Shown in pieces: positions 1-64,000 of a stretch of DNA of 64,000 nt; within the stretch, counting starts at the first letter, position 1, and each line of letters opens with the position of its first letter. A model generated the notes under the pieces. That model was given only the letters and a program-made list of their open reading frames with translations. It searched no databases and was not told the origin of the DNA. Position numbers and translations under genes: made by a program. Source of the DNA: Posidonia oceanica (taxonomy: Eukaryota > Streptophyta > Magnoliopsida > Alismatales > Posidoniaceae); assembly GCA_037176725.1 (NCBI GenBank), contig JAZBRS010000037.1, positions 13,589,298 through 13,653,297 on the forward strand, read 5' to 3'.

Positions 1-3000
1 AGGCAGTTCATCACTCGTGAAAGTAATGACCTGGGGCTCCGCGATCATTCCAACCATGCTTTCCAAAGCGGCGGGCTCTATGGCTTGGGACACACGGGCG
101 GCTTGGAACACGCGAAGGAAAGCTTCGCGGTGCTCAGCCGAGGTGTGTATCAGGTCCCAGATGGATATGTCGGCTTTAACTTTCTTGAGCTGGGATGTGA
201 TATCGGCTTTAGGTTGGCATTTCTTGGTAGCAGGTGGTGCAGTTGTAGGGACAGGTTCAGCTATGGTGGGCTCAAGAGGCTGGCCTGAAGGTAGTGGGAC
301 TGCAGGCTGGACCAAAGGCAATGATCTTGTAGGTTGTGGATGACTAGGTCTGGTTACTGGTGCCGGTGGTCTGTAGACCCTTCCCGATCGCGTCACTTCC
401 GCACACATCTCTGTGGCGTAGCTGTAGGGTACGCGATGGGTATCCCGGGTTAGGTTAATAACCACGGGAGCGCGTGCGGCGAGCACGAGAGGGGCTACAG
501 GCTGAGGAGGGCATGGGTAGGTGGGTAGTTGGGAAGGCAAGCTAGGTGGGGACTGAGGTCTTGCTAGTAGGTGCACAGGAAGCTCTGGCTGAGGTCTGAC
601 TAGGAGATGTATTGGGGCTTGGGCCCGGGAAAGCATGGCGGCTGATGCAGGAGAACGCTCCGGCCTGGCACGCGGTCGGATCATATGGACGCCCGACTCG
701 GAACCGGCAATAGCTGCGAGATAGAGAGAGACTGGAAAGGGAGTAGAAACATCATGGATAAGTTCGGAAGGATCTACCACAGATGTGGGAGACCCAGAAG
801 GAAACAAGGAGTGAATTCCTGAGGTTCCTGCGCCTCCTGAATAGGAGTGCTCCGGCAGGGGTCGGCGGACAATATTGGCTGGGGTAGATGCTGATGCAGG
901 TGCATGAGATGGTGCAGAAGTGGATGCCTCGTGCGTGTCGATCACAATCGTTCCCGATTCGATCAAGTCCTGGATAGCATTCCGGAGAGTGAAACAACTA
1001 TCAGTCGAATGCCCGACGCTTCGATGAAAGTCGCAGAAAAGGTTCGCCTTAAACCAATGCGGTAGTGGGTTTGGTGGCGGGCGAACCTCCGGAAATCGCA
1101 GGAGCGACACAACCTTCGGGAGGACGGCACTGAGCGGTTCCACCAGTGGGGCGAACTTCCGCTTTTCCATGGGTGGCCGTCTCGGCCTCGGGAATTGTCC
1201 TTGCTGAACCGGTGCGGCAGGATAAACCGGTCGAGCGGTGGTAGTGATTTGTGGTGTAGGGTGTGCCCTAGGTGCAGGTGCGTAATAGATCTGAGGAGGG
1301 GCAAGCCGGGACGCCAGACGGACGGGCGCAGCAGGGGAGTCGACGTATGCGACAACGGGCTTCGGCGGATCCTTCCTCTTGGGACGATTGTTGTTGAGGC
1401 TGCTGTTGTTGTTGATGGCGCTGCTGCTACTACCGTCGTTGCTGGCGAGGGCCTGCCTGGCAAGCACAGAGAGTGCGGGGAAGTTGCCACTCCGCAACGA
1501 ACTCTCTACGCGAGTGCCAGCTCGGATCAAAGCAGTGAAGGTTGTGACGGGTTGGATGCTAAGTAGAGCTCCGGTAGACGGCTGTGCCCCTTTTATGATG
1601 ATCTCGATAGACTCCTCGTCGGAGGGCCTATCTCGAACTTGCGAGGCAAGGGCACGCCAGCGGCCGACGTACTCCCCGAACGGCTCGCCCGGATTCTGCT
1701 TGGTTGCGATCAAGTCCGCGCGCTTTGGGACCAGATCGAGGTTGAAGGAGTACTGTTCCAAGAACGCCTGGCTTAGGTCGTTCCAAGTCTTGATTGTAGC
1801 CATATCAAGCGAGGTGAACCACTTGAGGGCCGGACCAGACAAACTCTTCTGGAACAGGCGGATCAGCAACCTCTCGTCCGCCTGGAGTTGGGCGAGATCA
1901 CCGCAGTACGCCTTCAGATGGGCTATGGGGCAGCCCCTACCATCATACTTCTCGAAGTCCGGTATTTTGAACTTCGGGGGGAGTACCGCCTCTGGGAAAC
2001 AGCAGAGGTCTCGGAACTGGTAGGTCTGGTGGTCCGTGCCCTGCACTAGACGCAGTGCTTTCTCCAGAACATCCATCCTGTTGTTGATGGGGTCTGGAAT
2101 AGCTGCTACAGGTGACGGGGCAGCGGGGGCGGGGACCGCGTATGCCGAATGGGTCGCACCGAGGTGCTCCTCCGGATCCACCATCACATCGCCTGGTGAC
2201 GCAAGGTGATGGCCGGCATACCCGTGCTGTGGTGGAGTGCAAGGAGGGATGCATGTGGAATTCTGAGCCTGATGCAAAGGGGGAGGATAAACGGTATGCT
2301 GTGCGGTGGGTGCAGGGTGCTGGAGCATCAGCGGCCGTACCGGGGCGATGCCGGGGGACGGGCCTGCGAGATACTGTGCTCCCACCAGTCCGAATGACTG
2401 GCCACCAGGTGGCGGAGGTGCATGCTGTGTGAGGTGTGGTGCTGATGCAAGAGGCGGAACACGTGCCCCCATCGTCGGAACCGTGAGTAGTTGGGACGAT
2501 GGTCGAGGCGGGAGTGCAGAGTGCAATGCAAGATGTGCGGGAGCAGGCCGCACAGGAACCTCAGGGACAACAGGAGGGGAAGGAGGGCAGACTGATAGAG
2601 CTATACCCTGCAGCCGCTGGATAGTGTCCATCAGTTGCTGGTACTGCTCTTCAGGTGTCCCGTCAGTGGGAACACTGAATTGCAGTGCCGGCGAGGAACC
2701 AGAACCAAGTGATCCGGACTGTCCGGGAGACTGGAATCCTAAGGCGTGAGTCGCCGCAGCAGAAGGGTCAAAAGTGACAAAACCCTGAGAAGGTGGGGTC
2801 AGTGGTGCCTCCAGAACACGTGAAGTGGCCATCAAGATGGACTCGGCGACCGGATCAGGAGGAGCGAGCGTCTGCCACTGTCCCACAGCAAGCTGGGGTG
2901 CCCCAGACGACAGAGGGGTAAAGCCTGGCGTCACAGAGGGCACAGGGGGGTTTGAAACGGGAGCCGGAGGGGCCGGAGCGGAAACCACCTCCGAGGCAAG

Positions 3001-3033
3001 GGTGAGGGGGGTCTCGATAGTGCGCTGGGCCAT
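1..3033 (-). CDS. gag-pro: Gag-protease polyprotein of element Z (intact frame, 3' end outside window)
   Basis: Structural polyprotein that would form the retrotransposon particle. I checked every codon of this minus-strand frame from 3204 down to 1 and found no stop, giving at least 1,068 open codons. The only in-frame ATG near the 5' end is at 3033 (protein begins MAQRT), preceded by an in-frame stop at 3207-3205, so I chose that start; 1,011 codons are visible. Order: a Pro/Ala-rich N-terminal region (about 3033-2050), a capsid core containing KWFTSLDMATIKTWNDL and FLEQYSFNLDLVPKR (about 1850-1700), an Asn/Ser-rich linker (about 1430-1350), and a zinc knuckle of C-X2-H-X4-H-X4-C form at 1035-994 (CDFH...GH...C). 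The last visible codons correspond to the stretch just before the protease DNGSG motif in X. The matching gag regions of X and Y carry several stops. Confidence 0.9.
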   Translation of the reverse strand, partial: MAQRTIETPLTLASEVVSAPAPPAPVSNPPVPSVTPGFTPLSSGAPQLAVGQWQTLAPPDPVAESILMATSRVLEAPLTPPSQGFVTFDPSAAATHALGFQSPGQSGSLGSGSSPALQFSVPTDGTPEEQYQQLMDTIQRLQGIALSVCPPSPPVVPEVPVRPAPAHLALHSALPPRPSSQLLTVPTMGARVPPLASAPHLTQHAPPPPGGQSFGLVGAQYLAGPSPGIAPVRPLMLQHPAPTAQHTVYPPPLHQAQNSTCIPPCTPPQHGYAGHHLASPGDVMVDPEEHLGATHSAYAVPAPAAPSPVAAIPDPINNRMDVLEKALRLVQGTDHQTYQFRDLCCFPEAVLPPKFKIPDFEKYDGRGCPIAHLKAYCGDLAQLQADERLLIRLFQKSLSGPALKWFTSLDMATIKTWNDLSQAFLEQYSFNLDLVPKRADLIATKQNPGEPFGEYVGRWRALASQVRDRPSDEESIEIIIKGAQPSTGALLSIQPVTTFTALIRAGTRVESSLRSGNFPALSVLARQALASNDGSSSSAINNNSSLNNNRPKRKDPPKPVVAYVDSPAAPVRLASRLAPPQIYYAPAPRAHPTPQITTTARPVYPAAPVQQGQFPRPRRPPMEKRKFAPLVEPLSAVLPKVVSLLRFPEVRPPPNPLPHWFKANLFCDFHRSVGHSTDSCFTLRNAIQDLIESGTIVIDTHEASTSAPSHAPASASTPANIVRRPLPEHSYSGGAGTSGIHSLFPSGSPTSVVDPSELIHDVSTPFPVSLYLAAIAGSESGVHMIRPRARPERSPASAAMLSRAQAPIHLLVRPQPELPVHLLARPQSPPSLPSQLPTYPCPPQPVAPLVLAARAPVVINLTRDTHRVPYSYATEMCAEVTRSGRVYRPPAPVTRPSHPQPTRSLPLVQPAVPLPSGQPLEPTIAEPVPTTAPPATKKCQPKADITSQLKKVKADISIWDLIHTSAEHREAFLRVFQAARVSQAIEPAALESMVGMIAEPQVITFTSDELP

Positions 3034-4367
3034 TGCTGATCGAGAGCGAGTCAAAACGGGGCTGCGACGAGGGAAAAGGGGACGGGCTCTACGAGGAGCT
3101 ATGCTCGCAAAGACGAGTAGCTCAGAAAAAGGGATGGTCGAGCACAGGTGTCTTAGCAGAGATGTCAGCAAAGGAGAGACCCGAGCTCTAGCTAAGGAGA
3201 TCGCTTACTGAACTCTGTTGAAGACACAAGGGGAAACTAGGGTTAGAGAAGAAAGAGATGCAAAATGCATTATGTTATGGCATGAATGTCATGTATGCTT
3301 TCTAGTATGCCCCCCTCACCTAACTAGTGTTTCCTAGCAAGGTTGTCTACTTCGGGTATCCCTGGGTGTACGAGTCACCGACTCGAGTCAGAAAAGTAGG
3401 CTCCCTATCTAACTCCCGGCCCAAAGCTCAGGTAATGACAGGGTGGTGCGTTGGTGGCCTCTACCCCGCCAAAGCGTGGGTGGTACCCTCCACTAACACC
3501 GACACGACCCCGGACAAGGGGGGACAGACCGACTGACTCACACCATGCCAAAGCATCGGGGTGAGAAGCCGGAACCGTCCTTCGCAGACTAGTAGGTGGA
3601 CTCAGAGGAGAAGAATGCATGCCCTATATGATGCTTATGCAAATGATTAAAGTCTTTTATCTTGCACATTTTATTAACCAAAAGGGAGTGAAGGATTGTT
3701 CAGAGTCTCTAGTTGCCCCTAGGAATTCTTTTACTTGCACTTTTAGTTAACCATGGGGGAGAGCAAACAAGTTTCTACTATCCTAAGCATGGCAAGTGCG
3801 AAAGGGAAGAAAATCAGTCAAGCATGGCAAGCAAACAATCATACAACACAACAAAAGGCATGTGCATGGCATGTGCAAGTGTTTGTGAGCATAATGGTGA
3901 AGAAAAACATTCGTCAAGTCAAAAGGCATGTATGCAAGGTATGTGCGTGCGTAGTGTCATAGCAGGTGTGTAAAATGAAGCATTCATCATTCAAAAAGCA
4001 TGTATTATTGCCAAACAAGTACGTAGACATGCAATGTGCGAGAATTAAAGCAATAATAAGCAAGTAAGGCAAAGAAAGTAAAGGCAAGTAAGCTGTAAAG
4101 GAAGTAAGAGCAGAAGCAAGGAAACAAGTAAATAAACAAGCAAATTAGACAAAACAGAGCAAGGCGGAGCTAAACTAAGGCGAAAGCAGCCGGAAGGGGG
4201 TGCAAAACCTAGGCGAAGTGACCGCGAGGCTCTCTTGCCAGGTGTTTGCACAGGAAAACGAGCAAAACAAGCGAAGAAGGCACAAAAGGCAAACAAAGAG
4301 AACAAATCCCAAGCGAGCGAAAGCGAAGGCGAAAGCCGGAGTCTAGCATCCCCAGCGGAGTCGCCAC
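3034..4367 (-). other. 5' leader of element Z
   Basis: Untranslated stretch between the PBS and the gag start. No plausible coding frame. It aligns along its length with the leaders of X (38258-39596) and Y (45751-47092). The best-kept block is 3310-3640, which in all three holds the sequence around GACACGACCCC and GGGGACAGACCGA. An extra upstream ORF1, as in some Ogre elements, is not present here. Confidence 0.7.
4349..4366 (-). promoter_or_regulatory. Primer binding site of element Z
   Basis: On the minus strand, one base after the LTR end, the sequence is TGGCGACTCCGCTGGGGA. It starts with TGG as a complement of a tRNA 3' CCA end. From memory it matches the 3' end of a plant tRNA-Arg, the usual primer of the Ogre group; I could not check this against a tRNA set. 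The same site follows the LTRs of X (one base different) and Y (identical). Confidence 0.85.
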
Positions 4368-4668
4368 TGTAGTAATCCCGGTGTTCGGATCGTCCATGCA
4401 CGATGCCAAAGCTCGCGTGCACCGATCGGAATCAGGCTCACTATAAGCAGCTATGTCCGAGAAGGAAGACCTAACTCGAAAACATTTAAAAGGGGGAAAA
4501 AGGGAAAGAAAAGAAGAAGATAAGACAAAATCGGAGTCGCCACCAAGTCTATTAAATCGGAAGACGAGGAAAACCGGGGGAATGCGTGAATAATCACGCA
4601 AAACCGAGCAAAAAATGCAATGCAAGGCAATGCAGAAGAAATAAGATGCAAATGAATGCAAATGATGT

Positions 4669-4800
4669 GACTCGTGCCTAGGACAAGGGCAATATGGTCA
4701 TTGCGGGCCAAGAGAGGGTAAGGACTCCTGTTACGCGCGGGGAAGGTGTTAGGCACCCCCGACACGCCCGAGAATCGGTCTTTCTAGGCTTACGCTCGCA
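4669..4800 (-). other. Conserved LTR box 1 (contains GGTGCCTAACACC)
   Basis: Non-coding block 300-430 bp from the LTR 3' end. Minus-strand core at 4757-4745 is GGTGCCTAACACC, a short inverted repeat (GGTG/CACC), followed by a GTAACAGGAGTCCTTACC stretch and preceded by AGCCTAGAAAGACCGATTC. The same block stands at 18076-18211 and 39881-40019 (X) and 47366-47503 (Y), although the Z and Y LTRs have diverged strongly elsewhere. Its function is not known to me; the position suggests the R/U5 part of the transcript. Confidence 0.7.
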
Positions 4801-4898
4801 TATGCAGGGAAATGCAGACTTTGAATGCCTAAGTGCCAATGAATGCCTGTCTAAATGCTCAAAGGTGTGCTCTAAGTGATGAGAGACGGTGCAAGGAA

Positions 4899-4989
4899 GT
4901 AAACGTGCAACCTAAGTGCTCAGCAACGCTGTCCGTGTTCCGAACCGGGCGAAACCTGGCTCGTGAGAACTTCCGGACAGTAAGCATCA
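4899..4989 (-). other. Conserved LTR box 2 with inverted repeat
   Basis: Second block kept in all LTRs here (X: 18308-18396 and about 40117-40206; Y: 47639-47728). In Z the outer arms CTGTCCG (4929-4935) and CGGACAG (4974-4980) pair perfectly, with GTTC/GAAC inside. In Y the outer arms shrink to CTGTC/GACAG but an inner GAACC/GGTTC pair is perfect. A folded RNA element in the 5' leader is an inference. Confidence 0.55.
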
Positions 4990-5145
4990 TCGCCCTATAT
5001 GCAAATGCGGGCGATAAAACAAAACAGCGAGAAACCATGCAATGCAATCGACATGCGAGGGAAAACGGCGTAAAACAGTGCGAGGAACGAAAGAAGTATG
5101 CAAAAAGATGCGGGAACAGGGTTGACATGCAAAATGGGGCAAGAA

Positions 5146-5745
5146 ACAGAACAAGAACGCAAAACCGTGCGAGAAAACGGGAGAAGGGCGCAAAACTGGG
5201 CGAGAAAACACCAGGGCACGCAAAACGAGGCGAGAGAACGATAGGGCACGCAAAATGGAGCGAAGAAGCTTGAAAACACGCAAAACGAGGCAAGACAAAG
5301 AAATGGCGCGCAAAACGGTGCGAGAAAACTTGAAAGCACGCAAAACGAGGTAAGACAGAGAAACGGCGCGCAAAACGGAGCGAGAAAACACGAAGGCACG
5401 CAAAACGGAGCGGAAAAACAAGACTGCGCGCAAAACGAGGCGAGAAAACTAAAAGGCACGCAAAACAGTGGAAGACAGAGAAGTGGCGCGCAAAACGGAG
5501 CGAGAAGGCAAGGAAACACGCAAAACGGGGCAAGAAAACTAAAAGGCATGCAAAACGGTGCAAGACAGGGAAGTGGCGCGCAAAACGGAGCGATAAAACA
5601 TGAAAACACGCGAAACGAGGCGAAAAAACTAAAGGGCACGCAAAACGGCGCAAGACAAAGAAGCGGCGCGCAAAACGGAGCGATAAAACGCGATGGCACG
5701 CAAAACGAGGCGAAGAAACTAAAAGGCACGCAAAACGGTGCAAAT
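5146..5745 (-). repeat. 60-bp tandem array (dimer of 30-bp unit) in Z LTR
   Basis: About ten copies of a 60-bp unit built from two diverged 30-bp halves, each beginning CAAAACG and ending GGCACG or ACACG on the plus strand. The period is visible directly because successive 60-base blocks from 5221 to 5700 start with the same CAAAAC. Since 30 is a multiple of three, stop-free frames appear on both strands; these are not genes. A related 30-bp array in X has about 12 copies and Y has only two or three worn copies. Confidence 0.85.
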
Positions 5746-5759
5746 GGCATGCAAAATGA

Positions 5760-6880
5760 ATGCAGTGCAAAAGTTCAGGAAGATATACCTGGAGATCCGG
5801 GAGTTTGATCGGAGATCTGTTTGGTCCATGCTGAAAGGCGCTTCGCTGCGGTCACCTGGGCAGCTTACTTGAGGAGATCCGACGGTCGGATTGAAAGATA
5901 CCGCAACTTCGGAGCGGAAGGGCCAGAACAGGAGAGAAGAATAGATCTAAGTATCCAGGAGGTCCTAGGGGTGTGCTGGAGGTCCTCCCAAGTGAAAGGG
6001 AGTTAGAAGCGCTTAGTGTATGCAAAGGGGACCTTAAATGCAAGATTAAATGGATGCGGAATGCAATGCAAAGCCAGAGAAGACAAGGAAAAGCCATTTG
6101 GAAAGAACGGGGGTTTAAAAGTATTTTTGAAAAAGAAAGGGGCTAAGATGCAAATTTTCCAGAAAACAGGGGTTCTAGGGAGTCCGGGGATGCAAGTGGA
6201 GGGCCTACATGCAATTTTTGCAAACATGGGAGTTAAAATGCAACTTAGGGGTAAAACAGTCTTTTCACATAATTTTTCAAAAGATGCAAGGCTCTATGTG
6301 TGATTTTCAAATCATGCAGGGTCTGAAAATGCAATTTTATATGCAAAATATGCTCTGAAAAATAGACTACAGGACTACAGTGCAATTTTTAAAAAAACAG
6401 GGTCAAAAATGCAATACAATAAGCTAAAAATGCATGCAAGAATTACTGTCCATTTAAAATGGACCTATATGCAAAAATGAAAAAACAGAGGGGCAAAAGT
6501 GCAATGCATCAACCAAAAAATAAAATCAGAACCTAAGTTGCTACAGTGTACTGGATCTAAGTGCAAAAATAAAGACATACAGGGACCTAGGATGCAATGC
6601 AGTATGGTAAAATGCATGCAAATGAATGAACTGATTTAAAACAGGACCTGAGTGTAATAATGGAAAATAGGGGGGCTAAAGCATAAAACATTACAACTGA
6701 AACACACAGTAGCTGGATCTAACTGCAAATACTGAGAAACAGGGATAAAATGTGCAATTTAGCATGGTATTAAATCAGAAACTAAGCAATTTAAATGAAC
6801 GGAGGACTAAAACGCAAAAATGAAATAACTTAAACCAGACATGCAATATTTGCATCTAAACTATATAAATTAGAAAATAA
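5760..6880 (-). repeat. ATGCAA-rich irregular repeat field in Z LTR
   Basis: AT-rich non-coding sequence in which ATGCAA or TGCAATTTT recurs every 20-60 bases between short A- or G-rich stretches. The same texture fills 19590-20640 and 41350-42360 in X and 48130-49640 in Y, so it is a fixed zone of this LTR type. No coding frame is supported. Confidence 0.6.
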
Positions 6881-6884
6881 ATGA

Positions 6885-8260
6885 ACAGTAGGTCGCCGGC
6901 GGTCGACGAACACTGTAGCAGATCGCCGGCAGTGCTCGTGACCGCCGACAGGGGAGGTTGGAGAGGCGCAGACCGGCGGAGCTTGGTGCCGGCGATCGTC
7001 CGGAGCTCTAGGAAGCATCCGGAACTCGCTCTGCTAGCCGGAGCGTCGTGGAGGTCAGGGGATCGGCGCCGGAGAAGAAAGGGAGACCGGCGAGACGCGG
7101 GCGGCGCTGGAGGCCTGGAAACTTGGTTCTGGTTGGCGGAGAAGCAGGAGGAGGAGGAGAGAGAGCGGGGGAGGGTGAGGAGTACCTGCGGCTGTGTCCG
7201 GTGCGTCCTCCCGACCTCAGCAGTGTCGGAGACGGCCGGCGGACGTCGTCTGGTCGCTGCGGACGTCCTCGGTGGCGCGCGACGGTTGGAACGTCTTCAG
7301 GACGCTGCTCCGGTGCTTCTGGATTGATCAGGCGGAAGCTCCGCGGCTTGACAGGCGATCCGGTGGTTGTGGGTCGACTGCGAGCTGCCGGAGGTGAGCG
7401 GGGCGGTGTGTTGCTCTCAGGATCGAGCGGGAGCTTCGGGGAGGTAGCTGGAGGTCCGGCGAGGCTTTCTGGACGGTTGGCTTGCAGTTCCGAGGGGTGT
7501 AGAGGGAGTTTGAAGGTGGAGTCGGTTTCCGGACAGTAGGTGGCACAGGTGTTTGTGGTGAAGTTTGCAGTCTGTGGTGAGGGAAAGGGCTGAAGGTCGG
7601 GTGGCTTGGTGAGGTGGTTTCTTGGCGAGTATCGGGACAGGGTTTGGGGAGGAGGAGCGGCCTGTGGTGCGGGGAATTTCAGAAGGGAAAGGCGTTGGGT
7701 TCCGGTTGGGTCTCAGGCGGATAGAGGCGAAATGCTGGGGTCGTTCTCTGTGTGGAATGGCGGGTGAGGTTGCAGGTGGCTTGGGTGAGATTGGGGGGCG
7801 GATTCTGGGCTGTTCTGGAGGTGCTTTGGGTGCTGGTTCGCTGGGAGAAGGAGAGGCGGAGGTCGGGTGTTTCTGGGTGGATTTCAGAGAAGAATTCGGT
7901 CACTCTCTCGCTCGGGATTGCCCTCTGGAATCCTCTCTCTTCCGGGATGCTCTCCTTCTTTTCTCCTCTCCTGAAAACGCACCCTCGTTTCCCCTCCTTT
8001 TTCGCTCTTAAAATTCTGGTTGCTTGCAGGCTTGGCTGTGGCGAATTAATGTGGAGAGGCGGTGGCAGGAGGCACGGACGCGGTGCGGCGCACGCCGGTC
8101 CGGTCCGGCAGAGACGTGCGAGCGCAGGTCTGTGGTGACAGGTGCTGGCGCTGCAGCTGCCATGGCAGGACTGTAGCTGTGCAGCCGGCACTGTAGACCT
8201 GCGGGAGGAGGGAAGGAGGACGACGACTGTAGCTGTGGGCTGCGGGTTTAAAAAAGATAA
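6885..8260 (-). other. GC-rich zone of Z LTR
   Basis: Abrupt change to GC-rich sequence with many CGG/CCG triplets. Open frames exist on both strands, but they are Arg/Gly/Ser-rich, overlap each other and share no recognisable domain, so I do not call a gene. Equivalent zones lie at 20640-22140 and 42360-43870 (X) and 49640-51300 (Y). It may be transcribed leader. Confidence 0.5.
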
Positions 8261-8261
8261 G

Positions 8262-8395
8262 AAAGAGTAATGGGCTGGTGAGCCCAGTAAAGAAGAAAAG
8301 AAAGGATAAAAAGAAGGAAGAAAGAAAGATGGAAAGAAGTAGGGAAATAAAATAGGAAAAAATAGGATAAAAATAAATAAAAATATTAGATGACT
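8262..8395 (-). promoter_or_regulatory. Candidate promoter region of Z LTR
   Basis: On the minus strand an AT-rich stretch (TTTTTATTTATTTTTATCC, about 8385-8367) precedes a pyrimidine-rich stretch and a TGGGCT motif near 8273. X has the same order with TGGGCC (near 22230 and 43948), and Y has TGGGCC near 51378. No strong TATA box is visible, so the start point is uncertain. This is inference from composition and conservation of order. Confidence 0.25.
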
Positions 8396-9130
8396 TGGGT
8401 TGTAGGTTAGGCGTTTAATTAGATTTTTTAATGTCCGTTTTCAGGTTAATTAATGTGTTTTAGGCTTGATTAGGGTTTTAGGGTTTTCTTTTGTTGTTAA
8501 TTCATTTTCCACTTGACTAAGTGTTGGTTAAATTCTTTTAAATTGTTTTTAAAATTGTGTTTTCTTGTTAAGTATTTTAGGATGTTAATTAGGATTTTTA
8601 GGATTTATTTTTATATTATTTTGAGTGGGTTTTGGGCTTTTTAGTTCTAGTCTTTCATATTCTCTTTCTTTAAGTCCTTTGACCTATGTTTTTGATTTTT
8701 ATTTGTTAATTCTTCTTGATGTTTTTTTAGTTGGATTTTTCTGGTTTGATTAAGTGTTTTAAGTCTTTTAACTGTATTTTCTTTTTCCTTTTTTAATTAG
8801 GTTCTTATGCTGTTTTTTCTCATGTTTATTAGGTTAAGCCTTTTGTCTTCTTTAATTACTTGTTTTAGCATTTGATTTTTAATTCTTTCCCTTGGGGTTT
8901 TTTTTTAATTCTTTCGGTGGGGTTTTTATCTTGGGTAGGTTCTGATTTTATTTCAGTTTTTTACTTGATTTTACAGTATTTTCCTTTAGTTTGTTTTGCA
9001 TTTTTTAGTTTGCATGCCTGATTTTCTTTTTAGCTTGATTTAGTTAATTTTGAGTTTTTAATCATTTGTTTAATGTTTTTTAGTTGTTTTTCTTGGAGTT
9101 CTGATTTGTTTCTTTTATGTTTTGGGGTTT
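8390..9130 (-). repeat. T-rich (A-rich in element sense) zone of Z LTR
   Basis: Low-complexity stretch on the plus strand made of TTTTT, TTAATT and AGTTTT words with no reading frame. Matching zones: 22330-23110 and 44050-44830 in X, 51480-52060 in Y. Confidence 0.6.
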
Positions 9131-9377
9131 TACAGGTTTTTAAGGATTTTTATGGGTTTTTGCAAAAGAGAGAAGGAGGAAAAGGAAAAGAGGAAGAAAA
9201 GGGGAAAAAGGAGAATAAGAGGGGAAAGAGATAGGTTTGGGGAAAAGATTTTTTTAAAACTTAGGAAAATTGCTAAAAATACAATAAAAATAGGAATAAG
9301 ATGGAGAAAGGATAGGAGTACAAAGGGGGCCCACAGCCAAGCCAGAGAAAGGGCAAGAAGGGGATGAAAAGAGAGAC

Positions 9378-9439
9378 GATAATCAGGAGAGAGAGAGAGG
9401 AGAGAGAAAACGATAATCCCGGAGAGAGAAAACGATAAT
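9378..9439 (-). promoter_or_regulatory. GATAAT direct repeats in purine tract, Z LTR U3
   Basis: GATAAT occurs at 9378, 9412 and 9434, each set in GAGAGA purine tracts. X has GATAAT, AATAAT and GATAAT at 23353, 23387 and 23409, with the same 34- and 22-base spacing. Y has four at 52241, 52263, 52284 and 52305. The block lies about 400-470 bases (270-340 in Y) from the 5' LTR end, a plausible U3 enhancer position. Confidence 0.4.
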
Positions 9440-9850
9440 CCAGGCAAAAGGGGGTCTTAGGAGTCTCGGAAAGGGGTGAAATTTGGCGGGTGCGGGGTCT
9501 AGGGTTTCTAGTTCTGGTCCTGGAGTTTTGGTTCAGTTTTGAGGAAGTTTTGGAGGGGTTTTGAGGTGTAGAAAAAGGGTATTTTCGCCTAAGTTTCCTA
9601 GGGTTTTTGGGAGGGGTCTGGTTTGAGATTTTGCAGGCTTTTTGGTGGGTTTACTAAGTCATCAGGGGTGAGTGTTCCTATGGATTTTGGTGGGTTTTTA
9701 GGTTCGGGAAAGGGGGGTAAGCTCAGGTCAAGTTTAGGCTTGTTTTGAGGGGAAAGAAGGAGAGGAAGGTGTAGGTTTGGGTCTGGGTTCGGGTCCAGCA
9801 GCCACCGGAAGGCTCCAAACGATCCAGCCTGTCAGAATGGGGTGTCAACA

Positions 9851-12800
9851 TAAGGCGAGGATCGGTGATGCTTGATGTTGAAGCTCTACAAGTAGTCTTC
9901 GATCCTCTTAGTTATGAAGTTTGTGCTGTTATCAGAGATGAGTGCGTGCGGGACCCCATACCATGCTATGATATTGTTTCTGATAAACTTTTCTGTAGCC
10001 ACGGCAGTAACTATCTTATAGGAGGCGACTTCCACCCACTTGGTAGAGTAGTCGATCACCACTAGAATGTAGCGATGACCGTTGGAAGCTGGTGGGTGTA
10101 CGGCGCCAATGACATCGATCCCCCAGGTGAAGAAGGGCCAAGGCGAAGACATGCTGTGCAATTCCTGTGGGGGTGCATGTATGAAGTTCCCATAAATCTG
10201 GCAGCTATGGCACTTGCGCACAAATTGGCAGCAGTTTGCCTCCATGGTTGACCAGAAGTAGCCTTAGAGCATAATCTTCTTGGTCAGTAACACACCATTC
10301 ATGTGAGGGCCGCAGGTCCCTGCATGGACTTGGAGCATTAGTGTGTCGGCCTCCTTTTTGTCTACGCAACGTAGGAGCATCTAGTTGCAAGATCTTCTGT
10401 ACAGATGTCCTGCCCCTATCACGTACTTCGACGCCAGATGCGCCAAAGTCTTTCTGTCTGTTGCTGAGGTGCCAGGTGGGGGGCTGCCATATTCCAGGAA
10501 GACTTTAATGTCGTGGTACCATGGGAGTTCCTCTGCTGGATCCGCTTCCGCGATAGTCATGCAGTGTGCGGGCTGTTCCACACGAGAGACTGATACGTCC
10601 ACTGCACGGCCTTCATGTATGGAGAGCCAAGATGCTAAGGTTGCCAGAGCATCTGCATAGGCGTTCTTGGCTCTATTCATGTAAGTGAAGCGGATGTCTT
10701 CAAATTCTTCCATCAGCTTCAACAGGCATTCATGATAAGGTACCAGCTTAGGGTCCTTGGTCTTCCAGTCACCGTTAACTTGGGAGATGACTAGCATCGC
10801 ATCTCCATGCACATGTAGCTTGCGCACATCATGCTCGAGTGCGACTTGCAGTCCCAGAAGGCAGGCTTCGTATTCTACCTCATTGTTGGTGCAAGGGAAT
10901 ATCATCTTCCTTACAAAAGGGATTAGAAATCCCTGCGGCGTTGATAGGACAGCGCCGATGCCTCTGCCCCTTCTATTAACTGCGCCATCGAAGTAGAGAT
11001 GCCATTGTAATTCGTCTTCGGGCTCCTTCTGCTTTGAATCCTCCATGGTGAATAGAATGTCTTCATCGGGGAATTGTGTCTGCAGAGGCTGGTATTCAGA
11101 TAGGGGGAAGTCGGCCAGATGATCTGCCATGGCTTGCCCCTTCATTGATTTCTGTGTGACGAAGGTGATGTCATATTGAAACAATAACACTTGCCACTTA
11201 ATACATCTGCCCACCATAGCCGGCTTCTGAAAAAGGAATTTGATGGGGTCATGCCGGCATAAGAGCTGGACCGGGTGCGCCATCATGTAATGCCTTAGCT
11301 TCTGTGCGGCCCAGACCAAAGACAAGCAGGTCTTCTCTATGGCACTATACTTGGCTTCACAATCAGTGAACTTCTTGCTCAGGTAGTAGATGGCACGCTC
11401 CTTTCTACCGGTTTCATCATGTTGGCCCAAGACAGCGCCCATGGAATGCTACATGGTAGAAAGATAGAGAATCAGGGGTCTTCCTGGCACGAGAGAGACC
11501 AGGACAGGAGGCTTGATTAGGAGCTGCTTGATCTTGTCAAACGCAACTTGGAACTCCTCGCTCTAGTTGATCTGTGCATTCTTCTTTAGGAGCTTGAAGA
11601 ACGGTTCACAGATAGGTGTGAGCTGCGCGATGAACCGACTAATGTATTGCAGACGCCCCAGCAGGCCTCTGACTTCTTTCTCAGTCCTAGGGGGTGGCAT
11701 GTCCATGATGGCTTTAGCCTTGCTTGGGTCCACTTCAATTCCCCTCTAGCTGACGATGTAGCCCAACAACTTGTCGGATGATACCCCGAATACACATTTA
11801 CTGGGGTTAAGGCAAAGCTTGTACTTCCTTAGGCGATCAAAGAGCTTCTTGAGGCAGATAAGGTGATCCTCAGGCTCTCTAGACTTAGCAATAATGTCGT
11901 CCACGTAGACCTCAACTTCTTGGTGCATGAGGTCATGGAATAATGCTATCATCGCCCTTTGATATGTTGCTTCGGCGTTCTTGAGCCCAAATGGCATGAC
12001 CTGATAGCAGAAGACTCCCTAGGGGGTGATAAATGAGGTCTTCTCCATGTCTTCTTCTGCCATTCTGATCTGATTGTAGCCGGAGAAGCCGTCTATGAAG
12101 GAGAGCATCTTGTGCCCCGCAGTGTTGTCTACCAGGACGTTGATGTATGGTAGGGGAAAGTTGTCCTTAGGACTGGCTTTGTTCAGATCCCTATAGTCAA
12201 TGCACATGCAGACCCGTCCATCCTTCTTGGGCACAGGCACAACATTGGCGAGCCATTCTAGATAGAGGACGACCTTGAGAAAACCAACATTGTGCTGCTT
12301 CATGATTTCCTCTTTGATTTTGAGCAGCAACTGTGGTCGCCACTTCCGGAGCTTCTGCTTTACTGGCTTCGCGTCTGGGTCTAGAGGCAAGTTGTGTACC
12401 ATGATCTTGACATCAAGGCCAACCATGTCTTCATAGCTCCAAGGAAAGACATCTGCATATTCCATAAGGAATGCAATAAACTCTGCTCTGGCTTGGGGCA
12501 GCAGTAGGGCGCTGATGCGGACCTCTCTGACATCTTCAGCTGTGCCAACATTGATAACCTCCGTCTCTTCTTCGACGTGGAGGTTGGGCCCTTCTGGGTC
12601 GTCATCGTAAGGCTGGAACTCAGGCGATGGTTCATCATTCTCATCTATGCCTGTATCCCCCTCCTCCTCATATGCAATGAGTTTCGAGAGGATCTCCTTC
12701 TCAAATGTAGGCTCTGTAATGTTGAAGGAGTGGACATGTTCCGCCTCTTGATCCTGATGACGCCTCAGGATGGTCACGCTCACCGAGTATTTCTGTGGGC

Positions 12801-13301
12801 TCGGTGGGTGACGTCTGCTTCAGTGGCCCTTGGTCTTGCTGACTGATCTGGCTGCTCTGTCTGTTCCGACTGCTCTAGCACCACTGTCACTGCTGGGACT
12901 GTCTGGAATGCTGGGACTGCTCTGTCTGCTACTGCTGCTGTCTGTACTATCTCATCCTCCACGTTCTCAGATGTACTCGCGGGGAGTGCCGAAGATGGAC
13001 AACTGTTCCCAAGGCGACGAATTTGTGTACTATCGCCAAATGCGTCGCTTGTGCGGGGCATGCGCCGCACGAACCACCTAGACCCGCTTTCAGGCTACGA
13101 AGTGATCAACTCGTCTGGTCTAGTGCGTGCTTCCTCTGGTTCTTCTTCCAAGACCATGATTGAGGAATGGTCTTGCGGCAGGGAGGGATCCGTGGCCACG
13201 GCTTTCCCTTTCCTCAGCATCTACTGCTCGGCGGCGTCTTTAGTAAACACCGCAAGTTGTTCTTGGAACAGCAATTCCAAGTCCTCGAGCTTGTCAGCCA
13301 C
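9851..13301 (-). pseudogene. pol: Pol of element Y (RT, dual RNase H, partial integrase), degraded
   Basis: Replication polyprotein remnant. From right to left: an acidic linker; an RT with VPKKDGRVCMCIDYRDLNKA and active-site YVDD at 11907-11896; an RT-linked RNase H (IYYLSKKFTDCEAKYSAIEK); a second, archaeal-type RNase H (YFDGAVNRRGRGIGAVL ... NNEVEYEA); and an integrase core with WGIDVIG and ISDN, cut off by Z at 9851. Stops include CAG or TGG changed to TAG near 10381, 11449, 11562 and 11748, CAA to TAA near 10265, and a one-base deletion near 12785. The dual RNase H is the mark of the Tat lineage. Confidence 0.85.
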
Positions 13302-16300
13302 CTAGGCTTCTGCAGTCGCACCTTCCTCGTCTTCAGAGGGTGTGTCGACGTAATAGGCACAAACAGCCTCTTCAAAGTCCTGCCCGACGATTCCTCCGCC
13401 TATGGGGTCTACTCTGGCTTCCAGACATATCACCGGTCGGGGCATCTACTCTGCTACTAGCTGGTTGGCTGGTTTACCTCCTGGCACGGTTGGTTGTAGC
13501 ACTGGGGGGATCAGAGATGCGAATAGGCCGGTCAGGGATGCCACTAACAACAGCGCCGACAGGGACAGTGCTGTGTCTGGAGGGGAGGCAAAGGCATTCT
13601 TCTGAAGGTCCAATAGCTAGACGGTTGCTCTAAGGGATGAAGCACCGGCACTCGTGCATGATGGTGGTTGTTTCTCTGTAGTAGCGGTAGGGGTCTTCCA
13701 CAACGTTGGATCTGCTAAAGCTAATGGCGGTATGGCTGATGGTGACGCTTGCTTTGCTTGTGGAGCTACTATTGAGGCAGGCTGAGTCACGTCATCGGCT
13801 GAATCGACTGATTGCACCCCTAGAAAAGGTAACTTCAGTACTGGTGTGGCTGCGGCTGCGAGTGGACAAGTGGCTAGTGCCTACAGAGGTGCTCCTGATT
13901 CTGGAGCTACTGAAATGGCTGTCATAGGCACTAGTGAAGCTGCAGAAGAAGAGACCGACATCTCTGACATAGACTTTACTGAATCTACCACTGTATCAGG
14001 ATAAGGGAGGGCCAAGCAGACTGACCGGGAGATTGCAGGGCTGATCTGGGCTTCTTCCTTGGATTGTGCTGGGACAACCGTGCCAGGCCGCTCTTCATCA
14101 GAATAATAGTCCTTTATGCAGATCCACTCCTCTGTTAGCAGTGGGGGGCTCCAGCACAGTGCTGGCTAGGCTGTTGCTGGGCTCGTGTTCGGGTCGAGAA
14201 TACCTGCACTGACGAAGTTAGTGAGGTCCCGAGGGATCATGAGCTTCCGCTTTCCTGAATGCAGGCACTCACCATCGCAGGGTTGCCATTCATATCCTTG
14301 GCCGTGACGCCTAAGTGGCATTCCCTTCTCATAGCCCCACCTATGGCAAATATTCCCGACCATCCTGGAAGGGTTACAATGAACGGCCAGAGAGCTGACA
14401 TGCTCAAGAAGAGGAATAAAGTTAACCGGCTCAAACCGGTTAACTCGGTACAAGATATCCGACGGCTTAGGATCAAATTGGGCAGTTTGCCAGGATACAG
14501 AAGAGACCACCTCGACCGGTTCCTTGTCAAAGTTTTCCGCCATGACGACGATAACATCGTCGCCGTAGCGAAACTTGATCATACGGTGGAGGGTCAAGGG
14601 GATCACTTGATGCTTGTGCAGCTAAGGGCGCCCAAGCAGAAGATTAAAAGAAGGCTCCAAGTCGACGATATAGAAATCGACATCGAATTCGACCGGGCCA
14701 ATGGTAAGAGGAATAACCAGGATCCCCAGAGAATCATGGTGTGTATTGTCAAAAGAGGTCATTCCCTTCACGGCTGGCGTGATATCCTCGGCTTTGAATC
14801 CGAGCTTTAATGCTGTGTGTAGGGGACAGACGTTAAGGCCTGACCCATTATTGACTTGCGAGAGGGGAATGCGGAACCGTTTGAGCTGCACCGTGATGAA
14901 CAGGGGCTGATTATGGTTAGTCCCCGCTAGAGGCAGTTCATCACTCGAGAAAGAGATGACCTACAGCTCCGCGATCATACCCACCATATTTTCCAGAGTT
15001 GAAGGCTCGATGGTTTGGGACACATGGGTGGCCTGGAACAAACGGAGAAAAGCCTCTCAGTGTTCGCGGGAAGAATGGATTAGGTCCCAGATGGATATGT
15101 CAGCCTTGACTTTCTTCAACTGGGTCGTTATGTTAGCTGAAGGCTCGTCTTTTTTGGTGGTGGGGATAGTGGCTCTGTAGAGGTGGGATCAAGGGATTGG
15201 TCTACTGGAGGTTGGCTCACAGGTGGGATGGGCCTGCTAGTGGTTGGTTCACAGGCGGAGTAGGTTCAGGGGGGTTAGGCCTGGCTATTGGGGCCTTAGG
15301 TCTGGTTGCTAGGGCGGCGGGTCTGTACACCCTCCCAGACTTCGTGACATCCGCACACATTTTTGCAACGTAGTCATAATGAACGTGGTGGGTATCCCTG
15401 GTTAGGTTAATAACCAGGGGAGCACGAGCTACGAGCTCGAGAGGGGCCGCCGGGGTATTTTCCGGTTGGCGGGCAGATGAAGGTTGTTGCTGGGGAGGAT
15501 GTGCTGGCTCTGGCTGGGGTCTAGCCTGCAGGCAGATGGGGGGTTGAGCCTCTGGTTGTATGGCAGGCCTCGCGGTAGCACGCTTCGGCTTGGCGTCTAG
15601 TTGGATCATGTGAATCCTCAACTCGGAGCTGGCAAGCGCCGTAAGATAAAGAGAAGGAAAAACGGGCATAGAAAGTTCTTGGATAAGGTCAGAAGAGTCC
15701 ACCACAGACGTAGTCGGTCCAGAGGGGAAAAGAGAATGCACACGTGAAGTCCTCGCGCCTCTCGGGCCAGAATGCTCAGACAGAGGCTGGTGGACGATGC
15801 TTGGATTGGGAGGAGTTGTTCCTAATGCAGAGGGGGATGCTGGTGGAGGGGTGGAAGAAGATGCTGCCTCCCGAGTGTTGATACTGATGACCTTTCGGTC
15901 AATTAGGTCTTGCACGACTCCTCGCAGAGTGAAGGAATTATTCGTCGAGTGCCCAATTACTCGATGAAAATCGCAGAAGTGATCCGTCCTATACCACCTT
16001 GGAAGAGGGTTCGGTGGTGGGTAGATTTCGGGGAGCGTGAGTGACGTGACCTTGGGGAGGACGGCGCTCAACGGCTCCACTAGCTGAGTGTAGTTGCGCT
16101 AAGGGTGGGGCCATCTCTACCCTTGGTGTTGTCCTTACCGAACCAGTGTGGCTGAGTAGACCAGTTAGGCGGTGGTAGTGATCTGTGGTGTGTGAGGTGC
16201 ACTAGGTGTGGGTGCATACACTACCTGATTCGGGCCGGGCGGAGCTACCATATGGATAGGAGCGACAGGAGAGTCGACGTACGCAACGACGGGCCGTGAG

Positions 16301-17782
16301 GGATTCCTCCTCCTAGGGTTGTTGTTGTTGCCGCCGCCGTTGTTGTTGGTGTTGCTGCTGCTGCCGCCGCTACTGCTAGGGGAGGTGGCTTGCTTGGCGA
16401 AGATGGAGAGTGCTGGAAAATTGTCACTCCGAAGGGTGCTCTCCACACGTGTGCCGACCCGAATCAGAGATGCAAAACTAGTGACAGCCTGGATGGCAAG
16501 TAGAGCCCCAGTAGATGGCTGTGCGCCTCGGATTACAATCTCGATAGATTTCTTGTCAGAGCGTCTATCGCGAACTTGTGCAGCAAGGGCGTGCCAACGG
16601 CCGACGTACTCCTCGAACGGCTCGTTGTTTCTCTGGTTGAGAGTGACATGGTCCTCACGCTTAGGGACCAAGTCAAGATTGAAGGAGTACTGTTCCAGGA
16701 ACGCCCTGCCTAGGTCGTTCCAAGTCTTGATGGTGGCCATATCAAGTGATGTAAACCACTTGAGGGCCGGGCCAGTAAGACTCTTTTGAAACAGGCGGAT
16801 CAACAACCTGTCATCAGCCTGAAGCTGAGCCAAGTCTCCGTAATACGCCTTCAAATGGGTGATGGGGCAGCCCCTACCATTGTATTTTTCAAATGCCGGG
16901 ATCTTGAACTTCGGTGGGAGTACCGCCTCTGGAAAGCAACAGAGGTCCTAGAACTGGTAGGAGTGGAAGTCCGTGCCCTACACATGTTGAAGTGCTTTCT
17001 CCAGAACGGCGAACCTGTCGTCGTTGGATTCTGGAGTTGCTACCAAAGGTGATGGGACAGCAGGGGTAGGGGCTACATATGCCGTATGGGTCGCACCGAG
17101 GTGCTCCTCTGGATCCACCATTGCGTCACTTGGTGATGCAACGGGATGGCCGGCATATCCATGCAGATGTGCAATGGGTGCTGTGGGTGGTGCAAAGTAT
17201 GCAAGGGGAGGGAATTGCTGATGCACAGGATGGGGGTATGCAGGATGCTGTGTAGTGAATTGTGGAGATTGTAAGAGCAACAGCTGCTGCAGTGGCACGA
17301 TGCCAAGCAGCAGGCCAGAGAAGTGCTGTGCTCGAACCAACCCGAGGGGCTGGCCACCAGGTGGTGGAGGTGCATGTTGTGCGGTGAATGAAGTGTATGC
17401 AGAGGGGGGAGGCTGTGCCCCTATCACTGGAGCAGAGAGCAGTTGGGGTGATGGCGGGGGCAGTAAGGCAGCAAGGAATGCCTAGAGAACAGGAACGGGA
17501 TGTAGAGGGATCTCAGGTGCAGAAGGAGCTGGAGGAGGGCGGGCAGACAGAGCCATGCCCTGAAAGATCTAGGCAAGCTCCACCAAGCGCTGGTACCGCT
17601 CTTCAAAGGTCCCGTCAGTGGGAATGCTGAATTGCAGTGCCGACGAGGGACCAGATGCAAGGGGGAGGAGTCAGGCTATCCAGAAGGATAGGATCCTAAG
17701 GCGGAAGTCACTGCAGCAGGGTGGGTGTTAGAAGTGACAAGACCCAGGGAAGGAGGGGTCAGAGGTGCCTTCGAAGCGTGAG
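13302..17782 (-). pseudogene. gag-pro: Gag-protease of element Y, main part, degraded
   Basis: Continues from the 5' piece at 45537-45750, from which X separates it. It contains the capsid core (KWFTSLDMATIKTWNDLG near 16750), an Asn/Gly-rich linker (near 16330), a zinc-knuckle region whose last Cys is now Ser (CDFHRVIGHSTNNS near 15970), and a protease (14891-14622). The protease motif reads VNNGSG where X has VDNGSG, so the catalytic Asp is lost. Stops include TAG near 16949, 16978, 17481 and 17568. The frame ends in TAG at 13304-13302, the same position and context as the gag-pro end of X. Confidence 0.82.
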
Positions 17783-17787
17783 CATAG
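17783..17787. repeat. Target-site duplication of element X, left copy (CATAG)
   Basis: CATAG directly before the LTR end at 17788; an identical CATAG follows the other LTR at 45537-45541. Removing X and one copy rejoins the gag sequence of Y in a way that aligns with the gag of X near 38050-38030, which confirms the insertion point. Confidence 0.96.
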
Positions 17788-18528
17788 TGTAGTAATCCCG
17801 GTGTTCAGATCGTCCATGCACACTGCCAGAAGCTCGCGTGCACCAATCGGAATCAGGCTCACTATAAGCGGCTATGTCCGAGGAGGAGGGCTCAACTCGA
17901 AAACACTTGAAACAGGGGAGAAAAGATAAGAAAAGAAGAAGATAAGACAATTCATAGTCGCCACTGTGTCTATTATCGGGAGACAAGGAAAACCGGGGTA
18001 ATGCGCAGATTAACACGCAAAACCAAGCAAAGGGTGCAATGCGAAGCAATGCAAAGGAAAACAAATGCAAATGAGATGACTCGTGCCTAGGATAAGGGCA
18101 ATATGGTCATTACAGGCCAAAAGACTGGGCAAGGACTCCTGTTACGTGCGGGGAAGGTGTTAGGCACCCCCACACGCCCGAGAATCGGTCTTTCTAGGCT
18201 TACGCTCGCATACGCAGGGAAATGCAGGTTTGAATGCCTAAATGCCAATGAATGCCTGAATGAATGCTCAAAGGTGTGCTTTAAGTGGTGGAATGCAATG
18301 CAGGGAAGTAAATGTGCAGTCTAAGTGCTCAGCAACGCTGTCTGTGTTCCGAACCGGGCGAACCCTGGCTCGTGAGAACTCCAGGCAGTAAGCATCACTA
18401 CCCTATATGCCAATGCAAGCGAAAAAGCAAAACGGTAGTAAAACCAAGCAATGCAGGCGACATGCAAGAGAAAACAGCATAAAACACGTGAAACAGCACG
18501 AAAAATGGAAGCGGCATGCGAAACGGTG

Positions 18529-18915
18529 CAAAAACAAGACCGGCACGCAAAATGGTGCAAGAAAACAAAGCCAGCACGCAAAACGATGCAAAAAACAAAG
18601 CCAGCACGCATAACGATGTAGAAAACAAAGCCAGCAAGAAACAAGAGCAGCATGCGAAACGGTGCCAAAAGCGAAGCGGGCACACAAAACGGTGCCAAGA
18701 GCGAAGTAGGCACGTAAAACGGTGCCAAGAGCGAAGTGGGCATGCAAAACGGTGCCAAAAGTGAAGCAGGCACGCAAAACAGTGCCAAGAGCGATGCGGG
18801 CACGCAAAACGGTGCCGAAAGCAGAGCGGGCACGCAAAAACGGTGCAAAAAGGAAAGTGGGCATGCAAAACAGTGCCAAGAGCGAAGCGGGCATGCAAAA
18901 CGGTGCCAAAACAAA
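18529..18915 (-). repeat. 30-bp tandem array in X 3' LTR
   Basis: About 12 copies of a 30-bp unit, best copies containing GCAAAACGGTGCCAAGAGCG followed by AAGCGGGCAC. The partner array in the 5' LTR is at about 40310-40670 and has fewer copies. Related to the 60-bp array of Z. Confidence 0.85.
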
Positions 18916-19589
18916 GCGAGATAAATCATCGATAAAGCCATGCAAATGCAAATACAAAGGAAAAGAGCAGGAGAAGCAAAGGGGAGGCAAATAGCGTAAG
19001 CATGAGAACGAACGCTGTTTAAGAACCACGCAAAGTAGGTGTGAAGACCTACAAAGGGGAAGAGAAGCAAGTGGAGGGATAACCACTATTCTGTGACCAT
19101 TTCCCACCAAAGTGTCCCACGACGTGTCTCGCACGCTGCCAAAAGCTCACGATGCGATCGGATCGTGGAAAAGGGGGAAGAAAGTTACAATTAGTAGTAA
19201 ATCTAGGGGAAACACAACACAAAAATGCCAAGAGTACGCGAAATGGGGAATAGAGTTGATAGACAGGAAGAAGGAGTCCTAATCTACATGCTCGAGAAAT
19301 CAGAAAGCAAAAACAATGCTTGCAATGCAAATGGGGTGCAAATGTATGCTGTGCAGGGGTTCAGAAGGACTTACCTTGGGAATCTGAAGCCTGATCTGAG
19401 AAATGCTTGGTCCATGTGGAAGAGCGCTTCGCTGGGGTCGTCCAGGTAGCTTGGTTGAGAAGATCTAACCGCCAGATCAAAAGATATCCCAGCTTCAAGG
19501 CAGAGGGGCCAAAACAGGGGAGAGGAATGGATCTAGCTGTAAAGGAGGTCCTAGGGGTGTGCAAAACAGGTCCTCCCATGTAAATGAGA

Positions 19590-20640
19590 GCTAGGTATGC
19601 TTAAGTGTGTGCAAAAATGCTAAATGCAAAGATGCATGAGTGCAATGCATGCAAAAATGCAAGAAAAGGACCTAAGAATGGCTTTTCAGAAAACTTGGGA
19701 GCTTATATGCAAGTTTTGAAAAAGTGGGACCTAAATGCAAAGATTTTGAAAAATTAGGGGCTTATATGCAAGATTTTTGAAAACTGGAGGGTCTGAGTGC
19801 AATTTTGCAAAATGCAGGGTTTAAAATGCAATTTTATAAGGTAAACATGCATTTGGATAATTTTTGAAATCATGTGGAGGATTAACATGCAATTTTGTAA
19901 GCAAAAATGTGGTCTTAAATGGTCTGTGAATGCAAACAGAGGATCTATGTGCAATTTTTAAATATGCAGGGTCTAAAATGCAATTTTATAAGCAAAAATG
20001 TGCATTTGAATGAGTTTTATAAACATGCAGAGGACCTATGTGCAATTTTAAAACATGCAGGGTCTAAAATGCAATTTTATAAGAAAAAATGTGCATTTAA
20101 ATGAGTTTTATAAACATGCAGTGGACCTATGTGCAAATTTAAAACATGTAGGGTCTAAAATGCAATTTTATAAGCAAAAATATTAAAAAACAGATGCTGT
20201 GCATAAATATGAAGGACCTATATGCAAAAATCAGAAACTGAAGGGGAAAAATGCATTACTGTAAGAAAAGATGAAAAATAAATGCATAATCAACATATCA
20301 GAGGACTAAAATGTAAATAGAGGAAAAGACAGGGTTTAAAAATGCAATTTACTAAGATAAACTTAGAATATTAAATGAGATTATTAACTGAAAGACTGAA
20401 ATGCAAAAATGAGAAACTTAGGGCCTGAACTAAAATAAACTTAAAAGGAAAACACAGCAGAAGGATTAACATGCAATTAATTAGTTTTTTAAGTTTTTCA
20501 TGCAATTTAATAAGATTTAAACTCAGATTTAAATGAATCTTAAACGAAGGCAAGACCAGAAAAAAATAAACTATAAATAGAAGCTGAAAATGCAATTTAT
20601 GGCAAAATAGCATAGTTAACAAAAATAAAAGCACAGTGAA
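19590..20640 (-). repeat. ATGCAA field with 91-bp repeats in X 3' LTR
   Basis: Within this AT-rich field a 91-bp unit containing GGACCTATGTGCAATTTTA recurs near 19941, 20032 and 20123. The 5' LTR shows two such units (near 41730 and 41822). The rest is irregular ATGCAA-rich sequence with no gene. Confidence 0.7.
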
Positions 20641-23600
20641 ATTGCAGGCGAGCGGCCACTGTAGCAACTGCTACCAGTGGCCGGGAAAGGCGGAGGAGGG
20701 AAGCTGGAGCGGTGAGGAAGCGTCAGCGGCCTTCACTGGAGACAGACGGAGATCGGGCGACGTTCGGCGAGCCGTGACGGTGCCTGGAGATGGCTGGAGG
20801 AGATGACAGAGGCCTGCTGGACTTCCGGAGATCGATCGGACGATCGGCGCGACGGGAGAACGTTCTGAAGGCACCGGCATGCTCCTGGAGTCGGTGCGGT
20901 CCTCAGGGGATGCTCGGAGCTGGGTTCTGCTGACTGGTGCGGCGGGACAGAGCCAGAGCTCGCTGGAGAAGACGGAGGCGCGGCGATGTTGACTCGGCGG
21001 CAGAAGGGGGAAACCCTAACCTAATGGCCGGAAAAGCATGCTGGAGAGAGAATTAGGCTAAGGGAAAAGGAATCTACTTATTTCCGTGGTTGAGAAGTCC
21101 TCCCGACGTCGGTGCCTTCTGCAGAAGTTGGCGAGCTTGGTCCGGCTGCTACGGGTGTCGTCGACGGGCTGCGATTGCTTGGATCCACTCCACGCGATCC
21201 TCAGACGCTTCCCGAACGCTCGGACGCAAGCTTTGAAGGCCGGAGCAAGAAATTGCTCCTTTGGGTTCAGTAAGAATGGCTGGAGGTGGGGGTGACTGTC
21301 TACTGCTCCCTAGGCTGGTAGGAAGGTGCCAGCGATCTTCTGGGTGCTTGGTGAGGGGTTCTGAATGCTATGATTGGACGGTGGGGGCTTGGTTCGAGAG
21401 TTGGCAGCTGGAGGGATTTCTGGTCAGAAATCAAGGAAGGTGTTTGGAGTGGAGGGTCTGGTCTGTGGGGAGAACTGGAGGTGAAGCTTAGGGGGGTTGG
21501 AAAGGTGGTGATTCAGGGAGTTAGGTGCTGGGATTTGGGAGGATTTTGTGAGCTGTGGAGTTAGGAATTCTGGGGAGAGGAAGTGTTGGGTTCTATCTTG
21601 GAAAAGGAGGAGTTGGGGGGTGGTTTCAGGGTGGTTCGGGCTATGGAAGGGTGGCCTGAAATGCTGGGAGTTTGGGTGGATTTGGGGAGGAAATTGGGAG
21701 AAGTTTGCTGGGTGTGGAAGTTCTGGTTCGGGTGGAAAGGAAGAGGGCTGTTTTTTGCAGAGGGGAAGAAGGGGAATTGGGTGCTCACAGCTCTGGATTC
21801 TCTCTCTCTTTCTCTGGACGACGAAAAGGCAGTGAAGGAGAAGAAGATTGGAGGCTTTATGCAGGAGCTGAAGACTGAACGGGCGCGCAGTGGATTCAAA
21901 TTGCACCGGCGGGAGCAGCAGCTGCAGTAGCGAAGGACGACGGAGCCGACGGGCATTAATTGCCCCCGAAGATCTTGCTGAGAGGCTGAGAGAGGAGGAT
22001 GGTGGACTGGAGCTGATGGTGATCAGGAGGGAGAAGTTGAAACCAAAATTTGAAGAGAAGGAGGGAGACTGGTGGTGCGGGAGAGAAGGAACTATAGAGG
22101 AAGAAGAAGAAGAAGTAGGAGGGAAGAAGGGGAGGAGTGTGTGCGGGCTGTGGGCCAGGCCGTGCGAAAAAGAAAGAAAAAAAGAAAGAAGAAAGGAGGG
22201 GAAGAGGAAGGGTGGAACGGGCCGGACTGGGCCCAAGAAGAAAAAGAAAGAAAAATAGAAAGAAAGGAAGAAAGGAAGAAAGGGAAAAGAAGAAGGGAAA
22301 GAAGAAGGAAATAAAAATAAATAAAAATAGAAAAAGGATGGGAAAAGTTTTTAGGATAGTTGTGTTTTAAGTTAGGACTTTGATTAAGTTTTTTAATGAT
22401 TGTTTTTTATTAGTTAATTAGGATTAAAGAGTTTTAGTTTTGATTAGGGTTTTTAGGGTTTTCTTTTCTTTAAATTGTTCTTGATTTTGTTTAAATGTTT
22501 GTTAAGTTTTTTAAATTGTTTTTTAATTATGTTTTTCTTGTTAAGTATTTAGGATGTTTTTTTATTAGGCTTTTTAAAGTTTGTTTTTAAATTAATTAGG
22601 GTGAGTTTTAGATTTTTTGATTTTAGTGTTTTCCTTGAGTCTTCTTTGATTTGTTTTTTATTTTTGTTTGTTAAGTTCTTTTTTTTTTATATATATATTT
22701 TTTAGTTGAGTTTTTTCCTTGTTAAGTTTTTAATTAATTGAGTGTTTTTAGATTTTTGATTATTTGTTTTCTCCTTTTTAATTAGGTTTTCAAATTGTTT
22801 CTTTTTAGGATTGTTAAGTTAAGTTTTTTTTTGACTTAGCATTTTTAATTGTTTTCTTTCCTTTTAGGATTTGTTTTTTATTGTTTTTTAGTAGGGCTTT
22901 TAATTTTGCTTGTTTTGATTACATTTTGGTTTTTTCCTTGATTTTACAACAATTTTCTTTTTGTTTGTTTTGCATTTTTTAAGTTGCATTCTTAGTTCTT
23001 GGTTTTAGTTAGACTTAGTTAGGTTTTTGTTTTTAATTGTTTGTTTAATGTTTTTAATTGCTTCCTTTTAGGGTTTTGATTTGCTTTTCTTTTGTTTTAG
23101 AGTTTTAAAGGTTTTTATGGGTTTTTTGAAGATTTAGTAGAAGAGAGGAAAAGAAAAGAAAAAGGAAGAAGACAAAGGAGAAATGAAGGAGTGGAGAAGA
23201 AAGAGAGGAGTGGAAAGAAAATAATTTTTAGAAAATCAAGGAAATGGCTAAAAATAAGATAAAAATACAAGTAAGATTCAAAAGAGATAGATGCACATGG
23301 GGGGCCCACAGCCAGGCAAGAAGAAGAGAGAGAAGGGAGTGAAAAGAAGGAGGATAATCAGGAGAGAGAGAGAGGAGAGAGAAAAGAATAATCCAAGAGA
23401 GAGAAAAGGATAATTTGGTGAAATGAAGGGGTTAGGGGTTTAGAAAAGAGATGAAATTTGGGGAGTGTGTGGCCTAGCGTCTCTAGTGTTGGACCTAGGG
23501 TTTGGGTTTGGTTTTGGGAAAGTTTTGGAAGGGTTTTGAGGTGTAGCAAAAGGGTAGTTTTGCCTAGGTTTTCTAGGGTTTTTGGGAGTGGTTTTGGTTT

Positions 23601-23826
23601 GAAATTTTGAGGGTTTTTGGGTAGGTTTGCTAAGTTGGGAATGATGAGTTTTTCTATGGTTTTTGGGTAGTTTTTGGATTTGGGAAAGGGGTGTAATTCT
23701 AGATTAAGTTTGGGCTTGTTTTGGAGAGATGTATGAAAAGGAATGTGTGGGTTTGGACCTAGATTTGGATCCAGAAGTCACCAGGAGATTCCAATTGACT
23801 CAGCCTGTCAAAATGGGGTGTCAACA

Positions 23827-23845
23827 GATGCCCCTCCCTGAGCGA
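23827..23845 (-). promoter_or_regulatory. Polypurine tract of element X
   Basis: Just before the 3' LTR on the minus strand: CTCAGGGAGGGGCATC then TGTTGACACC. The AGGGAGGGG core is the expected primer for plus-strand DNA synthesis. Confidence 0.75.
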
Positions 23846-24357
23846 GGTCAAGCGAAGCGAGGCCGCTGCTCAGGGTTGACAAGACACCCCATCTGACCGA
23901 CAAGAGCAGAAGTTTGCTACTGGCGTGAGTTACTTATTCGGCAGATGCACCGAAAGTCGTAGCTCGTTGCCGCAATGCAAAGTGCAGGTGCAGATGGATG
24001 AGATGCGATGTATGCAATGCATGCCAATGCAAATGCAATGCAAATGTTAGTGCAAAAGTTAGTACAGCTAGGAATGCTGATGCAGCACAAGATGATGATG
24101 ATGGATTAGTATGCAGTGCTAGAAAAAAAAAGTGCAAAGATGATGTAAAAGAAGAATGCCAAAAGAGAAACGTGATGTGGCACAAAGACCCGGCAGGCAG
24201 GCCAAACTTAAGCGACAAGGCGAGAAAGAAAAGTGCAGCTTGTCCCCACCCAAGGAGCAAGCTAGCGAAAAGGAGCGCGAGGGGAGAGGGGCCGACTCTC
24301 CTATCGCAAAGGGATGCGGGACTTTGCCTTCCTGGGACAAAGTCGCGCGAAGAGGGT
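23846..24357 (-). other. 3' spacer of X between PPT and hairpin array
   Basis: No supported gene. Contains short ATGCAATGC-type words at 24000-24060 and a GC-richer part at 24240-24350. Confidence 0.5.
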
Positions 24358-25420
24358 GATAAGATGTCGGACTTATCGGCCGGATAGTTTACGGACCTAT
24401 CAACCGGAAGCGATAGTTTACGGACCTATTAACCGGAAGTGATAGTTTACGGACCTATCAACCAAAAGGTGCAGTTGTGAGTGATAGTTACTGGATATCA
24501 GCCGTAAAACATGATTGTGCAGGATAGTTTACGGTCCTATCAACCGAAAGCGATAGTTTACGGGCCTATGAACCAGGAGCGATAGTTTACGAGCTTACCA
24601 ATTGGGAGCGATAGTTTACGGTCCTATCAATTGGAAGCACAATCCATGAGTGATAGTTACTGGTTATCAGCCGTATAACGCAAATGCCAGAGAATGATAG
24701 TTTACGGTCCTATCAACCGGAAGCGATAGTTTACGGGCCAATCAACCGGGAGCGATAGTTTACGGGCCTATCAACTGGGAGTGATAATTTACGGTCCTAT
24801 CAACCGGAAAGGGCATTTGCGAGTGATAGTTAGTAGATATCAGCCGTATAACATGATTGGCGCAGCGATAGTTTACGGTCCTATCAACCGGAAGCTATAG
24901 TTTACGGGCCTATCAACCGAAAGCGATAGTTTACGGGCCTATCAACTGGGAGCGATAGTTTACGGGCCTATCAACCGAGAGCAATAGTTTACGGTCCTAT
25001 CAATCGGAAAGCACAATCATGAGGGATAGTTACTGGTTATCAGCCGTATAATGCAAATGCAAGTGATAGTTTACGGTCCTATCAACCGGAAGCGATAGTT
25101 TACGGGCCTATCAACCGGGAGCGATAGTTTACGGGCCTATCAACCGGGAGCGATAGTTTACGGTCCTATCAACCAGAAAGAGCAATTGCAAGGATAGTTA
25201 CTGGATATCAGCCGTATAATGTAATTGCAAGTGATAGTTTTGGATATCAGCTAAAGATGAGTTTTGGATCATCAGCCAGAGAATGATAGTTTACGGTCCT
25301 ATCAACCGGAAGGTGCAACTACGAGGGACAGTTACTAGATGTCAGCCGTATAACACAACTGTGGGCTAGATAGGATATCAGCCCAAGATGATAGTTTACA
25401 GTCCTATCAATCGGAAAGAG

Positions 25421-25424
<4 letters not shown>
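24358..25424 (-). repeat. 29-bp GATAG...CTATC hairpin array in X 3' region
   Basis: About 25 copies of a 29-bp unit, typical form GATAGTTTACGGGCCTATC plus AACCGGGAGC. Each holds a GATAG/CTATC inverted pair around a 9-base loop. Every four units or so a variant appears, GATAGTTACTGGATATC plus AGCCGTATAA and a spacer, giving a higher-order period of roughly 160-180 bp. One copy of the type found in the 25589-26110 array (GATAAG/CTTATC) stands at the left border, 24358-24383. No coding function is supported. Confidence 0.9.
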
Positions 25425-25451
<27 letters not shown>

Positions 25452-25588
25452 AAGGAAAAGAGTGATTGATTGATTGATTGATAAGAAAAAGAGTGATTGA
25501 TAGGGAAAATAGTGATTGATTGATTGATTGATAAGGAAAAGAGTGATTGATTGATAAGAAAAAGAGTGATTGATGATTGAAAAAGATT
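25425..25588 (-). repeat. GATT microsatellite block in X 3' region
   Basis: Runs of GATT broken by GATAAGGAAAAGAGT or GATAAGAAAAAGAGT. It links the two hairpin arrays and could be the source of their GATAAG words. Confidence 0.85.
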
Positions 25589-26110
25589 GATAAGATATCG
25601 GACTTATCGGCCGGTAAAGGGAAAGGGATGATAAGATATCGGATTTATCGGCCGGCAAATGAATAAAAGAATAGAATGATAAGATATCGGACTTATCGGC
25701 CGGCAAATGAATAAAAGAATAGAATGATAAGATATCGGACTTATCGGTCGGCAAAGAGGGGATGAAGGAATGATAAGATATCGGACTTATCGACCGGCAA
25801 AGGGAAAGAGATGATAAGATATCGGACTTATCGGTCGGCAAATGAATAAAAGAATAGAATGATAAGATATCGGACTTATCGGTCGGCAAAGAGAGGATGA
25901 AGGAATGATAAGATATCGGACTTATCAGCCGGCAAAGGGAAAGAGATGATAAGATATCAGACTTATCGACCGGCAAATGAATAAAAGAATAGAATGATAA
26001 GATATCGGACTTATCGGTCGGCAAAGAGGGGATGAAGGAATGATAAGATATCGGACTTATCGGCCGGTAAAGAGAAAGAGATGATAAGATATCAGACTTA
26101 TCGGCCGGCA
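25589..26110 (-). repeat. GATAAG...CTTATC hairpin array with three-part higher-order unit
   Basis: Twelve copies of GATAAGATATCGGACTTATC followed by GGCCGGCAAA or close variants. Arms GATAAG/CTTATC pair around an 8-base loop. Spacers come in three kinds (containing TGAATAAAAGAATAGAA, GAGGGGATGAAGGAA or GGGAAAGAGA), mostly in a repeating order, giving a higher-order unit near 135 bp. Because 135 is a multiple of three, a 234-codon frame with a 45-residue period is open on the minus strand. I regard it as incidental. Confidence 0.9.
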
Positions 26111-26701
26111 AGTGAATGAGTTTCGCAAGGGCGAATCATCTCATGATACCAAGAATATCATGAGGGAAAGAGAGGGAGAATGATACCAAGGGGCGATCAA
26201 AAGATGCCCCTGGTATCAGGATGATACCAGGGGTTGGCCAGCGCGTCCTTGGCATCAAAACAGAGGGTGAAGACAAAACTGTCGTGTTTGCTAGATGAGT
26301 AGTTTGGGTTACTAGCCCAAGGATGATGACAGGTTGACGGACCTATCGTCGGGCAGTTGGGTGTGCCAGCCAAGGATGACAGGTTGACGGACCTATCGCC
26401 GAGCAGTTGGGGGTGCCAGCCTGCTGATGAAGATCCGGATGACGGTGCCCGGCAGCTTTGCTTGCTCAGATGTCATGGGTCAGCATTTGGGTTGATTGAG
26501 GAGGACTTTCCTGCGGTGTCCGGCAGCAAGTCTGGCCAGGGGCCCTGCAGATATGATTGATATGATCATGCATGCACTTGTAGCAGATTCGGAATGCAAA
26601 CAAGCGGCTCAGACCGCCTTTGTATTGATTGAACTTGATTACATGCCTGTGGCAGGCCAAAAGTTTACAGCATAAGATAAGCAAGCAGTTACATGGACGC
26701 T
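26111..26701 (-). other. Cluster of long hairpins, then plain spacer, in X 3' region
   Basis: Separate inverted repeats: CTCATGATA (26140-26148) with TATCATGAG (26156-26164), perfect 9 bp; CCCCTGGTATCA (26207-26218) with TGATACCAGGGG (26222-26233), perfect 12 bp with a 3-base loop; and the overlapping GATACCAAGGGGC (26182-26194) with GCCCCTGGTATC (26206-26217). Two copies of a 52-bp unit with AGGTTGACGGACCTATCG follow at about 26325-26420. From 26421 to 26701 I see no feature. Confidence 0.75.
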
Positions 26702-27904
26702 TTAGTCGGTCCGGGCTTTCTTTGCCTTTCTGGAGTCAGGGAACTGAGGAGCGCCAGGAGGTATCTCACTGATAGGCCAAAATGCTTGTACCTCCGTCAG
26801 ATATTCGGGAGTGCATCCCGAGCCTTGCGTAGATGCTAGGTCAGTAGACCGCACTCCGTGCTGCATAAGATCAGCCAGCTTAGTTGTAGCAGATGTTGAA
26901 CCATAAGGATATGCTTGAAGGAGCCTTGGGACTGTGCTGTCTATGAAAGCGCCTTGCTGGAGGCCGAACTGCCGCATGACCCAGATGGGGTGATACTCCA
27001 CACCTCCAGTGAATCCTGGCAGCACCACGAGTCGCACATCGCAGGTATCGAAGAAGATAGTGAAAGGCTCAGCCGTAGATGGGATGATGTGCCATGTGAC
27101 GGTATCGTCCGTCAGCTCAGATAGCTTCTTGTATTCCTCGGGGACTTTCTTGATTGTCTTGGCATGGCCGCTGTTGTAGTATGTTTCAATGATGTGGCCC
27201 TGGGGGCGCAGCAAGTTCAGTTCAAGGTGTGCAGCCAGCCAGATCTGTACTAGCACTCCGCAGCCGTGGAAGTGGTGGCAGCAGTGGGAGATGCGGTCCA
27301 GTCCACAATATGTTTCAGCCAAGACGACTGGTGCCAGGTCTATCTGCCTAGTCACCACAGCAAGTGCAATTTCAGCAATTTCTATCGCGACTGTCATCCG
27401 GCCATGAGTGAATATCAACTCTCCCAAAAATTGGGTGACAAATCCCCGAAGCCATAGATCATCTCCGAGTTCAGCGTGCTTGTCTATGGTCTCATCAAAG
27501 TAGTGTAGGCGCAGCATGGGCGTGGGGCCGCTGGTGCAGATCAGTCTTTACTGGCACCGGTCAGTAGATAGCCCAGATAGCTTGCAGAGGACCGCTATGT
27601 ACTTGTCGCGACTCATGAAAATAGGCGGTCCTATCAGCCAGGAGAAGCCACAGATGCGGCGCACCTCCTCTAGAGTGGGTGTTAGTTCAGTCCTTCCGAA
27701 GCAGAAGACATGGTGCACCGGCTTCTAGAATCTTGCAGCAGCGCACAGAAGGTGACGGCTCACTTCGACATCAACCGCCTTCAGTAGTTTCGTAGGTATG
27801 CCCCAGAGGCACAGCTTCTCGCAGTCTTCCTGAGTAAGCTTGCCAATCCAGCCCTGCAGGGCTTCAGAACAGTGCACTGGGGTTTCAAGAGTTGGATAAC
27901 CCAT
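26702..27904 (-). pseudogene. Extra ORF of X: DUF7745 / plant-mobile-domain-like protein, two stops
   Basis: A 400-codon frame in the same orientation as gag-pol, placed after integrase. I take the ATG at 27904 (MGYPTLETPV); the open frame reaches back to a TTG at 27964. Recognisable parts: FGRTELTPTLEEVRRICGF, then MSRDKYIAVL, then a block with FLGELIF, LAPVVLAETYCGLDR and CGVLVQIWLAAHL. That order matches the DUF7745 or plant-mobile-domain-like proteins common in plant transposons, as I recall them. Two stops interrupt it: TAG near 27727 where TGG (Trp) is expected after ARF, and TAA near 27550. The C-terminus (SRKAKKARTD) is basic. Role unknown; extra ORFs in this position are known from the Tat lineage. 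Confidence 0.7.
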
Positions 27905-29467
27905 GGCGCAGGCCGCAGGGTGAAATAGGCAGATGCTGCAGGGCTTGAAGGTACCTGTTATCAATACTGTAGACAGTCAGATCACACAGGCATATAATCT
28001 TTAACAGAAAGCAGAATCTGAAGCTGGTAAAGCAGTTCGATAATATTCAGCAGTTAATATCAGAGTAAAGCAGCTAAGCAGACATAAGCAAAGGAAATTC
28101 TGTTGCAGTCTTGCTGACACAGGGGCGAGGACTGGCGGGAGATCTGGACTAGCGCAGCCCGAGCGGCGTCAACGCGTGCCTGGCAAGAAGTACTGTCTCA
28201 GAGTCGAGGCAAGTTGCAGAGTGAGACAATTGAGAAGAAGGAAGGGATGATTGGAAATGCATGTATGCATGATGCAGGCTGGTATGCTTAAGAGATGATT
28301 AGTATGCTTTGGTGCCCTCAGCATACGGAGTGCTTTGATGCCTGCTGCAGGGGAAGGGAGTGGTCTCTAACTCACTGGGCCCTACTTGGACTCTTAGCTT
28401 GCTGGTGGCACTCCGGAACGGGTGTTGGCAGTATACAGGTTGTGGTGTGGTGAGGATAGGTTACCTGCCAAGTTCTCAGGACCTACACCTGCTTTTTCTG
28501 CTCTCGTTTTTTTTATTCTCCCTCATGGGTGTGCAGGCTTTCTCTGCCCCTGGCTAGGAGATGGCAAGTGTTTGTTTTCGAAAGGGAGGTGGTGGACCTT
28601 TTTAGGCTTACACCCTCGGATTTCTTATAAGGTACGGGGGGATGATATTGCCTGTATTTTCGGGTTGATTCTTGTCTAACTCTTTTTTTCTTTTTCCCCC
28701 CCTTTTTTTTTGCTTGCTTTTTTCTCCTTTATTTTTTTGTTTTTCTTCTTTTTTCTTTGCTTGTTTGATTTCTTTTTCTCCCCTTTCTTTTCTTCACAGG
28801 CTTTTGCTATCCCCATTTTTGGAGGTAAAAAGAAGGGTGTTTGGGCTGTAATGGATGTGGGTTTTGGGTCTGCTATGTGATGAGTTGAAGGAACAGGGTT
28901 AGACTACACACCCCTATCTCTAGGGCTGGCTTCTGTCTTTGCCTTCTATTTGCTTTTGATGTGCCCTAGCCTAGATGTCTATTCTCACCTTTTGAACTCA
29001 CATCCTAGCATTTTTTCTCCCTCAGAGGTGTATGTCCTTACGAGTTTAGGCGGTTCGCTTGTCCTGATTGATGGTGGCTCCCTTACTAGCTAAAGCATCT
29101 GAGTAGTGCCAGGTGAAGCAAGGTGGACTCTTTCCAGAGCAGGCAAGCACTTCCGGTTTTCATCACCGGGCAGAAAATGCAATGCATGATTTGAGAGGAT
29201 GACGATGATGATTTAAAAAAAGATGATGCATGAAATGCGATAGAGGATGTGATTTGAAAAGATGATGATGATGATTTGAAAAAAGATGATGCATAGAGAG
29301 GGTGAAATGTAATAAGGATGTAAAAGGGAAGGACAGAAGAAACGTAAGCAAATGCATAGGAATAGAGATAGAAGACAAGATAGAAGATGCAGGTAGGATG
29401 AGATTGTAAGGAATGAGAATGCAAATGTATAGGTGGGAGGAAGCGTCTGCAACGGGGCCGCCTTGGG
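27905..29467 (-). other. Spacer between integrase and extra ORF of X
   Basis: No gene recognised. Plus-strand pyrimidine-rich stretch 28681-28797, including 32 uninterrupted pyrimidines at 28681-28712, so a polypurine run in the sense of the element. At 29175-29310 there are imperfect tandem repeats of GATGATGATGATTTGAAAA. Just after integrase the sequence is AT-rich and simple. Confidence 0.55.
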
Positions 29468-32400
29468 CTACTGATAGTACTTCTTGAGGTAGCAGAGGTT
29501 AACAGGCTCAGACTGCTCGACCTGATCCATATCCTCAAGAGTTACAGCGCCGCCCGAAAAGACTTGCTTGACCACAAAGGGGCCACGCCAGTTAGGTCGG
29601 AATTTCCCTCGACCGTCAGGCAAGTGAATGGCGTGCAGAACAAGGTCCCTTGTCTGGAAGCCTCTTGGTTGAACTTTCTTCAAGTAAGACCTGGCCATTC
29701 TCTTTTGGTAGCAGTGAGCATTATGCATAGCTTGCAGCCTGTGCTCATCAATCAGATTTAGTTGGACACAGCGGTCTTCGACCCATTCTGCTTCTTCCAA
29801 CTCAGCTTCACGTAGGATCAGTAGTGACGGGATCTCTACCTCGATGGGCAGCACCGCCTCCATGCCATACACCAGAGAGTATGGGGTGGCACCTATTGAA
29901 GTCCGGACAGATGTCCTGTACGCCCAAAGTGCGTAAGGAAGCTTGTCGTGCCAGTCCTTATGAGTTTCTACCATCTTCTTCAGGATTTTGACCAGATTTT
30001 TGTTGGCGGACTCCACTGCACCGTTCATCTGTGGCTGGTAAGGCAAGGATCTGTGGTGTTTGATACTGAAAATCTGCAAATAGTCTTCGATCCTCTTAGC
30101 AATGAAATTCGTGCCATTGTGAGATATGATTGCATGCGGGACCCTGTATCGGGCTATGATATTGTTTCTGGTAAACTTTTCTGTAGCCACGGCAGTCACT
30201 GTTTTGTAAGAGGTTGCTTTCACCCACTTGGTGAAGTAATCAATCGCTACCAGAATGTAACGATGACCGTTAGAAGATGGAGGGTGGATGGCGCCAATGA
30301 CCTCAATCCCCCAGGTGGAGAAGGGCCACGGCGACGACATGCTGTGCAATTCTTGAGGGGGCACTCGGATAAAGTTGCCATGCACTTGGCAGTTATGGCA
30401 TTTGCGCACAAATCGGCAGCAGTCAGCTTCCATAGTTAGCCAGTAGTATCCTTGCAGCATTATCTTATTGGCTAGGAGGATGCCGTTCATGTGCAGGCTG
30501 CAGGTCCCCGCATGCACTTGAAGCATCAGTGCATCAGCCTCTGATTTGTTTAGGTAGCGCAGGAGCATCTGATTGTATGATCTCTTGTATAACTGTCCCG
30601 CCCCTAATACGTACTTTGACGCCAGACACGTCAAAGTTCTCTTGTCTACTGCTGAGGTACCGGGTGGAAAGCTGCCAGATTCCAAGAAAGCTTTTATGTC
30701 TTTGTACCAGGGCTGCTCCTCTGTTGTTGGATCTTCCTCTTCAATGCTCATACAGTTTGCAGGCTGCTCAATGCCAGTAACCGATACATCCACTGTGCTG
30801 TCTTCAGGTATGCTGAGCTAGGACGCCAAGGTTGCTAATGCATCTGCATATGCGTTCCTTGCTCGATTCAAGTATGTGAAGCGGATGCTCGCAAATTGTT
30901 CTATCAGCTTCAGCAGGTGTTCATGATATGGCAGTAGCTTCGGATCTTTCGTCTTCCACTCGCCATTGACTTGAGAGATCATCAGCATAGCATCGCCGTG
31001 CACCAGCAGCTTCTACACCTCATGCTCGAGGGCGACATTCAGTCCTAGGATGCATGCCTCGTATTCTGCTTCGTTGTTGGTGCATCTGAAGGTCAGCTTC
31101 TTGGAGAAGGGAATCATCTGTCCCCGAGGCGTTGTCAGCATTGCGCCTATGCCTCGACCTTTCTTATTCACAGCACCATCAAAGTATAGCTGCCATTGCT
31201 CCTGATCTTCAGGGTCTTTGTCTTCAGAGTCCTCCATTGCAAACAGAATGTCTTCATCTGGAAACTGCGTCTGGAGTGGCTGATATTCAGGCAGTGGGAG
31301 ATCAGCAAGATGGTCTGCCATAGCTTGGCCCTTCATGGACTTCTGAGTGACAAAGGTGATGTCGTACTGAGACAGTAGCACCTGCCACTTAACACATCTG
31401 CCTACCATGGCCAATTTTTGAAAGAGGAACTTGATAGGATCATGCCGGCATAAGAGCTGAATTGGGTATGCCATCATGTAGTGCCTTAATTTCTATGCAG
31501 CCCAGACAAGGGATAGGCAGGTCTTCTCTATTGTACTGTACCTGGCTTCGCATTCATTGAACTTCTTGCTCAGGTAATAAATGGCGCGCTCCTTTCTACC
31601 AGATTCGTCATGTTGGCCTAAGACGGCGCCCATGGAATGCTGCATGGTAGAAAGGTAGAGAAGTAGGGGTCTCCTTGGAGTGGGGGGAACCAAGACAGGA
31701 GGCTTAGTCAGCAGCTGCTTGATCTTGGCAAATGCAGCCTGACACTCCTTGCTCCAATGAATTTGTGCGTTCTTCTTCAGGAGCTTGAATATTGGCTCGC
31801 AGATGGGCTAAGCTGTGCAATGAAGCGACTGATGTATTGTAAATGCCCAAGCAGGCCTCTGACCTCCTTTTCAGTCCGAGGGGGTGGCATATCCACGATG
31901 GCTTTGGCCTTCATCGGGTCTACTTCAATCCCCCTTTGGCTAACAATGTAGCCTAGCAGTTTGCCAGAAGACACCCCGAATACACACTTGTTGGGGTTCA
32001 GGCGCAGCTTCTACTTTCATAGACAGGTAAAGAGCTTCTTCAGACAGGCAAGATGATCTTCAGACTCTTTGGTTTTGGCAATCATATCGTCTACATAGAC
32101 CTCCACTTCTTGGTGCATGAGGTCGTGAAACAGTGCAGTCATGGCGCTCTGATAGGTTGCGCCAGCATTCTTCAGTCCGAACGGCATGACTTGGTAGCAG
32201 AAGACTCCCCAAGGGGTGATGAATGAAGTCTTTTCCATGTCTTCTTCTGCCATTTTGATCTGATAATACCTAGAAAAGCCGTCTATGAAGGAGAGCATCT
32301 TGTGGCCCGCTGTATTGTCGACTAGGACGTCAATGTGAGGCAATGGGAAGTCGTCCTTGGGACTCGCCTTGTTCAGGTCCCTATAGTCGATGCAGATCCG

Positions 32401-33512
32401 GACGCGGCCATCTTTCTTGGGCACAGGTACAATGTTTGCCAGCCATTCAGGATAAAAGACGACCTTGAGGAAATTGACTCTGTGCTGTTTCATGATTTCT
32501 TCTTTGATCATAAGCAGCCACTACGGTCGCCATCTTCTCAGCTTCTGCTTTACTGGCTTGGCATCTGGATCCAGGGATAGATTGTGCACCACTATCTCTA
32601 TGTCAAGGCCAACCATATCTTCGTAACTCCAGGCAAAGACATCCGCATATTCTTTTAAGAACGCGATGAACTCTGCTCGAGCCTGGGGGGATAGCTGGGC
32701 ACTGATGCGGACTTCTCTGACTTCCTCAGCTGTGCCTATATTAACAACCTCTGTTTCTTCTTCAACATGGAGGTTGGGGCCTTCTAGGTCGTCGTCGTAG
32801 GGCCGGAACTCGGGCAATGTTTCGTCAATCTCGTCCTCGCCCGTACCATCCTCCTCTCCATAAGCAATAAGTTCCGAGAGGATCTCTTTCTCAAAAGAAG
32901 GATTTGTGATGTCGAAAGAGTGTATATGTTCCGCTGCTTGGCCCTGGTGACGCTTCAGGATGGTCACGCTTACTTGAGTATTCTTGTAGCCTTAGTGCGT
33001 GACCTCCGTCCTGGCAACTTCTTCTGTCTGCTCTAGCCTGACTGATTCTTCTGAGGGCCTTACTGATTCTATCACTGATGCTGCTGATGGCCATGCTACT
33101 GAGGCTGTTGATGATTCTATTGCTGATTCTGCTTTCTGCTCTACTACTGCTGCTGCTTGGACTGCTAGTGCTTCCTCCTCTGAGTCTTCTAGTGTGCTTG
33201 TGGAGGGTATGCCAGACTGGCGGCTAATCTGGGCACTGCCGCTTGCTACATTGCCTGAGTGAGGCATGTGCTGCATAAACCACCTAGACCCGCCTTCTGG
33301 TTGGAGAGTGATGAGCTCATCTGGTCTAGGGGGTCCGGTACTGCTGAGTCTTCTTCCAGGACCATGATAGAGGCATGGTCTTCTTGTAGAGGAGGGTCCG
33401 TAGCCACGGCTTTCCCTTTCCTTTCTACAACTTGGTGCTCTGCTAGGTCTTCTACTATCGACTTGAGCTGTTCCTGATAAAGTAACTCTAAGTCAGACAT
33501 CCATGAATCGAC
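29468..33512 (-). pseudogene. pol: Pol of element X: RT, two RNase H domains, integrase; degraded
   Basis: Follows gag-pro past a shared TAG at 33515-33513. Acidic linker, then RT with VPKKDGRVRICIDYRDLNKA and YVDD at 32097-32086; RT-linked RNase H (IYYLSKKFNECEARYSTIEK near 31570); archaeal-type RNase H (LYFDGAVNKKGRGIGAML, NNEAEYEAC near 31060-31180); integrase with an HHCC zinc region (near 30400-30500), core, and a C-terminus ending KKYYQ without a chromodomain. In the core, the first catalytic Asp is Glu (WGIEVIG, codon 30304-30302) and the second is His (ISHNG, codon 30121-30119). The last 441 codons are open. Stops include TAG near 32523, 31496, 31015 and 30820; frameshifts near 33335 and 31800. 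Confidence 0.9.
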
Positions 33513-36500
33513 CTAGGCTTCTACCGCCACTCCTTCCTCCTCAACCAAGGGTGAGTCGACGTAGTAGGCGCCGAGGGCCTGCGGCTCTGGCCCGGCTGCT
33601 AGATGGATCACTGCCCTTGGTATTTGCATTGTCTGGTTCACGGGCGTGCCTGATAGCGGCAGCTTCGGCATCAGAGATCCAAACAGACTGGTCAGTGGGG
33701 CCGCAGATGGGTATGCTACCAGGGTCACTGTTGCAGTTAGAGGGTAGGCAGAGGTGCTCTTTTGAGGGCCCAAGGGCTGGGATACTATGGTGCTCAACTG
33801 GTCCTCTGCATCTGGTTGTGACTGTGAGAGTGCGGCCTTTGACGCCATGAGGGTCTGCCATGAAAGTTGCTGTTTTGCAGCAGGAGGATGTGAAACGGAC
33901 GGCATCGGCTGCATTCTCAGTGATGCGGCTGCTGAAGTGGGCCGAGTCGCGTTGCTGACTGAATTCACAGACTGTCCCTCCAGAGAGAGTGACAGCGGTA
34001 CTGATGCGACTGCGACCGCAGGTAGCCTGCCTGACTGTGCCTGAAGGAGTGTCTCTGACTTCTGAGCTGCCGCTGCTGCTTGTGCTTGTGATGCAAATGT
34101 GGCTACAGAAATGTAAGAGTTTGTCAGTTCTGCCACAGAGCCTGCTGAGTTGTCTGCTATATCTGTTGGAGGAAGAGCCAAATAAACTGACCATGGCGCC
34201 TCTGTGCTGACCAAAGCCTTACTGCCAGTTGGGACTGCCTCTATTGCACCAGATTGCTCCTCATCTGAGTAGTAGTCCTCAATGCAGACCCATTCTTCTG
34301 TTGGCACCGTGGCTTGATCATCTGTTGATCCTAGAACTCCTGCACTGGTGAAGTTAGTGAGGTCTCTGGGGATGGTTGGTTCCTGATCCTTGAGTTGAAA
34401 GCAATGATCTTCGTTGGGCTTGGGCTCATAACCGAGGCCTTCAGATTTCCTCAGCTCCACCGCTACGATCGGCTCTGCGATCCCCTGGCCGTGACGCCCG
34501 AGCGGTGTACCCTTTATGTAACCCCACCTGTGACATACATTCTCGACCATTCGAAAGGGGTTGTTGTGAACGGCCAAGGAGATAGCGCGTTCAAGATCAG
34601 GAATGAAGTTAACCGGCTCACACCGATTAATGCGATACAAGGCTTCGGAAGTCTCAAGGTCAAAAGGGATAGTTTGTGAAGAGACGGGGGAGACTGCCTC
34701 GATCTGCTCCTTCTCAAAGTTCTTCACCATGACGACAATGACATCATCACCGTGACGGTACTTTATCATTCGATGGAGGGTCGAGGGAAGGACCTGATGC
34801 TTGTGGAGCCAAGGGCGCCCAAGCAGAAAGTTGAAGTTTGGCTTCAAGTCGACGACATAGAATTCTACATCGAACACGACTGGGCCAATGGCAAGAGGAA
34901 TGATCAGGATCCCCAGAGCGTCATGGTGGGTGTTGTCAAAAGCTGTCATTCCTTTCACGGCTGGTGTGATATCCTCGGCTTTGAATCCGAGCTTTGTTGC
35001 AATACGCAAGGGGCAGACGTTAAGGCCTGACCCGTTATCAACCAGCATTAGAGGGATGCGAAAGTTTTTGAACTGAACCGTGACAAATAGGGGTTGATTG
35101 TGATTAATCCCCGCCGGAGGCAGCTCATCGCTTGTAAAAGAGATGACCTGGGGCTCCGCAATCATCCCTACCATGCTTTCCAAGGCCGAAGGCTCAATGG
35201 ATTGGGACACACGGGCAGCTTGGAACACGCGAAGAAAAGCCTCGTGGTGTTCGGTAGAGGTGTGGATTAGGTCCCAAATGGAAATGTCGGCTTTGACCTT
35301 CTTAAGTTGAGAGGTTCTGTCAGCTTTGGGTTGGTTTTTCTTGGCAGCAGAAGGGGTAGCTTTGGCAAGCTCTAGAGGGGTAGTCACAGGAGATTGGGTT
35401 GCTACAGGTTGGGTAGGGATTTGGCTTGCTATAGGTAGGTTAGAGGCCGGATCTGCTATGGTTTGGTTAAAGGGTGGGGGCATAGCAGGTTCAGGATGGT
35501 TTGGCCTAACTGCCGGTGCTGAGGGTCTGTAGACCCTCCCTGATCGCGTCACTTCTGCACACATTTCTGTGGCGTAGCTGTAAGGGACGCGATGGGTGTC
35601 CAGGGTTAAGTCAATAACCACAGGAGCACATGCTATGAGCACAGGAGGGGTTACAGGGGGACCTATTGGGTATTGAGGTCTATCTAAATGGTAAGGTTGT
35701 TGGGGTGGGAAGGCAGGGGCTGGCTGAGGTCTGCCTAGAAGGTGTATAGGGGATTCTAGCTGAGGCCGCCCTAAGAGGTGGATAAGGGATCTAGGCTGGG
35801 CCCTAGCTTGGAGGTGTACAGGGGGTTGAGCCTGAGGAAGCACAGCAGGGGGCGCGAAGGGGCGCTCCGGCCTGGCACGCGGTTGGATCATGTGAACTCC
35901 CAACTCGGAGCCGGCAACTGCCGCGAGATAGAGATTAACAGGGAAAGGCTCAGAGATATCAGAAATAAGATCAGAAGGGTCTACCACAAAGGTAGTAGGC
36001 CCAGAAGGAAAGACAGACTGAATGCCTGAGGTTCCTGCCCCTCCCGGATAAGAGTGCTTCAGTAGAGGTTGGTGGATGATGCCAGAATGAGGGGGAACAG
36101 CTGAATGTGCAGATGCATGTGTGTGTGCTTGAGTGGATGCCTCGTGCGTGTCAATCACAATCGTTCCCAATTCGATTAGGTCCTGAATTGCGTTCCGCAG
36201 GGAGTAGCAATTATCCGTCGAATGCCCGACACTTCGATGGAAATTGCAAAAGAGGTTCGCCTTAAACCAATGCGGCAAGGGATTTGGGGGTGGGCGAACC
36301 TCCGGGAACTTCAGGAGCGATGCAACCTTTGGCAAGATGGCCGTGAGCGGTTCCACCAGTGGGGCGAACTTCCGCTTCTCAGTGGGTGGCCTTCTTTGCC
36401 TCTGGTATGAGCCTTGCTGAACCGGTGCGGCGGGGTAGACTAGTCTAGCAGTGGTTGTGATCTGTGGTGTAGGTGGATTCCTAGGTGCAGGAGCATACAC

Positions 36501-38257
36501 CATCTGTGTTGGGGCAGGCCGTGATGGTAAGTGAACAGGCACAACAAGAGAGTCGATGAATGTAACAGCTGTTTTCGGCGAGTCTTTCTTCTTGGGACGG
36601 TTGTTGCTGCTACCGCTGTTGTTGTTGGAGGTGCTGCTGTTGGCATTGTTATTGCTGATTGCGGCCTGCTTAGCGAACGTAGAGAGAGCCGGGAAGTTGC
36701 CACTCCGCAAAGAACTCTCCACGCGCGCTCCAGCTCGGATAAGTGCTGCAAAAGTAGTGACTGGTTGAATGCTAAGCAGAGCCCCGAGCGAAGGCTACGC
36801 CCTTCTGATAACGATCTCAATAAACTCCTCGTCAGAGGGTCTATCTCGAACCTGTGAAGCAAGGGCACGCCAGCGGCTGACGTACTCCCCGAACGGCTTG
36901 CTGGGATTCTGCTTGATTACGATCAAGTCTGCCCGCTTTGGGACTAGATCGAGGTTGAAGGAGTATTGTTCCAGGAACGCCTGACTGAGGTCGTTCTAAG
37001 TCTTGATGGCTGACATATCAAGTGATGTGAACCACTTGAGTGCCGACCCAGTCAAGCTCTTCTGGAACAGGCAGATCAACAACCTCTCGTCAGCCTGAAG
37101 CTGAGCGAGATCACCGCAATATGCCTTCAGGTGTGCTACGGGACAGCCCCTACCATTGTACTTGTTGAAGTCTGGGATTTTGAACTTCGGAGGGAGTACC
37201 GCCTTTCGAAAGCAACAAAGGTCCCAGAATTGGTAGGTCTGGTGCTCAGTACCCTATACTAGTCGTAGTGCCTTCTCCAAGACGTCCATTTGGTTGTTGA
37301 TGGCATCTGGATTTGCAGCCATGGGAGAGGGATCGGCAGGGGTAGTGAGCGCATACGCCAAATGGGTCGCACCTAAGTGCTCCTCCGGATCTACCATAGT
37401 GTCGCCTAGTGGAGCAACGAGATGGCCAGCGTATCCGTGCTGGGGAACTATGTATGCAGGGATGTATGCAGGGTTCTGGGCCTAATGCAAGGGAGGAGGG
37501 TAGATGACATGCTGTGCTGTGGGAGGGGTAGGATGCTGGAGCACCAGTTGCTGTACAGGCGGGGTGCCAGACAACGAGCCAGTGGGGTACTGGGCTCCAG
37601 CCAGCCCAAAGGACTGACCACCAGGGGGAGAGGAGCATGCTGTGCTAAGTGTTGTGTAGAAGGAGGCGGTAAACGGGCCCCCATCGTCGGAACCCTGAGC
37701 AGTTGAGACGATGGTCGAGGCAGAGGTGTAGAGGTAGATGTATGAAATGCAGGAACTGGCCTTAAAGGAACCTCAGGAGCGACAAGAGTACAGGAGGGAC
37801 GAACCGATAGAGCCATGCCCTGCAATCTCTAGGCAAGCTCCATCAGGTGCTGGTACTGAGCCTCAGGCATTCCGTCAGTAGGAATGCTGAAGTGCAGTGT
37901 CGGCGAAGATTGAGAAGCAAATGGCATGGACACAGACTGTCCGGGAGGAGTAGGTGCTATAGTAAAAGTCGCAGCAGCGGTAGGAGGGATGTCAAAGGCG
38001 ACGTATCCCTAGGAAGGAGGGGGCAATGGCGTCTCCGAAACGCGAGTAACAGTCATCAAGATAGACTTGGCGACCGGATCCGGAGGAAGAGATGCTTGCC
38101 AGTGTCCCGGGACATACTGAGATACTAGAGGCGTCAGGGGAGGAAACCCTGGCATCGGAGGGGGAACAAAAGGGACAGAAGGAGCAACTGGAGGGGCCAG
38201 AGCGGAAACACCCTTCGTGACAGGAGTAAAGAGAGGCTCACTGACGTACTGGGCCAT
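33513..38257 (-). pseudogene. gag-pro: Gag-protease of element X, stops in the gag half
   Basis: Same layout as the intact Z copy. Start taken at ATG 38257 (MAQ), the conserved first Met. Stops at 38008-38006, near 37829 and 37484, 37256-37254, 36998-36996 and 36797-36795; all are TAG where Z has Gln or Trp. A one-base deletion lies near 37635. From 36794 to 33516 the frame is open: zinc knuckle C-X2-H-X4-H-X4-C (CNFHRSVGHSTDNC near 36240), protease with VDNGSGLNVCP (near 35040) and FLLGRPWL (near 34815), then a Ser/Ala/Gln-rich tail. It ends in TAG at 33515-33513, in frame with the start of pol. Confidence 0.9.
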
Positions 38258-39596
38258 TGCTGACCTAGAGCGCGTGAGAATAGGGCTGCGACGGGTATGC
38301 AAATGGCGATTCCTAATAGGAGCTATCGTCGCAAAGGCGGATAACTTAGAAGGGGAATGGTCGCGAACAAGGTCGCAACAGGAGTGTCAGAAAGGGACGG
38401 TACTCAAGCTCCAGCAAGGGGAACTCGCTTACCGATCACTACTGACATAGACAGAGACAAACAGGGATTAGAAACTAAACAACAGATGCAAATGAGTTAA
38501 GTTAGATGGCATGAATGATATGTATGCTCTCTAGTATGCCCTCCTCACCTATCTAGTGTATCCTAGTAGGTGATCTACTTCAGGTATCCCCAAGTGTGCG
38601 GGTCACCGACTCAGGTCAGGAAAAGTAGGCTCCCTGTCAAACTCCTAGCCAGAGCTGAGGAAATAACAGGGTGGTGCGTTGGTAGCCCTGACCCCGCCAA
38701 AGCGTGGGCAGTACACTCCACTACACCGACACGACCCCTGGACAAAGGGGGGACAGACCAACTGACTTGGCCCACACCAAAAGCGGTGGAACAAGAGGTC
38801 GGAACCGTCCTTCGTAGACTAGTAGGTGGACTCAGATGAGAAGAATGCATGCCCTATATGATGCTTATGCAAATGCTTAAAGTTTTTTATCTTGCGCATT
38901 TTATTAACCCAAGGGGGTGCAGGATTGTTTGAAGTCTCTAGTTGCTCCTAGAAGTTCTTTTTACTTGCCATTTTTAGTTAACCACAGGGAGAGCAAACAT
39001 TCTCTACTATCCTAGGCATGGCATGTGCGAAAGGGAAGAAATCAATCAAATATGGCAGGCAAATAGCATACAACACAGCAAAAGGCAAGTACATGGCATG
39101 TGCGAGTGTTTGTGAGCATGATAGTGAAAGGAAAGCATTCATCATGTCAAAAGGCATATATACAAGGCATGTGCGTGTGTAGTGACATAACAAATGTGTA
39201 AAAGAAAGCATTCATCACTCAAAAAGCATGTATTGTTGCCAAACAAGTATATAGACATGCATTGTGCAGGAAATAAAGCAATAATAAGCAAGTAAAGATA
39301 AAGGAAGATAAAGACAGGTAAGCTGTAAAGCAAATAAGAGCAGAAGCAAGGAAATAAGCAAGTAAACAAGTAGATTAGATAGAGCAGAGCAAGATAGAGC
39401 AAAAAATAAGGCAAAAGCAGTCGTAGGGGGTGCAAAACCTAAGCAGAGTAACCACGAGGCGACTCACTAGGATTTTGCACAGAAGAGCGACCAAAACAGG
39501 CAAAGAGGCAAACAAAGGCAAAGCAAAGCTGCGAGAGCAGCGAGCAAAAAGCCAGAAACGAAAGCCGAAGTCTAGCTTCCCCAGCAGAGTCGCCAC
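38258..39596 (-). other. 5' leader of element X
   Basis: Aligns with the leaders of Z and Y. Non-coding. Its best-kept part is 38545-38880. Confidence 0.7.
39578..39595 (-). promoter_or_regulatory. Primer binding site of element X
   Basis: Minus strand TGGCGACTCTGCTGGGGA, one base after the LTR end, differing by one base from the Z and Y sites. Apparent tRNA-Arg type. Confidence 0.85.
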
Positions 39597-42500
39597 TGTA
39601 ATAATCCCGGTGTTCAGATCGTCCATGCACACTGCCAGAAGCTCGCGTGCACGATCGGAATCAGGCTCACTATAAGCGGCTATGTCCGAGGAGGAGGGCT
39701 CAACTCGAAAACACTTGAAACAGGGGAGAAAAGATAAGAAAAGAAGAAGATAAGACAATTCAGAGTCGCCACCGTGTCTATTATTGGGAGACAAGGAAAA
39801 CTGAGGTAATGCGTGGATTAACACGCAAAACCAAGCAAAGGGTACAATGCGAAGCAATGCAAAGGAAAACAAATGCAAATGAGATGACTCGTGCCTAGGA
39901 TAAGGGCAATATGGTCATTGCAGGCCAAAAGACTAGGCAAGGACTCTTGTTACGTGCGAGGAAGGTGTTAGGCACCCCCGACAAGCCCGAGAATCGGTCT
40001 TTCTAGGCTTACGCTGGCATACACAGGGAAATGCAGGTTTGAATGCCTAAATGCCAATGAATGCCTGAAAGAATGCTCAAAGGTGTGCTCTAAGTGGTGG
40101 AATGCAATGTAGGGAAGTAAACGTGCAGTCTAAGTGCTCAACAACGCTGTCTGTGTTCCGAACCGGGCGAACCCTGGCTCGTGAGAACTCCAGGCAGTAA
40201 GCATCACTGCCCTATATGCAAATGCAAGCGAAAAAGCAAAACGGTGATAAAACCAAGCAATGCAGGCGACATGCAAGAGAAAACAGCATAAAACATGCGA
40301 AACGGTGCGAAAAATGGAAGCGGCACGCGAAACGGTGCAAAAACAAGACCAGCACGCAAAATGGTGCGAGAAAACAAAGCCAGCACACAAAGCAATGCAA
40401 GAAACAAGAGCGGCACACGAAACGGTGCCAAAAGCGAAGCGGGCATGCAAAACGGTGCCAAGAGCGAAGCAGGCATGCAAAACGGTGTCAAGAGCGAAGT
40501 GGGCACACAAAACGGTGCCAAAAACGAAGCAGGCATGCAAAACAGTGCCAAGAGTGATACGGGCACACAAAACGGTGCCAAAAGTAGAGTGGGCACGCAA
40601 AAATGGTGCAAAAAGGAAAGCGGGCACGCAAAACGGTGCCAAGAGCGAAGTGGGCACGCAAAACGGTGCCAAAACAAAGCGAGATAAATCATCGATAAAG
40701 CCATGTAGATGCAAATGCAAAGGAAAAGAGCAGGAGAAGCAAAGGGGAGGCAAATAGCGTAAGCATGAGAACGAACGCTGTTTAAGAACCACGCAAAGTA
40801 GGTGTGAAGACCTACAAAGGGGAAGAGAAGCAAGTGGAGGGATAACTACTGTTCTGTGACCATTTCCCACCAAAGTGTCCCACGACGTGTCTCGCACGCT
40901 GCCAAAAGCTCACGATGCGATCGGATCGTGGAAAAGGGGGAAGAAAGTTACAATTAGTAGTAAATCTAGGGGAAACACAACACAAAAATGACAAGAGTAC
41001 GCGAAATGGGGAATAGAGTTGATAGATAGGAAGAAGGAGTCCTAATCTACATGCTCAAGAAATCAGAAAGCAAAAACAATGCTTGCAATGCAAATGGGGT
41101 GCAAATGTATGCTGTGTAGGGGTTCAGAAGGACTTACCTTGGGAATCTGAAGCCTGATCTGAGAAATGCTTGGTCCATGTGGAAGAGTGCTCCACCGGGG
41201 TCGTCCAGGTAGCTTGGTTGAGAAGATCTAACCGCCAGATCAAAAGATATCCCAGCTTCAAGGCAGAGGGGCCAAAACAGGGGAGAGGAATGGATCTAGC
41301 TGTAAAGGAGGTCCTAGGGGTGTGCAAAACAGGTCCTCCCATGTAAATGAGAGCTAGGTATGCTTAAGTGTGTGCAAAAATGCTAAATGCAAAGATGCAT
41401 GAGTGCAATGCATGCAAAAATGCAAGAAAAGGACCTAAGAATGGCTTTTCAGAAAACTTGGGAGCTTATATGCAAGTTTTGAAAAAGTGGGACCTAAATG
41501 CAAAGATTTTGAAAAATTAGGGGCTTATATGCAAGATTTTTGAAAACTAGAGGGTCTGAGTGCAATTTTGCAAAATGTAGGGTTTAAAATGCAATTTTAT
41601 AAGGTAAACATGCATTTGGATAATTTTTGAAATCATGTGGAGGATTAACATGCAATTTTGAAACATGCAGGGGTTGAAATGCAATTTTGTAAGCAAAAAT
41701 GTGGTCTTAAATGGTCTGTGAATGTAAACAGAGGATATATGTGCAATTTTTAAATATGCAGGGTCTAAAATGCAATTTTATAAGCAAAAATGTGCATTTG
41801 AATGAGTTTTATAAACATGCAGAGGACCTATGTGCAATTTTAAAACATGCAGGGTCTAAAATGTAATTTTATAAGCAAAAATATTAAAAAACAGATGCTG
41901 TGCATGAATATGAAGGACCTATATGCAAAAATCAGAAACTGAAGGGGAAAAATGCAATGTAGTAAGAAAAGATGAAAAATAAATGCATAATCAACAGATC
42001 AGAGGACTAAAATGTAAATAGAGGAAAAGACAGGGTTTAAAAATGCAATTTACTAAGGTAAACTTAGAATATTAAATGAGATTATTAACTAAAGGACCGA
42101 AATGCAAAAATGAGAAACTACAGGGCCTGAACTAAAATAAACTTAAAAGGAAAACACAGCAGAAGGATTAACATGCAATTAATTAGTTTTTTAAGTTTTT
42201 CATGCAATTTAATAAGATTTAAATTCAGATTTAAATGAATCTTAAACAAAGGCAAGACCACGAAGGCCGGACTAGAAAACAATAAACTAAAAACAAAAGC
42301 TGAAAATGCAATTTATGGCAAAATGGCAAAGTTAACAAAAATAAAAGCACAGTGAAATTGCAGGTGAGCGACCACTATTGCAACTGCTACCAGTGGCCAG
42401 GAAAGGCGGAGGAGGGAAGCTGGAGCGGTGAGGAAGCGTCAGCGGCCTTCACCAGAGACAAGCGGAGATCGGGCGACGTTCGGCGAGCCGTGACGGTGCC

Positions 42501-45500
42501 TGGAGATGGCCGGAGGAGATGACAGAGGCCTGCTGGACTTTCGGAGGTCGACCGGACGATCGGCGCAACAGGAGAACGTTCTGAAGGCACCGGCGTGCTC
42601 CTGGAGTCCGTGCGGTCCTCAAGGGATGCTCGGAGCTGGGTTCTGCTGACTGGTGCGGCGGGACAGAGCCGAAGCTCGCCGAAGAAGACGGAGGCACGGT
42701 GGTGTTCACTCGGCGGCAGAAGGGGGAAACCCTAACCTAATGGCCGGAAAAGCATGCTGGAGAGAGAATTAGGCTAAGGGAAAAGGAATCTACCTGTTTC
42801 CGTGGCTGAGAAGTCCTCCCGACGTCGGTGCCTTCTGCAGAAGTCAGCGAGCTTGGTCCGGCTGCTACAGGTGTCGTCGACGGGCTGCGATTGCTTGGAT
42901 CCACTCTACGCGATCCTCCGACGCTTCCTGAACGGTCGGACGCAAGCTCTGAAGGTCGGAGCAAGAAATTGCTCCTTTGGGTTCAGTAAGAACGGCCGGA
43001 GGTGGGGGTGACTGTCTGCTGCTCCCCGGGCTGGTAGGAAGGTGCCGGCGATCTTCTGGGTGCTTGGTGAGGGATTCTGAATGCTATGATTGGACGGTGG
43101 GGGCTTGGTTCGAGAGTTGGCAGTTGGAGGGATTTCTTGTCAGAAATCAGGGAAGGTGTTTGGAGTGGAGGGTCTGGTCTGTGGGGAGAACTGGAGGCGA
43201 AGCTTAGGGGGGTTGGAAAGGTGGTGATTCAGGGAGTTAGGTGCTGGGATTTGGGAGGATTTTGTGAGCTGTGGAGTTAGGAATTCTGGGGAGAGGAAGT
43301 GTTGGGTTCTATCTTGGAAAAGGAGGAGTTGGGGGATGGTTTCAGGGTGGTTCGGGCTATGGAAGGGTGGCCTGAAATGCTGGGAGTTTGGGTGGATTTG
43401 GGGAGGAAATTGGGAGAAGTTTGCTGGGTGTGGAAGCTCTGGTTCGGGTGGAAAGGAAGAGGGCTGTTTTTTGCAGAGAGGAAGAAGGGGAATTGGGTGC
43501 TCTCAGCTCCGAATTCTCTCTCTCTTTCTCTAGACGACGAAAAGGCGGTGAAGGAGAAGAAGATTGGAGGCTTTATGCAGGAGCTGAAGACTGGACAGGC
43601 GCGTAGTGGATTCAAATTCCATCGACGGGAGCAACAGCTACAGCAGTGAAGGACGATGGAGGCGACAGGCATTAATTGCCCCCGGAGATCTTGCTGAGAG
43701 GCTGAGAGAGGAGGATGGTGGACTAGAGCTGATGGTGATCGGGAGGGAGAAGTTGAAATCAAAATTTGAAGAGAAGGAGGGAGACTGGTGGCGCGGGAGA
43801 GAAGGAACTGTGGAGGAAGAAGTAGAAGAAGAAGGAGGGAAGAAGGGGAGGAGTGCGTGCGGGCTGTGGGTCGGACCACGTGAAAAACAAAGAAAAAAAG
43901 AAAGAAGAAAGGAGGGGAAGAGGAATGGTGGAACGGGCCGGACTGGGCCCAAGAAGAAAAAGAAAGAAAAATAGAAAGAAAGGAAGAAAGGAAGAAAGGG
44001 AAAAGAAGAAGGGAAAGAAGAAGGAAATAAAAATAAATAAAAATAGAAAAAGGATGGGAAAAGTTTTTAGGATAGTTGTGTTTTAAGTTAGGACTTTGAT
44101 TAAGTTTTTTAATGATTGTTTTTTATTAGTTAATTAGGATTAAAGAGTTTTAGTTTTGATTAGGGTTTTTAGGGTTTTCTTTTCTTTAAATTGTTTTTGA
44201 TTTTGTTTAAATGTTTGTTAAGTTTTTTAAATTATTTTTTAATTATGTTTTTCTTGTTAAGTATTTAGGATGTTTTTTGATTAGGCTTTTTAAAGTTTGT
44301 TTTTAAATTAATTAGGGTGAGTTTTAGATTTTTTGATTTTAGTGTTTTCCTTGAGTCTTCTTTGATTTGTTTTTTATTTTTGTTTGTTAAGTTCTTTTTT
44401 TTTATCTATTTTTTTTTAGTTGAGTTTTTTCCTTGTTAAGTTTTTGATTAATTGAGTGGTTTTAGATTTTTGATTGTTTGTTTTCTCCTTTTTAATTAGG
44501 TTTTCAAATTGTTTCTTTTTAGGATTGTTAAGTTAAGTTTTTTTTTGACTTAGCATTTTTAATTGTTTTCTTTCCTTTTAGGATTTGTTTTTGATTGTTT
44601 TTTAGTAGGGTTTTTAATTTTGCTTGTTTTGATTACATTTTGGTTTTTGCCTTGATTTTACAGCATTTTTCTTTTTGTTTGTTTTGCATTTTTTAAGTTG
44701 CATTCTTAGTTCTTGGTTTTAGTTAGACTTAGTTAGGTTTTTGTTTTTAATTGTTTGTTTAATGTTTTTAATTGCTTCCTTTTAGGGTTTTGATTTGCTT
44801 TTCTTTTGTTTTAGAGTTTTAAAGGTTTTTATGGGTTTTTTGAAGATTTAGTAGAAGAGAGGAAAAGAAAAGAAAAAGGAAGAAGACAAAGGAGAAATGA
44901 AGGAGTGGAGAAGAAAGAGAGGAGTGGAAAGAAAATAATTTTTAGAAAATCAAGGAAAAGGCTAAAAATAAGATAAAAATACAAGTAAGATTCAGAAGAG
45001 ATAGATGCACAAGGGGGCCCACAGCCAGGCAAGAAGAAGGGAGAGAAGGGAGTGAAAAGGAGGATAATCAGGAGAGAGAGAGAGGAGAGAGAAAAGAATA
45101 ATCCAGGAGAGAGAAAAGGATAATTTGGTGAAATGAAGGGGTTAGGGGTTTAGAAAAGAGATGAAATTTGGGAAGTTTGTGGCCTAGGATCTCTAGTGTT
45201 GGACCTAGGGTTTGGGTTTGGTTTTGGGAAAGTTTTGGAAGGGTTTTGAGGTGTAGAAAATGGGTAGTTTTGCCTAGGTTTTCTAGGGTTTTTGGGAGTG
45301 GTTTTGGTTTGAAATTTTGAGGATTTTTGGGTAGGTTTGCTAAGTTGGGAATGGTGAGTTTTTCCATGGTTTTTGGGTAGTTTTTGGGTTTGGGTAAGGG
45401 GTGTAATTCTAGGTTAAGTTTGGGCTTGTTTTAGAGAGAAGTATGAAAAGGAATGTGTGGATTTGGACCTAGATTTGGATCCAGAAGTCACCAGGAGATT

Positions 45501-45536
45501 CCAATTGACTCAACCTGTCAAAATGGGGTGTCAACA
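39597..45536 (-). repeat. 5' LTR of element X (5,940 bp)
   Basis: Partner of 17788-23826, with the same zones: GATAAT repeats near 45063-45124, T-rich zone, GC-rich zone 43870-42360, ATGCAA field 42360-41350, 30-bp array 40670-40310, box 2 and box 1. Ends TGTTGACACCCC (45536) and GATTATTACA (39597). Promoter activity of the element would start here. Confidence 0.95.
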
Positions 45537-45541
45537 CATAG
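45537..45541. repeat. Target-site duplication of element X, right copy (CATAG)
   Basis: Identical to 17783-17787; directly follows the 5' LTR of X. Confidence 0.96.
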
Positions 45542-45750
45542 GTCACCAAGATGGGATCGGTGACCAGGTCCAGAGTAGCGTGAGTTTGCCAATGCCCCAC
45601 AGGATGCTGGGGTGCCCTAGGCGACAAAGGGGGAAAGCCTGGTGTCACCGGGGGCACTAGAGGAGTGGAAACGAGAGTCGGTGGGGTCGAAGCAGAACTC
45701 CCCTCCAGAACAACAGGAGTGAGCAGGGGCTCAAGAGTGCGCTGGGCCAT
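45537..45750 (-). pseudogene. gag-pro: 5' piece of element Y gag, cut by X
   Basis: N-terminal gag starting at ATG 45750 (MAQRTLEP), similar to Z and X. About 71 codons are left before X interrupts it; the frame continues at 17782. Confidence 0.85.
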
Positions 45751-47092
45751 GGCTGACTGAGAGCGGGTAAGAATAGGGCTGCGACGGAAAGGTGAAGAAG
45801 GACACCTAGGAGGAGCTATATTCGCGAAGGTGAATAGCTCAGGATAGGGAGGGTCGAAAACAGGTGACACAACAGAGGCGTCAGTGAAGCGAAGCACTCA
45901 AGCTCCGATAAGGGAACTCGCTCACTGATCTCTATTGCAGACAAAGCAAACAGGTGCTAGAACCTGAAAGGAAAAATGCAAATGTTTAGTTGGTGGTATG
46001 GATGTAATCATGCAGATGGTATGCTATCTAGCATGCTCTCTCTCACCAATCTTGTGTGTCCTAGTAAGTTGTCTACTTCGGACTCACAAGTGTGCGGGTC
46101 ACCGACTCGGTCAGAAAGTAATGCTCCCATCTAAACCCTGACCTAGAACTCAGGTATGACGGGTGGTGCAGTAGTGGCCTTGACCCTACCTAAGCATGGG
46201 CTGTACCCGCTAATAGCACCGACACGACCCCTGACAAGGGGGGCAGACCGATTGACTCGTTCTGTGCCAAAGCAGCTGAACAAGAGACTGGGACTGTCCT
46301 TCTCAAACTAATAGGTAGACTCAGGGATGAGAAGATGCATGCCCTATATGATGCTTCATGCAAAATGATTAAAGTTTTTTAATCTTGCGTGTTTTATTAA
46401 CCTAGGGGGTGAAGGTGTGTTGAGGTCTTTAGTAGATCCTAGATTTGACTTTTACTTGCTGTTTTTATTTGCCAAGGGGAGGGGACAACCAGTCTCTACT
46501 TGTCCTTAAACCTAGAGCAAAAAAAAAAAAAGAAAAAAAGGGAAGAAAACATCCAAGCATGGCAGGCAATCAACACACATCACAGCAAAAGGCATGGGCA
46601 TGGTATGTGCAAGTGTATATGGACATGACAGTGGAAAGAAACACTTAGCATGCCAAAAGGCATAGTATGCAGGGCATGTGCGTGTGCAGTGGCATAGCAA
46701 GGGTGTAAAACAAAGCAATTACCATTCAAAAGACATGTATTATTGTGCCAAACAAGTATTTAGGCATGCATTATGCAAGAAAGAAAGGTAATGACGAGCT
46801 AGCAGGTAAATAAGTAAAGGCAAGTAAACAGTAGAGCATGTAAAGGTAAAGCAGGCAATAAAACATGTAAACAGGCAAGGCAAGCAAAAACAACGCAAGC
46901 AAAAAGCCAAGGAGGAAAGCCAGGGTCTGAATCCTTAGCAAAGTCGCCACTGTGCGACTTGCAGGGAATCGAGACAGGCGGGCAAGCAAATAGACAAGGT
47001 AAAGGCACAAGGCAAGCAAAGAATGCAAAACCCAAACGGGGAGAAAGCCAAAAACAAAAGTCAGAGTCTAGTATCCCCAGCGGAGTCGCCAC
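45751..47092 (-). other. 5' leader of element Y, with duplicated PBS-like site
   Basis: Non-coding and aligned with the X and Z leaders. At 46932-46949 a second PBS-like sequence matches the true PBS at 14 of 18 bases (all four differences are transitions). It is followed by one base and then TGTGCGACTT, resembling the LTR start. A 142-bp tandem duplication of the junction is likely. Confidence 0.6.
47074..47091 (-). promoter_or_regulatory. Primer binding site of element Y
   Basis: Minus strand TGGCGACTCCGCTGGGGA, identical to that of Z, one base after the LTR end at 47093. Confidence 0.85.
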
Positions 47093-50000
47093 TGTAGCGA
47101 TCTTGTGAGTTTCGCGATCGTCCGTGGACGCTGCCAGAGCTCGCGTGCACCGATCGGAAATCAGGTTCACTATTAGCGGGTGATCTGAGGAGGAAACTCA
47201 ACTCAAAACACCGAAAACAAGGACGAAATCAATGGGAAAAAAGAAAGAAAGGACAAAAGGGAGTCGCCACCGTGTCTATTAAGTCAGGAGACAAGGAAAA
47301 CCGAGGAAAGGCATGAAAAACATGCAAAACTACACAAGAAGATGCAATGCAATGCTATGCAAAGAAGATGACTCGTGTCGAAGACGAGGGCAAAAGGGTC
47401 ATTGCGGGCCAGAGAAAGGGTAAGGACTCCTGTTACACGAGGGGAAGGTGTTAGGCACCCTCGACATGCCCGAGGAATCGGTCTTTCTAGGCTTACGCTC
47501 GCTTTTGAGGGATAATGCATGCTTTGAAGGCCTAAGTGCCATGAATGCTTGCTAAATGATGTACCTGAATGCTTAAATGCTAGGTATGCTGTGATTACAT
47601 GCTCAAAGGTGTGTTCTAAATGATGCGGTGCACAAGGAAAGTAAACGTGCAACCTAAGTGCTCAACAGCGCTGTCAGTGTTCTGAACCGGGCGAACCTTG
47701 GTTCGTGAGAACTTCAGACAGTAAGCATCACTACCCTAATGCAAATGCAAGCGATTAAAACAAAACGGCGAAGAAAACCAAGCAGATGCAAGCAACATGG
47801 AAGGGAAAACAAGAGTCGACATGCAAAACGGTGCAAAACAAGCAAAAACGGGAGCGGGCACGTGAAATGGTGCGAAAACAGGCGAAAGCAGATGCTGGCA
47901 CGCAAAACGATGTATGCGATGCAAATGAATGATGTGTTTGTGATTCAAATGGACTTATCTTGAGGATCTGAAGCCTGATCTGAGATAACTTTGGTTTAAA
48001 TGAAAGATCATTCAACCAGGAAGACCTGGACAGTTACATCGTGGAAATCCAACGGTCCGATCTAAAGTTATTCAAGAATCAAGTCAGAAGGCTCAAGGGC
48101 CAACAAAAGGTAGGGGCCTAAGTGTAAATAGTCCCTAAGGGTGTGCAATGCAGGATGTGTGCATGCAAAAGTGACAAAAATGCTAGAATGAATGCAGGAG
48201 TGCAAAGACTGATAATATGGGAATGCAAATGCATGCAAAAATGCAATGCAGGGACCTAAGTGTAATTTGGGAAAACTATAGGGTCTTATGTGCAAAATGT
48301 CCCTAAATGTGTGTGAAACTAGCCTAAATGCATGCAGAAATGGTAAAGAAACCATGCATGAATGAATGCAGGGCTAAACAGGAGTTATGCATGCAAAAAT
48401 GCAAGAAAATGACATAAATGCAGTTTTAAAAACTTATAGGACCTAAATGCAATGCAAGTAAAGCATGCAGACTTGCAAAAGTTGAAAACTGGGTCCAATA
48501 TGCAATTTCAGAAAACAATGGGCTTTTAAAACAATGCAAAGTGGTCTAAAATGCAACTAAACATGGCATTTGTAAGTATAAAGGGCTAAAATGCAAATAA
48601 AACATGTTATTGGTGTTTCCTGCAATGCAATATAGTTTAAAACATGGTTTAAATGATTGATTACATGTAAACTAGACTGATATGCAATTATTAAGTTTTT
48701 CAGGATTTTTCTGCAATGTTAAAACACAAAAAACAACCTACTGATTCACAATAGAAGGATCTACATGCAATTATTACTTTTTTCAAGGGTTTTTTATAAT
48801 GTTATATGGTTTTAAACATGCTTTAAATGAAAACTGATTGAATAAAGGACCCAGATGCAATTAAATGATTTTTTGATTTTTTTAATGCAATGTAATAAGG
48901 TAAAAATGCAGATTAAATGCATGATTCACAACAGACTGCACTCAGATCCAATTAAAAGATTTTTTGGGGTTTTTAATGCAATGTAATAGGGTAAAATTCA
49001 CATTTAAATGACATGCTGATACTGCAGATGGACTAAAGTGTAAATAAAACAAACTGAGATTTTTTGGATGCAATGTAGTATGGTAAAATGTGATTTAAAT
49101 GAATTTTGAAACCAGTAGAGGACTAAAATGCAATAAAAAACTAACAGAGGCAATTTTATGCAATGTAATAAGGTAAACATGTAGATTAAATGATTTATAA
49201 ACCATGCACAAGATTGGAATGCAAATCTGGAAACATGTGGCATTTTATTTTAATGCAATATGGTTTTAAAATGCATTTAAATGATTTTGAAACGATGCAG
49301 GTGGACCCAGGTGCAAATAAACAAACATGATGACTTTTAATGCAATGCAGTATAGTTTAAATGCAACATTAAATGAAATACAAACCAACAGTGGACTGAA
49401 ATGCAATTTAAACTAATTTGAGGACTAAAATGCAATGCATGCATTAAACTAACATTTAGATGCATTTAAATATTTAAATGAAGGACCTGCACGCAATAAA
49501 ATAAAACTCAAGCATTTAACTGCAATGCAATAAGCTAACAAAAGAAAATTAAATGATTTGGTTCAAAGATAGGACCTGAAAGCAAATTAAAATAACTAAC
49601 AGACTTTTATGCAATGCATGAATCAAATGAAAAAATAAAACTAAGGTTAACTACAGTGCATAGGATCGGCCCGACAGCAGCGGGGGCACGCCGGAGAAGG
49701 AGGTATGGCCCAACGTTCCAGCGGGTGACGGCCTCGGCTGAGGACGGGGGAAGCTAGAGGCGGTGCTCCGGTGGCTTCAGCGTCGATCGGCGAGGTTTGG
49801 TTCGGTCGGACGACTGACGGCGGCTCTGTAGATGAGGCCGAAGGCGTTCCAGCTGCTGGGAGCTGCTGTAGAGCTCGGAGCGAGGCGCAAAGGCATCTCG
49901 GAGGTCCTGCGGGTTCAGCAGAGCTGTCGCGGAGGCGCTGCGGCGAAGGAGGTGGCCGGACGGCCTGGAGGTAGCGTGCAGAGACGGTGGAGGACGGGAG

Positions 50001-51699
50001 GAGGTCTGGAGGCTGTGGCGAGAGCCAGACAGCGTTGATCCAGCTCCCCGAGGCTCCGACGATGGTCTAGACGAAGTTTGTGAAGACCTGGTGCAGTGAG
50101 GCAGCGGGACGACTCAGCGGTGGCTCCGGCGTGTTGCAGACAGCGCAGGAGCGGAGGAGGGCTAAGGACAACTCGCGGAGGTCGGGGGAGGCACGTTGGC
50201 ATGCTGGCGAAGCTTGGGGCGAAGCCTGGAGCAACGGAGCAGCCCAAAGTGCGCAGGGCAGGCCGACGGAAGCACGGGGGCTCGACGGGGAAGACGACCC
50301 CACGGTGGCGCGGGAAAACTAAGCTAGGCCTCTAATTTAAAAACCACCTATCTAGGAAGCAAGAACAGGACATGCTGAGCAAGGAAGTGAAGTTATTTAC
50401 CTTTGAAGTGTGCCGGAATGCCCTGACGACGTCGGTCTGGGTCTGACGGAGCTGCGGTGGTCGACGGCGGTGCTGCGGAGGCTGAAGGAGCTCGGAGGCG
50501 ATCGGAGCTCGTTCGTGGCACCGTGGGGAAGCTTCCTGAGCACTCGAACGCAAGCTTCGGGCACGGAGGCGAAATCTGGAGTTTTTGGGTGCGTCTGACT
50601 GTGATTTTGGCTCAGGCCGCCAGTGGCTCTCTGGTCCTCTCTGAGTGGTGGATTAGGTTCATGGAAGTGAGGCGAGTGTGGTGGTGAGGTTGGAATGGGG
50701 TCCTGGATGCTCGAGTGGACTGGGTGTTTTTGGGTTGGTTTTTGGGCAGAAGTGTGTGAAGGTGTGTGTGGTACATGGAGCGGTCAGTTGGGCATGTGAG
50801 GGTGAGTTGGGGATTGGGTCGTGAAGGTGGTGGTCTGGTGAGTGGATGGGAGGAATTTTGGAGGCTAGGAGTGTGCGTGTGCTGGGAAGCTTGCAGGTTG
50901 GCAAATGGGGGAGCTCTGGTCTTTTTTCTCTCAGAAGCTCGGCTCTCTCAATCGCACGGGTGAGGTGAAGTGAGGAGGAAGAAGATGAGATTGGTTTTGT
51001 TCGAGCTGGGGCACTCGAATGCAATTGCAGGAGGCATGGGCTTCTGCTGGCAAATGGCAGGGATTGGGTGGCAATGTAGGTGGCTGGCAGGGCTGGCAAT
51101 GAGAGGAGAGTCCGATGGTTAGGTGGCTCTGTGAGGCTGGCTCCGCCGCACGGTGGAGTGTGGGCAGGGGTGGAGTGTGCGGCGAGGGGCTGCGGCTGTG
51201 AGAGGGTGAGTCTGCAGAGGTTGAGTGTTTGAAAGAGGAGGGAAAGAGGAAGGAGAGGGGAAGGTTCTGGTCGTGGGTTGAGGGAGAAAAGGGGAAAGAA
51301 GGAGGCCAGGGAGGGGAAGTGGGCTGAGGCCTGGGAAGTGGAAAAGAAAAAGAAAGAAAAAGAAAGGGAAGGAGTGGGCCAGGAGGAGGAAGAAGAAAAG
51401 AAAAGAAAAGAAATAGGGAAGGGGCAAAAGGAGAAAAGGAAGAGAAAAAAGAGAAGAGAAAAAAGGGAAAAAAGAGGAGTTGGGTTTTTTATTTTTGTAA
51501 AGAGTTTGTTTTTCTTTTTAGGTTAAGTTTTTAATTGTTTTAATTGAGACTTGAATGGTTTTTAGATTTGTCTCAATTGTTTTAAGGTTTTAAAGTTTGT
51601 TTTTAATTGTTTTGAAATTTGCTTTTTAATTGTTTTGAGTTTTGTTTTTAATTGTTTTAAGTCTTTTAGTTTGTTATAATTTTATTTATTTTTTAGTTT

Positions 51700-51925
51700 T
51701 TAAATTGTTTTTAACTGATTTTGAGTTGTTTTGATTTGTTTTTAATTGGATTTAAGTTTTTAAATTGTTTTTGATTGTTTTTAAGTTGTTTTGATTTGTT
51801 TTTAATTAGATTTAAGTTTTTAAATTGTTTTTTAATGATTTTAAGTTGTTTTGACTTGTTTTTAATTAGATTTAAGTTTTTAAATTGTTTTTGATTGATT
51901 TTAAGTTGTTTTGATTTGTTTTCTA
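51700..51925 (-). repeat. About 60-bp tandem repeats in T-rich zone of Y LTR
   Basis: Roughly four copies of a unit containing AGTTGTTTTGATTTGTTTTT and AAGTTTTTAAATTG. Non-coding. Confidence 0.75.
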
Positions 51926-52240
51926 AGTGTTTTAATTTGTTTTATTTTATGTTTTTCTTAAGGGTTCTTTTTGAAATGGTTTTTAAGGTGTAGGCTTTTA
52001 GGATTTAGGTTTAGAGTTTGGTTAGGGTTTAAGGTGTTGGGGAAAAAGAAATGGGAAGATAGGAAAGAAAGAAAGAGAGAAGGAAAGCAAAGGGAAAGGG
52101 GAAATTAAAAATCAAATAAGATAGAATAAAATAAAATAAAAATAGAAATAAAATAGAAGGAAAGAAGGGGAAGAAGTGAGGAGGAGCAAGAATGAGTTGG
52201 GCTCGATGGAGAGCAAGAAAAGAAGGAGAAAGAGAGAGAG

Positions 52241-52310
52241 GATAATGAGGAGAGAGGAAAAGGATAATGAGGAGAGAGAAAAAGATAATGAGGAGAGAAA
52301 GAAGGATAAT
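52241..52310 (-). promoter_or_regulatory. Four GATAAT repeats at 21-22 bp spacing, Y LTR U3
   Basis: GATAAT at 52241, 52263, 52284 and 52305 in GAGAGAAA tracts. Spacing equals two helical turns. Same block as in Z and X. Confidence 0.45.
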
Positions 52311-52915
52311 GGCTTGGATTCGAAGGGGTTTTGTGTGAGTGTGTGACCTAGGGTTTCTAAGGTTTGACCTAGGGTTTTCTAAGGTTTTAAATGGGATTTT
52401 GAAGGGTTTTCAAGAAGGATTTTCTTAGGGTTTTGATTTAGGGTTTGGTTTGGTTTTGGGTTTAGGGTTTGAAAGTTTTTAATTTTCTGGTTTTTTTGTG
52501 GTGTGGGGTTTCCTAAGTTGCTCCACCGGAGAGAGGGAGAGAGCCACTTAACAGAGGTCAAAAGTGGGGTGTCAACAATAAGTACATTCATATTGATCAA
52601 AATGAATGTCAAATTTGTCAGTCAAGTATTTCTTTGAGATATCATGAGTAATCTGAACTTAGAATCTTATAACCATTCAAGATATCAATCGCATATTTTA
52701 ATTTCCTTCCTTTTCAAGTTAACATTGTTACTATTGAATATTATTTACTTCTAAGTAATATGTATAGAAACTAATATCATTCATATAGCATAACACATAA
52801 CACAAAGTCATATAATCAACATTCCATATAAGAAATGATAATGTTACAATATATGATCAAATACATGCCATAAATATGAAGAAATACATAACAGTAAAGA
52901 GAGGAAATAATCCAA

Positions 52916-53383
52916 TCATTGGCTAGAGGGTGGAGGCGGATGTCCTTGGAGATATCTCAAAATCTCCGAGTGTTGATCTTCCATTGTCTTCTCAATTCTC
53001 ATCTGCCAGTCATCCACACTGTTTTGCTAGTTGACAACTTTGTTTTGCCATTCAAAGTTGGCCGCAAAATTTGCCTCTTGACAGAGTTTGATATCTTCTA
53101 TTTCTTTTCTTAATTTCTCTATTTCTTCTTTATTATTATGTTCTTCTTCCTCTTTAGAACTCTCAACATGAGGTACTTGAGAGCTTGAGGAAGACGGATG
53201 GACACTTTTAAGAGCATTTGCTCTCTCCAGAGCTTTCTCCATCCTATCTATGGCGATACTCTCTATAGGATGGGTTCTAATGGGAAGGGATGGCTCATTA
53301 CTTAATGGTACATCAAAATGAATGAATAGATATGTGGGGAGGGGCCCATAAAATAGTTTGGTTTTGATATGTGTCATATGGTG
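52916..53383 (-). pseudogene. S2 envelope-position ORF, C-terminal half
   Basis: Homologous to residues from about 230 to the end of the intact S1 protein (HIKTKLFYGPL..., Ser-rich segment, Glu/Lys-rich coiled coil, VDDWQM). Stop TAG at 53026-53024 replaces a Trp codon; the natural end is TGA at 52918-52916. The N-terminal half is at 62717-63387. Confidence 0.88.
53379..53383. repeat. Target-site duplication of S1, left copy (TGGTG)
   Basis: Pairs with TTGTG at 62717-62721, with one mismatch. Removing S1 and one copy restores the frame of the S2 ORF in line with its S1 homologue, which confirms the site. Confidence 0.88.
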
Positions 53384-54572
53384 TGTTGAAAAATATCTGT
53401 GATATATGTATTTTGATGATAACAAATTGATATTACTTGAGATTATTATTCAATTGATTTATAAGATAGGTGGATCATTGAAGAATATCAAGTACAGCAT
53501 GAAATGCGAAAGATATTTCTACATCAAGAGACTACACAAAGGACAAGAAGAGAGATCAAGTCAAAATGCATTTATGTTGTAATTTTATATATCTCTGTAT
53601 CAGTATACTTTGAGAAATGATATAACGGATCTCCCAAAAACAGTTGGGATATCACCCTCACCTAAACCTAGGGTCTACAATTAGAAAACCTCAAAGTTTA
53701 GAAGTTGGGTTAGAAACGGCAAACCGATTTCTATCGGTATACCGTTTCACAGGGTAGAAGGTTAATTAGCAAAATATCATTTAAATATAACCATTGGATC
53801 AAAACGGAACACCATTTTCAAACGGAATACCGTTACTTAATATAAGGGTCTTAGCTCCGAAATTCACCGGAACACCGGTAGTATTTGTCTACAGCTCAGA
53901 TTAATATCGGAATACCGTTTCATACCGGAATACCAATTTAGCCGAAAGTTGGAGATTTTCGGTCAACCGTTTTATATCGGTCTACTGTTTTATACTAGCC
54001 GTTTGTTAATGTTGAGCTAGCTGTTAGACACAGACTTGGGCTATGTTTTATCTATAAACAGGACCCTTTAGGACCCACCAAAGGCACCTACCATCAACTA
54101 GCCTGTGTACTACTCATTTACTAAGCTACAAGATCCATACACGTGAGAATACTCCCCAAACATCCAAAAGGCTACATCTTGTGAAAAGTATCTTCAAAAG
54201 ATCAAAGGAGGCACTACTTAGTTTACTTTAAACAAGGATCATTCTTCTCGGGTTGTGAGAAGAGCTCTGCTAGTATTTGCGGAGGAGGAATTCTTCATCA
54301 AGTAAGTATTGTATTATTTGATAAAGATTAAGGGAACTCCAGAGGGGATCTAGGAGTGGACTAGGCCGGGTTGGCTGAACCACTATATATACTGTGTCTA
54401 TTATTATTGCCTCTTTTCTCCTTCTGTGATTGTAGTAGTTATTATTCAAATTGCTCTTCTTATATCTTTCCTATTTGAATATTATCTATTGATCTGTTAA
54501 AATTGGTTAAAATTCTGTTTAAATTTAAATTACTCTATTCACCCCCTCTAGAGGTGCCTCTCGATCCTAACA
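53384..54572 (+). repeat. 5' LTR of S1 (1,189 bp)
   Basis: Starts TGTTGAAAAATATC, ends ATCCTAACA. The middle (about 53710-54000) is full of short inverted words such as ACCGATTTCTATCGGT, GGAATACCGTT and CACCGGAACACCGG. Palindrome-rich LTR promoters are typical of this lineage. A TATA box at 54053 marks U3/R. Confidence 0.96.
54053..54058 (+). promoter_or_regulatory. TATA box of S1 5' LTR
   Basis: CTATAAACA, conserved as TATAAATA at 62196-62203 in the 3' LTR. A start near 54085 would follow. Confidence 0.65.
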
Positions 54573-54574
54573 AT

Positions 54575-54586
54575 TGGTATCAGAGC
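54575..54586 (+). promoter_or_regulatory. Primer binding site of S1
   Basis: TGGTATCAGAGC two bases after the LTR, complementary to the 3' end of initiator tRNA-Met, standard for plant copia elements. Confidence 0.95.
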
Positions 54587-54634
54587 TAGGTTGTCTAAAA
54601 GTTAAGATCTAACAATCTCTTTAGACTAAGAAAA

Positions 54635-56163
54635 ATGGCTTTTAACAATAATAATGCAATTGAGGGTCAAAGCATTAACAGACCTCCATTTTTTGATGGC
54701 AACAACTACACATATTGGAGATGTAGAATGATAATTTATTTAAAATCAACAAATTTCAAATTATGAGATATAACAATTAATGGATTCACTAAAAATGAAA
54801 AACCTTATAAAGACTGGAATGAAGAAGATGAAAGATTGGCCACCTTAGATGCAAAGGGACTTAATATAATCTTTTGTGCTGTAAATCATGAACAATTTAA
54901 TAAAATATCAAATTGTACAACTGCACAAGAAGCATGGCATAATCTTGAAGTAACCCATGATGGGACCAACCAAGTCAAGGAAACAAAAATAAATATGCTT
55001 GTACACAAATATGAACTTTTTAAAATGAAACCTAATGAGCCCATAGGAGAAATGTTTACTAGATTCTGTGATATCACAAACTCTCTTCAATCTCTAGGAA
55101 AGACCTATCCTCAATGTGATTTAGTCAGAAAAGTGTTAAGATCTTTAACCCCTGAATGGTAAAAGAAAACTACTGCTATAGAAGAAGCTAAAGATCTATC
55201 CACTTATGCCTTGGAAAGTTTAATTGGAAATTTAACCTCTTATGAAGTTCAAATGCAAGAAAAAGAAAATGATAAACAACCAAGCAAAAAGATAATTGCA
55301 CTAAAAACAACCACAAACTCTGAAACTGAAAGTGAAAATGATGATGAAATAGCTCTTCTTACTAGAAAATTCAAACGATTTATAAGAAACAAAAAATTCT
55401 TAAGAAAAGGAAGATTTAATGAACCAGAAGAAGCACCTTTGTGTTTTAACTGTAACAAACCAGGACATCTCAAGAGAGATTGTCCCTTGCTTAAAATAAA
55501 GAAATTCAGAAATGAAAATAGAAGGCCTAAGAAAAAGGCTCTTCAAGCCACTTGGGATGAGACGGATTCTTCCTCTGATGAAGAACCATCCTCTGATTCT
55601 GAAAAGGCGAACATGTGTTTCACAGCACAAGAAGATTGTTCTATCTCCCAAAGTGATGACATGGAAGAACTTCTTGAAGCCTTTAATGACTTATATGAAA
55701 AGTATAAAAACCTAAAATCATCATCAAAACTTCAAAATCAACAAAATAATGATTTAAAAAAGAAGAATGATACTCTAATAGATGAAGGAGAAAAACTACT
55801 ATCTGAAAATGAAACTCTGAATCTCAAGAATATAGAATTAAATATAGAGGTAAAACATATGAGATACAAGATTTCAAATTTAGAAAAGGATATAAAAATC
55901 TTGAAGGATAAGAGTAATGATCTCTATAACATTGTGGTAAAATTTACAAAAGGAAAGCAAACTCTAGACCTACTATTATCTAACCAAAGATCTTCAGTGT
56001 ATTAGCAAGGTATTGGTTATTCCTCCTTCAAGGAGAAACCATACAAAAATGGATTTATTAGAGAAACAACACATGAGAAATATATATTTGTGATAAAGAA
56101 ACAAATCCATCTAAGTGGGTAGAGAGGGATAGATTTGGAAACAGTAGATTTCTTCCTACCAAA
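54635..56163 (+). pseudogene. gag: Gag of S1, two or more stops
   Basis: Start ATG 54635 (MAFNNNN). Capsid region with FFDGNNYTYWR and the UBN2-type AQEAWHNLEVTHDGTNQVKE stretch, a zinc knuckle C-X2-C-X4-H-X4-C at 55442-55483 (CFNCNKPGHLKRDC), then a Lys/Glu-rich coiled coil. In-frame stops: TGA 54764 (expected Trp), TAA 55160 and TAG near 56003. The frame to protease is shifted near 56100-56200, where the conserved WVPK word at 56167 lies in another frame. Confidence 0.9.
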
Positions 56164-59100
56164 ATGTGGGTTCCTAAAGCTTTGTTATCCTCTAATGTAG
56201 GAGCATGATGAACTCAAAATGGATTTTGGACAGTGGTTGCTCTCGTCACATGACCAGAGATCATAATCTCTTGAGCACTCTTAAGTCCAAAGATGAAGGA
56301 ACAGTTACTTTTGGAGATAATGCAAAAGGGAAAATTATCGGGATAGGAAATGTAGATAATCCTGAAAATCCCTCTATTGAAAATGTTTTGTTAGTTGATG
56401 GCCTAAAACACAATTTAATTAGCATTAGTTAATTATGTGATATTGGTTACAAAGTTTTATTTGATAAAAAGGAATGCACCATCTTTGAATCAACTTCAAA
56501 TCAAATAATATTTACTGGAAAGAGAAAGCATAATGTGTATAAGATTAAAATATCCTATAAAGCATATAAAATAATATCATGTGTAGCTTCTACAAGTAAT
56601 GATGCTTGGCTATGGCATAGAAGGCTTGGCCATGCCAATATGGGACAATTATCTAGATTATCCAAAGGTGATTTTATAAATGGTTTGTAAAAAATTGATT
56701 TCAAAAAGGACAAACTTTGTGATGCATGTCAATTTGGAAAACAAATTAAATCCTCTTTCAAAACTAAAGAAATGATTTCTACCTCTAAACCATTAGAGTT
56801 GCTTCATATCGATTTATTTGGTCCAAGTAGAACTCTAAGTTTAGGAGGAAAAAGATATGCTTTTGTTTTGGTTGATGATTTCTCGAGATTTACTTGGGTA
56901 TTGTTTTTAACCAATAAAAATGATGTATTTTCGGAATTTCAGAAGTTTTGCAAAAAGGTCTAAAATGAAAAAGGATTAAATATTATCAAAATTAGAAGTG
57001 ACCATGGAGGAGAGTTTGAAAATGATAACTTTGAAAATTTCTGTGAAGAAAATGAATTTCAACACAATTTCTCTTTTCCAAGAACTCCACAACAAAATGG
57101 GGTTGTTGAGAGGAAAAATAGAACATTGCAAGAAATGGCTAGGACTATACTATGTGAAAACAATTTACCTAAGCATTTCTGAGCTGAGGCTGTCAATACA
57201 GCTTGTTATATTTTGAATCAAGTTTTACTTAGACCTATTTTAAATAAAACTCCTTTTGAGCTTTGGTTTTGCATGACCCCACAGATTTCCTATTTTAAAG
57301 TTTTTGGTTACAAATGATTTATTTTAAACACCAAGGATAATTTGGATAAATTTGATCCCAAATCTGATAAAGGAATATTTCTTGGATATTCCTCTAGAAG
57401 CAAAGCATATAGAATTTATAATAAAAGAACTTTTACTATTGAGGAATCATTACATGTAAATTTTGATGAAAATTACATCACAATTATAAATCCAAAAAAT
57501 GAAGAAAATACTCTAGAAATAAGTAAACCTGAAGAAAACAAAGACACACCTAAACTTGAAGAAAATAACAATTCAAACTGGCAATTCGTTCATGGTCATC
57601 CAAAAGAACAAATCCTTGGAGAAATTTCCAAAAGAATTCTGACCAGATCCAAATTGGATCACGAATGTGCATCTTATGCATTCATATCATCTATTGAGCT
57701 CAAAAATATTCATGATGCTAGCAAGGATGAATATTGGATGGTTTCTATGAATGAAGAGTTAAATCAATTTAAAAGAAACAATGTGTAGGAATTAGTCTCA
57801 AAACCTAAAGATCACCAAATCATAGAAACAAAATGGATATATAGAAATAAGTTAGATGAATCTGGAAACATAATTAAAAATAAGGCTAGGTTAGTGGCAC
57901 AAGGATACAATCAAGAAGAAGGAATCAACTTTGATGAAATTTATGCCCCTGTAGCCAGATTAGAATCAATAAGGATGTTATTAGCCTATGCAAGTTCAAT
58001 GAACTTCAAGTTATATCAAATAGATGTTAAAAGTGCCTTTCTAAATGGGATGATTGAGGAAGAAGTATATGTGAAACAACCCCCCAGATTTGAATATGAA
58101 GTCTATACAGAACATGTATTCAAATTAAACAAAGCTTTCTATGGTCTAAAACAAGCTCCTAGAGCTTGGTATGATAGGCTAAAGAAATTTTTGATTGAAA
58201 AAGACTTTGTTATTGGAATTGCTGACACAACATTATTTATCAAGAAAAATGAAAAAGGTATTCTATTAATCCAAATCTATGTTGATGATATCATTTTTGG
58301 ATCAACCAATGAAGTTCTGTGTGAAGAATTCTCTAACATTATGCAAAAGGAATTTGAGATGAGCATGATAGGAGAATTAAATTATTTTCTTGGATTTCAA
58401 GTAAAACAAATGAATGAAGGAATATTCATCTACCAAGAAAAATATACAAAAGAGTTATTAAAAAGATTTGGAATGGAAAATTCAAAAGATGCCAAAACAC
58501 CCATGAGCACAAACACTAAGTTAGAAAAGGATGAAAATGGGAAAAATATAGACCAAGTTGTTTAGAGGCATGATAGGTTCTTTACTTTATTTAACTGCTA
58601 GTAGACCAGATATCATGTTTAGTGTAATTCTTTGTGCCAGATATCAAGCTGCCCCAAAGGAATCTCATTTGATTGCAGTTAAGAGAATATTTCGATATCT
58701 ACATGGAACTACAGATTTAGGGCTATTCTATCCTAAAAATACAAACTTAGAATTAATAGGTTATAGTGATGCTGATTATGCTGGATGCAAAACTGATAGA
58801 AAGAGCATTAGTGGAACATGTCAATTTTTAGGACATTCTTTAGTTTCATGGTTTAGTAAGAAACAAAATAGTGTTGCCCTTTCCACTACTGAGGCAGAAT
58901 ATATCGCAGTTGGATGCTGCTGTGCCCAAATATTGTGGATGAAACAAACATTAAAAGATTTTGACTTAATTTTCAATACAACACCCATAATGTGTGATAA
59001 TACAAATGCAATAAATCTTTCTAAAAATCCAGTAAACCATTCAAGAACCAAATACATTGAAGTAAGACACCATTTTCTTAGAGATCATGTTGCCAACAAT

Positions 59101-59229
59101 AATATAAAATTAGAATTTATCTCTACATCTGAACAACTTGCTGATATCTTTACAAAACCACTTGATGAATCACAATTTATAAAAATTAGAAGACATCTAG
59201 GTATATGCAAGATAGATGATCTGAATTAA
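56164..59229 (+). pseudogene. pol: Pol of S1: protease, integrase, RT, RNase H; degraded
   Basis: Copia order. Protease WILDSGCSRHMT with DSG at 56229-56237; integrase zinc region (RRLGHANMGQL ... CDACQFGKQ) and core with HIDLFGP, SDHGGEF and GVVERKNRTL; RT with ARLVAQGYNQEEGINF and YVDD at 58278-58289; RNase H with YSDADYAGCKTDRKS and STTEAEY. Stops at 56430, 56688, 56961, 57180, 57315 and 57786, mostly CAA-to-TAA or TGG-to-TGA/TAG. A frameshift near 58555 moves the last 223 codons to another frame. Catalytic residues are otherwise present. Confidence 0.93.
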
Positions 59230-59327
59230 AATTTATTTTCTCTAAAATCTAAATTGGTATACCGAAATTAAATGGTTTTCCGATCTCTATATAAATTTGT
59301 CAAATTTTTTTGATACCGTTTTTGTCT

Positions 59328-59770
59328 GGTTTTCCGAAATTCCCTGATTCGGAAGATCATTTTTGATCGATTTTCCGAAAATCCCTAGTTCGGAAGTTCA
59401 TTTTTGAACGATTTTCCAAAAATCCCTGGTTCGAAAGTTCTTTTTTGATCGATTTTTCGAAAATCCCTGGTTCGGAAGTTCTTTTTTGACTGGTTTTTCG
59501 AAAACCCCTAGTTCAGAAGTTCTTTTTCGTCTGGTGTACCGATTGTGCAAAGAAACAAAAAAACCTGCAATTTTTTCGGTGAACTGATATTTACCGATTT
59601 TCCGAAATTCCCTGATTCGGAAGTTCAATTTTGACTGGTGTACCGGTTTTAAATTTTAATCATCAATTATTTGTATCTTCTTCGGTAAACCGATATGAAC
59701 CGGTTTTCCAAAATTCCCTGATTCGAAAGTTCAATTTGGACCAGTTTACCGTTTTTCCTTTTAAATCATT
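59328..59770 (+). repeat. 41-bp repeats between pol and extra ORF of S1
   Basis: Five tandem units of about 41 bp (GATTTTCCGAAAATCCCTGG then TTCGGAAGTTC and a T run) from 59328 to about 59533, then two more scattered copies near 59595 and 59700. Words such as GGTAAACCGATATGAACCGG resemble the palindromes of the S1 LTR. The same repeats occur in S2 (63640-64000). Confidence 0.85.
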
Positions 59771-59806
59771 TTTTTTCGTTGAAAACCCTAGAGTTCGGCC
59801 CTTTCC

Positions 59807-59814
59807 TATAAATA
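59807..59814 (+). promoter_or_regulatory. Candidate internal promoter (TATA box) before S1 extra ORF
   Basis: TATAAATA, 218 bp before the ATG at 60032, followed by a pyrimidine-rich stretch (59880-60030) like a plant 5' leader. S2 has TATATATA at the matching place. Function is inferred. Confidence 0.45.
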
Positions 59815-60031
59815 TTGTTCTTCCGTTTTTGGCCGACACTCCACCCTAACCCTCCAAAAACCTACGATCACTTACCGATCGTCGCCCCCTCCTCTCCGGC
59901 TTCTGGCTCCTCCCTGTTCGCCTCAGGACTCCAACGCCTCTCCGGCTTCCGACTCCTCCCCAGACTCCGATGCCTCTTCGTCGTCTCCTCTCTGTCTCAT
60001 CGGCTCCACCTCTCACTCCGTCTCTCATCCA

Positions 60032-61117
60032 ATGGCACCAAAGAAAAGCCAAGCTCAGAAGAGCAAGAGGAAGATTCCGGCCACTGCCAGCAACTCCTCC
60101 GATGACGACCACACCCACGGCAACAAGTTCCTCCATTTCATAGATGAAGAAGCCATGAAATCCCACCATGAGCGTTTTGCCAACCGAGAGGTCCTCACCG
60201 GCAGACGAGTCAACTTCCAATCTTTGGGTGATATTCGATCTCTGTTTGATGTCCAATCTCTATCTCCAATTTTAGCATCTATGGGCGACAATAAGTACTA
60301 TCCCCACCTAGTATCTGAGTTCTATGCCAACCTCCTAATTTCAGCTGATACTTATGATTCTTATCTTTTAGGAGTAGAAATGAGTTTTGATGAAGTACTC
60401 ATAGGTCAACTTCTAAAAATTCCTTCCTCAGGAATAGACATCACATTATGTGTAGAGGAATTAGGTTTTAGCTATTTTGAAATAAATAAAACTATTTCCC
60501 AAAACAAAAAGAGTACGTTTATCCTGAACAAAATCAACCAGTTAACCAAAATACCTAGGATTATTGCATATATTCTAGCGCCCAATGTTATTCAAAAGAA
60601 GGGACACTTCGATGAATTGAGTAGCATGACTTGCAAAGCTGTATATGCTATAATGAAAAAGATTCCTGTTAATTGGGCTCGTGACATAATTCATCATATG
60701 AAACATATCAAAACCAAACTCTTTTATGGACCACTTCTCACATATCTCTTTCTCCACTTTGGTGTCCCACTAGAAAATGAACCATTCCTTCCCATTAGGG
60801 CCCATCCTATAGATGAGGTCACCATAGTAAGAATGGAGCATGCCTTGGACAGAGCAAGAGCTTTAAAGAGTTCCAATCCATCTTCCTCTAGCTCTCAAAT
60901 ACCTCAAGTTGAGAGTTCGGAAGAAGAAGAAGAAGAGGACCACCAAGAAGAATTTGAAAAGATAAGAAAAGAGATAGAAGACTTAAAGCTTCAAAACACC
61001 ATTTGGCAAAGCGGCGTCGATGATTGGCAAATGCAAATGGTAAAGAAGATCGATGATCAACACTCTGAAATCTTGCAATATCTTCATGGACATCTGCCTC
61101 CTCCATCCAACCAGTAG
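60032..61117 (+). CDS. S1 envelope-position ORF, intact 361-residue protein
   Basis: ATG 60032 (MAPKKSQAQK) to stop at 61117, no interruption. Basic N-terminus, then a conserved central part (HFIDEEAMKSH; GIDITLCVEELGF; RIIAYILAPNVIQKKGHFDE; MTCKAVYAIMKKIPVNWARD) resembling the putative plant transposon protein family (PF20167 as I recall), then a Ser-rich segment, an acidic Glu run and a C-terminal coiled coil. I see no signal peptide or convincing membrane segment, so the usual name envelope-like rests on position only. Its frame and distance from pol rule out simple readthrough. It is intact while gag and pol are broken. Confidence 0.88.
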   Translation: MAPKKSQAQKSKRKIPATASNSSDDDHTHGNKFLHFIDEEAMKSHHERFANREVLTGRRVNFQSLGDIRSLFDVQSLSPILASMGDNKYYPHLVSEFYANLLISADTYDSYLLGVEMSFDEVLIGQLLKIPSSGIDITLCVEELGFSYFEINKTISQNKKSTFILNKINQLTKIPRIIAYILAPNVIQKKGHFDELSSMTCKAVYAIMKKIPVNWARDIIHHMKHIKTKLFYGPLLTYLFLHFGVPLENEPFLPIRAHPIDEVTIVRMEHALDRARALKSSNPSSSSSQIPQVESSEEEEEEDHQEEFEKIRKEIEDLKLQNTIWQSGVDDWQMQMVKKIDDQHSEILQYLHGHLPPPSNQ

Positions 61118-61298
61118 TTGGATTTTTTTTGTGTATCTCTTTATTATGCTGTTTTTTTTTTTGGACATGTAACTAATCTTCAACTCTATGTCTTTGTGGA
61201 TTTGTTTATGCGCTTAAGATACTATCCATGGTAGTTTTTTTTTAAAAGAAAATCTTGCTTCTAAATATATTATCACATTTCTTTTTGTATGATGACAA

Positions 61299-61525
61299 AA
61301 AGGGGGAGAAATCATTATAACATATTTTATTTAAAGTCTATAATAAGGGGGAGCATATATATACTTATCTAGGCTTATAGTATAGGGGAGCATTTCAATG
61401 AGAAATCCTTATAGTAAGGGGGAGCATTTCTATTAACATTGAAAATTATTCACATGTTTTATCAAAGGATAAAAGAAATGAATATGTTTATGTTTAGCTT
61501 TTGTCAACATCAAAAAGGGGGAGAT
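61299..61525 (+). promoter_or_regulatory. Cluster of polypurine tracts of S1
   Basis: AAAAAGGGGGAGA or close variants near 61299, 61345, 61384, 61413 and 61514; the last abuts the 3' LTR and should be the active PPT. Repeated PPTs are a known Sirevirus feature. The stretch 61118-61298 is AT-rich with no gene. Confidence 0.85.
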
Positions 61526-62716
61526 TGTTGAAAAATATCTGTGATATATGTATTTTGATGATAACAAATTGATATTACTTGAGATTATTATTCAGTTGAT
61601 TTATAAGATAGGTGGATCATTGAAGAATATCAAGTACAGCATGAAATGCGAAAGATATTTCTACATCAAGAGACTACACAAAGGACAAGAAGAGAGATCA
61701 AGTCAAAATGTATTTATGTTGTAATTTTATATATCTCTGTATCAGTATACTTTGAGAAATGATGTAACGGATCTCCCAAAAACAGTTGGGATATCACCCT
61801 CACCTAAACCTAGGGTCTACAATTAGAAAAACCTCAAAGTTTAGAAGTTGGGTTAGAAACAGCAAACCGATTTCTACCGGTATACCGTTTCACAGAGTAG
61901 AAGGTTAATTAGCAAAATATCATTTAAATATAACCGTTGGATCAAAACGGAACACCATTTTCAAACGGAATACCATTACTTAATATAAGGGTCTTAGCTC
62001 CGAAATTCACCGGAACACCGGTAGTATTTGTCAACAGCTCAGATTAATATCGGAATACCGTTTCATATCGGAATATCGATTTAGTCGAAAGTTGGAGATT
62101 TTCGGTCAACCGTTTTATATCGGTCTACCGTTTTATACTAGCTGTTTATTAATGTTGAGCTAGCCGTTAGACACAGACTTGGGCCATGTTTTATCTATAA
62201 ATAGGACCCTTTAGGACCCACCAAAGGCACCTACCATCAACTAGCCTGTGTACTACTCATTTACTAAGCTACAAGCTCCATACACGTGAGAATACTCCCA
62301 AAACATCCAAAAGGCTACATCTTGTGAAAAGTCTCTTCAAAAGATCAAAGGAGACACTACTTAGTTTACTTTAAACAATGATCATTCTTCTCGGGTTGTG
62401 AGAAGAGCTCTACTAATATTTGCAGAGGAGGAATTCTTCATCAAGTAAGTATTGTATTATTTGATAAAGATTAAGGGAACTCCAGAGGGGATTTGGGAGT
62501 GGACTAGGCCGAGTTGGCTGAACCACTATATATACTGTGTCTATTATCATTGCCTCTCTTCTCCTTCTGTGATTGTAGTAGTTATTATTCAAATTGCTCT
62601 TCTTATATCTTTCCTATTTGAATATTATCTATTGATCTGTTAAAATTGGTTAAAATTCTGTTTAAATTTAAATTACTCTATTCACCCCCCTCTAGAGGTG
62701 CCTCTCGATCCTAACA
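61526..62716 (+). repeat. 3' LTR of S1 (1,191 bp)
   Basis: Partner of 53384-54572. TATA box TATAAATA at 62196-62203. Confidence 0.96.
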
Positions 62717-62721
62717 TTGTG
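62717..62721. repeat. Target-site duplication of S1, right copy (TTGTG)
   Basis: One mismatch to TGGTG at 53379-53383. Confidence 0.88.
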
Positions 62722-63387
62722 GACTATTACACAAGCCCAATTTACAGGGATCTTTTTCATTATTGCATATACTGCCTTACAAGTCATGCTACTTAACTCA
62801 TCAAAATGTCCTTTCTTTTGTATGATGTTAACAGCAAGAATATATGCGATTATTCTAGATGTCCTAGTTAATTGATTTATTTTATTGGGAATAAAGGTAC
62901 TCTTTTTATTTACAGAGATGGTTTTATTTATTTCAGGATAATTTAAACCTAGTTCCTCAACAGATAAGGTGATGTCTATTCCTGAGGATGGAATTTTTAG
63001 CAATTGGCCTATAAGAACTTCATCAAAAGTCATATCTTTACCTAATAGGTAGGAATCATAGGTGTCAGCTGAAATTACTAAATTGGCATAGAATTGTGAC
63101 ACTAAGTGTGGATAGTACTTAAGATCGCCAATAGATGCTAAGAATGGAGTTAAGGACTGAGCTTGAAAGAAAGAGCCTATGTCACCTAAAGTGTCAAAAT
63201 CTACCTTCCTGCCGGTGAGGACTTCTCTGTTAGCATATCGTTCCCAGTGAGCCTTCATGGCTTCCTCGTCGATGAAATGCAGAAACTTGTTTACGTAGGT
63301 GTGGTCATCTTCGGAGGAGTCGTCGGAGTGAGCGACGGATGGAGCTTTTCTTTTGGGTTTTTGGGAAAAGCTCTTCTTGGGTGCCAT
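62717..63387 (-). pseudogene. S2 envelope-position ORF, N-terminal half, cut by S1
   Basis: ATG 63387 (MAPKKSFSQKPKRK). Clearly homologous to the S1 protein up to PVNWAC, where the LTR of S1 interrupts it. No stop before the insertion point. Confidence 0.92.
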
Positions 63388-63545
63388 TTATTGAGGAGGA
63401 GGACGAAGAGGTGACAACGAAGGGTGCTTGAGAAGGGAAAAAGGAGGACGGAGAGATGCCGGAGGAAGGAGGAGGATTAGGGCTTGCGAGTGGAGGTAGA
63501 AGCTTAGGGTTGGAAGGGTGTGTCGGCCAAAAACGGAAAATGGGG

Positions 63546-63553
63546 TATATATA
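63546..63553 (-). promoter_or_regulatory. Candidate internal promoter (TATA box) before S2 extra ORF
   Basis: Minus strand TATATATA, about 160 bp before ATG 63387, with a pyrimidine-rich leader after it. Corresponds to 59807-59814 of S1; the CCGTTTTTGGCCGACA word just downstream is shared by both. Confidence 0.45.
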
Positions 63554-63639
63554 GGAAACATTGAACCCTAGGTTTTACAACCGAAAAAATGATTTTAAAA
63601 TGAAAAATGGTATACCGAAAACTGAACGATATTCCGATT

Positions 63640-64000
63640 TGTTCGATATAAAATAATTACTCATTCTACTAGAGCAAAATGTTCATTCGAATCAGGGATT
63701 TTCGGAACACCGATTTTAATCGGTTTACCGACAAATAAATATATAATTTTTGTTTTACATACAAATCAGTAGATTGGAACAAAATGTTCTTTCGAAACAG
63801 GGATTTTCAGAAAACCGGTCCAAAATGATCTTCCGAAACAGGGATTTTCAGAAAACCGGTGAATATTGGTTCACCGAAAAATCTGTAGAATTTTGCTCTC
63901 TGAATAATCAGTAGATCGGAACAAAATGTTCTTCCAAAACAGGGATTTTCGGAAAACTGGTCCAAAATGAACTTCCTAAACAGCAGAAAACCGTTCAAAA
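63640..64000 (-). repeat. 41-bp type repeats upstream of S2 extra ORF
   Basis: Several copies of the S1 spacer repeat in inverse orientation (plus strand AACAGGGATTTTCGGAAAAC, CCGGTCCAAAATG). They reach the window edge. Confidence 0.8.

Follow-up and report, generated by a model that had tools for sequence, protein, structure and literature searches.

What keeps the arms of a hairpin complementary when their letters change from one repeat family to the next? The question is raised by a field of short repeats at 24358–26420 of the window, by which we mean the whole 64,000-nucleotide stretch of Posidonia oceanica DNA analysed here; its end, position 64000, coincides exactly with the end of the contig. 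The field is real, a mosaic of short tandem repeats most of which are built on a hairpin unit, and it makes up the hypervariable noncoding 3′ region of a retrotransposon of the Ogre type. The preliminary description of this DNA was right both in assigning the field to a Tat/Ogre-type 3′ region and in seeing a stem theme kept across its families.

Nested LTR retrotransposons in minus orientation lie within the window, and one of them, element B, carries the field (Table 1). Its LTRs are 4.2% different over 5924 aligned bases, or about 2.1% per copy since insertion. Directly after the 5′ LTR stands GTGGCGACTCTGCTGGGG, a putative primer binding site, and the sense order at the other end is the plant mobile domain (PMD) ORF, the field, the likely purine tract and the 3′ LTR. 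The G-patch domain in the protease ORF of B (PF01585) scored 27 bits against a cut-off of 22; G-patch domains are familiar from betaretroviral proteases. Both LTRs contain a 30-bp minisatellite with GGCAC/GTGCC arms (18514–18918 and 40300–40681; unit shuffle P 0.03), in many units of which a T.G pair stands uncompensated, by eye. As far as sequence can place it, B fits the Ogre clade of the Tat lineage (Ty3/gypsy) by its PMD, its long LTRs and the two RNase H domains of its sibling A, in which Pfam matches RT_RNaseH and then RVT_3 within one ORF. In the available text of PMC6317226, a PMD is reported in the extra ORF of 57% of Ogre elements, and very long LTRs, large size and a target-site duplication of 4–5 bp are given as non-chromovirus traits. 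B has the PMD in an extra ORF, LTRs of 6039 and 5940 bp, a length of 27.7 kb and the duplication CATAG, and thereby exceeds the sizes named in that text (LTR about 5 kb, element 24 kb).

Table 1 Features of element B and of its repeat field in the window.
Feature	Position	Strand	Details
Element B, complete LTR retrotransposon carrying the field	17788–45536	−	27.7 kb; LTR self-alignment, target-site duplication, ends
Target-site duplication CATAG of B	17783–17787 and 45537–45541		5 bp, at outer edges
3′ LTR of B	17788–23826	−	6039 bp; self-alignment, similar ~6-kb blocks
5′ LTR of B	39597–45536	−	5940 bp; self-alignment
Likely polypurine tract adjoining 3′ LTR	23827–23843	−	By eye, sequence at LTR edge
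Single delta-type hairpin, 3′ (sense) end of field	24358–24377	−
Cluster domains	24383–25408	−	22 alpha (29-bp unit), 6 beta and 3 gamma hairpins
Closing arm R1	24510–24520	−	Pairs with L2
Closing arm L2	24637–24648	−	Pairs with R1
Closing arm R2	24679–24688	−	10/10 pairs with L3
Closing arm L3	24812–24821	−	Pairs with R2
Closing arm R3	24852–24863	−	Pairs with L4
Closing arm L4	25011–25021	−	Pairs with R3
Closing arm R4	25052–25061	−	Pairs with L5
Closing arm L5	25181–25190	−	Pairs with R4
Closing arm R5	25220–25229	−	Pairs with L6
Closing arm L6	25314–25323	−	Pairs with R5
TGAT-rich array	25424–25580	−	No hairpins formed
Delta array	25582–26119	−	12 hairpins GATAAG/CTTATC; higher-order period 135 bp
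zeta0 hairpin	26140–26164	−	9-bp stem, 7-base loop
zeta2 hairpin	26207–26233	−	12-bp stem, 3-base loop
Two epsilon hairpins GACAGGT/ACCTATC	26328–26397	−	50-bp unit; each with one C.A (sense G-U)
Accessory ORF with PMD	26702–27544	−	Pfam PF10536 (E 6.1e-09) and DUF7745; 53 homologues
Integrase ORF	29468–30814	−	Pfam rve and Integrase_H2C2
ORF with aspartic-protease match and G-patch domain	33513–36791	−	Pfam

All four arm pairs named in the preliminary description are present in the field, and its repeat periods were borne out by Tandem Repeats Finder, which gave 29, 169 and 200 bp within 24383–25240 and 48 and 135 bp within 25582–26119. By eye we picked 46 hairpin units in five families (alpha 22, beta 6, gamma 3, delta 13 and epsilon 2), with two single zeta hairpins counted apart. 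The arms of the 46 units form 239 pairs: 228 Watson–Crick, 5 G-U in the sense (minus) strand, 3 G-U in the plus strand and 3 mismatches. These units are copies within one field and not independent of each other. The five families, too, look akin by eye, the sense strand mostly reading CGG-YY-GATA, a loop beginning near UCC, and UATC; many hairpin units are therefore not many independent hairpins.

Taken singly, the units form stems near chance. The shuffle P of the longest perfect stem was 0.19 for the 29-bp unit, 0.05–0.10 for the 41–48-bp units, 0.41 for beta and 0.89 for epsilon, in a test that omits the last four of 17 units, and single-unit folding was rejected as evidence because of this nearness to chance. 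The field as a whole contains 2 perfect stems of at least 9 bp with loops of 3–20 where 0.4 are expected from its length (12 in the window), and the window's only stem of at least 11 bp sits in it. RNA fold z-scores averaged −1.57 on both strands of the field (24 folding windows) and −0.21 and −0.24 by strand in the remainder of the element (318 folding windows); fold energy alone was rejected as an argument for an RNA role, since it does not differ between strands. A reading frame without stops, about 240 codons long, spans the delta array and was likewise rejected as a gene, none of 5331 candidates reaching E ≤ 0.001. Rfam gave nothing over the gathering score in 23800–26700, where three matches up to E 1 scored 17.5–21.9 bits against 36–48. 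Searches of viral contigs with hairpin patterns returned one match, taken as chance, and on a second search none, and nothing useful came from loci for PMD, integrase and RNase H there or for PMD in prokaryote contigs. Elsewhere in the window, an unrelated Ty1/copia element (53384–62719; RVT_2, Transposase_32 ORF) holds an array of 41-bp units at 59319–59533, among the units omitted from the shuffle test; its arms are TTCCGAA/TTCGGAA, two units carry GATCA/TGATC and GTTCA/TGAAC, respectively, and the other units are unpaired.

A second level of pairing, absent from the preliminary description, encloses the units. Five repeat clusters are each bounded by closing arms of about 10 bp that differ from cluster to cluster, the linkers beside the beta units being complementary across each cluster. 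Pairing right arm i with left arm i+1 in the window copy gave scores of 9.5, 10, 8.5, 7 and 7 for stems 1–5, with shuffle P of 0.0002, <0.0002, 0.0024, 0.0098 and 0.0034. Only 2 of the 120 possible assignments of the window's own arms reach the observed sum, the true one included, and in a set of three clusters without mutual copies the true assignment outscores the other five. As a control, 19,163 trials on random window stretches with similar spacing reached a score of 10 in 0.18% and of 7 in 6.3%, and stems 4 and 5 of the window copy are therefore unremarkable on that control alone; the imperfect stem 5 of the window has counterparts scoring 10 in 20 of the 34 copies parsed. When either strand is folded to its predicted minimum energy, each of the five stems is present in full or for the most part.

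We then turned to other copies in the genome, which comprises 2.96 Gb in 80 contigs. First-look candidates numbered 2962 for the delta array and 7367 for the alpha domain, not all of them confirmed; all 40 scored in each case match, the other 39 of the alpha domain at 93–94%. Thus neither adverse outcome foreseen by the preliminary description occurred: the arrays are not restricted to this copy, and arm complementarity in other copies stays above chance instead of falling to it. Among the 40 copies compared, namely the window and 39 further ones (L010 and L011 forming a near-identical pair, and L030, L038 and L039 a near-identical trio), most of the 39 keep the plan and some are truncated or rearranged, such as L016 with two alpha units in the stretch read. 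Their 98 neighbouring arm pairs comprise 76 of the same stem type with a mean score of 8.94 (74 scoring at least 7) and 22 others with a mean of 4.8, which is a description more than a test, since pairs were sorted by arm type and those of the same type are expected to match better. The 22 mostly join arms of different domains, some of them because the closing-arm parser skipped some beta units, and a few score 7–10, including misclassed or recombined stems; neighbouring beta units separated by over 420 bases were also left out of the parse.

The zeta hairpins of these copies vary as well. In the 37 of 40 copies that are readable, the second pair of zeta0 is C-G in 19, T-A in 10, C.A in 7 and T.G in 1 (Fisher P 0.0007, the copies not being independent), and zeta2 of L048 reads GTGTCA/TGACAC where the others read GTATCA/TGATAC or one-sided variants. 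The zeta2 loop is GGA in 24 of 40 copies and its reverse complement TCC in L019, an apparent inversion between the 12-bp arms. Beside other PMD matches in the genome, at L053 2560–2680 and L055 2452–2560, we observed 37-bp units that form near-perfect palindromes around GAATTCGGCAG/CTGCCGAATTC. On the minus strand of G000:C62:365902-1864070, many of the PMD matches listed are about 25.45 kb apart, a spacing suggestive of retrotransposon-sized units in a megabase-long tandem array.

Alignments indicate that B was inserted in sibling A, and that a further sibling, D, lies inside A to the left; the 3′ fields of both A (L050) and D (L049) lie in the left flank. B, A and D have unlike monomers, that is, the 3′ tandem repeats differ between subfamilies. 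The closing-stem plan recurs in D with both arms changed in sequence, as in CATGGTTGCC/GGCAAACCATG and CGCAAGTGCC/GGCCTTGCG, and D has CGTAATTGCC/GGCAATTACG where B has CGTAATTGCA/TGCAATTACG; three of the D closing stems contain a one-base bulge and one a mismatch. Across ten B and D stems, matched arms score 9.35 and crossed arms 5.18, and none of 200,000 permutations reaches the sum, the B arms having been chosen by the analyst from well-kept copies. In A, the 81-bp array (about 47 copies) sets GATAGG/CCTATC and GATAAG/CTTATC around the same loop, with a fifth pair of A-T in 47, G-C in 44 and A.A in 1 of the 92 hairpins read by their loop. The 64-bp array of A sets GATAGGT/ACCTATC and GATAAGT/ACTTATC around the same loop, and among 553 hairpins of A and 13 further 64-bp-type arrays the fifth pair is G-C in 262, A-T in 256, A.C in 10, G.T in 8 and other in 17. 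The A array hairpin count, like the unit parse of the older B family, dropped units with more than four arm mismatches. This fifth-pair switch is probably one old double change multiplied, and many of the changes counted are few events copied many times. Arrays of up to 3–4 kb were found, a modest expansion toward satellites.

The two arms of hairpins and of closing stems differ together between families, domains and siblings. The earlier claim that arms change together stands for repeat families, cluster domains and siblings, but it fails where changes are scattered over the units of the older family. In that B family such changes are almost all uncompensated and one-sided: the 821 parsed alpha units (at least 44 of these rows being epsilon units) contain no compensated double change and the 644 delta units one, the other exception being zeta2 of L048. 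Some beta and gamma rows of this parse are chance matches, and clear rows are quoted. In the window copy, 8 of 220 arm sites have changed, in keeping with the 2.1% per copy given by its LTRs, and in the 29-bp unit the loop is at least as conserved as the stem, one variable position aside.

D (L049:5640–6720) returned 3105 first-look candidates, and the other 39 copies scored were 98–99% identical over 1081 bases; judged by this identity and this number, the family is very young and numerous. Four D copies, read through three loop-anchored patterns, hold 31–33 hairpins each, and all of their 128–136 pairs are Watson–Crick. The arms take four forms (GATA/TATC, GACA/TGTC, GGTA/TACC and GATAG/CTATC), and the loops vary. 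One-sided stem changes number 0 in 256–272 sites and loop changes 12–15 in 258–274, the latter mostly at one position, so that P values of this contrast overstate it. Outside the three patterns, the first delta-like unit has two A.C pairs and a 37-bp array varies out of pairing. Pairing seems to be maintained as long as a lineage is active, and resident copies seem to lose it.

We propose that selection on the folded sense RNA keeps the pairing while the lineage of the element is active, a reading to which we give an even chance. The transcript would have to fold here into small hairpins within closed domains, and selection would maintain pairing during the activity of the lineage; in an inserted, silent copy, the arms would decay like any other sequence. 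Repeat number and sequence would turn over quickly, probably by strand transfer in reverse transcription, and under such turnover the fold would be kept and the letters would not. Template switching may supply the double changes, with selection removing the single ones. Our guess is that the folded tail would act in cis on the genomic transcript, as an RNA element of the kind that serves export or packaging. Selection for folding of the transcript would explain the contrast between active and resident copies as well as the closing stems. The broader idea, which we put at slightly under even odds, is that the 3′ UTR of an active Ogre-type element is a modular RNA architecture of hairpin arrays in closed domains, whose fold is under selection, with very rapid turnover of its sequence, its arm letters and the number of its units.

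A selected transcript fold also predicts wobble pairs in the sense strand. Sense against plus-strand wobbles number 16 to 8 in the 81-bp array of A (P 0.15), 90 to 71 in the 64-bp arrays of A (P 0.16) and 7 to 1 in zeta0 (P 0.07), a lean toward the sense strand that falls short of significance. Shared variants leaning toward the sense strand are C.A in at least 42 of the 89 parsed epsilon units (16 of these rows being delta-like), C.A in 7 copies of zeta0 and the 64-bp variant ACCCATC in 42 hairpins from 8 arrays. Plus-strand wobble variants are ACCTATT (20 hairpins), ACTTATT (14) and GATA/TGTC (4 units), the first two of which we ascribe, by eye, to CpG decay. A strand test on all imperfect pairs was rejected, as most of these look like post-insertion decay and CpG sites bias the alpha and delta counts, by eye. 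If their fold is what keeps the repeats in the elements, satellites would arise as a by-product of a selected RNA structure, and the numerous dated copies within a genome would display compensated changes from before insertion alongside unconstrained decay from after it.

Arms could also change together without function. A polymerase that uses one arm as the template for the other, in reverse transcription or in replication, would alter both in a single event, and the hairpins would be by-products of repeat-making; template switching of this kind is described in the available text of PMC8794818 as creating stems, compensated changes and inverted loops. It would account for the reversed zeta2 loop of L019, for a double insertion separating GATA/TATC from GATGA/TCATC around the same loop, for the equal folding of both strands, and for the two units in the copia array of the window whose arms differ together. 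Nevertheless, we regard it as a rather unlikely explanation for the whole. Switching can add matched changes but does not remove one-sided ones, and the young D stems examined have none although their loops vary; the wobble states shared by epsilon units and zeta0 copies look like the residue of stepwise change; and the closing arms, 84–147 bases apart, match over about 10 bases while their flanks do not, by eye. Simpler still, this might be an ordinary hypervariable Ogre 3′ region in which one chance hairpin was multiplied. Single-unit stems near chance agree with that, as does the normality of tandem repeats at this place (available texts of PMC7004042 and PMC6317226), but the closing stems, the arm differences shared with siblings and the pairing in the young family would all be unexpected, and we hold this account to be very improbable.

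A further alternative treats the dyad units as DNA sites bound by a protein, perhaps the PMD protein of the element itself, in an anti-silencing role by analogy with VANC. The array lies near the PMD ORF in B and, by alignment to B, in A and D; the GATA/TATC half-site is mostly kept; and among the 15 alpha units that have a further alpha behind them, the core (variable position excluded) has changed at 7 of 270 sites and the tail at 17 of 150. VANC targets, too, are short motifs in fast-evolving noncoding tandem repeats (available text of PMC5735166). However, arm sequence and spacing vary widely between units, the 4.4–4.5 kb beside four other PMD matches contain other dyad repeats but no GATA arrays, and the closing arms are too far apart to be a dimer site, yet they differ together. 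We consider this alternative improbable as a whole: a VANC-like DNA-binding role is possible for the small dyads and hardly so for the closing arms. Of all these readings, selection on the folded transcript is the one that we favour.

Tat/Ogre 3′ UTRs are known for hypervariable tandem repeats (Macas 2009, as cited in PMC7004042), and plant satellite DNA is documented to arise from the tail repeats of Ogre-type elements (PMC7004042); to these the field adds hairpin units, closing stems and co-varying arms, and the words hairpin, dyad and secondary structure are absent from the available text of that paper. Retand elements resemble B in a long region between pol and the 3′ LTR and in an extra ORF, and about half of them carry tandem arrays, but their extra ORFs are antisense and mostly TRP28, whereas that of B is sense and encodes a PMD (PMC11963269); neither hairpin nor secondary structure occurs in the available text. 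VANC proteins bind tandem motifs in VANDAL transposons and undo silencing (available texts of PMC5735166 and PMC10398659). Like the field, their targets are noncoding tandem repeats of a transposable element that diverge fast and keep a short motif; unlike the dyad-symmetric units here, the VANC motifs all point the same way in their arrays and are bound as DNA, and the words inverted and palindrom- are absent from the available text of PMC5735166. A survey of the literature by title and beginning of abstract, a scope outside which Macas 2009 itself falls, yielded no report of such a structure. The constitutive transport element of Mason-Pfizer monkey virus is a structured RNA near the 3′ end of a retroelement. 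Its likeness to the field would be one of analogy, a structured 3′ RNA, and the field of B differs in having dozens of units. Relative to the literature searched, tandem repeats at this place and their role as a source of satellites are already known; the hairpin units, the closing stems and the co-varying arms appear to be new.
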